Assembly (NCBI GenBank): GCA_018818835.1
Contig: JAHIRD010000125.1
Location: 1-54,292, forward strand
Length of the DNA stretch: 54,292 nt
Direction of reading: 5' to 3'
DNA from: Pseudomonadota bacterium
GTDB lineage: Bacteria > Desulfobacterota > Desulfobacteria > Desulfobacterales > Desulfolunaceae
The notes beneath the pieces were generated by a model. The model ran no database searches. It saw nothing but the letters and a program-made list of their open reading frames with translations, and was not told the DNA's origin. Both the position numbers and the translations under genes were made by a program. Numbering within the stretch: the stretch's first letter is position 1; each line of letters begins with the position of its first letter. This document shows positions 1 through 54,292 of this stretch, one piece after another.

Positions 1-186
1 TATGTTAAGGCTTTACCTTAACAGTGACTCAGCTATAAGGGATTTTCACCCAATTAGCTTATGCCCATGCGGGCGTGCACAAATTGCTAACCGGAGCAAA
101 AAAAGCAGCGCCCTGTGGCATGGCGTTACCAACATCATATCAATATTTTCAGCAAAAATTCCCAACTACATGATTGATAAAATAAT

Positions 187-486
187 ATGTATTTGAAAAT
201 ATCAATCAGAAGCTGTGATATTCAGAATATATCACAACCCTTCATGAAGTCTTACAGTGTCAAGCGCTCCATGCGCCAGTATATTGAATCAAAAGACTGC
301 ACCATGATTGGTTGGGAAAAGAGACCGACAAAGAAGCCGACAGCCTTTATGATGACTACTAAATTTACTGGAATATTAGTTATAACGTTGGGCAACCACC
401 GACAACTGGCAAGGCCTTTAAAAGATTTTCAATATCAGTATCTTGAAGCTATGGGCGTTCCGGAGGATGTTTTTACCGTTCCGTAA
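187..486 (+). pseudogene. Transposase remnant (N-terminal tip joined to C-terminal tail)
   Basis: This 99-codon frame reads like a transposase with its middle removed. The C-terminal part contains RPTKKPTAFMM, TKFTGILVI and RQLARPLKDFQYQYL, which resembles the extreme C-terminus of DDE transposases of the IS4/IS1634 kind; I recognise it from memory and cannot name the IS. The first 12 codons (MYLKISIRSCDI) recur in diverged form (MYIKMSIRRCGI) at about 1716, on the other side of the Mrr gene. A full transposase would be several hundred residues long, so this is non-functional. The family assignment is uncertain. Confidence 0.5.
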
Positions 487-585
487 TACCGTAGTAATTG
501 TGCAACCTGAAATTTTAACGGATCATGAAATTGGTAATATTTCTTTGTTTTGGGGTGCGGAAAGTATGTAACACATGGCCATAAA

Positions 586-618
586 GGGCGGGGATGGAGC
601 GCAGAGGTATCGCCGCCC
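586..618 (-). terminator. Hairpin downstream of the Mrr-like gene
   Basis: GGGCGG at 586-591 pairs with CCGCCC at 613-618. Read leftward, the stem is followed by TTTAT. It lies just after the stop of the leftward Mrr-like gene, where an intrinsic terminator would be expected. The stem is short and the T-run weak. Confidence 0.35.
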
Positions 619-632
619 CAATGCTTGGCATG

Positions 633-1496
633 TTATTCGCCCCATTTTTTCTTGAGATTCTCAAGAAGAGGGTGCCAGTTTTCGGTACTTGCCGGCACAA
701 TACAGTTCAGCATTCTAAAAAACGCTTCCGCGTCGATCAATTCGAAGCTACTCAATAGACCACTTTCAACGGCACTGTTTGCTGTTTTTTTTGCGGGTTC
801 GGTGTACTCGTATGCAGTTGATACGATACAGGCTCTTCGATAACCTGATAGCAAAGTAGCACCCAGGACTTCTCTGATCAAGTGAACGCGCTCCTTTGAA
901 TTTGGATTCTGGCGGCGTTTCACCTGTATGACTGTCGGCTTATCCGAATGTAGGAGCAATAAGTCCACCCCCCCATCCCCCGACTTTCCAACCAAACTGA
1001 CCTCACAATCAAAGAAGTCGCTGAGTACAGACTGCACCAATTCTTCCATTTTCCTTGGGGCGATATGATATATCGTTTCTTGGTGCTTTGTCAGATGATG
1101 AGACAGGATATCAACTGGCAATGAAAGATCACAAGGGTCGAACCTGCGCAAAATCGCAGTATGAGTGATTCGGCCACACTCATATTCATAACCTCTGTAC
1201 CAGTTATGAGCCAAGTGAATTTCCCACCAACCGCAGATGTCACAAGAGAATACTTTAAACTTTCGATATCCGGCTCCTAAATGCACATGTAAATCAATTT
1301 CGCCATTATCGATTGATTTTGTTGTTGCCCCGCAATATTTACACTTCAAGCTCAGAGGAATAGTCAAATCCATAACATTCCCTGCTCCACCTTCTGGATT
1401 AGGATTGGTAAAGGGTGTTTCTGATTCCTCCTGATCGATGTAGTCAGAGTAGTCGAGTACTGAGCCACTTTTGAATATCGGGTCGCCATCTACCAT
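633..1496 (-). CDS. Mrr-like restriction endonuclease with zinc ribbon
   Basis: The protein is a 287-residue probable DNA endonuclease. The C-terminal half carries the Mrr-type PD-(D/E)xK core: an acidic residue in the first helix (KMEEL, about 150), then GDGGVD with the metal-binding Asp near 177, then QVK with Q190 and K192. Mrr-family enzymes cut DNA carrying particular methyl groups or sequences. The N-terminal half has two CxxC pairs (C52/C55 and C85/C88) that form a zinc-ribbon candidate, perhaps for target recognition. The ATG at 1496 has AGGAG six bases upstream. The gene stands alone, with no methyltransferase alongside, and IS-like repeats flank it on both sides, so it is probably a mobile defence cargo. 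The fold is confident; the substrate is unknown. Confidence 0.75.
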   Translation of the reverse strand: MVDGDPIFKSGSVLDYSDYIDQEESETPFTNPNPEGGAGNVMDLTIPLSLKCKYCGATTKSIDNGEIDLHVHLGAGYRKFKVFSCDICGWWEIHLAHNWYRGYEYECGRITHTAILRRFDPCDLSLPVDILSHHLTKHQETIYHIAPRKMEELVQSVLSDFFDCEVSLVGKSGDGGVDLLLLHSDKPTVIQVKRRQNPNSKERVHLIREVLGATLLSGYRRACIVSTAYEYTEPAKKTANSAVESGLLSSFELIDAEAFFRMLNCIVPASTENWHPLLENLKKKWGE

Positions 1497-1828
1497 AGGG
1501 GCTCCTGATCTGCGTTTTAAATTGAGTGCCGAGTCCCAGGGAATAATAAGTGATTATTTAGAAATAGGATATTATATTAATTCAGCGGCGTAGCATACGT
1601 ATCTATCATGAATTATTCATCCCCAGAATTCTATATTTATCACGAAAATACATTTACCTTTCATCAAAAAATAAACAGAATCCTTAATTTTATCAAGTAC
1701 AGAAACAATAAATATATGTACATAAAAATGTCAATCAGGAGATGTGGTATCACATGTTTTTATAGATACGAATAATCCCGGCCCAGGTTGATCCACTAAT
1801 CTGGCCCATGGTTCCTATCCACGACAAT
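1497..1828. other. AT-rich gap between the Mrr-like and ParB-like genes
   Basis: I see no gene in this 332-base gap. It holds the ribosome binding site of the Mrr-like gene and a diverged second copy of the 5' end of the transposase remnant (about 1712-1750). Near 1775-1805 there is a weak imperfect inverted repeat (GGCCCAG...CTGGCCC) just beyond the ParB-like stop. Confidence 0.5.
1712..1750 (+). repeat. Second copy of the transposase 5' end
   Basis: About 40 bases match positions 183-224 at roughly four of five positions (shared blocks ATATGTA, AAAAT, TCAATCAG). The encoded starts are MYIKMSIRRCGI here and MYLKISIRSCDI at 187. The frame closes shortly after, so only an IS fragment is left. 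The two copies are in direct orientation about 1.5 kb apart with the Mrr-like gene between them. Confidence 0.5.
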
Positions 1829-3145
1829 TCAACGATGAAGGTTAATAAAATCGACCAATTTCGGCATAACCAGATTCATGATGATTTGAATCCGATTAAA
1901 GGTTTCAAGAATGACCTTTGCCGTTTCATGATCAATGTCATGATTTCCCACAACAATATGATCCTGCAACCCCACCAGAGTTTCCACCGTTTTATCCAGT
2001 TCCTGAAAATTGATTTGAAGCCCTGAAGAATGATGAATTGTTTTATCAACAAATTCAGGAGATCCCTCATCCTTGAATGGAGTAGGGTGCTGATCACATG
2101 CTCCGTCGCCTGTGTGTAAGACCATCGATTTATCCTGAGTCATGTGGCATTCTTTGTGGATGGCGATCATCTCTTCACGCATCAACGTGAAATCCGTATG
2201 ATTTTGAATAAATTCCCGATGATCGTTAAGCCAGGACAAAATGACCATTTTTCCCGGTAATAATTTTTTGAAATAAGAATGCAGAAAATCAATCATGGAC
2301 AAAATATCATGGGTCTCCAGTGAAAACACATCCTTCCGGCACTCGTCATTCCCCTTGTATTTCAAAACATGAAGAAACGTGATACCCACAGAAATAATCC
2401 ATTTGGGTTTAACATTCAGATGCTCAGAAATATCCACCATGGATGTCCCCCGGGCCATCTGCTGTAAACAAAAAAAAGATAATCGTTCACCCACACTGAA
2501 ATCATAACCAAAGGCAGTTTTGATCTGATCAAAAATATCCTGATCAAAAAGATTGGCATCTTCCGCCTCCTTAAACCAACGAATCAAGGTCGGCTTAGGA
2601 GCCCCAAGGATCTCATGGATCTCGGAGATCTTTTTCTCTTCAACGAAATACAAATAGACCGCTTTTTTCTTGAGCTCATCCTTCTTTTTCTTTAACAAGG
2701 GCGACAAGATCGAATAAATAAACGTCTTTTTCATCTGTAAAATGTCAATGATGTCTTTAACCGGTATCTCCCTGTTGAAGGATTCAATGACGACATGCTT
2801 TAATTCCGATCGTGAAAGCGGTTTGGCGGTGTTGTTGTTGAAAGCGGCAGCATGCAACAGAAAATAGCCCAGGTCATTTTTGATATCCAATAAAACACAT
2901 TGAATCGTGGATTCCTTGAGAGACTTTCTGGCCTCGAATCGGTGCACACCATCAATGCATGAATAACCGTTGTTGTATTCCACCACTTTGATGGGGGCGA
3001 TATCGGTGCCGTGATCCAGCAGACTTTTCAGATAAATAATCCGGTTGGTATCGATAGCCTCCCGTGGATAAACATCGATGCTTATCATTTCAATCGGGAT
3101 TTCGACAAGTTCTATGCTATGTTCAGGAATGATAGATGTTTGCAT
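1829..3145 (-). CDS. ParB-like (Spo0J/ParB N-terminal domain) DNA-binding protein
   Basis: The protein has 438 residues. The N-terminal portion looks like a ParB/Srx domain: an IPIEMI(x)ID strand, then DGVHRFEA matching the family's G-x-R-R/H-x-x-A nucleotide-binding box. It is followed by helical DNA-binding-like segments (SRSELKHVV..., and an HTH-like KISEIHEILGAPKPT). ParB proteins bind centromere-like sites and load as CTP-dependent clamps; related plasmid proteins act as regulators or nucleases. I choose the ATG at 3145 because GGAAGGGG lies five bases upstream; the GTG at 3166 has no such site. The gene overlaps the end of the sigma-like gene by 23 bases, so the two are probably translationally coupled. 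No ParA is adjacent. The C-terminal 200 residues are unrecognised. Confidence 0.65.
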   Translation of the reverse strand: MQTSIIPEHSIELVEIPIEMISIDVYPREAIDTNRIIYLKSLLDHGTDIAPIKVVEYNNGYSCIDGVHRFEARKSLKESTIQCVLLDIKNDLGYFLLHAAAFNNNTAKPLSRSELKHVVIESFNREIPVKDIIDILQMKKTFIYSILSPLLKKKKDELKKKAVYLYFVEEKKISEIHEILGAPKPTLIRWFKEAEDANLFDQDIFDQIKTAFGYDFSVGERLSFFCLQQMARGTSMVDISEHLNVKPKWIISVGITFLHVLKYKGNDECRKDVFSLETHDILSMIDFLHSYFKKLLPGKMVILSWLNDHREFIQNHTDFTLMREEMIAIHKECHMTQDKSMVLHTGDGACDQHPTPFKDEGSPEFVDKTIHHSSGLQINFQELDKTVETLVGLQDHIVVGNHDIDHETAKVILETFNRIQIIMNLVMPKLVDFINLHR

Positions 3146-3767
3146 TGGAGCCCCTTCCAGCGTCACGAACGATGCTGAATTTATCTTTCAATGTCTGAAG
3201 TAAGGATTTGAAAATCTGGGAAACGCGGCTGGGAGAAAGTTTTAATTCATTGGCCGCCGAGACCATGGTAAGACGTTGGACGTACAGCTTGACATAAAGG
3301 GTTCGTTCAGATTGGTCCTGAATCGATTGGATAAAATCCGGGCTACTCAGATATTCAAGTTGAGTATGATAATCAGGATTGTCGGAATAGGAAGACACAT
3401 CGCTGGAATGAAAGTAATGATCGAACAAGGAATCCACATCGACATCGATGTCGCTCGATGGTTCGACAACATACAGCAAATCATCCAGAGCAATATGGTG
3501 GGATTGGTATAAAAAATGTTTTTTTCGAAGGTTCTGAAACAAATGCTCGATGGCATCACCACACCAGGTTATGAGGGTTTTCCCCCCGTCAGGTTCCCAG
3601 GAATTTGCCGCCTCAAGGGCAACCAGTATGGATTCATTGAACAGGTCGTCGTAGCTATACCCATTTAATCTGATAAAAGGCCCATGTGAATACCGTTGGA
3701 TATGGTGTTTGATGATCGGCTCAATGGAACCAATGAAGTTTTCTATGTTTTTATTATTCTTAGCCAC
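3123..3767 (-). CDS. Small sigma-70-like factor
   Basis: The protein has 214 residues and resembles a two-domain sigma factor. Region-2-like sequence spans about residues 38-80 (YDDLFNESILVALEAANSW, then an aromatic/basic stretch ending FQNLRKK). Region-4-like sequence spans about 165-200, with an HTH reading SAANELKLSPSRVSQIF. An acidic, low-complexity linker (DIDVDVDSLFD) separates them. Region 3 and the 1.1 region are absent, as in ECF or phage/plasmid sigma factors. The start is GTG with GGAG seven bases upstream. It overlaps the ParB-like gene and may direct transcription of element promoters, but this is inferred from family resemblance alone. It could instead be a sigma-like DNA-binding regulator. 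Confidence 0.6.
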   Translation of the reverse strand: MAKNNKNIENFIGSIEPIIKHHIQRYSHGPFIRLNGYSYDDLFNESILVALEAANSWEPDGGKTLITWCGDAIEHLFQNLRKKHFLYQSHHIALDDLLYVVEPSSDIDVDVDSLFDHYFHSSDVSSYSDNPDYHTQLEYLSSPDFIQSIQDQSERTLYVKLYVQRLTMVSAANELKLSPSRVSQIFKSLLQTLKDKFSIVRDAGRGSNANIYHS

Positions 3768-3921
3768 GGTAAACTCCTTTAAATAAACATAGGAAGCAAC
3801 TTTAATCCGTGTGTTTACCTTGGCTTTATGATTTGAAACTTTTCTTTTAATGTGTCACGGACCGTGCGTGAGACTATTCAGAGACTATTATCGTTTGATG
3901 ATGTATGAACTCGTTTAATTG

Positions 3922-3979
3922 ATTGACAAGCAAATGTTCTCTTAAGGATCCATTAAACAATGGGCTTAAGGTTGTCAAT
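3922..3979. promoter_or_regulatory. Three-tier nested inverted repeat
   Basis: ATTGACAA (3922-3929) pairs with TTGTCAAT (3972-3979). Inside, CTTAAG (3941) pairs with CTTAAG (3965), and CCATT (3950) pairs with AATGG (3959). It sits 150 bases upstream of the sigma-like gene. There is no T-run on the minus-strand side, so it is more likely an operator or leader structure than a terminator. Confidence 0.4.
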
Positions 3980-4029
3980 AAAAAAACAAGTCTTTGAAAA
4001 AATGTATCCATAAAATCTCTTTCTTATGC

Positions 4030-4503
4030 TTATGTGTCTGTTTTGTCCGAATATCCTTCCAGGAATATCGATCTTAAATACGTGTAGCTGATACAGATGT
4101 TATGATTCATTTCTAAATATAAGGATATTTGTCTCCAACTGAGTCCTTCCTCTCTGAGATCATTGATCAACCAGATATAGTTTTTTCTAACGACATCATA
4201 CACAGGACTTGTTTTTTCTTTACGTTTCGACGAAACCCGGGAACGCTTAATTTTATTCGCCAGGTCAAGCTCTTCCTGAGAGAGCCGATATTTTCGGGAT
4301 AATGCCGTTTCAATCCAGAGCCGGTCATTGATCAAGGTTAAAAACGTTTCATAAACCACCAGAGGATCTTTATCCTTGCCATTTAAACAAGACAGTTCAT
4401 GGCAAATATCGATGATATATTTTTCCGGCAGGTTTTTAAAATAGTTCAACACTTCTTTACGTTTTTTTCTCTTGAAGGTGCTCAGCTTATCCGTGTCATT
4501 CAT
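4030..4503 (-). CDS. Hypothetical HTH-type protein
   Basis: The protein has 157 residues and is rich in Lys and Glu. The C-terminal third (LINDLREEGLSWRQISLYL, then a tyrosine-rich SYTYLRSIF) has the form of a short helix-turn-helix found in small plasmid- and ICE-borne regulators, where a sentence like 'REEGLSWRQI' is common. The rest is helical and unrecognised. No good ribosome binding site is visible before the ATG. A perfect 16-base palindrome and a strong hairpin lie 40-145 bases upstream, so autoregulation is possible. Function is not assigned. Confidence 0.45.
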   Translation of the reverse strand: MNDTDKLSTFKRKKRKEVLNYFKNLPEKYIIDICHELSCLNGKDKDPLVVYETFLTLINDRLWIETALSRKYRLSQEELDLANKIKRSRVSSKRKEKTSPVYDVVRKNYIWLINDLREEGLSWRQISLYLEMNHNICISYTYLRSIFLEGYSDKTDT

Positions 4504-4543
4504 ATCAATGGCCAGGCTAAAATGTGAATTATAATTTTGTTAA

Positions 4544-4559
4544 CTATTAACGTTAATAG
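4544..4559. promoter_or_regulatory. Perfect 16-bp palindrome, operator candidate
   Basis: CTATTAAC followed directly by GTTAATAG is a perfect palindrome 40 bases upstream of the leftward HTH gene. Its AT-rich context (TTGTTAAC...) suits a promoter region. A dimeric repressor, possibly the HTH protein itself, is the simplest ligand. Confidence 0.5.
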
Positions 4560-4614
4560 CACACACTAAACCCAGGTGCAATTATAAATATAAAGGTGTG
4601 TTTTATTTTGTTTT

Positions 4615-4647
4615 CGCCCTTTAGGTGAAAGTGTCACCTAAAGGGCG
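4615..4647. terminator. 14-bp perfect inverted repeat
   Basis: CGCCCTTTAGGTGA (4615-4628) and TCACCTAAAGGGCG (4634-4647) are separated by five bases. T6 follows about 14 bases later on the plus strand. The structure could be a terminator or an operator. It lies about 95 bases before the T8 that opens motif copy A. Copy B also has a long perfect inverted repeat shortly upstream. Confidence 0.45.
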
Positions 4648-4741
4648 GAACGCCACCGATTTTTTCATTGACAATCAGCCGATTGTTCCTTAGATTTTAG
4701 ACGTGATTTTGTCATTGAAGAAAAAAAGAAAATTTAAATGG

Positions 4742-4935
4742 TTTTTTTTGCAGATTAAATTTTTTAATCATGCATTCATGTTGGGGCTCCAACATGTTAC
4801 CGGTCTGTGGTGTGATAACCCGCACATCAGCCCGTCAACGGATAGGTTGAACAGTATATCCAAAAAATCCCAATTTTTTTGGAAGCCTTATGCGGTTATG
4901 TATAACAAGGAATCTGTTTAACCGGTGCATGGGAT
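4742..4935 (+). ncRNA. Structured non-coding motif, copy A
   Basis: This stretch aligns over nearly 200 bases with 23299-23505. Shared blocks, in order, are T8-GCwGAT, GCATTCATGTTG, CAACATGTTACCGGTC, GCCCGTCAAC, GATAGG, GTATAT, AGCCTTATG, GGAATCTGTTT and CCGGTG. Three hairpins occur at equivalent places in both copies with different stem bases: 4777-4784/4789-4796, 4809-4814/4823-4828 and 4860-4867/4875-4882, the last around a conserved TCCCAA loop. ACCGG at 4799 could pair with CCGGT at 4922 and close the domain. Changes that keep pairing point to an RNA (or folded single-stranded DNA) element. I do not recognise it as a known riboswitch or ribozyme. It precedes the recombinase gene by about 550 bases. 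Confidence 0.6.
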
Positions 4936-5481
4936 TCTCAGGGGTTTCTCCCGAAATAATCATCTTATACCATTCAGAATATTGGTAAAACCCATGGTTT
5001 TACCGATAGGGCTGTGCCGTTCTGTCTGAAGGAGGATTGTTTGGATAAGACCCTGTTTCGCTTTAATAAAGCGAAAGTGAGAGCATTAGGTGCTCACGGA
5101 AAAGAAGACCTATGTGTATAGTGGATATCAAGAAACCACGGTAAAAAAACTTGCGAGAGATCACTCGTAAAAGACCGAGGCAGCCACTCGTTAAAAGGCT
5201 TTGTACTCAAGAAAACATGGCAATATTCAGGACAAAACTGTCCACATCATGGATGATTTTGGCCTCAAAATGATTAGGGTTGGCTTAGAAAGGGCAAGAA
5301 ACGTCCCAACATTACCACGTATGGCTTGATGAAGGATAGAAATGTGCTCAAAATTGTCAAGATTGGCTTTGTGGGGAATAATAATGTCCACGGGATGGGA
5401 TGTTTTGGTAAATCGGGAATGCTTTTGGCCAACGATGGATAACATTGGCATATAGGGAGAGATACACGGCAAAGGAGGTGT
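4936..5481 (+). other. Gene-free leader between motif A and the recombinase
   Basis: No convincing gene is present. Hairpins include GGTAAAAC/GTTTTACC (4984-5004), TTTCGCTTTA/TAAAGCGAAA (5056-5076) and GTGAG...CTCAC (5077-5097). Short plus-strand frames here are broken by stops. The final frame runs open into the recombinase start, whose Shine-Dalgarno is AAAGGAGG at about 5473. The stretch could be a long leader, an origin or a decayed gene; I cannot decide. Confidence 0.4.
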
Positions 5482-6453
5482 ATGAAAGGGAATATCAACT
5501 GGCAGGTTCAGAAACTGTACCATGAGTCAGGCATCAAGCAAATCGGCCAGTCCAAACACGAGGTTAAGGAAAGTATCCGGAAAAGCATTAATGGACAGAG
5601 CCGTGCCGCCACCTGGCATGCCATGGGCAAAGGCCTTGGAATCTACTCCATACGGACGGCGGATGCGTATCGGGATGTTTGGCGACAACTGGGCACTTAT
5701 GTCAAAGAAACGTTTCAGGTCAAGGATCTTGAAAAACTCACGGGAGAGCATGTGGAAGCGTTTCTGAAAACGAAAATTCAAAAAAACATAGCCCATAGCA
5801 CCCTTTCAAACTACGCGGCGGCCCTTGAAAAACTTGAAAGCGCCCTCAACGGATATGCCAAAGTCCACGGGACCGGAAACACCTATGCGTTTGCGGAAAA
5901 CATCGTTTCGGCACGATCCATGGCAAAAGAATCCCTGGAAAAGTTCACCGGATCACGGGCATACGAACGGCCCGAAGAAATTGTAAAATCCCTGAGGTCC
6001 CAAGATCACCGGCTTGTGGCACGCATCCAGCTTGAATCCGGGGCGCGTGTCAATGAATGCAATCATTTAACCCAGGAAGCCCTTCGCGGGTTAACAAAAG
6101 ATCCGGTCACTGGGGAAACGAAGGGCGTGCTTTATGTGGAAAAGGGTAAAGGCGGAAAATCCGGAGAAAAGTATCTGTCCCAGGAAACCTACCAGGAATT
6201 GAAAGAAAAAATCAGAACAACGGCCGAAGGCCGTTTTTGTTTCGAATACAGAAACTACATCCGGGACTTGAAAAAAGCGACGGATCGCACCCACCAGAAA
6301 TACCACGCCAGCCATGGACTGAGATGGAATTTCGCCCAACGGCGATTCAGGGAAAGCCAGGAACATGGCTCATGCTACACCCAGGCCCTCCTGCACGTGA
6401 GCCAGGAATTGTTTCATGAAAGGGGCGATATCACTGAACATTATCTGAAATAA
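5482..6453 (+). CDS. Tyrosine recombinase / integrase
   Basis: The protein has 323 residues. An N-terminal SAM-like core-binding domain spans about 55-125 (SIRTADAYRDVWRQL...HSTLSNYAAAL). The catalytic domain keeps every family signature: R189 in SGARVNE, a lysine in the KGKGGK hairpin near 222-226, H278-x-x-R281 (SHGLR), H312 in LFHERGDITEHY, and the nucleophile Y321 three residues from the end. It is therefore predicted to be active in site-specific recombination, either element integration/excision or plasmid dimer resolution. GGAGG sits close (three bases) to the ATG. The partner attachment site was not found. It is the first gene of the rightward region that runs into partition and transfer genes. 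Confidence 0.85.
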   Translation: MKGNINWQVQKLYHESGIKQIGQSKHEVKESIRKSINGQSRAATWHAMGKGLGIYSIRTADAYRDVWRQLGTYVKETFQVKDLEKLTGEHVEAFLKTKIQKNIAHSTLSNYAAALEKLESALNGYAKVHGTGNTYAFAENIVSARSMAKESLEKFTGSRAYERPEEIVKSLRSQDHRLVARIQLESGARVNECNHLTQEALRGLTKDPVTGETKGVLYVEKGKGGKSGEKYLSQETYQELKEKIRTTAEGRFCFEYRNYIRDLKKATDRTHQKYHASHGLRWNFAQRRFRESQEHGSCYTQALLHVSQELFHERGDITEHYLK

Positions 6454-6552
6454 CCCCTCATTCTATCCCTGCCTTTGATGATTAAACACACCTGTCATTC
6501 TCATAGTGTGGACAACAGAGAAATTAACCCATCATCATGAAAGGACAAAGCC

Positions 6553-7581
6553 ATGGGACATAACGGACACATGCTTTTGGGCGTGGATATCGGGTTCGGT
6601 GATGTCAAAGCCACGGTTTTTTACGACGGCAAACAAACAACCATCAAATTCCCCACAGCCATCTCACCCTGCCAGCGGTCGGAAATCCGAGGCCTGGATA
6701 ACACCCAAGACCAATTCATCTATAAATCACGAAAATTCCTGTTGAGTTATGACGCCCTTTTTTCCGATACGATCATATCCACACGAAGCCTTCAATTTTT
6801 AAAAGAGTTCACGCCGATCTTTTTGTTCAAGGTTCTGGTCGAACTTTCCAAAGAGCTGAACATCCCCCTTGAACGGTTGGTTCATCAACCCAAGAAAATC
6901 TGCCTGGGGCTCCCCCTGGAATTTTTTTTTCTGGAAAAAAACGCCATTCGGGGATCCATAGAAACCTTCATGGTGACATACATCTTAAAGGGCAAGTCAA
7001 CCTCCTACACTGTTTCCTGCCCGAACGTGGATGTCCGGGCGCAAGGCCAGGGAGTTATGACCGATTTTCTGATCACGGAAAAAGGGCTCAGGACCGGGCA
7101 CCTTGAAAGCAATGTCCTGGTCGTGGATATCGGATTCAATACCGTGGATGTCCTTTCCTTTATTCGGGGCCGAGCAAGTTCCAACGGATCATACATGATG
7201 AACGGCCAAGGGGTTTGTCGCATCACCCGGGAACTGGGGATTGAAATCAAACAGGAACAAGGGGTGACGCTGTCTGAGCAGAAGCTAAAAGAGGTGCTCA
7301 GAACACGCCAGTTGAAAATAAAAAACCAGGATCTCCCCCTCAACTCAACCATCGACATGGTGGTCACTGAGTATGTGGCCCACCTGATCCATGAACTTGA
7401 AACCAAATCCCAGCAAACCATGAACGACGCGGAAACGCTCATCGTAGCCGGCGGGGGTGCTTATTACCTTTCCGGGCAGCTTAAATCCCTATTTACCGAC
7501 AACTTCCTTCATATTCCCGGTCAACCTGAATTCGCCAATGCCCGGGGATATATGAAAAAATTAAAGGTGGTGGACTCATGA
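6553..7581 (+). CDS. parM: ParM/StbA-like actin-family ATPase
   Basis: The protein has 342 residues and the actin/Hsp70 nucleotide-binding signatures: phosphate-1 LLGVDIGFGDVK (about 8-19), phosphate-2 VLVVDIGFNTVD (about 186-197) and the adenosine loop LIVAGGGAYYL (about 297-307). Plasmid ParM proteins form dynamic filaments that push sister plasmids apart, using ParR bound at the parC centromere. The ATG is preceded by AAAGGA. The next gene overlaps by four bases (ATGA) and is the natural ParR candidate. This pair opens a run of transfer genes with no gap, which links segregation and conjugation transcriptionally. Similar actin-like ATPases (for example Alp7A) are the alternative within the family. 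Confidence 0.8.
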   Translation: MGHNGHMLLGVDIGFGDVKATVFYDGKQTTIKFPTAISPCQRSEIRGLDNTQDQFIYKSRKFLLSYDALFSDTIISTRSLQFLKEFTPIFLFKVLVELSKELNIPLERLVHQPKKICLGLPLEFFFLEKNAIRGSIETFMVTYILKGKSTSYTVSCPNVDVRAQGQGVMTDFLITEKGLRTGHLESNVLVVDIGFNTVDVLSFIRGRASSNGSYMMNGQGVCRITRELGIEIKQEQGVTLSEQKLKEVLRTRQLKIKNQDLPLNSTIDMVVTEYVAHLIHELETKSQQTMNDAETLIVAGGGAYYLSGQLKSLFTDNFLHIPGQPEFANARGYMKKLKVVDS

Positions 7582-8039
7582 ACAGTCGAATGAATGTTGC
7601 GTTGTCCCTCGATGAAAACATCGCATTTCTGTTTGAATTAAAACCCAGGGAATTAGCCTTTGTCATCGAAGAATCCGTGTTGGCTGCCCTAAATAACATG
7701 CAGGATATAAGTTTCGGCCTCCCGGGCATGCTAAATGAACAGGATCATAAACGAGTTGGGATCAAGCGAGTGAAGATCATGAACCCAAGTGTTTATGGAA
7801 TTTTACAGTCACTCAAAACAGGAATGAGGGGCTCATTTGTCAGTCAAAGCATCTCTGATTATTTCCAATCACCCGGTGGAGCCATTCTTATGGAAAACCT
7901 CAAAGCACGATTAAACCCCTATGCCATGATCCATTTAAAGGAAAGGGTGATCAGGGACAAGCCGCCGGAGAAAGAGAAAATAAGGAAAATAGATGACAAA
8001 GACCATTTTCTGAAAAGGCTCGAAGGAGATTTTGCATGA
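7578..8039 (+). CDS. Small protein after parM, candidate ParR-type adaptor
   Basis: The protein has 153 residues. The N-terminus (RMNVALSLDE...ELKPRELAFVIEESVLAAL) has the strand-helix-helix pattern of a ribbon-helix-helix DNA-binding protein, as in ParR. The C-terminus is basic and charged (RDKPPEKEKIRKIDDKD). It overlaps parM by ATGA, and the ATG lies shortly after AAAGGTGG. I infer a centromere-binding adaptor from position and the RHH-like pattern. Sequence identity to known ParR is not evident, and no obvious parC iteron array is visible upstream of parM. Confidence 0.5.
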   Translation: MNSRMNVALSLDENIAFLFELKPRELAFVIEESVLAALNNMQDISFGLPGMLNEQDHKRVGIKRVKIMNPSVYGILQSLKTGMRGSFVSQSISDYFQSPGGAILMENLKARLNPYAMIHLKERVIRDKPPEKEKIRKIDDKDHFLKRLEGDFA

Positions 8040-8830
8040 AACAAATCATAAAATTCCAACTCTTTTTCTTTTTAATCATCAGCCTGGTTTTGCCCCTGGC
8101 CTGTATGAAACTCAACAATACGGAAGAAAACAATATCTGTTCCGGAAAGACCCTGGACTGGCTTCGGCAGCATGTGCCCATCCCCCCATCAACCATCGAA
8201 TCCCAAAAGCCCCTTGCCGGAGGCCTCTGTGAAATCATTCTGAAAACTGGCCCCCAGTATATCCCCGTTTATGTCAACGACGAGATGGTCCTGGCCGGAG
8301 AAATGTTCAAGGACAAGATTCAGGTCACGGAAAACACGATAAACCAGCTCAAGGCAAAGACCATCCAACACAATCGTGAAACCCTGGACAAGGCCACGGC
8401 CTTTACCTATGCCCCAGCAGGGGCAGGGGAGGACAGTCCCACGGTGTACATGATAACGGACCCCCTGTGCCCCTACTGTTCACGGGCCGCCCAAAACATT
8501 CAGGGCCTCATGGACAAGCACCGGGCCGTGCTCAAAACCATTCTGTACACCGTCCATGGTGAGACGGGAGAAGAAAAGAATAAGGATGCCATATGTCAAG
8601 GCATGGACCTTAGCACCTATGTGGCCACCGACTGGAAAAGCGAATCCACGGAGCCTAAAGCCTGTGACCGCTACACCGAATTACACAAAAACACCAAGGA
8701 GATGATCAACACCATAGGCATCCAAGGGGTGCCGGTATTTATACTGGAAGACGGGCGTATGGTCAAAGGAGCAAATCTTCAAAAGCTTGAGGACTATTTA
8801 ACACACCCCATGAAGGTCGCGAAACGATGA
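8036..8830 (+). CDS. DsbC-like thiol:disulfide isomerase / thioredoxin-fold protein
   Basis: The protein has 264 residues. The N-terminal hydrophobic segment FFLIISLVLPLAC could be a signal peptide, perhaps with a lipobox Cys at 23, although Pro at -3 is atypical. An N-terminal dimerisation-like part precedes a thioredoxin fold with DPLCPYC (active-site CPYC near 145-148) and a cis-Pro loop GVPVFI near 233. DsbC-type proteins rearrange disulfides in the periplasm. The cysteine-rich TraN-like proteins, TraU and TraH encoded here are plausible clients. ATGA overlaps join it to both neighbours, and GGAG precedes the ATG. Confidence 0.8.
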   Translation: MKQIIKFQLFFFLIISLVLPLACMKLNNTEENNICSGKTLDWLRQHVPIPPSTIESQKPLAGGLCEIILKTGPQYIPVYVNDEMVLAGEMFKDKIQVTENTINQLKAKTIQHNRETLDKATAFTYAPAGAGEDSPTVYMITDPLCPYCSRAAQNIQGLMDKHRAVLKTILYTVHGETGEEKNKDAICQGMDLSTYVATDWKSESTEPKACDRYTELHKNTKEMINTIGIQGVPVFILEDGRMVKGANLQKLEDYLTHPMKVAKR

Positions 8831-9264
8831 GAACCCTCATCCTCGTCCTGATCATGATATCAGCCGCTCATGGGGCAACCCTTGATATGTGTTTCGAGGA
8901 AGCCGGGGCAGAGTATGACATCGCCCCCGAGCTTCTGGAAGCGATCTCCATGGTGGAAAGCAACAAGAACCCCTTGGCTATGACTAAAAATACCAATGGA
9001 ACCCTGGATCTGGGGCATATGCAGATCAACTCCTTTTGGAGATCCCGCCTGAATGACCATTACAAGCAATTGCTCTCACCCTGTTATTGCACCCGGGTGG
9101 GGGCCTGGATACTCCGGGACTGCATGGCCAGATACGGATACTCCTGGTATGCCGTGGCCTGCTATCATGCAGGGCCCCTCACATCCCAGCGGAAAATCAG
9201 ACGCGGATCAAACTATGTGGAAAAGATCAAACAGGCATTGCATAAAAAAGGGATACGAAAATGA
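8827..9264 (+). CDS. VirB1-like lytic transglycosylase
   Basis: The protein has 145 residues with a signal peptide (MRTLILVLIMISAAHG). It belongs to the SLT/lysozyme-like family: catalytic Glu in ISMVESNKNP (about 43), the GHMQINS motif, and AVACYHAG near the end. Such enzymes open peptidoglycan locally so that the transfer channel can cross the cell wall. It overlaps the genes on both sides by four bases, consistent with tight translational coupling. Confidence 0.85.
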   Translation: MRTLILVLIMISAAHGATLDMCFEEAGAEYDIAPELLEAISMVESNKNPLAMTKNTNGTLDLGHMQINSFWRSRLNDHYKQLLSPCYCTRVGAWILRDCMARYGYSWYAVACYHAGPLTSQRKIRRGSNYVEKIKQALHKKGIRK

Positions 9265-9530
9265 AGACCATCATCAATTTTTCCCTACTTTTGATCATAG
9301 TGACCTCCATTCCCCTGGGATTTGTGTTCGAGCGCTTTATCCGCGTGCATTACCTTCCGGATTATTCCGCGCTCATGCATCTCTGCGCGGTGATCTTTTT
9401 GATGGGCTTAACCTACGCCTTGGTCACCCGCAATCTGTTTATATTCCTGATCACCGTGGCATGCACCCTTGCCATACCATACCTCAGGGTATGGATCGTC
9501 TATTACTGGCATTTCAATCCCTTATTTTAA
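9261..9530 (+). CDS. Small inner-membrane protein
   Basis: The protein has 89 residues and is almost entirely hydrophobic, with about three membrane segments (IINFSLLLIIVTSIPLGF, LMHLCAVIFLMGLTYAL, FIFLITVACTLAIPYL). It overlaps the transglycosylase gene by ATGA. No family is recognised. Its position suggests an accessory of the coupling-protein or channel module. Confidence 0.6.
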   Translation: MKTIINFSLLLIIVTSIPLGFVFERFIRVHYLPDYSALMHLCAVIFLMGLTYALVTRNLFIFLITVACTLAIPYLRVWIVYYWHFNPLF

Positions 9531-9541
9531 AGGAAAGAACC

Positions 9542-9616
9542 ATGAGATCATTCATAGGATGTTTGGTGATGATCGTCAATGAAGCCGTTTTTTTAAGAAA
9601 GCGGGAAGGATTATGA
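9542..9616 (+). CDS. Possible 24-residue peptide
   Basis: ATG at 9542 follows AAGGAAAG and opens a 24-codon frame (MRSFIGCLVMIVNEAVFLRK...) that stops two bases before the next start codon. The ribosome binding site and the end-to-start packing are the only support. It may simply be the leader of the following gene. Confidence 0.3.
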   Translation: MRSFIGCLVMIVNEAVFLRKREGL

Positions 9617-9617
9617 C

Positions 9618-10346
9618 ATGGAAAAACAAGGCCCTGACATCATACCGATCACCGGAGAAGGCGGAACCGGCCGGAGTGCCCAAGGCATCATCGGTGCCAT
9701 CTCACAAATCCAGCAGTTCTACGTCATCGAATCCCTGGGCCAGGATATCCCCGACGAGTTTTTGACCCTGGAAGGCCAACTGAACTATTTCAACTGTGGA
9801 TTTGGTGGAGGATTCATCGAGGGCCTGACCTTTGCCGTCATTACAGCCCTTCTGCTGCCGATCATGGCCGACACCGGGACCGCCCATGCCGTGGCCTCCT
9901 TTTTTCCCCTGGTCCGGTACAAGCTCTTTCTTTACACGGTCAACTGTCTGCCCATCATCCTCTTCTGTTTCATCTGCTGTTATCTGTCCAAATACCGGGT
10001 GGGAAAACTGACCAAAAAAGCCGTGGACAACCTGCTGATCGGCCGCATGTTTTCCATGGCCATCAAAGGGGTCTTGATTTTTGCAGCCTTTATCATGACA
10101 TCCAATGCCATTACAGCTACAAACGCTTACAAAACTGCAAAAATCATGACCGTTTTAGACAGATCCTATCTCCCGGTGGTGTACCGGGTGATCCTCAACC
10201 TTAAACCCACATTGATTACAACCGCTTACGACGTGGCCTTTATCTTTGCCATGGCCACCCTGGTTCCCTTTATCACCATCTGGCTGGTATCCATCTACCG
10301 GTCCGTGAACAGAACAAGGGTCGAGCGGTTCTGGAATATAGGATAA
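9618..10346 (+). CDS. Polytopic membrane protein paired with the coupling ATPase
   Basis: The protein has 242 residues, with a soluble first 60 followed by about four membrane segments (FIEGLTFAVITALLLPIM, FLYTVNCLPIILFCFICCYL, AIKGVLIFAAFIM, VAFIFAMATLVPFITIWL). Its stop codon abuts the ATG of the TraD-like ATPase (TAAATG). That ATPase lacks the usual N-terminal membrane anchor, so this protein may supply it as a separate subunit. That is inference; the protein is not recognised by sequence. The spacing AAGGA to ATG is good. Confidence 0.6.
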   Translation: MEKQGPDIIPITGEGGTGRSAQGIIGAISQIQQFYVIESLGQDIPDEFLTLEGQLNYFNCGFGGGFIEGLTFAVITALLLPIMADTGTAHAVASFFPLVRYKLFLYTVNCLPIILFCFICCYLSKYRVGKLTKKAVDNLLIGRMFSMAIKGVLIFAAFIMTSNAITATNAYKTAKIMTVLDRSYLPVVYRVILNLKPTLITTAYDVAFIFAMATLVPFITIWLVSIYRSVNRTRVERFWNIG

Positions 10347-11714
10347 ATGCGATCAAGTATAAGAAAACCCGTACGAAAAGCCGTAAAAACCAAAGGCCCT
10401 GGGATTGTGATGGGGCAAGGGATCGATATCCAGGATCTGTTCCCCAAGATCCAGACCATCTGCATTCCGGATGACCACAGGACAGGGCATTTTTTTTGTT
10501 TCGGAACCACCGGAGCCGGGAAGACAAAAGCCATGGAGAATATGATCGTCCAGGACATCAAAAAAGGCCACAGTGTGGTTTGTGTGGACCCCAAAGGGGA
10601 CATTGATCTCGTGTCCAAAATCGTCCAGACCGCGTTTGAGACCGAACGGGAACAGGACCTGTTCATGGTGACGCCCATCTTCCCCCAATATTCTGCCAAA
10701 ATCGATCCCTTGTCCTATTACGCCATACCCGAAGAACTGGTCAATCATGTGATCTCAGGCATTCAATCCAAAGAGGAGTTTTTTATCAATATTGCCTACG
10801 AGACCACCTTGATGATCGTCAAATCCCTGATCCTTCTTAAAAAACACGGACATCCGGAGATCCATATAAATTTTGACGCAATTTATAAGGAGTGCTCGTA
10901 CAATGCGTTGGGGGGACTGTACCAGCGCATCCTGACCATTGATTCTCCGGAAGCCCAAGAGATCAAGGTGGGCATCAACCATATCCTGGGGTCCACTCCG
11001 GAGTACTTTTCCAAGGTGGCGTCCACCCTGCGGACGGTTCTCACCTCCCTGTCCACAGGCTCTGTGGGAGAAATCATTGGAAAGCCGAAATCAAACCAGT
11101 TTATCAAACGATTGGAAGAGGGACAGACAGTGATCCTGATCGTTCAGACCGGCAGCCTTTTGGCGGGAAAAACCGCCCACCTGGTGGGGCGTGTGATCAT
11201 CAGCATGATTCAGACCTTTGCCGGCCGGAAACTGGCATCCGGAGACAGCATCAAGCCCCCGCTCAGTTTGTTTATGGATGAATTCTCCAACATCGCCTAT
11301 CTGAACATTGAGGACATGTTTTCAAAAGGACGAACCGCCAATGTGAAGTGCCATGCCTTCACCCAGTCCATCGCGGATTTAAACGACGCCATCGGACCCT
11401 CCAAGGCCCGGAAGATCCTGGACAACACCAATATCAAACTGTTTATGCGGGTAAATGATCCGGATACGGCCCGTTACATCGCCGAATACTCGGGCACCAT
11501 CAAAAAATTTTCTCCCATCATGCAGACCGGGGGTTCCATCACCATCCGGGAAGAGCAGGAACCCACCATTTTGATGGAAGACGTGATGGGCTTGAGGGAA
11601 AAGGATTTTTATCTGTTTGCCACCAGCGGCGGCTATAAAGGACGGTCCGCCCTGGTGGAACCACCCTATGTCAATGTCATCTTTCCGGAGCTGAAATTAT
11701 GTTCGAAAATGTAA
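10347..11714 (+). CDS. traD: TraD/VirD4-type coupling ATPase
   Basis: The protein has 455 residues. Walker A GTTGAGKTKAM lies at about 53-63, a VVCVDPKGD strand follows, and Walker B LSLFMDEFSNI is near 307. SKGRTANVKCHAFTQS after it is the typical motif of coupling proteins that bring DNA-relaxase complexes to the type IV channel. F TraD has two N-terminal membrane helices and about 700 residues; this protein starts almost directly with the nucleotide-binding domain and has no long C-terminal tail. The preceding membrane protein probably compensates. The 3' end overlaps the next gene by 16 bases. Confidence 0.85.
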   Translation: MRSSIRKPVRKAVKTKGPGIVMGQGIDIQDLFPKIQTICIPDDHRTGHFFCFGTTGAGKTKAMENMIVQDIKKGHSVVCVDPKGDIDLVSKIVQTAFETEREQDLFMVTPIFPQYSAKIDPLSYYAIPEELVNHVISGIQSKEEFFINIAYETTLMIVKSLILLKKHGHPEIHINFDAIYKECSYNALGGLYQRILTIDSPEAQEIKVGINHILGSTPEYFSKVASTLRTVLTSLSTGSVGEIIGKPKSNQFIKRLEEGQTVILIVQTGSLLAGKTAHLVGRVIISMIQTFAGRKLASGDSIKPPLSLFMDEFSNIAYLNIEDMFSKGRTANVKCHAFTQSIADLNDAIGPSKARKILDNTNIKLFMRVNDPDTARYIAEYSGTIKKFSPIMQTGGSITIREEQEPTILMEDVMGLREKDFYLFATSGGYKGRSALVEPPYVNVIFPELKLCSKM

Positions 11715-11962
11715 TCCTCGCCCTGGGCGGGCTCTGGTTTGCCAGCATCGGGGTCTATGTTCTGTATCTGAGGTTGTTCAGACAGGCCAGGCTTCGCAAA
11801 AAGACCATCGCTCGCATCCGGCGATTCATGAACAGCCACTCACATCCATATGAAGCAACAGCCTATCTTATGGAAAGCCCCAAAAATGCTGAACGGTTAA
11901 ATCAGGCCACCGCAGATATTGAAGCCGGCAAGACCATCCAACATGGACTCATAGACGAATGA
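11699..11962 (+). CDS. Chimera: membrane segment fused to YefM antitoxin C-terminus
   Basis: The protein has 87 residues in two unrelated halves. Residues 1-50 hold one membrane helix (VILALGGLWFASIGVYVLYL) and a basic tail. Residues from about 53 (ATAYLMESPKNAERLNQA, then GLIDE) match the C-terminal, toxin-binding half of YefM antitoxins (E. coli has ETAYLLRSPANARRL). The DNA-binding N-terminal half of YefM is missing. The stop overlaps the following yoeB remnant by ATGA, the arrangement normal for yefM-yoeB. An insertion or deletion thus appears to have replaced the end of a small tra gene with an antitoxin tail. Whether the chimera is made is unknown. Confidence 0.7.
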   Translation: MFENVILALGGLWFASIGVYVLYLRLFRQARLRKKTIARIRRFMNSHSHPYEATAYLMESPKNAERLNQATADIEAGKTIQHGLIDE

Positions 11963-12191
11963 TCCTCTCCTGGACTCCCGGTGCATGGGAGGATTACCTG
12001 TACTGGCAAAAGACAGACAAAAAGACCCTCAAAAGAATCAACACCCTTATCAAAGATATCCTGCGATCCCCCTACCTTTAAAACACACCGGGTCAGGTTA
12101 CTAGTCAAGGAGAATAAACAGAGAGCATCGAATTGTTTATAAGACTATAGATGATTCGATCATTATTGCTCAATGCCGCTATCACCACTAA
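11959..12191 (+). pseudogene. yoeB: Broken yoeB toxin gene
   Basis: The first frame reads MILSWTPGAWEDYLYWQKT and on through KRINTLIKDILRSPY, a clear YoeB N-terminus (mRNA interferase of the RelE/YoeB family). It then hits a stop. In another frame the gene resumes with PLKHTGSGY, a TAG where YoeB has Trp, SRRINREHRIVYK and a C-terminus IIIAQCRYHH. Between the halves about seven codons are lost with a frameshift. The catalytic-region residues survive in the second piece but cannot be translated in frame. The toxin is therefore inactive, which would have freed the antitoxin remnant upstream to decay. Confidence 0.85.
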
Positions 12192-12260
12192 CAATCAAAC
12201 ATTCCAGTTAAAGGGCCTCACCATACTCCATGTATAACCACGAGTAAGGAGAGACCCGAT

Positions 12261-12632
12261 ATGAACGAAACATCCCTTTATCTATTTTTGTTGTTGACCC
12301 TGATGGTGTCACTGGGAATCGCACCGGGCAAAGCCCAAGAATGGAACCCACCCACCCATGAAATCCAGGCTTACATCCCAGGTACCCAACCCAAGCGCTC
12401 TGAGGTGATCCACTGCCTTAAAACCCTTTGCCATCAAAAAGCGGCCAGACTGATTTTCCAACCAAGCTGCTTTAACACAGGTAATCCAGGTTGTCCCCAG
12501 GTCATCGTGAAGAATCTGACCCTCAAAACCTCCCAGCGATTTGTGGGTTGGAATGACACTGTACACGCCGAACTGGTTTCAGCCCTGAGCGAACCCCATC
12601 CCCAGACAATAATCTCGGGAGGCCTCCCATGA
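12261..12632 (+). CDS. Small secreted protein preceding traN
   Basis: The protein has 123 residues. A signal peptide (SLYLFLLLTLMVSLGIAPGKA) is followed by a mature region with four cysteines (CLKTLCH, SCFNTGNPGC). AAGGAGAG precedes the ATG, and the stop overlaps traN by four bases. No family is recognised. A periplasmic helper of mating-pair proteins is plausible from position. Confidence 0.55.
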   Translation: MNETSLYLFLLLTLMVSLGIAPGKAQEWNPPTHEIQAYIPGTQPKRSEVIHCLKTLCHQKAARLIFQPSCFNTGNPGCPQVIVKNLTLKTSQRFVGWNDTVHAELVSALSEPHPQTIISGGLP

Positions 12633-15565
12633 AATCATGGACCATAATCCTTTTGGCCCTTCTGGGTTGGGCAAGCCACGCCCTGGCTGATGATATCAAC
12701 CTGGTCGATTGTTCCGGCATCACCTCCTGCACCATCAGCACCTTCAGGGCCGATGTGCCGGAACTGTTCAGCCAGGTGACATTGTCCCTGGTGGAACCGT
12801 TTCCCATTGGCGAGAACAACATCGCCAACGTGGATTTGAACGGAACCATCACGGCGATCACCTGTAACACCACCTGGCAGAACCTCCCCTCCCTGTCCCC
12901 CGACATACAAAACCAGATCCGTTGTTCCGTAGATGATGAGGAACGGTCCAAAATCACCGCCCATGTCAGAATCTTTGATCAGACCACCCTCATCTATCCC
13001 AACCCAATCCAACCCTCCACCCTGGGCTTTACCTACCTTACAGGCACCTCGTCATCCGCCCCTTACTGCGTATCGGAAACCAGCCCCGACACGGCCACCG
13101 CCTGTCAGTGGGAACAACAGAACGATTCAACCTGGATGATCTACGCCCTGACCGAAGCGGAAAATCTTATCATCGGCGAAAGCAGCGGGACAGCCGGGGG
13201 AGGCGGAGTTGAAATCACCGGGGACATCTGCATCAACAACTCGGACGGTGACGAATACATCGAACCATGGGAATGGGGCCAATGCCCCCATGTGGATGAC
13301 AATCAAACAGATCAGATTTGTTTGCTTGATGCCGTGGAATGTATCGCCACCGCATCCACCCCGATCTGTCTGGAGGGCGGAGTCCTGAATGGCGCGTCAA
13401 ACCGGTGTGAAGTGGAACCCCAGGACATCACCTGCCGGGACATGTACACGTACAACGAGGACCTGGATCAGTGTGAGCGTGATCCTTACTGCGAAGATGA
13501 CGGAGTGTTCAACGGAGGCCTGGACCGCTGTGAAATCGTGGTTTCAGACGATTGCCCCGAGGACTACACCTACGACCCGGCCCTGGATGCCTGCACCAAA
13601 ACGCCGAACTGCGCAGGAACCGGCATCTATGACTCTGCCCAGGATGCCTGCGTGTCTGAGGTGATTCGGGCCTGTCCTGGAAACTACACCCTTATTGGTG
13701 ATGTGTGCACTGATTCTCCCATCTGTCCGTCTGGCACGAATTACAGCGGAAACCTGGATCGATGCGTTGTATCGGGCGTTCTGTCATGCCCCAGTGGATA
13801 TACACAGCAGGGAGATGTGTGCGTCCGCCAACCGTCATGCCCAACGGGCGGCCAGTATAATCCAAACACCAACCGTTGCGAATACAACATGTGTGATAAT
13901 GGCGTGTGTGCTGCTGAAATACAATTAGAACCAGCCGGTATTGAAACATACAGAAGTGATTTTGGTGAATGTTATGGACATGATGATCCTCCATGCTTCA
14001 GATATGATGGTAATAAAAAATTTTGCAATTATACAGGAGACCTTTCAAATATTTCCCAAGCAAATGAATATACCTGGCCTGTTTTTCCTCCATCAAATGC
14101 TGATAATTTTTTTAACAGATACCCCTATAGGGACATTCCATCATGTTATTACAGACCCGATGAAACAGGAGAAACTCCATGTGAACTTGTCGCTTATCAT
14201 TGCGATCCAAGTGGAACTGGAGATCGTCAAACAAATTATTATATGACAGAAGAGACGATTTATCGCTGTACTTTAGACAACCAGGTCTATTCAACCCAGG
14301 CTGAATGTTCGTCCCAGTGTTCGTCCTGTTCATCTTGCACCGGAGGATACGCCGATATCGGAAGCCTGTGTGCCGCCAATCCATCATGCCCTAACGGCGG
14401 TACCCTCAACGGAACCACAGATCTATGTGAACTGGCCATGACCCTTGAGTGTCCCACCGGGTCAATCTACGATGACTCCTTGTCGCTGTGCACAGCCCAG
14501 GCATCCTGCGCCAATGGCGGAACCTTGAATCCGGGTATAGACCGGTGTGACATCACACCCACACCCATATGCCTGCTCCCTTATACCCTGAACGGGGATA
14601 CCTGCCGGTCTCCCGCTGTCTGTTCCCAAGGAAGTTATGACCAGGACCTTTGCCGACTTCAGGTCTCGGAACTATGTCCCGGGACCTACACCTATGACAG
14701 CGATGCCAAGGCCTGTACCGCAAACTTTTTTTGTTTCAACCAATCCGATTTTTCAACCACAGTCAACATGTGTCTGCTAAACGCGGAACACGACTGCCCG
14801 GACAGCTACAGTTACAACCCCACCACCCAGGTATGCGACGCCCACCCCATATGCGAGGCCGGTGCATACAGAGAGGAGACCCAGGACTGCTACGAAGGTG
14901 AGAACACCTGTCCCTATGGCGAGACCTACACCTGCAAACCCTATATGGGTGTGAATCTGTGCTCTCCGTATGCGTGCATCAACGTCTCGGATAACGAGAC
15001 CCACACCGACAACGAAACCGAAACCGGCGTAAATGACAAGGAAGACGACGGACTGATCGATCCTGGCGGGAACTGCCTGGGCACGGTGTACATCTATAAC
15101 GGCAAGGACAACCGCTGCCGGTCCTGGGGAGCCACCTTGTATTTCGCCGGATGCTGCAACAGCGATACCTACCTCATGGGAACCATGGACTGCAACGAAG
15201 ATGAAAAGATGCTGGCCATGAAAAAAAGCAAAGGGCTCTGCCATTACGTGGGAGAATATGATTCAAGGAAAATGGGGGATTTTACCAATATCGTCACGGA
15301 AAAAAAGAAAACTTACTGCTGCTTCAATTCCAAATTGTCCCGGATCATCCAGGAACAGGGCAGGCCCCAACTCATCGAGTTCTCCCAGGAAGGATGGGGC
15401 ACCCCTGAAAACCCCAATTGCCGGGGATTCAACCCCGAAGAGTTCCAGATGATCGACTTTACGAAGGTAGACATGTCCGAATGGGCAGGGGACATAAAGG
15501 TCCGGGCCATCGAAACCATACAATCCGAAATCCAAACGAACATCGAAGCAGAGGCTCTGCCCTAA
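12629..15565 (+). CDS. traN: TraN-like mating-pair stabilisation protein
   Basis: The protein has 978 residues with a signal peptide (IILLALLGWASHALA). The central part is a series of cysteine-rich modules with the recurring pattern 'C..G.ly......C....C..g....g..drC', typical of TraN and of extended outer-membrane stalks. TraN is an outer-membrane adhesin that grips a receptor on the recipient and stabilises the mating pair. The C-terminal 150 residues (CRSWG, FAGCCNSD, YCCFNSKLSRIIQEQGR) match the conserved TraN end. An AT-rich island near residues 420-560 interrupts the repeats. Many predicted disulfides fit the Dsb-like genes in the same operon. The 3' gap to traW is 100 bases. Confidence 0.8.
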   Translation: MKSWTIILLALLGWASHALADDINLVDCSGITSCTISTFRADVPELFSQVTLSLVEPFPIGENNIANVDLNGTITAITCNTTWQNLPSLSPDIQNQIRCSVDDEERSKITAHVRIFDQTTLIYPNPIQPSTLGFTYLTGTSSSAPYCVSETSPDTATACQWEQQNDSTWMIYALTEAENLIIGESSGTAGGGGVEITGDICINNSDGDEYIEPWEWGQCPHVDDNQTDQICLLDAVECIATASTPICLEGGVLNGASNRCEVEPQDITCRDMYTYNEDLDQCERDPYCEDDGVFNGGLDRCEIVVSDDCPEDYTYDPALDACTKTPNCAGTGIYDSAQDACVSEVIRACPGNYTLIGDVCTDSPICPSGTNYSGNLDRCVVSGVLSCPSGYTQQGDVCVRQPSCPTGGQYNPNTNRCEYNMCDNGVCAAEIQLEPAGIETYRSDFGECYGHDDPPCFRYDGNKKFCNYTGDLSNISQANEYTWPVFPPSNADNFFNRYPYRDIPSCYYRPDETGETPCELVAYHCDPSGTGDRQTNYYMTEETIYRCTLDNQVYSTQAECSSQCSSCSSCTGGYADIGSLCAANPSCPNGGTLNGTTDLCELAMTLECPTGSIYDDSLSLCTAQASCANGGTLNPGIDRCDITPTPICLLPYTLNGDTCRSPAVCSQGSYDQDLCRLQVSELCPGTYTYDSDAKACTANFFCFNQSDFSTTVNMCLLNAEHDCPDSYSYNPTTQVCDAHPICEAGAYREETQDCYEGENTCPYGETYTCKPYMGVNLCSPYACINVSDNETHTDNETETGVNDKEDDGLIDPGGNCLGTVYIYNGKDNRCRSWGATLYFAGCCNSDTYLMGTMDCNEDEKMLAMKKSKGLCHYVGEYDSRKMGDFTNIVTEKKKTYCCFNSKLSRIIQEQGRPQLIEFSQEGWGTPENPNCRGFNPEEFQMIDFTKVDMSEWAGDIKVRAIETIQSEIQTNIEAEALP
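13889..14311 (+). other. traN: AT-rich island inside traN
   Basis: The codons here are visibly richer in A and T than those on either side, and the regular Cys-module spacing breaks (CFRYDGNKKFC, YTWPVFPPSNADNFF, SCYYRPDE). The reading frame is uninterrupted. This is what a replaced, variable domain looks like; in F-like plasmids the tip of TraN determines receptor choice. Confidence 0.55.
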
Positions 15566-15665
15566 ACCAGATAAACTGGATAAATAACGTAAGGAAATAT
15601 GTTTGACTGAAACGCGCAAAAAAAAATATTTCTAAGTGACTAAATAAAGGTGCCATGAATAGATT

Positions 15666-16292
15666 ATGAGACTCGTACCAACAATACTGACCATCTGGGC
15701 CGTTCTGATCATCCCAGGGATCTCTCTGGGCCTCGGCCAGGGCATGACCTATCCCATTGCCGAAAAAGACGCCCTTGAGGAAATCCGGGAAAAAGCCGCC
15801 ACCATCGATTGGGCCAAAGCCATTTCCCGTGAGGACATAGAAAAAAAAGTCAAAGCCTACAAACCCGCCGACCTGGTGGATCTGCCCACCGCCCAAAAGA
15901 CCCGGACCTTTTCCGTAAACATGAGCTACACCCTTGAGTTCGACATCCCCGATCCCAGGGGCTACGGCATTCTCTACCCCAAAGGCTATACCTTCAACCC
16001 ACTTAATTACATGCGGTTCGATGGCATTCTGGTGGTGCTAAACGGCAGCCGGAAGAAACAGGTGGACTGGTTCGCCCACTCCGAATACTCAAGGGACCTG
16101 AACACCAAAGTGCTGATCACCGACGGAAGCTATTACGATCTGTCCCATCAGTTGGAACGCCCCGTGTTTTACGCCGTGAGTGAACTGATCAACCGGTTTG
16201 GGATACAACACCTGCCGTCGGTGGTGCGGCAAAAACCAGGGTCAACCGTGATGAACGTCACGGAAATCGGAGGCTGCCATGAAATTCCTTAA
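15666..16292 (+). CDS. traW: TraW pilus assembly protein
   Basis: The protein has 208 residues with a signal peptide (ILTIWAVLIIPGISLG). YPIAEKDALEEI and the C-terminal FGIQHLPSVVRQ are signatures of F-type TraW, a periplasmic protein needed for pilus assembly with TrbC. The region before it holds AAAGG followed by an ATG that opens only four codons (15655) and ends in ATGA on the traW start. Translation may therefore be coupled through this mini-frame. The end of traW overlaps traU by 14 bases. Confidence 0.85.
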   Translation: MRLVPTILTIWAVLIIPGISLGLGQGMTYPIAEKDALEEIREKAATIDWAKAISREDIEKKVKAYKPADLVDLPTAQKTRTFSVNMSYTLEFDIPDPRGYGILYPKGYTFNPLNYMRFDGILVVLNGSRKKQVDWFAHSEYSRDLNTKVLITDGSYYDLSHQLERPVFYAVSELINRFGIQHLPSVVRQKPGSTVMNVTEIGGCHEIP

Positions 16293-17262
16293 CATCCTGT
16301 TTACCGTATGCTCAATCCTTGTTCTGTCGGTCATGCCGGGATATTCCCTGTGCGGCGGCTTGCCCCTCAATCCCGTGACAGAGGTGGCCTGGCAAAGTAT
16401 TTTCCCCGTGAAGATCGGCGGGGTCAGGATCGGCATGAACACGGACAATGTGGAAACACCCGATATGGCGGATGTGCCGATCTGCATTTGCCCCATTCCC
16501 ATTCCGCCTTTTTTTCGAACTGGCATCTCCGTGGGGATGTGGGAACCCACCAATCTCATCGAAACGGTCAAAGACCCCTTCTGCCTGCCCACCCTGGGGC
16601 TTCAGCTTTATATGCCCCTTGGACTAAACGGAACCAACGACGAGGACGACGGGGGGTTTTCCATGATCCAGTCCCACTATTACGATTTTCCGGTCTGGTC
16701 CATGATGGAGTTGCTGGTGGATTTCGCATGCATTGAGCACGCATCCTTCGACGTCGAGTTCATGTCGGAACTTTTCCCCAATTGGCAGGACGATTCCATC
16801 GCCATCCTGCTCAACCCCGAAGTGCTTTTGTTCGCCAACCCCATCGCCCAGATGTCCTGCATGGCCGATGCCGTAGGGTCCCAATTCGGCCTTCCCATTC
16901 CCTCCCTGTTCTGGTGTGTGGGATCCGGCGGATCCATCTACCCCCTGTCCGGACATGCCATCGACGGCGATTACATCCAGTCCCAGTTCACCATAGCGTC
17001 AAGAACCGTGTATCTCCAGGCCAGAATGCTGAACCTCATGGATGGGGCGGTTAACATCTGCACCAAAATACCCACCCCCATCTGGATCAAAAACCATTAC
17101 CGGTTTCAGATCGCCAAACCCGTACGCGGAATCGGAGCCATCGGTCCCGGCCGCTCGTCTATTCTTTGGGGATCCATGAAAAATCCGCCAGTAGGAGGAA
17201 CCGGAACCCCCGATAACTTCGAATGGGTACTGTTTAAAAAGAGGGCCTGCTGTGCATTTTAA
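16279..17262 (+). CDS. traU: TraU conjugal DNA transfer protein
   Basis: The protein has 327 residues with a signal peptide. The conserved N-terminal block (CGGLPLNPVTEVAW, VKIGGVRIG, ICICPIPIPP, GMWEPTNLIET) and the C-terminal FWCVGSGGSIYPLSG identify TraU. F TraU is periplasmic, disulfide-bonded and required for DNA transfer and efficient piliation. Overlaps with traW and trbC indicate coupled translation. Confidence 0.9.
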   Translation: MKFLNILFTVCSILVLSVMPGYSLCGGLPLNPVTEVAWQSIFPVKIGGVRIGMNTDNVETPDMADVPICICPIPIPPFFRTGISVGMWEPTNLIETVKDPFCLPTLGLQLYMPLGLNGTNDEDDGGFSMIQSHYYDFPVWSMMELLVDFACIEHASFDVEFMSELFPNWQDDSIAILLNPEVLLFANPIAQMSCMADAVGSQFGLPIPSLFWCVGSGGSIYPLSGHAIDGDYIQSQFTIASRTVYLQARMLNLMDGAVNICTKIPTPIWIKNHYRFQIAKPVRGIGAIGPGRSSILWGSMKNPPVGGTGTPDNFEWVLFKKRACCAF

Positions 17263-18034
17263 TACCATCATAAAACTCGTTTTATGGATGATTCTTCTGA
17301 TACTTGCCCCAATGCCGGCCAGGGCTGACAAGACCTTGGACACCGTCCGGGAGGCTCTGAAACGGGCGGAGTCCCTTCACATTGATATCCCGGAGCAGAC
17401 CAACAAAGACGCGGAAGAGGCCGCCCAAAATGCTTCCCGGTACTTGAGCTCAAAGGAGTTTCTCCATGCCCTGGAACGGCAGAAAAAAAGAATCCAAACG
17501 TTTCAATCCGAGCCCCCGAACCACCCGGATCCTGCCCATCCCTTAAGCGATGGGGACCGGCTGTATATTTTCATCTCCTCGTCCCTACCGACTGACACCC
17601 TTAGGGCCTATGTCCAGGACCTTAACGATCTCGGGGAGCCGAACATCACCCTGGTACTTCGGGGATTTGTGGGGGGAATGAAAAAAGTCAAACCCACCCT
17701 TGATTTCATCGAAGGTCTGGTTAAACAAGACCCGGCCTGTGACGGCTCCGAGCCCTGTGCCTATTACCGGGCCAACATCGACATTGATCCCTTGGCCTTC
17801 CGGTATTTTGGAATAAAGAGGGTGCCGGCCGTGGCCTTTATCAACAACGTTCGCTTGGTCAATGGGGACGATAGTATTGGAGCGGAGGGCAACATCGAAA
17901 CCAGGGGGACGCCCCGGGTGTATTACGGTGACATGCCCCTTGTCCACGTCTTATCGGAACTGGGCAAGACACATCCCAAACTAAACAATCTCGTAGATCG
18001 ATTGACACAAAGGGGGTTTTATTTTGAACGCTAA
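17252..18034 (+). CDS. trbC: TrbC pilin-assembly protein
   Basis: The protein has 260 residues: a signal peptide (LVLWMILLILAPMPARA), a helical region to about 95, then a thioredoxin-like domain (LYIFISSSLPTDTLRAYV ... VPAVAFINNV) without a CxxC. This is the layout of F-type TrbC, which works with TraW in pilus assembly. It overlaps traU by 11 bases and trbI by 11 bases. Confidence 0.85.
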   Translation: MHFNTIIKLVLWMILLILAPMPARADKTLDTVREALKRAESLHIDIPEQTNKDAEEAAQNASRYLSSKEFLHALERQKKRIQTFQSEPPNHPDPAHPLSDGDRLYIFISSSLPTDTLRAYVQDLNDLGEPNITLVLRGFVGGMKKVKPTLDFIEGLVKQDPACDGSEPCAYYRANIDIDPLAFRYFGIKRVPAVAFINNVRLVNGDDSIGAEGNIETRGTPRVYYGDMPLVHVLSELGKTHPKLNNLVDRLTQRGFYFER

Positions 18035-18311
18035 AAAACAACTGACTCTGACGGTCTTAATTTGTCTGGTGGTGTCCATAGCCAGTCTTTACACCTATCA
18101 CCGGTTTTGGTCCTTGAAGATCGTGGCCATAGATACCAGGCCCTATCTCGCAAAGATCCAGACGGAATTCATGAACGGGGACATCTCGGAAAGCGAATTG
18201 GACCAGCGGCTTTTAAGCCTGGCCGATGTCATCAAAAACCAGCCTGAAAACCATGTGGTCTTAATCTCTGAAATGGTGGTAAGTAAAAATGTTAAACGAA
18301 TTGAACCTTAG
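18024..18311 (+). CDS. trbI: TrbI-like protein
   Basis: The protein has 95 residues. One N-terminal membrane helix (LTVLICLVVSIASLYTY) is followed by IVAIDTRPYLAKIQ and a helical tail. This matches F-type TrbI, an inner-membrane protein that influences pilus retraction. It overlaps both neighbours. Size and pattern fit; pairwise similarity is modest because the family is short. Confidence 0.65.
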   Translation: MNAKKQLTLTVLICLVVSIASLYTYHRFWSLKIVAIDTRPYLAKIQTEFMNGDISESELDQRLLSLADVIKNQPENHVVLISEMVVSKNVKRIEP

Positions 18312-18810
18312 CCTAGGAAAAATCAGAACAACAAGCCCCCGGAGAATCCTATGCTCGGCTCTTGTTCTGTCTCTTCTGGCCTGGTGCGGCATGCAGATTC
18401 CGGGGTATATATCCTATTCGTTCACCGATTCCGTGGGACACACCTGGTTCTACGTCAGGAAAGGCCGTCCGGCCCACATCTCTTCCGGGGACATTGTGAT
18501 CTTTTCCGTATCCATTGACCAGGCCCTGGTCCCCAATTGCATGCCCTGCAATATCACGAAAATCGTGGGATGCCTTCCCGGCCAGCACCTGAAGACCCAG
18601 GGCCGGGATTTTTTCTGTGACGGCGTCTTCTTGGGGGAAGCCAAAACCCATTCTCAACAAGGCGTGTCCGTCGAGGCCATATCCTATGACGGAGTTATTC
18701 CGGAAAATCACTTTTTTGCCACAGGCACATGCAAGGACAGTTATGACAGCAAATACTTCGGCCTGGTTCGCCAGGACATTATTAAAGGGATTGGGCTTCC
18801 TCTGTTTTAG
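18289..18810 (+). CDS. TraF-type S26 signal peptidase
   Basis: The protein has 173 residues. After one membrane helix comes TDSVGHTWF with candidate nucleophile Ser48, GDIVIFSV, and ITKIVGCLPGQ with candidate general base Lys91, then a C-terminal SKYFGLV. This is the layout of conjugative S26 peptidases (RP4 TraF family), which process pilins or other exported transfer proteins. In SXT/F-like elements a gene of this kind sits beside trbI. The 3' end overlaps the thioredoxin-like TraF gene by 68 bases if that gene starts at 18743. Confidence 0.75.
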   Translation: MLNELNLSLGKIRTTSPRRILCSALVLSLLAWCGMQIPGYISYSFTDSVGHTWFYVRKGRPAHISSGDIVIFSVSIDQALVPNCMPCNITKIVGCLPGQHLKTQGRDFFCDGVFLGEAKTHSQQGVSVEAISYDGVIPENHFFATGTCKDSYDSKYFGLVRQDIIKGIGLPLF

Positions 18811-19672
18811 CCTTTTTTGGGTGACCCTGGCTAAAGGGGCCGGGGAGAGACCAATCTCCCCACGGGAACCCGGCTTTTACGAGGATGCCAAACGCGGGTA
18901 CTACTGGTACGAGGTCTATCTGGAAGAAGAGGAAACCGAAGAATCCGACCTGCTCCCAGACACCCATCCCGCCCCTGACACCAAACCCTTCGATGATCTC
19001 TGGACCATGCATCCCGACGATTTCCAGGCCTATGTGGACCAGGTGCAGAAATACGCCATCCAGTATCCCACCGAAGAAAACGTGGCCCGGTATTTCTACG
19101 TCAACATGGTGTCTGCCAAAAAGTCCAAGGCCTTTGCCTCCGTGGCCTCGCTGGTGGCCCAGACCCATCCGAAGCTCACCACCGATCAGACCTACCCCCT
19201 GACATCGCCGGGCCGAAGGGCAATGTCCAAGATCCAGCACACCGAAAAGGACAGCCTCCTTTTAAAGGCAAAAGACGACTATGCCCTGATCCTGTTCGTT
19301 CAGGCCCGATGTGACTTTTGCGATTCCCAAAAAGGGATCATGCGGTTTTTTGTGAATAAATACGACTGGCCGGTCCGCTACCTGGACATCCATGATCACT
19401 CGGATTTTGCAGCGGAAGTTGGTGTGGAAATGACCCCCACCCTCATTTTGATCAAAAAGGGGGAAAAGGATATCATCCCCATCGCCTCGGGTGTTCTTTC
19501 TCTGAACGACATGACCCAAAGGATTTACCGGTCCGTGCGACTGCTGGAAGGGGATATCATGCCCGAGCAACTGGATATCTACGATTACGAACTCAACACA
19601 CCGGCCGATCCCCTGACCGATCCCCTGACCGATCCCCTGTCCGGCCGGAACCTGAAAGGAGACCGACCATGA
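18743..19672 (+). CDS. traF: TraF (F-type) thioredoxin-fold protein
   Basis: The protein has 309 residues from the ATG at 18743, chosen because AAGGA lies five bases upstream and a credible signal peptide follows (ARTLLKGLGFLCFSLFWVTL). The frame is open further upstream. The mature part begins with the family's tryptophan/tyrosine-rich segment (GYYWYE) and carries a thioredoxin domain with CDFC at about 190-193 and MTPTLILI as the cis-Pro region. F TraF is a periplasmic pilus-assembly protein; most F homologues lack CxxC, so this one may be redox-active. Near the C-terminus the 12-base unit for PLTD is tandemly repeated. Confidence 0.8.
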   Translation: MTANTSAWFARTLLKGLGFLCFSLFWVTLAKGAGERPISPREPGFYEDAKRGYYWYEVYLEEEETEESDLLPDTHPAPDTKPFDDLWTMHPDDFQAYVDQVQKYAIQYPTEENVARYFYVNMVSAKKSKAFASVASLVAQTHPKLTTDQTYPLTSPGRRAMSKIQHTEKDSLLLKAKDDYALILFVQARCDFCDSQKGIMRFFVNKYDWPVRYLDIHDHSDFAAEVGVEMTPTLILIKKGEKDIIPIASGVLSLNDMTQRIYRSVRLLEGDIMPEQLDIYDYELNTPADPLTDPLTDPLSGRNLKGDRP

Positions 19673-21288
19673 AACACCTGGCTGTGGTATTGACTTTGAT
19701 CACCCTGATCGTTTCCCCGGCCCGGGCCGATGAGTTTGACGATGGATACGCCTCGGGCAAATCGGCCGGAGCGTCCCTGTCCGGTGAACTCGACAGTCCC
19801 GAGAAATTAAACCAAAGGCTCGCAGAACCCCTGACCTCCAACAGAACCCCCATGGAAACCTTCGGGGAAAACGGGACCCACACCTTTGACGCCCAGATCT
19901 CCACCGCCTCGTCCAGCGCCTTTCTGGAGCTGTTTGCAGCTCCCGGACCCAGGGGAGGTCTGTCCACCCTGATGGTGAACATCGACACCGACCTGAACTC
20001 CAGCTATGACACGACCTACACCTGCCCCCTTGACGTTGCCGGAGTGTGCGCTAACGGGATCATCTCATGCACCCGCGGGACCTGGGACAACTGCACCTAC
20101 CATAGGTGGGTCAACACGGGCGGCATCGGGCTTGCACAGGTTGCATCCATGGAAGACATGGCCGGATGCTATTGCATCAACAATTCCTGCGGTTCCAATC
20201 TGGTCTGGACAAACATGGAAAAGATCCTTGGGGACCTGGGCGGTGGCGTTGTGGCCGTCATACAGGCAGATAATCCGGCCCTGACCGTCACAAAGGTGAA
20301 CGTGTCGGACACCACCATAGGCTATTACGGACAAGAAACCGCCGAGGCCGGAGAGACCGCGTTCAACGGATCAGGTGTTTATCTGTCCGGAACCACGGAA
20401 CCCGTCAGCCTGTATGACCCCACCGGGGATTTTCTGGCCCATGCAGGGGATGCAGAACTAAATGACCAGACCTCGGATACCGCAAGCCTTTACACCCAGG
20501 TTTATGCGGGAACCCAGGAATATGTTGAAAACCCGGTGGAAGCCGACACCTGTTTCATTAAACGGCGGGTCTATGTGAACGAAAATCTCGACCCCGTGGC
20601 CACCATTCGTGAGAACTGCAGTGATGTGGACATGGCTTTGTGCCAGCCGGACAGGGAGGATATCTGTGATTACAAGGGTAAAAACTGCGTGACCACCATG
20701 AAAATGGGGCAGGTGACCGGATTGATGCCTCTTCCCCAGTCCACCACGGTGGTGGCTCCGGACAACAGCGCCTGGGCCTTTACCGTGGATGGTGATGCCA
20801 TGACCTACACAAATGCGTTAACGTCCGGCACTCTGACATCGGGGAATTATATCTGGTGGACCATCAAACGGGAATTTGTCTGTGATTCAACCCATGTCTA
20901 TGACACCGACACCGGCATCACTCATACCCAGGGCATCACCAATTCCGTGGACGAAGCCAGCGGTAACCTAATCTACACCGACAACGGATCATCCGTCTCC
21001 ATGGCCATTCATCAAACGGAGACGATCACACCCTGTGAAATGGGATGCACCGTGGCCACAGGTACACAGAATCTCCAGGTGGGAGCCACCGCCACCACCT
21101 GGGAATACAACCTCAATACAGACGATACAAGGACCTGCTATAAATCATGCATCGACAACACCTGTCCTTTGTCCGAAGGAGAAGTCCTGGTGCGTGATTG
21201 CCAGTGCCTCAACGATTTCACCACAGCCGCATCCACCATGCAATCCATAGACGACGCCTCACACGACATGATTTGCAGTGGCAATTAG
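19669..21288 (+). CDS. Second Cys-rich TraN-like protein
   Basis: The protein has 539 residues with a signal peptide (TLITLIVSPARA). The mature start (FDDGYASGKSAGASL...) resembles the beginning of F-type TraN, and the middle has spaced cysteines (ENCSDVDMALCQPDREDICDY) also seen in TraN N-terminal halves. The 978-residue protein upstream resembles the repeat and C-terminal portions, so TraN function may be shared between two polypeptides. ATGA links it to traF, and its stop overlaps the ribosome binding site of the protease gene. The TraN relationship is tentative. Confidence 0.5.
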   Translation: MKHLAVVLTLITLIVSPARADEFDDGYASGKSAGASLSGELDSPEKLNQRLAEPLTSNRTPMETFGENGTHTFDAQISTASSSAFLELFAAPGPRGGLSTLMVNIDTDLNSSYDTTYTCPLDVAGVCANGIISCTRGTWDNCTYHRWVNTGGIGLAQVASMEDMAGCYCINNSCGSNLVWTNMEKILGDLGGGVVAVIQADNPALTVTKVNVSDTTIGYYGQETAEAGETAFNGSGVYLSGTTEPVSLYDPTGDFLAHAGDAELNDQTSDTASLYTQVYAGTQEYVENPVEADTCFIKRRVYVNENLDPVATIRENCSDVDMALCQPDREDICDYKGKNCVTTMKMGQVTGLMPLPQSTTVVAPDNSAWAFTVDGDAMTYTNALTSGTLTSGNYIWWTIKREFVCDSTHVYDTDTGITHTQGITNSVDEASGNLIYTDNGSSVSMAIHQTETITPCEMGCTVATGTQNLQVGATATTWEYNLNTDDTRTCYKSCIDNTCPLSEGEVLVRDCQCLNDFTTAASTMQSIDDASHDMICSGN

Positions 21289-21296
21289 GAGGACCG

Positions 21297-21935
21297 GTGG
21301 CCCATATCACGCTCTATATGCCCCTGATCAAGCTCGTCGTGTTTTACCTGAGCTTCACGATCCATGAAATCGCCCATGGATACGCAGCGTTCTGGTCCGG
21401 GGATCACACCCCCAAGAAAAAGGGCCGGCTGACCTTGCTCCCCTGGAAACACATGGATATGACCGGATCGGTGATTGTCCCTGGAATCCTTTTTATAATG
21501 GGATCGGACACCATCATCGGCTGGGGTAAGCCCGTGCCTGTCGACTTTTCGGCATTTTCCCGCCCCCAGCATCTATGGGTCGCATCGGCCGGGGCGCTCG
21601 CCAATCTGGTCCTGGCCGGTCTGGGCCTTGTGTTTTATGCACTCACCCATACAATGATGAAGGACGGCTGCTCTGTGGCAACCCAGGCGTTTTGCATCAC
21701 GGGCTTTATGTTCCTCCCCATCAATCTTGTCTTGTGTCTGTTCAATATCATCCCCTTGTGTCCCTTTGATGGTTGGGTGTTTTTCAAGGGATTTTCAAGG
21801 AAGAGAAAAAAAATAAAAGATCACCGTGTCCATCCGTTGACGGTAAGCATGAATATCGCTCTGGCCTTTGTTATCCTCAAGATATCCACGCCTTTTTTAA
21901 TCAGACTCATCAAATCAATGACCATTGATTTCTAA
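21297..21935 (+). CDS. Site-2 protease (M50) family membrane protease
   Basis: The protein has 212 residues from GTG at 21297; AGGAGG is four bases upstream and overlaps the previous stop. HEIAHG at residues 23-28 gives the zinc ligands and catalytic Glu, and NIIPLCPFDG near 150 gives the third ligand region of the M50 family. There are about five membrane segments. S2P enzymes cleave transmembrane substrates, often anti-sigma factors. It is the last gene of the first transfer cluster and is unusual there. A substrate among the element's own membrane proteins is possible but unproven. Confidence 0.8.
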   Translation: MAHITLYMPLIKLVVFYLSFTIHEIAHGYAAFWSGDHTPKKKGRLTLLPWKHMDMTGSVIVPGILFIMGSDTIIGWGKPVPVDFSAFSRPQHLWVASAGALANLVLAGLGLVFYALTHTMMKDGCSVATQAFCITGFMFLPINLVLCLFNIIPLCPFDGWVFFKGFSRKRKKIKDHRVHPLTVSMNIALAFVILKISTPFLIRLIKSMTIDF

Positions 21936-21972
21936 ACAAGAAATCGTGAACTAAACGCCCTGTTCCCATCAA

Positions 21973-22710
21973 TTATATGCTGGGATGAACAATGTCGATG
22001 GCCTCCATGTTCAACTGGCTTCTCACCGTGCGAATCGCGTTAATGAGATCGATTGTGAACAAGGCATCCGATTCAATGAAGGAGATGTGACCGATAAACC
22101 TTCGCAGGGTTGTAAAAGAGGAAAAAGGAAGGATCTCTTTTAGTAAGAGGGCGGGAAAATCCTTGGCTGAGCGTGATACGATAACCACAAGGGGATTGAT
22201 CGTGATTTTGGCCACATAAAATTTCATCAAACAGCCGGGTAAATAAAACGGTTTTTCAGTCGGCACCCAAAACGACCGGGGGAAAATGGCATGTTCATCG
22301 CCCACGTTAACGGTGATCATCTTTGGGCTGCATGACATGATTTCTCCGTCTACCACAGTATGTTTTTTCGAAGCCCATCTTTCTGTCGTGCGTTGTAAGG
22401 ATAAATCCATCAGAGCGTCAGAAAAAAAGGTTTTTGTGGAATGAACCAAATGGTCTGGAAAATCTTTAATGTTGAATTGAACCCGTATAACGTCACCCTC
22501 GATCACCGAATGATCGAAAATCAGAGCCTTGGAAAGAGAAAGATCCACGGGTATTCGGTAAACGACATCGATGGTTTTATCATCGAGGGATACATCAACA
22601 CTGTTAATATTGTGTGAACGACGAAACGACTCCTCAATCGCCAATCGAAGCGCTTTTTCGACAACATCCAGGTCGTATCCATATTTTTCAGCAAAAGATA
22701 AAAGATTCAT
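21973..22710 (-). CDS. NusA-like transcription elongation factor
   Basis: The protein has 245 residues from ATG at 22710 (GGAG nine bases upstream; the TTG at 22728 lacks a site). Residues 1-110 match the NusA N-terminal domain (LDVVEKALRLAIEESFRR, EGDVIRVQF). Residues 117-181 form an S1 domain (VVDGEIM, MITVNVGDEHAIFPRS, LPGCLMKFYVA) ending in IVSRSAKDFPALLLKEILP, which parallels the NusA linker 'TRSKPEMLIELFRIEVP'. The last 45 residues look like a worn KH1 domain ending NMEAIDIVH. KH2 is absent. NusA binds RNA polymerase and modulates pausing, termination and antitermination. This is a divergent element-encoded paralogue, transcribed opposite to the ssb region. Confidence 0.75.
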   Translation of the reverse strand: MNLLSFAEKYGYDLDVVEKALRLAIEESFRRSHNINSVDVSLDDKTIDVVYRIPVDLSLSKALIFDHSVIEGDVIRVQFNIKDFPDHLVHSTKTFFSDALMDLSLQRTTERWASKKHTVVDGEIMSCSPKMITVNVGDEHAIFPRSFWVPTEKPFYLPGCLMKFYVAKITINPLVVIVSRSAKDFPALLLKEILPFSSFTTLRRFIGHISFIESDALFTIDLINAIRTVRSQLNMEAIDIVHPSI

Positions 22711-22806
22711 ATGTTGGAACTCCGTCAAACACGATTAAACATAGCCAGTATAATTATAATAGCAGGTCCAAAAAGTGGGACAAACTTAAACCCAAAGGAG
22801 AGATCC

Positions 22807-23229
22807 ATGCAAAAAAAAGAAAACGATAAAACGACAAAAAAAGGAAACAAAGAACACTGGGAAGCGATGAAGAAAATGACAAATTGGCGGGGTGTATTGT
22901 GTACGGTTCCCGAGACGTATGGATTTATTGACCTGACCAAAGAAATCGACATCACCGTTAAAAAACTGCGAAACGGAGTTTCAAATCGAATTTCAATGAA
23001 ACAAGCGGCCCCCATGTTTGATGCCTTAAATGATGCAACCTTGTTGTTGGTTCAAACGGTAGAAATTATTGCACAGACCTTGGGATATAATAAATACAGA
23101 ACGCCAAGGTTATTTCAACAAATGCAAGAGACGCATGCCTTTGATAACGATTTAGAACAAAAAATGAATGCTTTGAAAATCAGACTCAGTTCGGAGAGTA
23201 AAGAACAAAGGGATTTTGAAACCCATTGA
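22807..23229 (+). CDS. Hypothetical protein divergent from the NusA-like gene
   Basis: The protein has 140 residues from ATG at 22807, which has AAAGGAGAG upstream; the frame is open from 22711 but has no site there. A basic N-terminus (KKENDKTTKKGNKEHW) is followed by helices. The pattern VKKLRNGVSNRISMKQAAPMF hints at a small DNA- or nucleotide-binding helical domain. No family is recognised. The 96-base gap to the NusA-like gene contains overlapping TATAAT boxes (22749-22760), consistent with a shared divergent promoter. It ends just before a 20-bp inverted repeat. Confidence 0.5.
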   Translation: MQKKENDKTTKKGNKEHWEAMKKMTNWRGVLCTVPETYGFIDLTKEIDITVKKLRNGVSNRISMKQAAPMFDALNDATLLLVQTVEIIAQTLGYNKYRTPRLFQQMQETHAFDNDLEQKMNALKIRLSSESKEQRDFETH

Positions 23230-23236
23230 AAAAGGT

Positions 23237-23282
23237 CCAAAACGTTCCATTTTTCCATTTTCGGAAAAATGGAACGTTTTGG
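23237..23282. terminator. 20-bp perfect inverted repeat
   Basis: The arm at 23237-23256 (beginning CCAAAACGTTCC) is exactly complementary to 23263-23282, with a six-base loop. A T8 run starts 16 bases later on the plus strand and is also the first element of motif copy B. It is probably a strong terminator or roadblock that isolates the ssb leader. Confidence 0.65.
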
Positions 23283-23298
23283 ATCTGGTTCATAACGC

Positions 23299-23505
23299 TT
23301 TTTTTTGCTGATAAATAGTTTATTTATTTAGCATTCATGTTGATTGATCAACATGTTACCGGTCATTGCAGAGAATACCCTTTGTGACGCCCGTCAACCG
23401 ATAGGCAAAGCCGTATATTCAAAATTTGTATCCCAAAAATTTTGAAAGCCTTATGTGGTATCTACGATCGTGATCAGGGAATCTGTTTTGCCGGTGTGAA
23501 GGGAT
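23299..23505 (+). ncRNA. Structured non-coding motif, copy B (ssb leader)
   Basis: This is the counterpart of 4742-4935. Stems at the same places are 23336-23342/23349-23355, 23368-23373/23380-23385 and 23418-23427/23437-23446, the last with loop GTATCCCAA. Bases in the stems differ from copy A but still pair. Conserved single-stranded blocks include GTTACCGGTC, GCCCGTCAAC, GATAGG and AGCCTTATG. A terminator-like hairpin and the ssb start follow within 80 bases, an aptamer-plus-platform layout. No known class is recognised. Confidence 0.6.
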
Positions 23506-23509
23506 GTTT

Positions 23510-23545
23510 AACCCGACCCGTGGTTTTGTCACGTGCTGGGTTTTT
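23510..23545 (+). terminator. Terminator-like hairpin before ssb
   Basis: AACCC (23510) pairs with GGGTT (23538), and CGTG (23519) pairs with CACG (23530). TTTTT follows at once, and the ssb ATG is 35 bases downstream. Its position straight after motif B suggests conditional termination. Confidence 0.5.
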
Positions 23546-23579
23546 ATGTAACCAACCTATAAGCCAAGGAGAATGTATC

Positions 23580-24170
23580 ATGTTGAAATCAAATGTCATC
23601 ATCGTATCCGGAAAAATTGTGAAAACAACTGCCATCAATCAAAACAAAAAGAAAGGAATTCGATCAACCCTTGAAACAACGGATAGCCAGGGCAACAAAA
23701 GCTGGTTTGTCATCGATGCTGCGGATGATCTTGCCCAAGACATGAAGAAATTCGCCCATGTCATCGTCAAGGGAAGAATCTGTTACGAAAAAAACGAAGC
23801 AAACACCCTGGTCTATGTCAAGGCCAATGAAATCCATCCGGTCAACGGAATGATACCGCTGAACAATGTCACCTTATCCGGCAATGTCACCCGTGACATC
23901 GAAATGAGATCGGTTCCGAACAAAAACGGTGGAGACGATTATACGGTTTCAAAGACCGTGCTGGCCTTCAACGATTTCTCGGGAAACACCCATTTTGTTT
24001 CCGTGGAAGCCTGGGAAGGACTTGCCAAGTCAACTGAAAACCTGATGAAAGGCTCGACCGTTGAAGTCCGGGGAAGATTGATCCAAAAGAGCTGGGACAA
24101 TGGTAACAGCTCCATGGTTATGATTCGTGCAAACGAAATCGACTTTGTCAGAAAGCCCGCCAGAAAGTAG
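23580..24170 (+). CDS. ssb: Single-stranded DNA-binding protein with two OB folds
   Basis: The protein has 196 residues from ATG at 23580, with AAGGAG upstream. Longer in-frame starts run into motif B and are rejected. The chain splits into two similar halves, each starting with a V-x-V-S/L-G strand (NVIIVSGKIVKT and NVTLSGNVTRDIEMR) and ending with a 'VKGR/VRGR ... ANEI' strand (residues 1-85 and 93-190). The second half is the closer match to bacterial SSB. The usual acidic C-terminal tip that recruits partners is missing; the protein ends KPARK. Conjugative elements carry SSB to protect entering single strands. Reduced interaction with host replication enzymes is a possible consequence. 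Confidence 0.75.
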   Translation: MLKSNVIIVSGKIVKTTAINQNKKKGIRSTLETTDSQGNKSWFVIDAADDLAQDMKKFAHVIVKGRICYEKNEANTLVYVKANEIHPVNGMIPLNNVTLSGNVTRDIEMRSVPNKNGGDDYTVSKTVLAFNDFSGNTHFVSVEAWEGLAKSTENLMKGSTVEVRGRLIQKSWDNGNSSMVMIRANEIDFVRKPARK

Positions 24171-24205
24171 CCTCAGACATTCAAATTTCCTAAAACCAAA
24201 ACATT

Positions 24206-24267
24206 CCCATAAAAAAACAGCCAAGCTCAGCTGCGCCAAAAACCATTGGAGAGCTGTTTTTTATGGG
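24206..24267 (+). promoter_or_regulatory. Hairpin between ssb and the next gene
   Basis: CCCATAAAAAAACAGC (24206-24221) pairs with GCTGTTTTTTATGGG (24253-24267), with one extra A. The loop contains CCAAGCTC. It sits in the 120 bases between ssb and the 66-codon gene and could terminate or stabilise the ssb message. Confidence 0.5.
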
Positions 24268-24292
24268 AAGAAACCGAAAAAAAAGGAGACCC

Positions 24293-24493
24293 ATGGAAAA
24301 TATCAAAAAGACCATCATGGATCGAGACGAACTAAGTTCCAAAGAAGCCGATGAGCTTATCAAGGAATGTCTGGACGAAATCAAAGAGCTCACCGACCAA
24401 GTGGCAGGCATGGAAGAGATCGAAGCGGTGTTTATGGACTCATTGGGTCTTGAGCCGGATTATCTCATCGAACTCCTTTGCATGCTGCCTTAA
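24293..24493 (+). CDS. Small acidic helical protein
   Basis: The protein has 66 residues from ATG at 24293, chosen for the GGAG upstream. It is rich in Glu and Asp and probably one helical hairpin or coiled coil (EADELIKECLDEIKELTDQV). No family is recognised. Strong hairpins lie before and after it. Confidence 0.5.
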   Translation: MENIKKTIMDRDELSSKEADELIKECLDEIKELTDQVAGMEEIEAVFMDSLGLEPDYLIELLCMLP

Positions 24494-24514
24494 AACGAAA
24501 GAACACCCCAATTC

Positions 24515-24570
24515 GGGTTTTTCAAACAACCCGATCCGGGGACTCCTATACGGGGTTGTTTGAAAAACCC
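24515..24570 (+). promoter_or_regulatory. 18-bp perfect inverted repeat
   Basis: The arm at 24515-24532 (starting GGGTTTTTCAAAC) is fully complementary to 24553-24570, with a 20-base loop. The DUF932 start is 20 bases beyond. There is no T-run, so it is better read as a message-stabilising, attenuating or protein-binding element than as a classic terminator. Confidence 0.6.
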
Positions 24571-24589
24571 CCAGAAAAGGAGAAATCCC

Positions 24590-25300
24590 ATGAACAGTAT
24601 CCCCTTAAACATACTCGAAGAGAAATACCCATCACTGATCCAGACAGCTGCTTTCCAGGGAGCCTCAGCCCGGTATTCACAGATTCCAACCATCGAGATT
24701 ATCATGATGATGATGGAACAACAGTGGTTTCCTGTGAAAGTCATGGAATCACACGTCAGAAAAGAAGACCGGTCCTGCGCCTTCCAGTTCTATCTGGGCG
24801 TGTTTCGAATCGCATGCACCAATGGACTGATTGTTGGCGAACAGTTCAAACGAATCAGTGTCAAACACCAGGACATCGGCAAAGAAGCGGTGATCAATGC
24901 ATCGTTCAAGATCATCGACAAAGCCTCCAAAACCATAGAAACCATCAAGGACATGAAGGAGATACCCCTGACCGGACCTGAGCAAGACATTTTTGCCAAA
25001 ACAGCCCTCTCGGGCATGCTTCAGATCCCTTTCAATGACCTTGAGACAAAATCACCCTACACACCGGACCAGCTCTTACGGGCCAGGCGCAGGGATGACC
25101 ATGGAAAAGACGATCTGTGGACCGTCATGAACACCGTCCAGGAAAACATGATCAAGGGAGGTCTTCGCGGATTCAATCCAAAAACTAAGAAAAGGGTCAA
25201 AACCCGGGGTGTCAAAGCCATTGACAAGGATGTGAAACTCAACACCCTGGTTTGGACCCTGGCCGAGAAGATGAAAGAACTCAAAACAAAACCATCATGA
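24590..25300 (+). CDS. DUF932 family protein
   Basis: The protein has 236 residues from ATG at 24590 (AAAAGGAG upstream). The block SCAFQFYLGVFRIACTNGLIVGEQFKRISVKH matches the core of the DUF932/YfjQ family, common on plasmids, phages and conjugative elements and often next to ssb and radC. Its biochemical role is not established. It probably belongs to the set expressed on entry into a new host, given the cluster it sits in. Confidence 0.75.
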   Translation: MNSIPLNILEEKYPSLIQTAAFQGASARYSQIPTIEIIMMMMEQQWFPVKVMESHVRKEDRSCAFQFYLGVFRIACTNGLIVGEQFKRISVKHQDIGKEAVINASFKIIDKASKTIETIKDMKEIPLTGPEQDIFAKTALSGMLQIPFNDLETKSPYTPDQLLRARRRDDHGKDDLWTVMNTVQENMIKGGLRGFNPKTKKRVKTRGVKAIDKDVKLNTLVWTLAEKMKELKTKPS

Positions 25301-25315
25301 CCAAGGAGGCTCGCC

Positions 25316-25693
25316 ATGACGCCGGAAAAAAATAAAAGCATATGTGAAACGCATGCATTCTTTGACGGTATCGATGTCACGCAAATCGCTTATGCCGCCG
25401 GTATTCCTTTCCCGGTCAAATTGGCCACACGGGTATGGGAATCCTGCATCAAAGTGCCAAAAGAGATGTATTCAAAAGAAGAATACGGAAGGATCTGGGA
25501 TGTTCTTTACAAACTTCGAAATGAATTGATTCGTTTTGGATCCAATCGGAACAGACACCCCCAGAACATCATCCACTATGAAATCAAGGACCCCAATATG
25601 AGCACCCGGACAATCGCCCTGAGAGTGATCATTGACACATCAGGGGGGAAAACAGTCCTTGCTGTCATGGAAGAACAAGGAGGCATTACATGA
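25316..25693 (+). CDS. DUF6573-like protein
   Basis: The protein has 125 residues. The phrases AGIPFPVKLATRVWESCI and GRIWDVLYKLRNEL match a small family of unknown function found beside DUF932 and RadC genes on mobile elements. AAGGAGG precedes the ATG. The stop overlaps the next start by ATGA. Confidence 0.6.
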   Translation: MTPEKNKSICETHAFFDGIDVTQIAYAAGIPFPVKLATRVWESCIKVPKEMYSKEEYGRIWDVLYKLRNELIRFGSNRNRHPQNIIHYEIKDPNMSTRTIALRVIIDTSGGKTVLAVMEEQGGIT

Positions 25694-26073
25694 AATACCT
25701 CAATCTGACACGACAAAAACTCATTCTCCCCGATGGAACGCTCTTGGAACCGTCCGGGACGGTGGCCCATGTCAAAGACACGACCAAATTGGACCAGTGT
25801 GGAACCATGACCCTGTTCACCGGCAAAAAAACCATGACCGAACCCTACAAGAACTCCCCCCTTGAAAAGAATATCCCCTTGTTCAAGAGCGGAGCTATCA
25901 TCTTAAATTTGCCGAAGGAAAAGAAAGCGGTGAAACTGATTGTTTCCAAAGATGTGTTGACCGTCGGCAAAGGGAATTTCAACCGTAAGGATCTTTTGGC
26001 ACCTGTCTTATCGAGTGTCATGAGTTTCTATATGGGCCAAAGTTACTGGCAAATTCCCGGGTTCTACTGTTAG
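25690..26073 (+). CDS. Hypothetical protein
   Basis: The protein has 127 residues, mixed strands and no membrane segment. It begins KYLNLTRQKLILPDG. No family is recognised. It is coupled to the DUF6573-like gene by ATGA and followed by a strong terminator, so it closes this sub-operon. Confidence 0.5.
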   Translation: MKYLNLTRQKLILPDGTLLEPSGTVAHVKDTTKLDQCGTMTLFTGKKTMTEPYKNSPLEKNIPLFKSGAIILNLPKEKKAVKLIVSKDVLTVGKGNFNRKDLLAPVLSSVMSFYMGQSYWQIPGFYC

Positions 26074-26089
26074 TATAAAAACCATAGAT

Positions 26090-26136
26090 AAAACCCCCTT
26101 TTTAAACAGGCCAAGCCCGTTTGAAGGGGGTTTTTT
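26090..26136 (+). terminator. Intrinsic terminator
   Basis: AAAACCCCCTT (26090-26100) pairs with AAGGGGGTTTT, and T6 runs directly from the stem (26131-26136). The loop again contains CCAAGCCC. Confidence 0.75.
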
Positions 26137-26205
26137 AATCAACGGATCTTCTCATGAAGATATGTATTTAACCCATAAAAGGGGCACGTCCCCCTTGTGG
26201 GCTAT

Positions 26206-26228
26206 GCCTCTTTATACGATGGAGGCAA
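26206..26228 (+). promoter_or_regulatory. Hairpin covering the RadC-fusion ribosome binding site
   Basis: TGCCTC (about 26206) pairs with GAGGCA (to 26228), and the second arm contains most of the GGAGG used by the gene at 26235. Just upstream GGGGCACGTCCCCC forms another small stem. Translation could be gated by folding. Confidence 0.45.
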
Positions 26229-26234
26229 AAGACC

Positions 26235-27035
26235 ATGGATAAACACTTTGCTGTTGGATGTATCTATTACACACGATCAATCTGCGACCATAACTGTATC
26301 TACCAATATGAAGTTATAAAAAGAACCGAAAAAACCCTCTGGATCAGAGACCCCAGATATCCCAATGAAAAACGACAGTCCCGGCGAATTCAGATCCGTG
26401 ACGGGGTGGAGGGCATCTATCCCAGCGGCCGATACAGCATGGCACCGTACCTGTCCGCAGACAAGATCTACGATCCAACCACCGTGAAGCCCGATTGGGA
26501 AAAAGATGATTTCCAGACCAAGGACGTTCACCATGATGTGGATATTGTGAAGGTAGGCCTGGTCAAGGATACAACCCTTTCGTATGCGGGCTCACCGAAG
26601 GTATGCAATCCGGAAGACGCCGGAGAAATCATCAAACAGACCATTTTAAAGAGGGGGCAGAACGACAGGGAGCAGATTGTCGTTATCATGCTGGCAAACG
26701 ATAACAGGGTCATTGCGACCACGATCGCTCATATGGGTTCCCTGGATCGATGCATCGTCCATCCCCGGGAAATAATGAAAACGGCGCTTCTGGCAAACGC
26801 ACGATCGATTATCCTGGGTCACAACCACCCCTCTTCAACTGTGAACCCGTCACCTGATGACTTGGAAATCACACGAAGGATAGCATTGGCCGCAAGCGTA
26901 CTTGAGGTCAAATTACTGGATCATGTGATCGTTTCTTTTGAAACGGACCGGATTTACAGCATGGAGGAAAACGGCGTTTTGCCCAGAGTAAACAGCCGAG
27001 ACATGAACAGATTGATGGCAGGAAATAAACCATGA
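26235..27035 (+). CDS. RadC/JAMM-domain protein with an extra N-terminal domain
   Basis: The protein has 266 residues. From about 125 on it is a RadC-type JAB/MPN+ domain with the JAMM zinc motif GHNHPSSTVNPSPDD (about 195-209) and an upstream Glu region (REQIVVIML). Despite the name, the family has no proven repair role and is common on mobile elements. The first ~90 residues (FAVGCIYYTRS, RTEKTLWIRD, GIYPSGRYSMAPYLSA) are not part of RadC. They resemble the entire 75-residue product of the next gene, so the protein is a fusion. ATGA links it to that gene. Confidence 0.75.
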   Translation: MDKHFAVGCIYYTRSICDHNCIYQYEVIKRTEKTLWIRDPRYPNEKRQSRRIQIRDGVEGIYPSGRYSMAPYLSADKIYDPTTVKPDWEKDDFQTKDVHHDVDIVKVGLVKDTTLSYAGSPKVCNPEDAGEIIKQTILKRGQNDREQIVVIMLANDNRVIATTIAHMGSLDRCIVHPREIMKTALLANARSIILGHNHPSSTVNPSPDDLEITRRIALAASVLEVKLLDHVIVSFETDRIYSMEENGVLPRVNSRDMNRLMAGNKP

Positions 27036-27259
27036 AACCATTCGAACCAGGAAAAACATATTGGGGAATCGATCTTTGCAACGGGCACCAAAAGGTTCAA
27101 TACACCATTGAACGGCGGACAGACAAAAGCGTCTGGGTCAATGGAAAACGCTTCAAACTATTTTCGTGGAAGGAAGACGGTGGAGCGGAATACATTTATA
27201 CAAACAGGCGGTGCTCGAAAGATATGCTCCTCACGTCAATAAAGGAGGTCATGCCATGA
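27032..27259 (+). CDS. Stand-alone copy of the RadC-fusion N-terminal domain
   Basis: The protein has 75 residues. It parallels residues 4-80 of the upstream RadC fusion: FEPGKTYWGIDLC against FAVGCIYYTRSIC, YTIERRTDKSVWV against YEVIKRTEKTLWI, and EYIYTNRRCSKDMLLTS against EGIYPSGRYSMAPYLSA. A shared fold of unknown role is implied. It overlaps both neighbours by four bases. Confidence 0.6.
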   Translation: MKPFEPGKTYWGIDLCNGHQKVQYTIERRTDKSVWVNGKRFKLFSWKEDGGAEYIYTNRRCSKDMLLTSIKEVMP

Positions 27260-27552
27260 CAGAAGAAAACACAGTTGCACAAACGATTTATGAACAAATT
27301 GGAGGACGGCGGTTCGAGGCTTTGGCCGGAGTTGTTTGTATCAAAAAAAAGGAACGTTCGCTTGAGTTTATTTTCATGAAGTGCAGGAAAGCGAATCTGT
27401 GCCGAATCGAACTGACACCCATGGATCTTTATACGATGGTGTTTATCAAGGTGAAATGGAAAAAGGCCGAGGAATCCGTCGTTGAAACATTCGAGTATGT
27501 ATACTGGGATCAGTTAGAACAGGTCTTCGAGGATTTTACAGGACTAAAATGA
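27256..27552 (+). CDS. Hypothetical protein
   Basis: The protein has 98 residues from ATG at 27256 (GGAGG eight bases upstream, ATGA overlap with the previous gene). The beta-rich pattern GVVCIKKKERSLEFIFMK and acidic end FEYVYWDQLEQVFEDF are not recognised. A terminator follows. Confidence 0.5.
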   Translation: MTEENTVAQTIYEQIGGRRFEALAGVVCIKKKERSLEFIFMKCRKANLCRIELTPMDLYTMVFIKVKWKKAEESVVETFEYVYWDQLEQVFEDFTGLK

Positions 27553-27579
27553 CCTGTGTGTAAAAGAATCATAATTCGT

Positions 27580-27617
27580 GGGCGGTGCAAGCTCTTTTAA
27601 GGGCAACCGCCCTTTTT
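27580..27617 (+). terminator. Intrinsic terminator
   Basis: GGGCGGT (27580) pairs with ACCGCCC (27606-27612), followed at once by TTTTT. The loop includes GCAAGCTC, like the loops of the hairpins at 24206 and 26090. Confidence 0.75.
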
Positions 27618-27646
27618 ATTCACCATGATCATGGAGGATAGACCCT

Positions 27647-28143
27647 ATGACTCCGGAAACAGCTCAAAAAATACTGGATGAGGTGTATCGAAACGGCGAT
27701 CGGATGGCCATCCTGAAAGAACTCGATCCGGAACTCCGGAACGGGTACGTTTCGGTTCTCTGCCCTGACTGCAGACAGAGACGGGCCTATGCGTACCAAC
27801 CGGGAGGCAAGACGCCCCACGTGATCCGCTGCAACCGGCAGGAGAACTGCGGATACCAGGCCACCCTGGTCCAGTACGCCGCAGGAACCGATAAACCCAG
27901 AGGGCCTGTGCTATTTTCGGCGTGTACGGTTTGAGATGGCCCATGGTGAGCGCGAAAAACATCTGTTTCTGCTTTGATCCGGACAAAGCGGGAGACGAAT
28001 GGAAAAAGCTCGCTGAAGAAGGGAAGAAACGGGGAAAGCGGGTGTTCTTTCTTGATGGTAAAACCTACAAAGACCACGAGGACCTCTCGGCCTTGTGGGA
28101 ACACGAACGATATATTGACTTCACCTATCTTGAATACAGGTAG
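27647..28143 (+). pseudogene. Collapsed DnaG-like primase
   Basis: Two frames remain of one gene. The first (27647-27934, 95 codons) carries a CHC2-like zinc finger: CPDC, then HVIRCNRQENCGY. The second (about 27919-28143) starts inside a Toprim domain: ICFCFDPDKAGDEWKKLAEEG, with the DxD motif that binds metal, then a short tail. The several hundred residues of the primase catalytic core between them are gone, and the pieces are out of frame. A complete plasmid primase would prime complementary-strand synthesis in the recipient; this element has lost it or uses the host's. Confidence 0.65.
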
Positions 28144-28167
28144 TGTCCTTCCAGAGATTGTAGATTT

Positions 28168-28262
28168 TGGTTCATGCCAAGGCCGCAGGGATTTCGAGAC
28201 CGCAGGCGTAGCAGCGCTACGTTGAGGATTTCGAAATCCCGAGAACGCCGGCATGGGCCGAA
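28168..28262. repeat. Cruciform-forming palindromic repeat
   Basis: Nested arms are CATGCC/GGCATG (outside), GGGATTTCGA (28188-28197) with TCGAAATCCC (28231-28240), and CGTAGC/GCTACG around the centre. The GCGTAGCAGCGCTACG core resembles dispersed palindromic repeats I associate with Desulfobacterota genomes. I cannot check copy number here. Confidence 0.55.
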
Positions 28263-28447
28263 AGATGCAATTTATGGATGGGCACGAGGTAGGCCCAGGC
28301 GGTAACCCTTTAGCCGTGGTTTTTAAAACCATGGGAGAAGAAGGGGGATCGCCCTTTTTTTGTCTGTGGGGCTTCAAATATAAGAAAGCCGCATGAGCGT
28401 TTTATTTTCGATTATAAACAGGAGAATGAATTTTTTGTTATATATTC

Positions 28448-28476
28448 TTTACATTGTAATTGAATATAGATTATAA
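28448..28476 (+). promoter_or_regulatory. hipBA promoter candidate
   Basis: TTTACA (28448-28453), a 17-base spacer and TTATAA (28471-28476) form a good sigma-70 promoter. The hipB ATG is only eight bases after the -10 box and lacks a Shine-Dalgarno, so the message may be leaderless. The AT-rich symmetry around TATAGATTATA could also be the operator. Confidence 0.45.
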
Positions 28477-28484
28477 AGTTAGTT

Positions 28485-28799
28485 ATGTTTAACAATAATA
28501 TTGATATCGAATCTCTCTTAAAACAACTCGGTGGGCGGCTGAAAGAGGCGCGTTTATCCAGAAACGAAAGCCAGGAATTGTTCGCCCAGCGGCTTGGTAT
28601 AACCCGCCAGTCCTACAGCCGGATGGAAAAGGGTTCTCCTCAGACATTGATCGGCAACTGGCTGGCTGCAAGCAGCCTTCTCGGCAGGCTTGACGATTGG
28701 GACGCCCTCTTGGCCGAAAAAGAAGACCTGTTTGCCAAATTCGAGAAAAAAACCAGCAAGCGACAACGGTCCGGTGGCAAACGAAAGAGACATATATGA
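28485..28799 (+). CDS. hipB: HipB-like antitoxin (XRE family)
   Basis: The protein has 104 residues. It carries a Cro/C1-type HTH (LGGRLKEARLSRNESQELFAQRLGITRQSYSRME reads as helices 1-4). Antitoxins of this type bind operators near their own promoter and neutralise HipA. The basic C-terminal tail (KKTSKRQR...) may contact DNA or toxin. ATGA overlap with hipA fixes the operon. The start at 28485 is taken from the promoter position; no ribosome binding site is seen. Confidence 0.8.
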   Translation: MFNNNIDIESLLKQLGGRLKEARLSRNESQELFAQRLGITRQSYSRMEKGSPQTLIGNWLAASSLLGRLDDWDALLAEKEDLFAKFEKKTSKRQRSGGKRKRHI

Positions 28800-30022
28800 T
28801 CAGACTTGATATCTGGCTGACCCTTCCATCAGGTAAACATATGAAAGCAGGTGCTTTGGTTGTGGGTGATCCTGATCCTGTCAGAGGGGGATTGCATGGA
28901 CAGTTTCGTTATGCCCCAGAGTATCTGGAACAACCGCACGCATTTTCCTTTGATCCCTTAAACTTACCGTTATCTAAGGAAACCTTTGATGCGGACCGGC
29001 CGCGTGAGGGGGTTCATGGCGTTTTTGAAGACAGCCTTCCCGACGACTGGGGTCGAAAGCTCATGGCCCGCCGCCACAAACTGGACCGCAAGGAGCAACG
29101 TGTTCCCAATTTATTGCGGTTGCTGGACAATCAGGGCTTGGGGGCTTTGAGTTACCTTACGATAGGTGAGCCAGAATTGAGAACAATCGGAGTCTCCTGC
29201 CAGCATCTGGAGAAACTGGCCTTGCTTGCGCAGAAATTCGAACAGGAACCCGACATCGCGGACGACAATGATTTTTCTCTCTTGTTTCAGGCAGGCAGTT
29301 CACCGGGGGGAGCCCGGCCCAAAGCCCTCGTGAAAGACGACAAGGGCGCATACCTGGCAAAGTTTGCCAGTTCCAAAGACAGGTTTGACGTGGTTAGCCT
29401 TGAGGCTGCGGCCATGGAACTGAGTCGAATGGCAGGGATAGAAACAGCCGATACCATGCTGATGCCACTGGGGAAAGAGGTAAAATGTCTCCTGGTCAGG
29501 CGTTTCGACATCAACGAGCAAGGTGGCCGCAATCACCTGATCAGCATGCAGTCGCTTCTCAAGGCAGATGGTTATTATAATGCCGGATACAGAGACCTGA
29601 CAAACGTCATCAGGCACATGTCATCACAACCGGGCCATGATTTGAGCAGACTTTACCGACAGATGGTATTTAATGTCATGATAGGCAATACGGACGATCA
29701 CCTGAAAAATTTTATCATGCTGCATGATGACAACGGCTGGCGCTTAAGTCCTGCTTTTGACATGGTACCGAACATAGGATTTAACCGGGAACACGTTCTT
29801 CGAATCGGTCTTGATCCTCGGCCGCCGAATACTGAAACGCTTCTTTCCGAGATGAAACATTTTGGAATAAAAAGACGGCAACAGGCCATGGGAATCATTG
29901 AAGAGGTTCACGGGGCTGTATCAAAATGGCCCGAAGTTTTCAGTCAATACAATGTACCGGAAACGGACGCCGAACGTCTTGGAAAGGATATCGGTCAACG
30001 GTTGAAGAGAACCTGCTATTGA
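28796..30022 (+). CDS. hipA: HipA-like toxin kinase
   Basis: The protein has 408 residues. HipA kinases phosphorylate glutamyl-tRNA synthetase or related targets and cause dormancy. The N-terminal couplet domain includes GVFEDSLPDDWG, and the P-loop-like SSPGGARPKALV lies near 170. The catalytic loop GNTDDHLKNF (about 297-306) and the following AFDMVPN supply the Asp and Asn needed for phosphotransfer. The gene appears intact, in contrast to the broken yoeB. Length is close to typical HipA (about 440). Confidence 0.85.
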   Translation: MIRLDIWLTLPSGKHMKAGALVVGDPDPVRGGLHGQFRYAPEYLEQPHAFSFDPLNLPLSKETFDADRPREGVHGVFEDSLPDDWGRKLMARRHKLDRKEQRVPNLLRLLDNQGLGALSYLTIGEPELRTIGVSCQHLEKLALLAQKFEQEPDIADDNDFSLLFQAGSSPGGARPKALVKDDKGAYLAKFASSKDRFDVVSLEAAAMELSRMAGIETADTMLMPLGKEVKCLLVRRFDINEQGGRNHLISMQSLLKADGYYNAGYRDLTNVIRHMSSQPGHDLSRLYRQMVFNVMIGNTDDHLKNFIMLHDDNGWRLSPAFDMVPNIGFNREHVLRIGLDPRPPNTETLLSEMKHFGIKRRQQAMGIIEEVHGAVSKWPEVFSQYNVPETDAERLGKDIGQRLKRTCY

Positions 30023-30137
30023 GCGTAATGTAATTAGGGACATCAGACCTAATTATTGCGGTTATTGTCTTGATGACAAAGTTTTTAGTATCCAGGCAGG
30101 ATCTTTTCGCCTTTAATAACAAAGACATCATTGATTT

Positions 30138-30362
30138 TTATTTTTTTGACATCGCTTTTAGTTCAGCCAACGAAATGAATTCAGCCTTGCTATTTTTAAT
30201 TTTTGCTTTTCTTTTTTCCAGAATATCAGCATGCCATGAAGGTGGAGTGATATCATCGTATCGAAATGATTCCCAAAGAGCCTCCATGATCCTGAGGCGC
30301 TCAATGACACTGATTTGTGAATAATCATCCATAGACACTGGCCCATAACCTTTACGGTTCAT
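30138..30362 (-). CDS. Orphan addiction-module antitoxin
   Basis: The protein has 74 residues (or 64 if the ATG at 30332 is used, which matches the usual family start better). VIERLRIMEALWESF, PSWHADILEKR and FISLAEL match the antitoxin family TIGR02574, partners of RelE/ParE toxins. The start overlaps the end of the DUF4143 ATPase gene. No toxin frame follows downstream before hipA, so it is an orphan. Confidence 0.65.
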   Translation of the reverse strand: MNRKGYGPVSMDDYSQISVIERLRIMEALWESFRYDDITPPSWHADILEKRKAKIKNSKAEFISLAELKAMSKK

Positions 30363-31635
30363 CAAGAAGCCACTTCCACAAGGGTAGGATGATAATCGTT
30401 TTCCCGTTATGGATCAGTGTTTCCTCGTGATCTTTGGTTAAAAGAAAACCCTTTTCATAATCAAAAAACTGTAACGCTTCCACGAGCCCGTTCAATTCTC
30501 TTTTCCGTGTGTCGGGATTGGAGATGTCGAAACTGACGTTTGTAATGATGATGCCGTTATCTGTTCGGCAGTAAAAATCCACTTCCTGATTACCAAGATA
30601 ATAGTAGACTTCCCTGGATTTTCTTCTCAAATGTAAAAAAGCAGCATTTTCATACAACCTTCCCAGATCCGGTGACAGGGACACGGAGTATAGGGATTTA
30701 AAACCATTGTCAACCGAGTATATTTTTTTGGGATTGCGCTGCTCTTCCCGGACCGAGTTTCTGAAAACGGGAGTACTGAAAACGGCAAAGGCGTCATTGA
30801 GATAGGAGAAGTAGTCAAACAGGGTATCTTTCCCCACCTTGAATCCCTGGGATTTAAAGTCGTTGTATAGTTTTGTCATGCTCAGTGATGTGGCCACGTT
30901 TGAAAAACAGTATTTGACAAGATGCTTCATCAACGCGTGGTTTTTAATGCCGTACCGTTCGATGATATTTTTATAGATGATCAGGTCGGCATAGTCACTG
31001 AGTATCCGGGACCTGATTTCAGGAAAAACGTCTATGGTCTCTGCGAATCCTCCATGCAGAATATAGTCGTCAAACGCATTGATCATATAACTCAGCGACC
31101 GTGACGAATGCATGTTAACGTCTATGTTGCGGAATCTTAAGTATTCTGCGAACGAAAACGGAAAAATTTCATACGTAAAGGTTCTGCCCCTAAGGGCCGA
31201 GGCAATTTCAGAACTCAACAGCTTGGATGACGAGCCGGTGATAAAAATTTCCGCATTCAGGGTATCATAGATTCTTCGGACGAATTTTTCCCAATGATCC
31301 ACATTTTGTATTTCATCAAGAAAGAGATAGATTTTTTTATTGCGATTGGCAGGGTGTAATTCGAAATAAGCTTCCACAAGATCATTGAGATCGCCTATCT
31401 CAAGCGGAAAAAGACGGTCATCTTCAAAATTGATATAAACGATCCGGTCCGGATCGATGGTTTTTCTGAGTGTGTTAACAATGTTGAAAAGGATTGACGT
31501 CTTGCCACTTCTCCTTACGCCGATTAATGAAACGATTTTCCCTGAATCGACAGGTATCTCCATATCCCTGGATACCTTGGGCTTTAATTGCTGTTCTTGA
31601 AAATCTGTGATGATTTTTTTAAAAATTGCTTTCAT
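30352..31635 (-). CDS. AAA-family ATPase with DUF4143 domain
   Basis: The protein has 427 residues from ATG at 31635 (AAAGGA upstream); the longer open frame to 32004 is rejected because it reads through the promoter region and antisense to the next gene. Walker A IGVRRSGKTSIL lies near 40, and Walker B KIYLFLDEIQNVDHW follows. The C-terminal DUF4143 domain contains a nuclease-like EVDF motif (GNQEVDFYCR). Proteins of this type are widespread in mobile and sulfate-reducer genomes; their function is unsettled, and some behave like single-gene stress or defence modules. Inverted GGACAAA repeats overlap the start. Confidence 0.75.
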   Translation of the reverse strand: MKAIFKKIITDFQEQQLKPKVSRDMEIPVDSGKIVSLIGVRRSGKTSILFNIVNTLRKTIDPDRIVYINFEDDRLFPLEIGDLNDLVEAYFELHPANRNKKIYLFLDEIQNVDHWEKFVRRIYDTLNAEIFITGSSSKLLSSEIASALRGRTFTYEIFPFSFAEYLRFRNIDVNMHSSRSLSYMINAFDDYILHGGFAETIDVFPEIRSRILSDYADLIIYKNIIERYGIKNHALMKHLVKYCFSNVATSLSMTKLYNDFKSQGFKVGKDTLFDYFSYLNDAFAVFSTPVFRNSVREEQRNPKKIYSVDNGFKSLYSVSLSPDLGRLYENAAFLHLRRKSREVYYYLGNQEVDFYCRTDNGIIITNVSFDISNPDTRKRELNGLVEALQFFDYEKGFLLTKDHEETLIHNGKTIIILPLWKWLLDEP

Positions 31636-31676
31636 TTTGTCCTTTCTTGTAAGGACAAAATACACATAGTTTGTCC
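31635..31676 (-). promoter_or_regulatory. Operator-like repeats at the ATPase start
   Basis: TTTTGTCC (31635-31642) and GGACAAAA (31653-31660) form an 8-bp inverted repeat, and TTTGTCC recurs at 31670-31676. The first arm includes the last base of the start codon complement, so a bound repressor or folded leader would block translation or initiation. Confidence 0.45.
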
Positions 31677-31788
31677 ATGTAGTCAAGGATGAAATGTTCT
31701 GTGTTCCATAGACACCATATTGAACACACCCCCAAACCATCCCGCCATAATCAAAATAAGATGAACATATAAATATAAGGAGTCGATT

Positions 31789-32781
31789 ATGGGAAAACCC
31801 CAAACCATTGACGTACCCATCCAAACCCTGTGTGTCCTTTGGACCCATACGGACACCGTGGAATGCATGGAACCTGGCCCAACAGTGCCCGATGATTTGA
31901 ATCCTGTCCTGAAAAGCTTTTTTATGAAGATCCAAAGCCAGTATTTTACTGGCTTGAATCACGGGTACATACCGGCCGTGATAGAGATACTCACGCAGAT
32001 CCATGAAAAGGGCAATCAGGGCTTTATCGGGAAAACACTGGGCGTGACACGCAAGACCATCAACATTCTTGAAAAATCAAATTATAAACACATGATCCCC
32101 CAAGCCGTGATCGCAGCATTGGGCAGGGATCTGGGGGAACTGGATCAAATCAAAGCCAACGGCGATCATGTGTTTCATAGCCTGCGGCTCGTCCAAAAGA
32201 TTCTCGAGAACGCTCACATAGAGTCGGACGACATCTTGTTGGCCATCCGGCTTCACCATGAGGAGCCTTCCGACGTTGAAGGCAGCACCCCCATCGCCAT
32301 CGCCTTGAATCTGGCCCTCAGAGAGTTCAAGGAGACGGCAAGCCCAACGGTCAAACCCAAAGAGCCCCCGACATCACCTCAGGTCCTCCTGTATTCCAAA
32401 GAAGATATCCTGGGCAGGATTTATGACGCCATCGACCCCTACGGATTTTCTGTCTTTTTTTTTGAAGGAAAAATTTATGTCAGTACCAGGGAATTGAAAA
32501 ACCTCATCCCAAAAAATGATCCCAAACACGGGAAACCTCATAATGATGGTTTTGAAAAGGAGGTGAAACGATTATTGAACCTTTCTCCTGTTCGTTGCCA
32601 GCTGAAATTCAAAAACAAAAACTTCAAACCGACCAAAAGCCGTTTTTACCTGTTCGATGAGCATCAATTCAACAAACCCATTTTGGGAGAAAAAAAAATC
32701 ATCCCCAGGGATGGGGAAGGGCGCTGGCTAAGAAAAATAAACATAATAGAAGAAGAGGAACCTCATGAGCCCTCAAACTAA
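31789..32781 (+). CDS. Putative DNA-binding regulator heading the second transfer cluster
   Basis: The protein has 330 residues. Residues ~75-110 (NQGFIGKTLGVTRKTINILE) resemble a helix-turn-helix. The C-terminal third is basic (KNKNFKPTKSR) with an aromatic strand region (FSVFFFEGKIYVSTREL). AAGGAG precedes the ATG. It is the first gene of the rightward run through traA-traG and overlaps the OmpA-like gene by 17 bases. A role in controlling the operon is inferred from position. No family is recognised. Confidence 0.45.
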   Translation: MGKPQTIDVPIQTLCVLWTHTDTVECMEPGPTVPDDLNPVLKSFFMKIQSQYFTGLNHGYIPAVIEILTQIHEKGNQGFIGKTLGVTRKTINILEKSNYKHMIPQAVIAALGRDLGELDQIKANGDHVFHSLRLVQKILENAHIESDDILLAIRLHHEEPSDVEGSTPIAIALNLALREFKETASPTVKPKEPPTSPQVLLYSKEDILGRIYDAIDPYGFSVFFFEGKIYVSTRELKNLIPKNDPKHGKPHNDGFEKEVKRLLNLSPVRCQLKFKNKNFKPTKSRFYLFDEHQFNKPILGEKKIIPRDGEGRWLRKINIIEEEEPHEPSN

Positions 32782-33340
32782 ATCATGGATGACCCTTTCT
32801 CTGGCCTTTGTTTTATTTGCCGAAATACTCCAGGGGGCAGAGACAGAAAAGGGGATGTATCACAACATCATACCCAGGGCCATCACCCGGGACAACGAAA
32901 CGTATCTGGTGAACAAGAAAAAAGATCCAACGACCTTGGAATACCATCACACCATGGGCCTGACCCCCAAGGAGCCGATATCGGAATCGGAGAGCCAAAA
33001 CAAACCTCCCCAGGTCCAAAAGGTTAGGATGGACATTTATTTCAACCTCAATCAAAGCGATCTGTCAGCCTCACAAAAAGATCAGTTAAACACATTATCC
33101 ATTATGAACATAGTAGGACCCATTACAGTCGTCGGATATGCCTGTCCACTGGGGTCGCTTCACGTCAATCAGGTCATCGCGGAAAAACGGGCAAGGAATG
33201 TGGAACATTATTTAAAAACCCTAACAAAACATCAGATTAACACATATGCCAGACCCACATCCTACCGCCTCCACGATGATGTTGAGACGAACCGCCGGGT
33301 GGATGTTTTCTACATCCACCCGGCGGTTACACCCCCGTGA
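32765..33340 (+). CDS. OmpA-like peptidoglycan-binding protein
   Basis: The protein has 191 residues with a signal peptide (WMTLSLAFVLFAEILQG). The C-terminal 100 residues have the OmpA/MotB fold signature: IYFNLNQSDLSASQKDQL, VVGYACPLGS, NQVIAEKRARNVEHYL and ETNRRVDVFY. Such domains bind the peptide stem of peptidoglycan. Its place just before the pilin suggests anchoring of the conjugation machine to the wall; similar proteins occur in some transfer loci. Confidence 0.7.
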   Translation: MSPQTKSWMTLSLAFVLFAEILQGAETEKGMYHNIIPRAITRDNETYLVNKKKDPTTLEYHHTMGLTPKEPISESESQNKPPQVQKVRMDIYFNLNQSDLSASQKDQLNTLSIMNIVGPITVVGYACPLGSLHVNQVIAEKRARNVEHYLKTLTKHQINTYARPTSYRLHDDVETNRRVDVFYIHPAVTPP

Positions 33341-33386
33341 CAGGCATGTCCTATCCATGACCTTTTTAATCGACAAGGAGATATGT

Positions 33387-33716
33387 ATGAAAATCTTAAG
33401 CGGAACAAAGCGGTTTGTGAAATCAAACACCACATCCATTCTCAGCATGATGCTGATCGCCCTTGCCTTTATGGCATCCAACGCCTTTGCCATTCAGCCG
33501 CCGACTGCGGATTCTTTCGCATACACCCTGTATGATCTCGCCGTGATCCAGGGCCTACAAGGTGCCCTCGGATTTGTGGGCGGCTTGTTCGCGGTGTTGT
33601 ACGGGGTGTATCTGGGGGCTCAGAACAAGTATTTGCCAGCAGTTGGCACGGCCATCTGCGGCGGGGTCCTTATCGGTGCGGACAGGCTTGTTACAAGCAT
33701 GGGTATGGTTTTTTAA
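33387..33716 (+). CDS. traA: TraA-type pilin precursor
   Basis: The protein has 109 residues from ATG at 33387 (AAGGAG upstream). A long leader ends in ASNAFA at 35, giving a 74-residue mature protein, close to the 70 of F pilin. It has two hydrophobic helices (GLQGALGFVGGLFAVLYGVYLG and VGTAICGGVLIGA) joined by a short polar loop (AQNKYLPA). It is followed by a terminator-like hairpin, as is usual for a gene needed in excess over those downstream, then by traL. Confidence 0.75.
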   Translation: MKILSGTKRFVKSNTTSILSMMLIALAFMASNAFAIQPPTADSFAYTLYDLAVIQGLQGALGFVGGLFAVLYGVYLGAQNKYLPAVGTAICGGVLIGADRLVTSMGMVF

Positions 33717-33743
33717 CAGCCAAGGACCGTGGATCAGACTTTG

Positions 33744-33777
33744 AGCTGCCCGATACCTTTGGCCGGGCAGCTTTTTT
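33744..33777 (+). terminator. Hairpin after the pilin gene
   Basis: AGCTGCCCG (33744-33752) pairs with CGGGCAGCT (33764-33772), followed by a T-run. Inside an operon, partial termination here would favour pilin over the downstream assembly genes. Confidence 0.75.
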
Positions 33778-33797
33778 AAATAGATAAAGGAGCGGTT

Positions 33798-34067
33798 ATG
33801 GACGACAATAAATTCCCCCAACACCTCTCCGCCCCCCTCCAGTTTATGTGGTGGGACGCGGACACCTTTCTTGTCATCGTCATCTTTATGACCATGGGTA
33901 TGCTGAATGGTGGGTGGGCACTCGTTGTCATGGTTGTCGGGCCTCTTTTGTATGCCCAGGCCAAAAAAAGATACACCTCGAGTTTTCTGATTCACCTGAT
34001 GTATTTCACCGGATTCAAGCGGTTATCCCATTATCCCTCGTTTTTTGAAAACGAGTTCATGGAGTAA
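33798..34067 (+). CDS. traL: TraL
   Basis: The protein has 89 residues. FPQHLSAPLQFMWWDAD at the N-terminus and two adjacent membrane helices (TFLVIVIFMTMGML, ALVVMVVGPLLYA) are characteristic of F-type TraL, an inner-membrane component of the pilus assembly apparatus. AAAGGAG lies upstream. Confidence 0.85.
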   Translation: MDDNKFPQHLSAPLQFMWWDADTFLVIVIFMTMGMLNGGWALVVMVVGPLLYAQAKKRYTSSFLIHLMYFTGFKRLSHYPSFFENEFME

Positions 34068-34070
34068 GCC

Positions 34071-34625
34071 ATGCATCTTAACCATTTTCTTGAATATACC
34101 GAAAACCTCACCGTCGAAAACAAGCTTCTGAAATTCGTTGTCTTCATCATCGGTGTGTCCAGCGTGATTTCCATGGCCCTGGTGTATCTCGCACTGAACT
34201 ACCAGAAAACCATCATACTCCCCCCGGTGGTGGACCGGCAGATCGTTGTGAGCGGCAACGACGCCAACGATGATTATTTCAAGCTTTACACAAAATATAT
34301 CATCAGTCTTCTGCTGAATTACACCCCGGTGATCTTTGACGACCAGGCCAAGGACCTCCTGGCCTTGTGTACCCCGTCTTTTATGCCGAGCCTTGAAAAG
34401 AAATTAAAAGAAATCAAAACGGGCGTGGAAAAGCTATCCATCACCAGCGTTTTTTACCCCCAGAAAATCACCATCGACCGGAAACAATCATGCATCACCG
34501 TTACGGGAAAAAGGGATCACACCGCCCGTGGGGAGCTGATCGAAAGTGTCAGGAAAACATATATTATCTCATACACCCTGGACATGGGGAGGCTTTATGT
34601 CAACGATATCATGGAAAAAGATTGA
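34071..34625 (+). CDS. traE: TraE
   Basis: The protein has 184 residues: one N-terminal membrane helix (FVVFIIGVSSVISMALVYL), then a VirB8-like periplasmic domain beginning ILPPVVDRQIVVSG and with YFKLYTKYIISLLLNYTP. This is TraE, the VirB8 counterpart in F-type systems. It follows traL at three bases and overlaps the traK start. Confidence 0.85.
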   Translation: MHLNHFLEYTENLTVENKLLKFVVFIIGVSSVISMALVYLALNYQKTIILPPVVDRQIVVSGNDANDDYFKLYTKYIISLLLNYTPVIFDDQAKDLLALCTPSFMPSLEKKLKEIKTGVEKLSITSVFYPQKITIDRKQSCITVTGKRDHTARGELIESVRKTYIISYTLDMGRLYVNDIMEKD

Positions 34626-35424
34626 TTGGATGGCCATGGTGATCGCCGTCCTTTTTGCGGGATCGTCACCGGCCCATGCGGATGGCCCGACGTTTTCTCC
34701 CAGACGAGCCCCTGAACTCACCGAACCCGTCCTTGTTCTTCCTGAAAACCCCACCGCCATCGAACTCAGCAACCGGGATATCAACCGCATCACCTGCGGA
34801 GGGCACAGGCCAGTCAAGGACCTCATCTTTTCTGAGGAAAAAGGCATCATCGAAAAGAAAAGCGGTGAAAACGTCTACATCAAGTTTCTGGTTCAGAAAG
34901 ACGGTTCGGGAACAAAACGCTACCGGAGCGAACAGGCGGAAATCTTCGTGCTTTGCGGAGCGGAAGCCACCAACTACACGATGATCGTATCCCCCAAGGA
35001 TATCGATGCCCGCCATGTGATCCTGGCCGGTCCCAAAGACAATGTTAAAAAAAACCTGTCTTTGTTTGAAGGCATGGATTTCGAAAAAAAGATCATGGCC
35101 ATCATGCAGCAGGGTTATAACGCCGATTATCCGGATAGTTATGCCATTGTTTCGGTGAACGACACACTCCCCTCGGGAGTGCAAGGCGTGACGGCCACCT
35201 TGAAAACTCTGGTCACCATCGAAGGGGAGGGCTTGATACTCAAAGAGATCATTTTGTCCCATGACCCCGAAGACGAAAGCCAAGAGCCCGTAGAGGTCGA
35301 GGAAAAAATATTTTTAAACAGGGATATCACCCTAAACCCCATAGGGATCGCCCTGGACCATTCGTCGGTCGTTCCAGGACGAGATACCCGGCTGTTTATT
35401 CTGGAACAATCCATCACATCATAA
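34597..35424 (+). CDS. traK: TraK secretin-like protein
   Basis: The protein has 275 residues from ATG at 34597, chosen for GGAGG four bases upstream; the open frame extends into traE. A signal peptide ends in SSPAHA. The mature part (IELSNRDINRITC, VYIKFLVQ, EIFVLCG) matches TraK, the VirB9-like outer core subunit that forms the ring with TraB and TraV. Confidence 0.8.
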   Translation: MSTISWKKIDWMAMVIAVLFAGSSPAHADGPTFSPRRAPELTEPVLVLPENPTAIELSNRDINRITCGGHRPVKDLIFSEEKGIIEKKSGENVYIKFLVQKDGSGTKRYRSEQAEIFVLCGAEATNYTMIVSPKDIDARHVILAGPKDNVKKNLSLFEGMDFEKKIMAIMQQGYNADYPDSYAIVSVNDTLPSGVQGVTATLKTLVTIEGEGLILKEIILSHDPEDESQEPVEVEEKIFLNRDITLNPIGIALDHSSVVPGRDTRLFILEQSITS

Positions 35425-35439
35425 AAAAGGACCGTGACC

Positions 35440-36690
35440 ATGCAGGAAGAGATCAACACCCAAGCCCAAGACACCGGGGGAGCACCGGCCAAACGAAAGA
35501 TTCTCCTCTGGGACAGCCTGGATCCTAAAAAAAAGCGCATCGTGTCCGTCACCGTCATATCCGTCATTGCCCTGATCATGATGCTGTTCGCCTACCAGTC
35601 CAGACAGAAACACAAAGAGATCCAGACGGCAGAAAAAATCGAGGCCAAGGATATCAACCTGGATACGTCCATGATCGAAGAAACCCTGCAGGATGTCCTC
35701 CTGAAACGGCAAAAGGAAAAGGATCAGGAGCTTGAGGACCTTAAAGATAAAATTAAGGAACTCGCTGATCGGAAGAAAGACATCCATGAGATCAAGCAGA
35801 CACCCCATGAGCAGATTACACAGAAGAATGAGTTAAACGAAAAGGAGGATATACCGTATCCTCTTCCCCCGCCGTCTCCCCGGAAGGTAAGCATGGAGGA
35901 CAAGATTTTTCATTCAAGCGGTATGGAAAACCCGCCATCTGTCTATCAGACCGTTGAAATGGTCGGGGGCATCAACTCGTCACCCATCACTATCGAACCG
36001 GAAAAAAAAACGCCGGAAAACCCAAAAAATTCGATTTTTCTGCCTCCTTCTTTTGTGGAGGCAACCTTGTTATCCGGCGTGACGGCCAAAACCAAAGCTC
36101 AGGCAAAAAGTGATCCGTCACCCCTGCTATTCCGGATCAAGGATCTGGCGATTCTCCCCAACCGGGTCAAAGCCAATCTCAAGGGATGTTTCGTCATCGG
36201 GGAAGGGGTGGGGGACCTGGCAGACGAACGGGTTCACGCCCGATTGGTCACCTTGTCCTGCGTATCCAAAAACGGGGAGTCTGTCATTGATCACCCCGTT
36301 AAAGGCTGGGCCGAGGATAATGCAGACGGGCGAGTAGGCCTCCAGGGCAGGGTGGTGGCCAAGATGGGAACCCATGTGGCCCGAACCGCCCTGGCAGGTT
36401 TTATCGGCGGATTCGGAGACGCCATGAACGCCGCATCCTCCGAGACATCCCTCACCACCAGCGGCATCCCCACCAGCATCTACACAGACAGCGACATGAA
36501 AACCTTTGCCAAAGCAGGCATGGGTTCGGGCATGAAAGGGGCCAGCGACGATTTGAAAAAATTCTATCTGGATCTGGCCGCCCAGACCATCCCCGTGATC
36601 GAGGTCCTTCCGGCCAAGGAAGTCACCCTGGTGTTTTCGGAAGGTGTGGACCTCACCATCAAAGATGTCAACCTTGGAGGCACCTTATGA
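35440..36690 (+). CDS. traB: TraB scaffold protein
   Basis: The protein has 416 residues from ATG at 35440 (a GTG lies two codons upstream). A membrane helix near 30-50 (VSVTVISVIALIMMLFAY) is followed by a coiled coil (LLKRQKEKDQELEDLKDKI). A Pro-rich stretch (YPLPPPSPRK) and the VirB10-like C-terminal domain follow (LPNRVKANLKGCFVIGEG...). This is TraB, which spans both membranes in the core complex. Its stop overlaps traV. Confidence 0.85.
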   Translation: MQEEINTQAQDTGGAPAKRKILLWDSLDPKKKRIVSVTVISVIALIMMLFAYQSRQKHKEIQTAEKIEAKDINLDTSMIEETLQDVLLKRQKEKDQELEDLKDKIKELADRKKDIHEIKQTPHEQITQKNELNEKEDIPYPLPPPSPRKVSMEDKIFHSSGMENPPSVYQTVEMVGGINSSPITIEPEKKTPENPKNSIFLPPSFVEATLLSGVTAKTKAQAKSDPSPLLFRIKDLAILPNRVKANLKGCFVIGEGVGDLADERVHARLVTLSCVSKNGESVIDHPVKGWAEDNADGRVGLQGRVVAKMGTHVARTALAGFIGGFGDAMNAASSETSLTTSGIPTSIYTDSDMKTFAKAGMGSGMKGASDDLKKFYLDLAAQTIPVIEVLPAKEVTLVFSEGVDLTIKDVNLGGTL

Positions 36691-37163
36691 AAAACATAGT
36701 CATCATTTTTAGTGTCATATTCCTTGTTTCGGGCTGCACGTCCGTTTGGAACCCCTATGAATCCGAATTTCGCTGTACAGGCCAGGGGAATGAGGGCCGG
36801 TGTACCTCCACCATGGGGGCCTACAATGAAAGCCTCGGCGTCGTTCCCATGGGGGATCGCGAATGTGATGATTGCTGTGAGCCCTCGAAAAAAAAGGACC
36901 ACCAAAAAGACAAAAAACAGTTTTCTCCCACTGAAAATAAGCATCTCAGCCCCGAGCAGGTCTACAACAAAAATCGCTACGACCTGATGACCCAAATGGT
37001 CCGGGAAGAAAAACCTCCCGTGGTAATACCTCCGGAGGTGGTGAGGGTTCTGATTCTACCATACAAGGGCGCGGACAACCGCATGTACGGATTCCGATTC
37101 AGCTATTTTTTCGCCACCGAACCCCAGTGGCAGTTTGCCATCGGCAAGGAAGGAGACGAGTGA
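36687..37163 (+). CDS. traV: TraV lipoprotein
   Basis: The protein has 158 residues. A lipobox LVSGC places the lipidated Cys at 17. NPYESEFRCTG and the second cysteine pair (GRCTSTMGAY) are typical of TraV, the VirB7-like lipoprotein of the outer-membrane core. It overlaps traB and traC. Confidence 0.85.
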   Translation: MKNIVIIFSVIFLVSGCTSVWNPYESEFRCTGQGNEGRCTSTMGAYNESLGVVPMGDRECDDCCEPSKKKDHQKDKKQFSPTENKHLSPEQVYNKNRYDLMTQMVREEKPPVVIPPEVVRVLILPYKGADNRMYGFRFSYFFATEPQWQFAIGKEGDE

Positions 37164-39664
37164 TGGGAATGACCATGGATATCCTGCGTACCTTGTTCAC
37201 ATCCAACGGCCTGTCCCGGCGAGACTTGAAACGCATGCTTCGCCGGGTCACATTTTCTTCCTATCTGCCCTACAGAGCCTTTGACCCCGATAGCCATACC
37301 TATGTGAACATGGATGATTCCCTGGGATGGATCTGGGAGTGCCAACCTCTGGTATTTGCGGGAACCCAGACCTTCACGGACCTCCAGGGCCTTTTCACGG
37401 CCGGCCTTCCGGATGATACCGTGCTACAGTTTATCCTTTACGCAGATCCTGACGTGACGGACATCACGGGTCATTATGCGTCACTGAAAACCCGGGATGA
37501 GGACATTGTCCGGGAAACCACACGCCGAACCGTGGAATATATTCAGGAAGGCACCCGGGGTCTCAAGCAGATGGCCGGAATCCCGGTGAGAAAAGCCCGA
37601 TTGTTCGTGGTTTTAAAATTAGCCGTGAACAAGAACCAGACCGAGCGGGAGGTGCTGTCTTTCAGGGACAATATCTTCGAGATCCTCAAAGGGGCCAATC
37701 TGGCCCCCACCTACGCACACCCAGGCCGTTTGATCCAGTTGATCGGTGGAATCATCAACGGAAAAAAATCCCCCCAAACGCCCCATGACCCCATGGTTCC
37801 CATCAACAAACAAATCATCCAAAGCGAGACCCGTGTGCAGACACAATGGGACAGGATATTCAGTGGGGATCGCATATTCCGGTGCCATACCGTGAAAAAA
37901 ATGGCCACGACCATTGAGCCCCTGACCTTCAATTTTCTGACCGGTGATATCTGGGGCCCGCGTTCCGACGGGAACCAGATCACCGTGCCTTATATTTTGG
38001 CCGTCAATATCGTTTTCTGCGACCTGTACACCAGCCTTCACGCCAAAACCAACCTGGTGATCAAACAGCAGGCGGCCGGATCCATTGCTCACTCACTTCA
38101 GCGGAAACAAGCAGAATACCTCTGGGCCTCCGGTGAACTTGACAAGGGCGTACGCTTTATCCGCATCCAGCCCATCATCTGGCACATGGCCAAAACGGAA
38201 ACCGAATCACGGGAGACCTCCGCCCGGGTGAAACGGCTCTGGGACGCCAAAGGGTTCGTCACCCAGGAAGACCGGGGGATTTTGAACATCCTTTTCCTTT
38301 CGGCTCTGCCCTTTGGGCTGTACACCCAGGAAGGGGCCGTGGATTTTATCGACCGTGATTTCATCTGCCATCCCGGCATGGCCGTCAAATGCCTGCCCAT
38401 CCAGCATGATTTCATGGGTGGCGGCAAACCCCATATGCTGTTCACCGGTAGGAAAGGTCAAATCGTGGCCTTTGACCTGTTTTCAAAGACGTCCAACAAT
38501 TACAACGGTCTGATAAGCGCCGAATCCGGATCGGGTAAGAGTTTTGTCACCAACAAAATCGCCTACGAGATGTTTGCCAGTGGGGCAAAAATAAGGTTGA
38601 TCGACATCGGGGGCAGTTACCGGAAGCTTTGCAGTATTTTAAACGGAAAATTCATCAATTTTTCCAAACGGTCCCGAATCTGCCTGAATCCCTTCAGCAA
38701 CATCACCGACATTGATGAAGACATTGCATCCATCGCCGCCGTCATCTCCCAGATGATCTTTTCCAAATCGCAGAAGGCCCCCGAGCAATCCGAGTACACC
38801 ATCATCAAAGCGGCCATCCGATCCGTCTATGAAATCTATGGAACCAAGGGCGATATCGATAAGGTATGCGAGACCCTCCGGAGTCCCAAAAAACACATGG
38901 CCATGTTCTACGAGATGGAAGAGTCCTGCGAAGAAGACAACTGTCTGGTGGACCTTAAAAAACTGTCCACGGAAATGGCCTTCAATCTTAGAACCTTCAC
39001 CCGTGAGGGCGAATACGGCAAATGGTTTAACGGTCCAGCCACCTTGAATATCGCAACAGACGAATTTGTGGTTCTGGAGTTGGATGAACTCAAGGTCCAA
39101 CCCGAACTGTTCAACGTGGTTACCCTCCAGTTGATCAACGAAATCACCACGGCGGCGTATCTGTCGGACAAGTCTCAAAAGCAGGTGATCATTTTTGATG
39201 AAGCCTGGCAGTTTTTCGGAGAATCCTCCCTTTTGGCCCAGGTCATCGAGGAAGGGTATCGAAAGGCCCGTAAAAGCGGCGTTTCGTTTTTTTGCATTAC
39301 CCAATCTGTCATGGACACCCAGCAATTCGGCAAGGTGGGGGCAGTGATCCGTGCCAATTCGGCCAACAAACTCATGCTCCAATCCTCGGATATCCAGCAA
39401 GCCAGTGCCCAAAAAATAATCGATTACCCCCCCTTTGTCATTGAGCTTTTGAAAAGCGTCAAATCACCCAAGCCCCGTTATTCGGAGATATTCATCGACT
39501 GCCCCTCAGGCTGCGGGGTCATGCGCCTGTCCGTGGATCCTTTCACCTACCTCATGTATACGTCCGATGCAGACGACAACAGGAAAATCAACACCCTTTT
39601 GGAGCAAGGCCTGAGCTACACCCAGGTCTTCAACCGCTTGGCGGGCGATGAGGAGACAGCCTAA
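37163..39664 (+). CDS. traC: TraC (VirB4-like) ATPase
   Basis: The protein has 833 residues from ATG at 37163 (GGAG seven bases upstream, overlapping the traV stop); the longer frame is rejected. The N-terminal TraC domain is followed by Walker A ISAESGSGKSFV near 450-462 and Walker B QVIIFDEAWQFF near 672-683, then the FCITQSVMD motif. TraC energises pilus assembly at the inner membrane. Length is close to F TraC (875). Confidence 0.9.
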   Translation: MGMTMDILRTLFTSNGLSRRDLKRMLRRVTFSSYLPYRAFDPDSHTYVNMDDSLGWIWECQPLVFAGTQTFTDLQGLFTAGLPDDTVLQFILYADPDVTDITGHYASLKTRDEDIVRETTRRTVEYIQEGTRGLKQMAGIPVRKARLFVVLKLAVNKNQTEREVLSFRDNIFEILKGANLAPTYAHPGRLIQLIGGIINGKKSPQTPHDPMVPINKQIIQSETRVQTQWDRIFSGDRIFRCHTVKKMATTIEPLTFNFLTGDIWGPRSDGNQITVPYILAVNIVFCDLYTSLHAKTNLVIKQQAAGSIAHSLQRKQAEYLWASGELDKGVRFIRIQPIIWHMAKTETESRETSARVKRLWDAKGFVTQEDRGILNILFLSALPFGLYTQEGAVDFIDRDFICHPGMAVKCLPIQHDFMGGGKPHMLFTGRKGQIVAFDLFSKTSNNYNGLISAESGSGKSFVTNKIAYEMFASGAKIRLIDIGGSYRKLCSILNGKFINFSKRSRICLNPFSNITDIDEDIASIAAVISQMIFSKSQKAPEQSEYTIIKAAIRSVYEIYGTKGDIDKVCETLRSPKKHMAMFYEMEESCEEDNCLVDLKKLSTEMAFNLRTFTREGEYGKWFNGPATLNIATDEFVVLELDELKVQPELFNVVTLQLINEITTAAYLSDKSQKQVIIFDEAWQFFGESSLLAQVIEEGYRKARKSGVSFFCITQSVMDTQQFGKVGAVIRANSANKLMLQSSDIQQASAQKIIDYPPFVIELLKSVKSPKPRYSEIFIDCPSGCGVMRLSVDPFTYLMYTSDADDNRKINTLLEQGLSYTQVFNRLAGDEETA

Positions 39665-39675
39665 AGGAGAGCACA

Positions 39676-41124
39676 ATGAAAATATGGATATGGATGGCCA
39701 TGATGATTTTAACCGCCTCCATGGGCCGGGCCAATGACTGGGTAGACACGTGGATTGACCAGAAAACCGTGACCGGCCCCGACTATTATTCAACCCAGCA
39801 ACGGGGATACGGATCGTTTGGAAGCTTTTCAGCAAGATGGCAAAACCAGGCGGAACAAGTGTTTTCCTATACCAAACCCCGATACAACATCGGTTGCGGA
39901 GGTGTAGACCTGTTTTTGGGCGGGTTCTCGTTCATGGAATTCGATCACCTTGTGAAAAAGATGGAAAAGATCATGGGGCCGGCGGCGGCCGCCTTTGCCT
40001 TTGATATCGCCATGAGCACCTTAAACGCCCAGGCCTCGAAAAGTATCGGGAAATTTCTGGCGATCATGGACCGCTTGAATCAGCTTCAGCTTGATGAATG
40101 CTCCGCCGGAAAAACGGTGGCGGCTTACATGAGCCCCATCAAATCTCCGGCGGATAAATCCGCCGCCCTTTCGGAATTTCTTCAGGATTCAGGAGCCGAG
40201 GACCTGTGGACCGATATCTCGAACATGGGTAAGGGCGGAACCGCTGACTCGGCCCTTACCCAAAGCGGTGCATCCGTCCTGGACACCGTCACGGGGTGTC
40301 CCACCGATTTAAAAGATATCGTATTTACGGAAGGGTACATCTTTGACCATCTCGGGGAAAAACACGGGTATTCCTCCGACCAGATCAATTTGATCCGGGG
40401 ACTGGTGGGTGATGTGTTGATCAGTACGGACAGTGGCGGCCTGGATTATGTGGCCGTCTCCCCCTGCACGGAAAATTACAGTAATGTACTGGATACGATG
40501 ATCAATGGGGATATTCAGATCAAAACACCCACAGGGTGTACCGCCCTTGGAGATATTCACGTCGGGCAAACGTCCTACACCAATCTCAAACAGTGGGCCG
40601 CAACGATGATTGAGCACCTGGGGCAGAAACTCGCATCAAAAACAGCACTGTTAACCGATGAAGAGGGATTTGTTTCCATGGTGCCATTGCCGGTGTTTTC
40701 AGCCATACGCTCCGAGATTTCTCAATCCGGCGATAACACAGCCCAGATCATCATCAATTCAGCAGCAGCCTATTCGGACTATGTGGCCTCCATTGTCGCG
40801 TACAACATGCTGGGTGATCTGGCCGCAGGAATCCAGGAAGCCCTTTCCACAGCGTTGAAACTCCAAAATGCCCAAAAAGGTGCGGCGGCTCCGAACAACC
40901 AGGCCAACTGTAAAATCGAATTGTCAGCGGACGGGTTCGCCCTCTTGCTGGAAAAGAAGCATGCCCTGATCGATATCATGAGACGGGTTTACCCTGAATT
41001 CGAAACAAAAATTGCCCAGATCAATACCACCCTTGAAAATAACCGCATCCTTGCGGAACGATCGGAAATGGTTCAAACAAAAATCCGGGAACAGTTTGGA
41101 CACGATTCCGGTCCTAACCCATGA
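39676..41124 (+). CDS. traH: TraH
   Basis: The protein has 482 residues with a signal peptide (MAMMILTASMGRAN). RPRYNIGCGGVDLFLGGFSFM-type sequence (here PRYNIGCGGVDLFLGGFS), the Ala-rich helix and DECSAGKTVAAY are signatures of TraH. TraH is a periplasmic/outer-membrane protein needed for pilus extension in F-type systems. It overlaps traG by ATGA. Confidence 0.9.
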   Translation: MKIWIWMAMMILTASMGRANDWVDTWIDQKTVTGPDYYSTQQRGYGSFGSFSARWQNQAEQVFSYTKPRYNIGCGGVDLFLGGFSFMEFDHLVKKMEKIMGPAAAAFAFDIAMSTLNAQASKSIGKFLAIMDRLNQLQLDECSAGKTVAAYMSPIKSPADKSAALSEFLQDSGAEDLWTDISNMGKGGTADSALTQSGASVLDTVTGCPTDLKDIVFTEGYIFDHLGEKHGYSSDQINLIRGLVGDVLISTDSGGLDYVAVSPCTENYSNVLDTMINGDIQIKTPTGCTALGDIHVGQTSYTNLKQWAATMIEHLGQKLASKTALLTDEEGFVSMVPLPVFSAIRSEISQSGDNTAQIIINSAAAYSDYVASIVAYNMLGDLAAGIQEALSTALKLQNAQKGAAAPNNQANCKIELSADGFALLLEKKHALIDIMRRVYPEFETKIAQINTTLENNRILAERSEMVQTKIREQFGHDSGPNP

Positions 41125-44100
41125 AAGGTAAGACCATGAAAGTAAAACCATTTTGCCCCCTTTTATTCATAGCCCTGATGCCCGTGAGGGTATTTGCGGA
41201 ACTTCCCGACGCATTGAAGGTTTACGTCACCCAGGGCAATCTGGATACCCTTTACCACGCCTTTCACAGAATGGCCCTGATTTGCTCTGACGCACGCTAT
41301 CATGGCCTGTTTATTTCCATCATCGTGATCTCCTTTCTTGTCACGGCCTTTGCGACATTCGGCAAGGGGATTCTCGGCCGAATCCGGGAAACCGATATGA
41401 TCCACTGGTTTTTTACCTTGTTTATCGGGATTGTCCTCTATCGAGCCTTTGTCGAACCCACCACCGACGTGACCATCTACGACGAAACCGCCGGCCAGAC
41501 CATTACCGTACCGGATGTTCCGGATGCCATAGTGCTTCTGGCCAACGGCATGAACCTTATTGAACAAGGGCTGATTGACATCGTCGACACATCCGGGACA
41601 CCGGACAGTTTTACAAAGAGTCCCGGTGGCCTGGCGTTCAATTTTATCAACAAGCTGTTTGCCACAAACATTGACCTTGCAAACACAGGCAGCGGCGGGA
41701 AAGACAACGAGATCATGCTGTTGAACTACATCGAAGACTGCCTGGCCTTTGAATTCACCCGGCCGGGCACCACCCTGACCCTGGATGAAATTTATGTGAA
41801 CACCGATTTCAACACCATCCTTGCCAAAGGTATCCACCCGTCGAATTTCACCCGGGCACCAAATGGAACCGTGTTGAGTTGCACCCAGGCCTATGAAAAC
41901 ATAAACACCTATCTTTCCTCGCTCACCGATGACCATCCCGCCGTTCTCAAACATTATGAAAAGGCATGCAGCAAGGCCGGATGGTTCGATAAAATCATCG
42001 GGATCAATGGTCCCCCACGGGTACAGACCTGCGCTGAAGAAGCCCGTGATTTTCTGAGCAACAGCATAGTGCTTGAAACCCTTTCCACGTCCCAGATTTT
42101 CAAACAAAAACTGGTCAGTGCGGAAATCTACCGATTTATCGCCGGGGGGGACGTTGACAGCGCCATCCGGAATATCGGGAATTACAATCAGGGGAATATG
42201 ATGATCAGCACAGGGCTTATGTCGGCCGAATGGATGCCGAAAATAAAATCCATGATGCTTGCCGCGTTTTTGGGGATGTCACCGTTTCTGTTGCTGTTTC
42301 TTGCCAGTGCCAAGTGGAGAGGCGTGTTGTCTTTCATGGTGGGTTGTTTTATCTTTTTCACCGTCTGGAGTGTCTGTGACGCCATGATGCACCAATTCGC
42401 CATGGACAAGGCCTTGGGATTAATGAAAGAAGTTGCTGACGGGAAACTCGGGCTTCGCAGCTGCATGTTTTACGCCACCGATTCCATGAAAGCCTATGCG
42501 GTGTTCGGGCAGTATAAGGTCTGGTCCATGACCTTCGCTGTTCTTTTCTCCGGAGCGTTGACCAAGGTTGGTGCCAGCCAGCTTGGCCGAATCTCGATCC
42601 AGCAATTGGGGAACGTGCGAAGTGCCGCCAATGAAGCCGGAGACACGGTGGTTGATCCCGTAAAAAAAGGTCAGGCAATCGACGGCATGGTCTCTTCTTA
42701 CCCCACCGTGGCCATGGCCAACACACACAGTTTTAATGCCATGCAGGCCGCAGAACGATTTGAAAGAGAATCGCGATTACAGGGAGCCAGCCAAAAAATG
42801 GGCACCTTTGGCGGCCCGGACAGCAGCCCCATGGTTGCCGCCGGCATTGAGGCAAAAAATAAAACCATGGCCATGACCAAAAATAAAGCGGATCGGGAAT
42901 CCATTGAAACCGTTTCTGCTGTTATGGGTCAATCCCCTGAAAACACCCTTGGAAACAATGCCATGGTCAACACAGCCCTTAAAACCCAGGATGCGAAACA
43001 GTTCTTTCGTCAATCCGGTGGAGATGAACCCGGTGTGGTTGATACGGCAGGTACCATCAAGCGGGTCGAAAATGCGGGGAAGATCAGCCAGGCAAAAGGC
43101 AGAGAATCCATATCTGAAATGGCCTTCGGCCCGGATGGAGTTGAACGGATGAATTCCATTCTATCCCATCACCAGGCCGGCAAAGAGGCTATGTTTGCCC
43201 ATGGACTTGATAATGATGGCGACGCCATGATGACCGGTGGGGCCAAGGGCCAAAAAGAATTTGCGGACAGCACGGCATTGCGTGAGTATATGGACACCGT
43301 AGGAACAGAAGGGGCAAAACTGGATACAAAATCAGCCCTCTTCAGATCCGCTGCAAAATCGGCCTGGACAAACATTGCAAATAATATCGGAAACAATTAC
43401 GCCCCACTTTCTGAAAAATACAGCCGTTTTCTTGCCACAGCCAACAAAGATCCCGAGGCCATGGCCGCATTCATGGCCATTGGGGCTGAAGGAGTTAAAG
43501 CTTATATTGGAGATAGAGAAAAGGCATTTGCTATCGGAGATCTGTTAAATTTTAAAGGAAATGAGTATGAAGAGTTACTCGGAAAAACAGCGACCCTCAG
43601 TATGCGAATGAATGAAGGGGGGAGCTACGGTGTATCACATCTTATGGCCATCGGCGGAAAACGTATTGTCCAGGAGGATGTCAACCAGTACAGAAATGAA
43701 GCCGGGGCTGTTTATAGAGGCATGGGTCAGGCGATCCAGGCAAACCGGTTGTCAGGGTATGTGGACAGGTTAAATGAAGCCAGTGCAAACGGGTCGGGCG
43801 TTTTGGGTGCTGAAGTCATGGCCCAAGCCCAAGCCATAATCCAAGACATTCATGCATTTTACAAACAACAGGGCCAGTTGTCCGGAGGCCGAGCGACAAA
43901 TCTCAGCCTGGGTGCAGGCATTAAAAAAGTTCTTGGGGGAAGTATCAATCTGTCCGGAAACAACACGGAATCGGAGGCCTATGATCTTGTTTATGCTTCC
44001 ACGGTTCAATATTTGAATAAGGCGGCGGAAGAGGGGACCGTTGAATCTTACAAATACAATGTCGGTGACTTTGTCAATGGCATGTATGATTTTGCAAGCA

Positions 44101-44255
44101 GCAGAAATGAAAAAGATTTTGGGCGGGATGCCGGATTTGGTGAACGGTCTGGAGCCAATGACCATATGTCTGAAGATCAGATTGAAGAGATGCAATCCAG
44201 GTTTACGCCTGAACATTCCTGGCCCAATGGAATAAGGATCGAAAAAGGGAATTGA
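41121..44255 (+). CDS. traG: TraG mating-pair stabilisation / pilus assembly protein
   Basis: The protein has 1044 residues; an alternative ATG at 41136 also has a ribosome binding site. A signal-like helix is followed by several membrane segments in the first 480 residues (LFISIIVISFLVTAFATF, WFFTLFIGIVLYRAFV, FLGMSPFLLLFLASA, GCFIFFTVWSV) and then a long soluble helical C-terminus. This is the TraG layout: the N-terminal half acts in pilus assembly, and the C-terminal half in mating-pair stabilisation and entry exclusion with TraS. No TraS-like gene follows. It ends at a strong bidirectional terminator. Confidence 0.85.
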   Translation: MKGKTMKVKPFCPLLFIALMPVRVFAELPDALKVYVTQGNLDTLYHAFHRMALICSDARYHGLFISIIVISFLVTAFATFGKGILGRIRETDMIHWFFTLFIGIVLYRAFVEPTTDVTIYDETAGQTITVPDVPDAIVLLANGMNLIEQGLIDIVDTSGTPDSFTKSPGGLAFNFINKLFATNIDLANTGSGGKDNEIMLLNYIEDCLAFEFTRPGTTLTLDEIYVNTDFNTILAKGIHPSNFTRAPNGTVLSCTQAYENINTYLSSLTDDHPAVLKHYEKACSKAGWFDKIIGINGPPRVQTCAEEARDFLSNSIVLETLSTSQIFKQKLVSAEIYRFIAGGDVDSAIRNIGNYNQGNMMISTGLMSAEWMPKIKSMMLAAFLGMSPFLLLFLASAKWRGVLSFMVGCFIFFTVWSVCDAMMHQFAMDKALGLMKEVADGKLGLRSCMFYATDSMKAYAVFGQYKVWSMTFAVLFSGALTKVGASQLGRISIQQLGNVRSAANEAGDTVVDPVKKGQAIDGMVSSYPTVAMANTHSFNAMQAAERFERESRLQGASQKMGTFGGPDSSPMVAAGIEAKNKTMAMTKNKADRESIETVSAVMGQSPENTLGNNAMVNTALKTQDAKQFFRQSGGDEPGVVDTAGTIKRVENAGKISQAKGRESISEMAFGPDGVERMNSILSHHQAGKEAMFAHGLDNDGDAMMTGGAKGQKEFADSTALREYMDTVGTEGAKLDTKSALFRSAAKSAWTNIANNIGNNYAPLSEKYSRFLATANKDPEAMAAFMAIGAEGVKAYIGDREKAFAIGDLLNFKGNEYEELLGKTATLSMRMNEGGSYGVSHLMAIGGKRIVQEDVNQYRNEAGAVYRGMGQAIQANRLSGYVDRLNEASANGSGVLGAEVMAQAQAIIQDIHAFYKQQGQLSGGRATNLSLGAGIKKVLGGSINLSGNNTESEAYDLVYASTVQYLNKAAEEGTVESYKYNVGDFVNGMYDFASSRNEKDFGRDAGFGERSGANDHMSEDQIEEMQSRFTPEHSWPNGIRIEKGN

Positions 44256-44260
44256 TGTGT

Positions 44261-44300
44261 TGTTGGGGGCTACCATGCAACATTTATAGAGCCCCCAACA
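44261..44300. terminator. Bidirectional terminator between convergent genes
   Basis: TGTTGGGGGCT (44261-44271) pairs perfectly with AGCCCCCAACA (44290-44300). It sits between the ends of rightward traG and the leftward SUMF1-domain gene. Confidence 0.7.
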
Positions 44301-44305
44301 TTGTA

Positions 44306-45196
44306 TCATTTCTCATCACGAACCAATCTAAATCCAAAAAATTGGGGTTTATCTTTAGGTGTTATTGACTCTCTTTTTGCACATCGACAATCTACTGCAC
44401 CACGTCCGAGTGAACCGCCTCGAACCACTTTCAATTCGCCGCTTTGGGGTCCTTTAGGGTCTACGGTAGGTCCGGCCGGGTAGTTCCCATACCAGTCCTG
44501 GCACATTTCATATATATTCCCATGCATATCGAACAATCCCCATGGATTTTTCGGATATGAGGCCACAGGCATGCCGATGTCCGGTTTATCGATTTCCGCT
44601 TTGGGATTGGGCCTTTTAACACAAACCTTGTATGGGGTTGCCCCCCTGTAATTCACCTGTGACTTGTTGACGCATTCGCCAAACGAAAATGGGGTCGTTG
44701 TCCCCGCACGACAGGCATATTCCCATTCCGCTTCCGTGGGAAGGCGGTAGCTGTATTTGGGGTCTTTGTCGTTGAGTTTCTGAATGAATTCCTGGATCTC
44801 ATTCCATGATATTCCATCCATGGCATAATTATCACCGAGTCTGTTGTGCATCTCCCACAGAGATTGGGATTTGGTGTAAGGCATGAGCTGTTTCCACTGC
44901 CATTGGGTCACCTCTGTCTTTTGCATCCAGAAACCCTTGGTGATCGTCACCTGGTGTTGAACCTCATCAGCCTCCCGGCCGTATTCGTCCGAAGGGCTTC
45001 CCATGATAAAGGTACCTGGTTTGATGTAGACAAACGCCATTTCAACTTTAGGATCATGGGTCTCATATGTGGATGGTGCTTTTTTGTTTTGTTCATGTGC
45101 CATTTTCATAAATGCGTCTTTTGCAGCTTGATCAATGGCAAATGTGCTTGTAACACATGTAAAAAACAAAACTGTAATGATAATTTTTACTTTCAT
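44306..45196 (-). CDS. Secreted SUMF1 (FGE-sulfatase) domain protein
   Basis: The protein has 296 residues with a signal peptide (IIITVLFFTCVTSTFA) and a strong AAGGAGG site. The domain is complete: PGTFIMGSPSDE, GFWMQKTEVTQWQW, YRLPTEAEWEYACRAGT, MHGNIYEMCQDWYG, VVRGGS and FGFRLVRD. In true formylglycine-generating enzymes two active-site cysteines follow RGGS; here the segment reads RGGSLGRGAVDCRCAKR and does not fit that arrangement. A structural or ligand-binding role is more likely than sulfatase activation. It is transcribed against the transfer operon and is probably cargo or flanking DNA. Confidence 0.75.
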   Translation of the reverse strand: MKVKIIITVLFFTCVTSTFAIDQAAKDAFMKMAHEQNKKAPSTYETHDPKVEMAFVYIKPGTFIMGSPSDEYGREADEVQHQVTITKGFWMQKTEVTQWQWKQLMPYTKSQSLWEMHNRLGDNYAMDGISWNEIQEFIQKLNDKDPKYSYRLPTEAEWEYACRAGTTTPFSFGECVNKSQVNYRGATPYKVCVKRPNPKAEIDKPDIGMPVASYPKNPWGLFDMHGNIYEMCQDWYGNYPAGPTVDPKGPQSGELKVVRGGSLGRGAVDCRCAKRESITPKDKPQFFGFRLVRDEK

Positions 45197-45229
45197 ACGG
45201 TTACCTCCTTTTGCCTTTTTAATATGATC

Positions 45230-45252
45230 ATGGTTTTTAACTTAAAAACCAT
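45230..45252. promoter_or_regulatory. 11-bp inverted repeat upstream of the SUMF1 gene
   Basis: ATGGTTTTTAA (45230-45240) and TTAAAAACCAT (45242-45252) flank a single base. It lies 34 bases before the SUMF1-domain start and could be an operator or part of a terminator for the upstream gene. Confidence 0.4.
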
Positions 45253-45296
45253 ATATTTTTGCAGTCACATCCCGAATACGTTATCAGCCATGATCC

Positions 45297-45344
45297 AAAC
45301 GTTTTTATCAGTCTTCTCAATGAGATTCAGTTGATAAAACGTTT
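45297..45344 (-). terminator. Inverted repeat after the second DUF4143 gene
   Basis: AAACGTTTTTATCA (45297-45310) pairs with TGATAAAACGTTT (45332-45344), with one bulged base. It lies about 45 bases past the leftward stop at 45387. No good T-run is seen. Confidence 0.35.
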
Positions 45345-45386
45345 CAAACCTGCCTGGTTCCCTTGTGTTGCTTCTTTCCCCGTCAA

Positions 45387-46526
45387 TCACGACAGGGTAT
45401 TAATCTCTAACAGGTTTTTTAAAGGTAAAACGTCGACTCCAGCGGCAAGAGAGTATCGTCGATCTCCAGGATAGATGACCCAGAGTTTGTCTAACTGAAG
45501 GTCCGTCATAGCCCTTCGCATGGACGGGGTGAGTCGGGGGGCATCTGCCCGCTTGACGTCAAGCCCCAATCGTTTCCTGTTTTTAACCAGAAAGAGATCC
45601 AGTTCAGCTCCGTTATGCGTCGCCCAAAAATAGGCTTCCTCCGGTTGTATTGCCCTGAGAGCCTCTTCAATCACATACCCTTCCCAAGACGCTCCACATG
45701 ATGGATGTGTCAGAAGGTTTCCTTGGGTTCCAATCCCCAGAAAAGTATGAAGCAAACCGCTATCGCGTATATACACTTTAGGTGCTTTGACTTGCCTTTT
45801 TTTTATATTGGCATACCACGGTTGGAGTTGACGCACCATGAAAATACCCTCCAAGAGATCAAGATATCTGCGAACAGTGGGGGCACTTACACCCATAGAG
45901 CGTGCAAAGGGCGCTGCATTCCAAATCTGACCATGAAAGTGGGCTATCATGGTCCAAAAACGGAAAAGGACTTTGGAAGGGATGCCAGAACGAATCTGGG
46001 GAATATCCCGCTCCACAACGGCCATCAGGAAATTTTTCCTCCATGCGTGACTGTTTTCGTCAGACTCAGCCAAATAGGATAAGGGGAATCCTCCCCTAAG
46101 CCAATGGTGCTCCTGGTTGCCAACTCCGATTTCAGCCAGGTTGAAGCCGGTCATCGTTATGATCTCCATGCGTCCAGCCAAAGACTCTGATGACTGACGT
46201 AAAGCGCTGCCAAGAATAAGAAATGTTGCATTCAGTGGCTTACGGTCTGAAAGAACGCGAAGCACGGGAAACAGTTCCGGTCGACGCTGAATTTCATCAA
46301 TGACGATAAGTCCCTTAAGCCCTGAGAGTGCTGTCATGGGTTCATCCAGTCGAGCAAGGCTGATAGGGTCTTCCAGGTCGAAATAGTTGGGTGATTCTTG
46401 AGAAAGAAAATGGCGCGCAAGGGTTGTCTTACCGCACTGACGAGGCCCACTAAGGATCGTTACCCGGCTTCGTGAAAGAGCTTTTTCTATGGATTTTATA
46501 TATCCTTTTCTGAGTATCATGTTCAT
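45387..46526 (-). CDS. AAA-family ATPase with DUF4143 domain
   Basis: The protein has 379 residues. Walker A LSGPRQCGKTTLARHF is near 25-40, Walker B GLIVIDEIQRRPELFP near 72-87, and a sensor ILGSALRQ follows. The DUF4143 domain (VSAPTVRRYLDLLEGIFMV, KVYIRDSGLLHTFLG) ends with the ELDLFLV nuclease-like strand. It belongs to the same broad family as the gene at 30352 but is too different to be a recent duplicate. The start codon lies inside an inverted repeat. Function is unsettled for the family. Confidence 0.75.
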   Translation of the reverse strand: MNMILRKGYIKSIEKALSRSRVTILSGPRQCGKTTLARHFLSQESPNYFDLEDPISLARLDEPMTALSGLKGLIVIDEIQRRPELFPVLRVLSDRKPLNATFLILGSALRQSSESLAGRMEIITMTGFNLAEIGVGNQEHHWLRGGFPLSYLAESDENSHAWRKNFLMAVVERDIPQIRSGIPSKVLFRFWTMIAHFHGQIWNAAPFARSMGVSAPTVRRYLDLLEGIFMVRQLQPWYANIKKRQVKAPKVYIRDSGLLHTFLGIGTQGNLLTHPSCGASWEGYVIEEALRAIQPEEAYFWATHNGAELDLFLVKNRKRLGLDVKRADAPRLTPSMRRAMTDLQLDKLWVIYPGDRRYSLAAGVDVLPLKNLLEINTLS

Positions 46527-46550
46527 ATTTTACCATGAAAATTGAACATG
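46518..46550 (-). promoter_or_regulatory. Inverted repeat over the DUF4143 start codon
   Basis: CATGTTCA (46518-46525) and TGAACATG (46543-46550) form 8-bp arms; the first covers the initial codons. The spacing suits a dimeric repressor. Confidence 0.4.
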
Positions 46551-47501
46551 TCAAATTTATTTATCATGTTATGACTTCCAAATAAGAAAAATCATATTTT
46601 TTTTGAAGTGTGAATCTTGTTTTATAACAAATAATTAAACCGGAGTTTTTCAGACATTTTCATTGAGCGTTTACGCAAACAGGTGATAAGTCACAGGCCC
46701 GATTTAACATACCATTTTCAGCCAGAATTAATCGTTTCTACGAATGAATTTTGGCCAAAATTATCCGTTTATATCATCCGGCAAATCCAAGTTTTAAAAT
46801 TTCGTCCTGAATTTCCTTTGCGCGGGTAGACCCAACCTTCATTTAAAGGAGGAGGCAAAACGAACGACCAGGCCTGTGCATGGGTTCAAATTTTGATACC
46901 AGTCCAAGAGACCCGAATTGAGGGCTGCTTTTACAGCCTTATCGAAACTGCAAAATCTGATGGGCTTGAGTCTTATCATTATCTCAAATACGTCTTCTGA
47001 AAATTGTTCTATGCACAGACTACAGAGTATTATAAAGCGCTTATTCCTATATCTTTGGATCGGGAGGATATGACGTCATTTTTTGAGGGTGTGAATTATT
47101 ATGCGCATACTGAGTTTCGCATATCCATCGGGTTGATATATTGCTCGCTTTTTTATCCATCAATATTCTCCTTATGTGCTGATATAGTTTGAGATTAATC
47201 ATAACAATTTATCTTAAGATGGCTTATAGTCTTATCTATATTCGCATCAACCGCAGATAAATAAAAATTTATTTTTTCGATATATTGCGATTTATACTTA
47301 CCAGCCTTGAAGTTATTCAACGAAGCATTTCCCTACCCAAAATATTTTGTAGCTTTTTCTCTCGAATGCATGATAAGGGAGCTATTGTGTACATGGGGGG
47401 ATTCATTTCTTTTTTCTGCCTTAAGAAAAAATCATGAATATCCTTTAATTTCAGCGAATAGTATGTTTCATTTTGAAGAACTAATAGAAAATTGTTAAAC
47501 G
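46551..47501. other. AT-rich region with insertion-sequence debris
   Basis: No intact gene is present. The GGCCAAAATTATCCG-like words near 46700-46770 look like insertion-sequence end debris. The IS66 fragment occupies about 46923-47057. A 63-codon frame at 47307-47498 has no ribosome binding site or recognisable content. The end of the region is the presumed promoter of the giant gene at 47502. Confidence 0.45.
46923..47057 (+). pseudogene. IS66-family transposase C-terminal fragment
   Basis: The frame reads CFYSLIETAKSDGLESYHYL, then KYVF, an in-frame TGA, and KLFYAQTTEYYKALIP. This matches the end of IS66 TnpC ('YSLIETAKANGLEP...YLR..FE.LP.A...EDYEALLP'). Both the stop and the missing upstream part show it is dead. 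Confidence 0.75.
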
Positions 47502-50500
47502 GTGAATACGTTGAGAACTAAAACTGAGACTGTAAAAATACTGATAAATATCCTCTTAATATTGATTTGGGGATTGATTAGTTCAAAAAATGCTTTTGCT
47601 GATGTGGCCGTCGATATAAGTGCCGTTGACGGACTAAGTGACCAGCAAGGGAGTATCGGTTATACACTGACATTTGATAATTTGGACGAAATTAAAAGTT
47701 TATCTGTTTCTGCTGGAGAATTCCAGAAAACATATTTAAAAAGCGATACAGATATCAAACCACTGAGCCCTGTGAGTGGAAGGAAGATAATCTATTTTGA
47801 AGGTTTTGGAGTTGGGAAATTCAATCCTTCGATTCAAATAGATTTTATTGATAAAACTCTTTCGCCCCAGATACATTCAGAGGAGTTTTATTATGAAAAA
47901 AATTCACCGGAAATATATTTCAATGGTATTAGATTTTATCAAGATAACGACGGGAATCAGTATTTGATATGCAGTGTGAATGCTCAGGATGATGTAGATA
48001 TTCGATCTGTTGGATTTTCTATTTCAGGTATTTTTTCAAGCACATTGCGCAACTGTGGCGGGGTGGTTGAAAAAGCAAAAGAACGTGCATTTCTCAAAAC
48101 AGATGGGTATGTTTTTATAACACCTGAAATTGATGGACAAGGTCAATTTCAAATATCGCTTCCCATAAAAAATAAATTAAGTGCTGATACAATTGCACAT
48201 GATGGCATCATATTAATTGATGCTGTTGCAGCGGATTCATCGGGTAACCAAAAAACCATTTCAAAACTGTCATTCACAGGAGAGGATGTTGACGACAAGG
48301 CTCTGAATCTCAGTGTGAGCCAATCGCAAATCATATTTTCAAATCAACTGGAATCTTCTGTTATCATTCCAATAGTTGAGTTCCAATTCCGCGGTAATGT
48401 TGTTCTTAATGGCCCGGGAAGGGGGGTTTCATATGTGTCATCAAACCCCAACCTGGTTTCTGTTTCAGAAAGTGGTGTTGTATTACCCGTCAATGAAACT
48501 CATGGCGAGGCTGTCTATATTACAGTCGTTTACCCTGGCACTGAACCCAAAGACGTATTGGTTGACGTAGACTACTCAAAAGAACTTGTGGCACTTAAAG
48601 CCAATGAGATTAACATGAACAATCCATTGGTTCTTCAACGACTGAATTCTTACTTTACATTGCCTTCGATAATCGGTGTCTTCAATGATGGCTCTGAGTC
48701 TTTTGTTGATGCTCAACTCCCCATAAAATATGAAATTAGCCCCAATGACAGAGATAACATTGATATTAATGATAGAAATGAAATTATGTCTCGGAATGCA
48801 ATATCGGTTGAAAGTCCAATTTTAATACAGGTCGGTATTGCAAATAAACCTGATATTGTTTTTGATCTGCCGGTCTCAGCAAATGATGCCTTGCCGGATG
48901 TTGAACTATCAGTTGATGGTACTATTGAAGTCGATAGTGACGTGACTCTTCTTGCAAAAACCCATGATGATGTCGGAATTTCCGAAGTGAGGTTTTATAT
49001 GAATGAGTCAAGTTTGGTTGGAGTACGGAAAAGTGCGCCATATTCAATCAACATCCAGGTGAATGAAGAATATATAGATCGAGAGCTTTCATTTTATGCA
49101 ATAGCTATGGATTCAAGCGGGCAACAAACTGTTTCGCTATACAAAAAAGTACGTGTGGTTTCTAAAATTATTGCGGATGTTCCTGACGTCACGGTTGAAA
49201 AACCTGCACCAATGCAAAGAAGTATAGAAGGTAGCGAGGTGCGGTTTCAAGTCTATCGCGGATCATCCCAAGGATGCCCCCCAAGCGGAATATCGTATGT
49301 TGAATTTTTTTTAGATGATCAGAGAATCGGTGAAGCCTACAGCCCGGTGTGTGAAGTACGGTCACAGCAAGGGAATAGTTATTTTGTAGAAGTATGGCGT
49401 ATAGACCGAGTGCTGCCATCGATTTCAGTTAATGAAACAAGCCGTTCTTTTTATGCGCGGGTGCATGGTTTTAACGATGGAGTGGAACAAACAGAGTCAC
49501 GCGTATTTAAAATAATCAAAAATATGCCGCCTTTAATTCGTTTTGAATCTCCGGTTGAAGGAACGTCTGTCTGTGAAAAACAAATAATAGATCTGACTGC
49601 AGAAGTGACCGATGATGCATTGGCCGGTATGGCCATTGATTTGTCCGTCAACGGTCAGGTTGTGGATACCTTTATTTGTAAACCAAATAATTCGGGAAGC
49701 ATTGATATAAAAAAAGAGTCTCATATTTTCAATTATCGAATTGGAAATGAAACCATAGGGACAACTCTGAAGTTTCAATTGACGGCTACTGACTTCCAGG
49801 GATTGACAGCAACGTCAGAAATACTCACCATTCCAGTCAGGGATGATTTACCACCCAATGTGTCTATTGTAAGCCCCATTGAAGGGGCTCAGTTTATATC
49901 GGGATTGCCTGTTGAGATTCGAGCCGATGCAGTCGATGACGTAAGTATTCAACGAGTTGATTTTTTTATTGACGATTCTCTTGTCGGCTCGGATTCAACG
50001 TTTCCCTTTCATTGTATTCACAATACGGACAAAGACTTTATCGGTGAAAAAGAGCTGGTGTTGAAAGCAAAGGCAATAGATTCAAAAAATCAAGAAACGT
50101 TCAGTCCCGCAGTGCATGTTACCCTTGGAAAAGATAATCAGCCACCTGTTGTAAATATTGTTTCACCTGTGATTACATCAGTTGTTGCGGGTGATGAGAT
50201 AGCATCCGTTATTGAAAATTCTGTTATTGTTTTAAAAGCTTCCGGTTTTGATAATCTCCAGGTTTCCGAATTAGAATTGAGAGGTGTTCAGAAAATTGGT
50301 GGGCAATATTATCTGACAGGGAATTTGGAGCATCTGTTGTCAGGTGATGAATTTAAACCACAGCAGATTCCTGGAGCGCTCAGCGCTTTTTCAGCCGTTA
50401 AATTGGTCCAAGCCCCTGTTTTTTCAAATTCACCGAATGTTGTGTTCGACCGCTATCCGGTAGAAGTAAAAGCCACCGATGCAGCAGGGAACAGCTCAAT

Positions 50501-53500
50501 ATCCGAGATTGTCATCGGAGTAATCAAAGACTCTCCCCCTGTTGTTACGGCAGTCTATCCTGAACGTGATTATTATTATTCAAAAGATAAGGTTATCTTT
50601 GGTGTACAAGCGACAGATGATCGTGGTGTGAACGCTTTATCGGTATCACTTTATAGTGATGGTTCAGTGAATCCGATTCTTACAAAAAATATGACCCAAC
50701 CCTCTGATTTTAACCCGGGAACGAACATCAGGGCTTATGTTGACATTGACTTAAATCCGCTATTGTTGAGCAATTCCAGTCACACGCTTAACGCAGAAAT
50801 AATCGCCACCGATATCACAGGGCGTTTATCCGAATCATATGGTTTTACAATCCCTGTTCGTGGAGAAACCCATGGCCCTTCAATTACAATTACGAAACCT
50901 GTACAGGGTAGCGTTCTATTTAACGGATCCCACACGGAAATAAGTATTAAAGTTATTGATGAATCAATACTTAATCGTATTCAGGTTTTTTGTGGTGTTG
51001 ATCAGATTTATCATATCGACAATGTCGGAACAATTGATCATACACTGAGCCTTTCTTATGATGTACCCGGTACAGGCAATGAACTGCCAATTCGAATTGT
51101 TGCATCGGACATGTACGGAAATGAGTCAGAAAGCACCTGGACTTATTCGTTAATATCGGACCAGCCGCCAACAGTATTTCTTAAAAACCCTCCTTCCGGC
51201 TCCCGATTGGTTGAGGGAGAGGCATTTACCCTGTCTGCCGTTGTCAATGACAACAACCGTGTTTCTTCAGTTGAGTTTTTCATTCGTAAGGATGGGAATC
51301 CGATACCGTTGTTTTCCAAATCATTAACCGGAACAGGTCTGGAACAGGCCATGGAAAATGATAATCTTGTTTCATGTGCTATGTATGCGCCGCATAAGCC
51401 GGAAGCAGGAGAACCTCAGGTTTCCATAGGTGTTCGCGTGACCGATGACAGCAATAATGTGTCCGAAGCACTTCTGGAATTTGAAATTCTCGACGATCTT
51501 GAAAAACCTGAAATTGTTGTCGAAACGCCAAAGGATTCCATAAGCGTGGTGCCCGGCTCATATTTTACAGTCAAATGTACCGCCAGCGACAATATGTATG
51601 TCGGTAAAATAAATGTTTTGTTGATTGATGAAAACAACAACGAATACGACCTTGAAGAACGTCAACACATTCTGGAAACGGTTCGTATCGAGACACTGAC
51701 AGCACCAAATCCTGATTCGTTCGGCTCATTGATCACAGGAAGAAGATTTTTTAAGGATTACAAGGCAAGCGTGTTACTGCCCCAGTCCTTTGAAACGCTT
51801 CAGAGTGAGGGCTATTCGCTTGTAATCAGGGCAGAGGATAACGGAATCAATATAGCGGAGTCCACACATATTGATTTCCATGTCCTCAAAGATAAAGACG
51901 GTCCTGAAATTGAGATTATCAATCCGGGTGAGACTGTTTATGAAGGGCAGTATTTATTTTACTCGGTATATATCAGGGACTTGAGGGGGGTATCATCCTA
52001 CCGGGTTTATCTGAAAGGGCAAGAAGATACACCTCTGTTCGAAGAATCGGGTTTAACGTCAACTGGATTTGGACACGTCGGTGAAATACCAGGAATGTCA
52101 GCCTTTGATTCCATAGAAAATAATTCGTTTATTCTAGTGGTCGAAGCGGAGGATATTTTTGGCAACGCATCTGTTAAAGAAAGGTCAGTGACCGTTGTTG
52201 AGGATAATCCACCACTATTGTCGATTCCATCACCCCAATCCGGTAATTCTGTCATTAAAGGAAGCCTCGCTTCTCAGATAGTGAGAATAGAGGATGATTA
52301 TACAGCGGTTGCATTACCCTTAAAATATTTTCAGTTGTTTACCACTTTAAACGGTATGATGGATGGCGAGTTTCGTGATCCGGTAGGGTTTATAGGGTAT
52401 AACGAATACCTTGAAGACCCGAGTGATAATGTGTTCTCAGATAATTTCGGATACGATTATTGGTATTTTGGAATTCCGTTTATTGATATTAATTATCCTG
52501 AAGCGGATAACCTGTCGGGTCAGATTTATCTTCTTGATCAAAAATACATTGAAACATTAGCCGGGCAAACAGGAACAGTCATGCGGGTCTGGCCGGCAAA
52601 GGATTCCTTAAATAGTGTAAACAGCCGCCTGAAAATCAATTTCGGTGATGAATATACCATCATTTACCATATTGATCGATATATCGGTGATCTTTGTGAT
52701 GGTGCCAGTGATTCCTTGGATGAGACAGATACCGAGGGCGACGGAATCAATCTGTATGACTTTATGGCTGGTTCCGGGAAAACTGTTCATACACTGATTA
52801 TTACGCCGGAAGTTAAGGATGGGAACGGAAACTCTATTCAGACGTGGTTAAAAAAGATTCGAATCGATTCAAAAAGTATTGATACTAAAAATCGTATCGT
52901 ATCGACAGTATTTATCAGGCAGAAAGTGATCAATGACGATGACGATGAAATCGCAGCCATAGGAAGTACAAGCCTTGTTACCTATCCAAAACCTTTTACA
53001 AATTATTCTTTGAATAGTCTTTACGGGGCGGTAAAACCCTTTGACGAGTCAGAGTCGAATTCGTTTGTCCCAACGATTGAGGACGCTAAACAATATACAA
53101 TTCTTGCCCATGGTACGGATTACCAGTCCATTCATAGGGATAAAGTCCCCCTTAAAATACGTTCTGAACGGGACATGGTAACGGATGAGGAGCCTCCCTC
53201 GATCGTCGTTGTATCACCTGGGAATGGAATCGAAGTTCCACCAGGAAAAACCATAGATATCACTCTGGATGTTAAGGATAATTCCCAATGGGTGTCGGTT
53301 TTGAAGCTGATCGAGAACAATACCCGGACGTGCCTTGAAATAGCCGGTGTTGAAAAGAAAGAAAAATACACATTACCCTATCATTTGGCCGAGGATTATT
53401 CACAAAACGATCTTGAACTTCTTATCATTGCCGAGGATCTTTCCGGAAATACCCAGACACAAACCTTGACCTTTCCTGTTGTTTTAAATAACCCACCGGA

Positions 53501-54292
53501 ATTAACGTTTAGTAAATTCTCTTTTAATAAAAACCAGTATGGGAGTTATTTAAATATTTTTAATGATCCCACACGTGTTGATTATGGTGAGTTTTGGGTT
53601 AAAACGGGTAGTGATTTCAAACTTGATTCCGAGATCTGGGATGACTCCGGCCTTGAATTATTTACAATTTACAGAATCGATTCAAGTGGGAACCGGATTG
53701 AAGTCTTCAAAGAGGAATTCCAGGCAAGTTGCCCTGAATTAAACAAGATTCAGGAACGTACCGAGTCGGAAATAACATATGACCAGAATATTTCCACTCA
53801 ATACGATGTGGTTGTAATCGATAATCTGTCAAATAAAACGACGAGAAGCTTCATTGTTCATCCCCTTGAAAACATGGCGCCTCAGGTCAGAATCGTTTCA
53901 CCGGCACAGGACCAGAAAATAGTTGCCGGAGCACGAAATTTACAAGTCGGAGTCGTTGTCACTGATGATAGTAAACTCATTTCAAATGATATTGATGTTT
54001 ATGCCAATGGTGTCAAACTCAGCCTGCTATCTGATGACTCTGAACTGGAACGTTTTGGAGAAACAAGCATAGTTGGAGGGGACGGCGTCGTTGTTCAAGC
54101 TTTTTCCAGTATTTACGATGAAATTGAGGCACTCTACTCAGTCGAATATGCTGAAAAATACGGGAAGAAAGAAAGCGAATATGCCCGTCAGGCCAGGTAT
54201 GTTTTCAGTGTGCCCCAGGGTGTATTGAAAGCCGGTTTGCCTTTATCCATCTCCGCTGTTGTCACTGATCACGAAAATGCCATGGGAAGAAA
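47502..54292 (+). CDS. Giant secreted protein with tandem Ig-like modules (runs off the window)
   Basis: One frame stays open from GTG at 47502 to the window end, more than 2260 codons; TTG at 47511 is an alternative start. There is no clear Shine-Dalgarno. A signal peptide is present (ILINILLILIWGLISSKNAFA). The rest is a chain of beta-rich modules of about 90-100 residues that repeat a 'DD.gI..V.ff.d...vg' turn, for example DDVGISEVRFYM near 48963, DDVSIQRVDFFIDDSLVG near 49932 and NNRVSSVEFFI near 51256, linked by PP.V.I.sP. These are bacterial Ig-like folds of large adhesins or extracellular matrix proteins. Composition is clearly more AT-rich than the tra genes. No anchor or secretion domain is visible because the C-terminus is missing. 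Confidence 0.8.
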   Translation, partial: MNTLRTKTETVKILINILLILIWGLISSKNAFADVAVDISAVDGLSDQQGSIGYTLTFDNLDEIKSLSVSAGEFQKTYLKSDTDIKPLSPVSGRKIIYFEGFGVGKFNPSIQIDFIDKTLSPQIHSEEFYYEKNSPEIYFNGIRFYQDNDGNQYLICSVNAQDDVDIRSVGFSISGIFSSTLRNCGGVVEKAKERAFLKTDGYVFITPEIDGQGQFQISLPIKNKLSADTIAHDGIILIDAVAADSSGNQKTISKLSFTGEDVDDKALNLSVSQSQIIFSNQLESSVIIPIVEFQFRGNVVLNGPGRGVSYVSSNPNLVSVSESGVVLPVNETHGEAVYITVVYPGTEPKDVLVDVDYSKELVALKANEINMNNPLVLQRLNSYFTLPSIIGVFNDGSESFVDAQLPIKYEISPNDRDNIDINDRNEIMSRNAISVESPILIQVGIANKPDIVFDLPVSANDALPDVELSVDGTIEVDSDVTLLAKTHDDVGISEVRFYMNESSLVGVRKSAPYSINIQVNEEYIDRELSFYAIAMDSSGQQTVSLYKKVRVVSKIIADVPDVTVEKPAPMQRSIEGSEVRFQVYRGSSQGCPPSGISYVEFFLDDQRIGEAYSPVCEVRSQQGNSYFVEVWRIDRVLPSISVNETSRSFYARVHGFNDGVEQTESRVFKIIKNMPPLIRFESPVEGTSVCEKQIIDLTAEVTDDALAGMAIDLSVNGQVVDTFICKPNNSGSIDIKKESHIFNYRIGNETIGTTLKFQLTATDFQGLTATSEILTIPVRDDLPPNVSIVSPIEGAQFISGLPVEIRADAVDDVSIQRVDFFIDDSLVGSDSTFPFHCIHNTDKDFIGEKELVLKAKAIDSKNQETFSPAVHVTLGKDNQPPVVNIVSPVITSVVAGDEIASVIENSVIVLKASGFDNLQVSELELRGVQKIGGQYYLTGNLEHLLSGDEFKPQQIPGALSAFSAVKLVQAPVFSNSPNVVFDRYPVEVKATDAAGNSSISEIVIGVIKDSPPVVTAVYPERDYYYSKDKVIFGVQATDDRGVNALSVSLYSDGSVNPILTKNMTQPSDFNPGTNIRAYVDIDLNPLLLSNSSHTLNAEIIATDITGRLSESYGFTIPVRGETHGPSITITKPVQGSVLFNGSHTEISIKVIDESILNRIQVFCGVDQIYHIDNVGTIDHTLSLSYDVPGTGNELPIRIVASDMYGNESESTWTYSLISDQPPTVFLKNPPSGSRLVEGEAFTLSAVVNDNNRVSSVEFFIRKDGNPIPLFSKSLTGTGLEQAMENDNLVSCAMYAPHKPEAGEPQVSIGVRVTDDSNNVSEALLEFEILDDLEKPEIVVETPKDSISVVPGSYFTVKCTASDNMYVGKINVLLIDENNNEYDLEERQHILETVRIETLTAPNPDSFGSLITGRRFFKDYKASVLLPQSFETLQSEGYSLVIRAEDNGINIAESTHIDFHVLKDKDGPEIEIINPGETVYEGQYLFYSVYIRDLRGVSSYRVYLKGQEDTPLFEESGLTSTGFGHVGEIPGMSAFDSIENNSFILVVEAEDIFGNASVKERSVTVVEDNPPLLSIPSPQSGNSVIKGSLASQIVRIEDDYTAVALPLKYFQLFTTLNGMMDGEFRDPVGFIGYNEYLEDPSDNVFSDNFGYDYWYFGIPFIDINYPEADNLSGQIYLLDQKYIETLAGQTGTVMRVWPAKDSLNSVNSRLKINFGDEYTIIYHIDRYIGDLCDGASDSLDETDTEGDGINLYDFMAGSGKTVHTLIITPEVKDGNGNSIQTWLKKIRIDSKSIDTKNRIVSTVFIRQKVINDDDDEIAAIGSTSLVTYPKPFTNYSLNSLYGAVKPFDESESNSFVPTIEDAKQYTILAHGTDYQSIHRDKVPLKIRSERDMVTDEEPPSIVVVSPGNGIEVPPGKTIDITLDVKDNSQWVSVLKLIENNTRTCLEIAGVEKKEKYTLPYHLAEDYSQNDLELLIIAEDLSGNTQTQTLTFPVVLNNPPELTFSKFSFNKNQYGSYLNIFNDPTRVDYGEFWVKTGSDFKLDSEIWDDSGLELFTIYRIDSSGNRIEVFKEEFQASCPELNKIQERTESEITYDQNISTQYDVVVIDNLSNKTTRSFIVHPLENMAPQVRIVSPAQDQKIVAGARNLQVGVVVTDDSKLISNDIDVYANGVKLSLLSDDSELERFGETSIVGGDGVVVQAFSSIYDEIEALYSVEYAEKYGKKESEYARQARYVFSVPQGVLKAGLPLSISAVVTDHENAMGR

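Follow-up and report, generated by a model that had tools for sequence, protein, structure and literature searches.

The window, by which we mean the whole stretch of 54,292 nucleotides that was analysed, is an entire contig (G000:C67), and comparison of its ends showed no overlap. It carries two copies of a structured motif on the plus strand, delimited with blastn and covariance models: copy A (4742-4929; a T-run and hairpin P1, then a core at 4774-4929) and copy B (23299-23498; core 23333-23498). Both are intergenic and lie 18.5 kb apart. They share about 70% identity (blastn E 2.8e-15 in their own 6.75-Mb genome), and with the next matches in that genome at E 0.06 and 0.37 they are its sole two strong sites. 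Copy A is followed after 553 nt by a tyrosine integrase gene (5482-6453, plus; PHROG integrase 7.5e-8, with Pfam Phage_int_SAM_1 at 2e-4 and Phage_integrase at 0.0012, both below cut-offs) and then by a ParM/actin-like gene found by domain search (6553-7581, plus). Copy B stands 82 nt ahead of a gene for a single-strand DNA-binding protein (SSB; 23580-24170, plus; Pfam SSB 1.5e-14), behind which lie a DUF932 gene (24560-25300, plus; Pfam 5.4e-18) and, within the same ssb gene cluster, a RadC-like JAB gene (26235-27035, plus; Pfam 9.3e-35). Upstream of copy B a short NusA-like protein of 251 aa is encoded on the opposite strand (21973-22728, minus), and between this gene and copy B there is an uncharacterised gene (22711-23229, plus), relatives of which accompany NusA-like genes in several further elements.

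F-type transfer genes are present in the window and, among the hosts examined, near motif copies or NusA-like genes of genomes G029, G122, G269 and G132; neither a relaxase gene nor an oriT was found in the window. Upstream of copy A, on the minus strand, a sigma-70-like protein (3123-3767; TIGR02937 1.4e-9, below cut-off) and a ParB/Noc-like protein assigned by family search (1829-3166) are encoded, and relatives of both were detected in other motif-bearing elements. Several further genes were recorded in passing: an Mrr-like restriction endonuclease domain (633-1496, minus; Pfam 3e-12), a HipA-like gene (28697-30022) and an AAA_14/DUF4143 ATPase gene (30352-32004, minus) among the transfer genes, a second ATPase gene similar by look only (45387-46526, minus), and a very long, repetitive-looking open frame (47502-54290; 2263 aa and on) that runs off the contig end. 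In the divergent intergenic region 5' of copy A an inverted repeat, CGCCCTTTAGGTGA / TCACCTAAAGGGCG, was noticed by eye (4615-4647), and a 30-nt inverted repeat with 90% complementarity lies directly 5' of copy B, spanning the upstream gene's stop codon (23227-23292).

The sequence blocks which a preliminary description of this DNA had listed as shared by the two sites are indeed present, and the TCCCAA loop, CAACATGTTACCGGTC, GCCCGTCAAC, GATAGG and AGCCTTATG are identical in A and B. Copy A begins with a T8 run (4742-4749), and a T-rich stretch was seen by eye 5' of the core in many copies (upstream of 41 matches); in some of them (G269, G132, G312) there is also, by eye, a hairpin shortly 5' of the T-run. 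Hairpin P1 (4750-4773, plus; GCA GATTAAA ... TTTAATC A TGC) precedes the core in the window copies, and two of its pairs are changed on both sides between A and B. The first hairpin of the preliminary description, P2 (4777-4784/4789-4796 in A; 23336-23343/23348-23355 in B), had been credited with a change from GG/CC to AT/AT; the outer variable pair does change from G-C to A-T, but the next pair inward is G.T in copy A, not G-C. P2 (4777-4796 as a whole in copy A) varies in length and sequence, and a stem of at least 4 pairs forms in only 23 of 39 copies (mean shuffle p 0.59, no statistical support).

The core shared by the family consists of hairpin P3, a GCCCGAUAA-like block and a long helix, P5, which closes hairpin P4 together with a conserved region 3' of P4. 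For P3 (4810-4825 in copy A), copy A has two pairing registers, and the family-wide one is GTGTG/CGCAC (4810-4814/4821-4825) as against CAGAG/CTTTG in copy B (23369-23373/23380-23384). P4, the third hairpin (4860-4867/4875-4882, hence 4860-4882 overall, CCAAAAAA TCCCAAT TTTTTTGG; in B 23418-23427/23437-23446), matches its earlier description. The best-supported helix had been overlooked. This is P5, formed by GGTTGAACAG (4845-4854) and CTGTTTAACC (4914-4923) in copy A and by GGCAAAGCCG (23404-23413) and CTGTTTTGCC (23483-23492) in copy B, where it contains one C.T mismatch; its arms were placed from the alignment and covariation counts. Unpaired letters such as ACAACGGA and GCCCGATAA are, by eye, fixed in many copies. 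Likewise by eye only, a GCCC/GGG pairing is suggested, which would form a pseudoknot.

Homologues were collected with a series of covariance models. The model built from copies A and B (R1), with which 389 genomes of the class were searched, gave matches in four genomes besides their own. Three of these, G092, G269 and G122, were real and hold two, two and six copies, respectively; the fourth, G112, was excluded because the next model gave no match there. That model (R2, 8 sequences) was run on 395 genomes of the phylum, which added G029 and produced two weak matches (G502, G668). A third model (R3, 14 sequences) was used on 389 genomes of the order with E up to 0.05. It yielded 42 matches in 19 of these 389 genomes. 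One host is a plasmid of Desulfosarcina sp. BuS5. All matches except that of G240 were aligned (alignment A8, 41 sequences). For counts of position, L111, apparently within a coding frame, and the partial L112 were removed, leaving 39 copies; the covariation, G.U and promoter counts on 41 sequences retain both. Some of the weaker R3 matches lie directly ahead of ssb (G055, E 0.007; G052, 1.6e-4; G312, about 6e-5) and are probably true copies, since this position is information absent from the model.

Other searches returned little. Blastn with copy B gave no match in plasmids and phages, nor did one copy each from G269 and G325 in plasmids. Pattern scans of viral contigs were likewise without a match, exact patterns being prone to overlook diverged copies, and the scan of genome contigs brought up two contigs, both from 'Desulfobacteraceae bacterium isolate S2_4', and nothing else. 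In a first DNA search of 146 relatives only short, chance-like matches appeared outside the own genome. No Rfam 15 family reached its gathering score anywhere in the window, nor in 10 copy-bearing loci scanned at E up to 5-10, the 4227 families scanned presumably including STAXI. Among the open-licence papers listed, none dealt with this RNA or with NusA paralogues carried by such elements.

Covariation in the collected sequences was extensive. Among the 41 aligned matches all 23 modelled pairs showed two-sided change and 91.5% of cells were paired, compared with 34-44% in slid controls and with none of 500 shuffles as high; in the 25 sequences outside R3 (the 41 minus L111, L112 and the 14 that built the model) 90.5% were paired (shuffles 63.4%), 22 of 23 pairs changed on both sides and again none of 500 shuffles was as high. 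These percentages lean upward: the models that collected the sequences favour the very pairs that were counted, and alignments A7 and A8 were fitted to the structure. An unfitted MAFFT alignment of 8 sequences (A6) gave 94.0% pairing for P3, P4 and P5 (shuffles 77.5%, slides 37-51%) with two-sided change at 16 of 23 pairs, but its six non-window members had been found by R1 and P3-P5 were read off A6 before counting. By helix, the paired cells amounted to 96.1% in P3 (two-sided change at 6/6 pairs), 91.4% in P4 (7/7) and, for P5, 98.8% in the 8 sequences and 94.4% and 83.5% for its halves in the 41.

The motif is a conserved structured RNA family. A selected fold of no recognised class had been suspected from the two copies alone; with homologues beyond the element, covariation above every shuffle and no Rfam 15 match, that suspicion has held, and the signal gained strength when homologues from other genomes were included. 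The folding energies of the two copies as RNA (z -3.75 for A, -2.78 for B) likewise exceed what chance would give. The alternative that A and B merely stem from a duplicated coding segment was rejected, as both copies are intergenic and their pairs covary.

Folding energies say little about the strand: as RNA, the plus strand gave z values of -3.75 (A) and -2.78 (B), the minus strand about equal ones of -3.40 (A) and -3.20 (B), and copy B folded as DNA reached -3.41. A G.U on the plus strand corresponds to an A.C mismatch on the opposite strand, so that an excess of G.U over A.C points to the plus strand. Such an excess was observed at 19 of 22 informative pairs in the 41 sequences (p 0.0009; 63 versus 26 cells) and in the 14-sequence set (25 versus 7 cells), in a test that is biased because the recruiting models tolerate G.U more than A.C. 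Weighing both lines, we assign the fold to the coding strand, whether that strand is present as RNA or as single-stranded DNA.

An integrase gene follows 553-991 nt downstream in 11 of the 39 copies and an SSB gene 82-2946 nt downstream in 14, with RadC behind it in 12 of these 14; no copy has both within 10 kb. All 25 linked copies have their gene downstream and on the same strand, and other arrangements within 5 kb were limited to two integrase matches and no SSB match. The remaining 14 copies precede neither gene class, six of them with less than 2 kb of contig remaining; they include four of the six copies in G284 and two in G030 that lie 753 nt apart. The six copies of G122 form three pairs with 32-48 kb between partners; in every pair one partner is integrase-side and the other SSB-side, and the pairs were taken to be three elements. 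Both kinds also occur once each in the window and once each, on two contigs, in G029. Between motif and integrase gene, a short repeat unit close to TAACGGYATNAGGCYAAAC was noticed by eye in three G122 loci (L032, L033, L051), and different repeats, GGCGTGATGCC, in G029.

Other classes of site were discarded. Attachment sites flanking the element do not fit two copies of about 70% identity with tra genes on both sides of copy B, and an oriT does not fit two copies that stand in one direction ahead of genes. The complete plasmid of Desulfosarcina sp. BuS5 (NZ_CP087953.1), which carries F-type tra genes, has the motif at 75657-75819 on the minus strand, in a 496-bp gap ahead of the ssb gene BuS5_RS19995. 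MOB-suite classes this plasmid as non-mobilizable.

The NusA-like protein was characterised by comparison with NCBIfam, PDB and AlphaFold2/Foldseek. It matched the NCBIfam NusA model at 6.8e-14 with 51.6 bits, below the model cut-off of 253, and the NusA structure 1hh2 in the PDB at 1.2e-8; Pfam and PHROGs gave no match. Its AlphaFold2 model (pLDDT 84.7) had NusA structures as top Foldseek matches (best 8.8e-17, with query-based TM-scores reaching 0.65). The match covers the N-terminal and S1 parts of NusA (residues 25-213 of the 344 in 1hh2) and, ending at residue 213, does not take in the full KH1-KH2 RNA-binding part; the final 50 residues of the protein presumably resemble part of KH1, as judged from the consensus of that domain. 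Chromosomal NusA differs in size, its matches measuring 370-525 aa compared with 233-317 aa for the element open frames, and its later KH and C-terminal parts are unmatched in the element protein. Judged by N-terminal and S1 sequence and by predicted fold, the protein encoded at 21973-22728 is a relative of NusA.

The NusA-like gene adjoins the SSB-side copy in six genomes. A profile built from the proteins of these six detected the protein in 12 of 389 genomes of the order, separating the weakest element protein (2.2e-25) from the best host NusA (E 1.2e-15). The gene was present in 9 of the 19 motif genomes (Fisher p 4e-11, or 6e-4 once the six genomes that supplied the profile are left out), a test that assumes the same 389 genomes of the order in both searches, for which the listed handles agree. 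By the profile, none was found in the other 10 motif genomes, including the single-contig G362 and the six-copy G284, and three genomes (G053, G344, G361) have the protein without the motif. In G122, G269 and G132 about 41-138 kb separate the gene from the closest copy, and it is often found beside tra genes. Ten stretches around NusA-like genes away from known copies (eight with 9-10 kb per side, two shorter) gave no motif match at E up to 5. Motif and NusA-like gene may merely be part of one element family. On the BuS5 plasmid, motif, NusA-like gene and ssb operon stand side by side; there the gene (BuS5_RS20005, WP_027354588.1; 76368-77105) is annotated as a hypothetical protein only, and another sigma-70 gene lies about 1.3 kb away. 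In G269 a relative of the sigma-70-like gene of the window is found about 3.7 kb from the NusA-like gene.

The fold and its same-strand position are well supported, and the motif is very probably a cis-acting RNA element. As to its function, our preferred explanation is that it would be a structured leader RNA at the head of two operons that F-type conjugative elements carry in Desulfobacterales, both of an establishment-like kind: one with integrase and, in places, parM, the other with ssb, recombination genes and radC. The RNA would be read from the coding strand as a series of hairpins with a long closing helix and many fixed unpaired letters. It would probably modify the transcribing RNA polymerase and allow read-through of the operon, by processive antitermination or another form of elongation control, with the NusA paralogue of the element as its likely partner. 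Transcription of the motif, its action on elongation and its binding by the NusA-like protein are inferred. Antitermination is favoured because a structured RNA heads two early operons, because the elements often carry a NusA paralogue and because the arrangement recalls nut/put, canT and conAn; the statement in its full form is plausible, at somewhat less than an even chance. The place expected of an antitermination RNA, on the same strand ahead of an operon, is taken by all 25 linked copies, the other 14 of 39 being unlinked. Scans for terminators and promoters lent antitermination no support. Intrinsic terminators behind the two window copies were not clearly enriched (17 versus 12.0, sd 3.8, and 23 versus 20.2, sd 4.5, on both strands; 3 and 9 on the plus strand only). 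A consistent sigma-70 promoter was not found upstream of the 41 matches (mean p 0.46; five with p up to 0.1), and copy A alone was striking, with TTGACA-17-TAGATT at 4668-4696 (plus) and no consistent counterpart ahead of the other copies.

In HK022 put and lambda nut, one copy stands ahead of each of two early operons, and nut works with NusA; put and nut sites are much shorter than the motif and phage-borne, and it is by description, one copy for each of two early operons, that they were likened to it. Precedents for cis-acting antitermination RNAs, namely put, EAR, conAn2 and canT, are given in two papers (PMC8955417, PMC11658703). The canT RNA of the ICE Tn916 and the conAn2 RNA of plasmid pLS20, with its protein ConAn1, are likewise structured RNAs that act in cis from a place upstream of a conjugative element's operon, and conAn resembles the present case also in combining an RNA with an element-encoded protein. 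Compared by description, they differ in being Gram-positive and in serving long transfer operons instead of int and ssb, and antitermination was demonstrated by experiment for them, whereas here it is inferred, with the NusA paralogue as candidate partner. The STAXI motif (Weinberg 2010) is also found near ssb, integrase, topoisomerase and antirestriction genes, and its authors also weighed single-stranded DNA against RNA. A STAXI site consists of two or three repeats of a pseudoknot, whereas the motif is a unit of 170-200 nt with no tandem repeat in the window. The window copies are 18.5 kb apart and even the closest pair (G030:C304) is separated by 753 nt; as cmscan of 10 loci did not list STAXI either, it was rejected as an identification.

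Several other readings were weighed against antitermination. A cis-acting leader that works by another mechanism, binding a protein of the element or host or a ligand and thereby controlling the int and ssb operons at the level of translation, stability or attenuation, fits the covariation and the same-strand position equally well. The spacing of 82-357 nt to ssb in seven copies would suit a 5' UTR, and the fixed unpaired ACAACGGA and GCCCGATAA suggest a binding site; the 553-991 nt between motif and integrase gene, however, are long for a translational switch. Since no consistent intrinsic terminator was found behind the motif in 14 copies scanned, a simple terminator switch is unlikely, and a terminator-type riboswitch was rejected on the same scan. 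Altogether we regard such a leader as rather unlikely, if deserving of serious attention. That scan also counts against a trans-acting small RNA of the element, for which the compact, structured intergenic unit and the several copies in some genomes could speak; the same-strand linkage to two kinds of gene fits it poorly, and we give it very little credence. The radC RNA (RF01754), of which the motif might be a distant member, keeps similar gene company. It is listed for Proteobacteria in Table 1 of PMC2864571, is of cis-regulatory type in Rfam and is linked by name to radC. Against this, the RF01754 model gave 11 matches in 5 motif genomes at E up to 10, none at the motif and none above cut-off, cmscan at E 5-10 did not report it in 10 motif loci, and consensus, hairpin order and architecture differ; the radC RNA was therefore rejected, and a distant kinship seems the least credible of these readings.

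Two further readings place the fold in single-stranded DNA. An operon with radC, like one with ssb, is typical of leading regions. In Samuel 2024 (PMC11541004), Frpo promoters are described ahead of ssb in the leading regions of F-like plasmids. An Frpo/ssi-like role, which the preliminary description had offered as its alternative, would mean that the entering strand folds and gives RNA polymerase a start site, so that expression precedes second-strand synthesis. It would suit the folding of copy B as DNA and of the minus strands about as well as the plus strands. Likened by description, the two differ in that apparently the opposite strand folds and that recurrent promoter hexamers, expected of Frpo as -35 and -10 in paired regions, were not seen here, neither as a sigma-70-like pair inside copy A or B nor consistently upstream. 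The strand argument disfavours this reading, because Frpo folds the entering template strand whereas the G.U/A.C asymmetry, from a biased test, points to the coding strand for the motif, and in all 25 linked copies the genes lie downstream on the strand with the apparently selected fold; we consider it improbable. The interpretation of the preliminary description was in this way partly supported. The coding-strand DNA might instead hold a site for single-strand initiation or priming, from which the second strand is synthesised after transfer. The frequent two copies per element, the T-run and the adjoining genes for DNA metabolism and integration would be in keeping with this. Against a priming site, there is no need for a replication site to precede ssb or int on one strand, yet all 25 linked cases do, and RNA is the more usual setting for long fixed loops whose covariation is rich in wobble pairs; we judge it very improbable.

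Returning to the antitermination leader, a wider proposal can be made: a two-part elongation control in Gram-negative F-type elements, in which a leader RNA on each establishment operon, a truncated NusA and perhaps the sigma factor encoded at 3123-3767 (minus) would turn on the int and ssb operons together after entry. This is speculative and, in our estimate, unlikely to hold in all its parts. The idea can be put to the test with the complete BuS5 plasmid, where the RNA is found together with the NusA-like gene and the ssb operon. How conjugative elements turn on their first genes after reaching a new cell has been studied chiefly in F-like plasmids and in a small number of Gram-positive elements. 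An RNA common to integrase and ssb operons would, if the proposal is true, be a shared establishment switch, and the mobile paralogue of NusA would amount to an elongation factor carried by the element itself.
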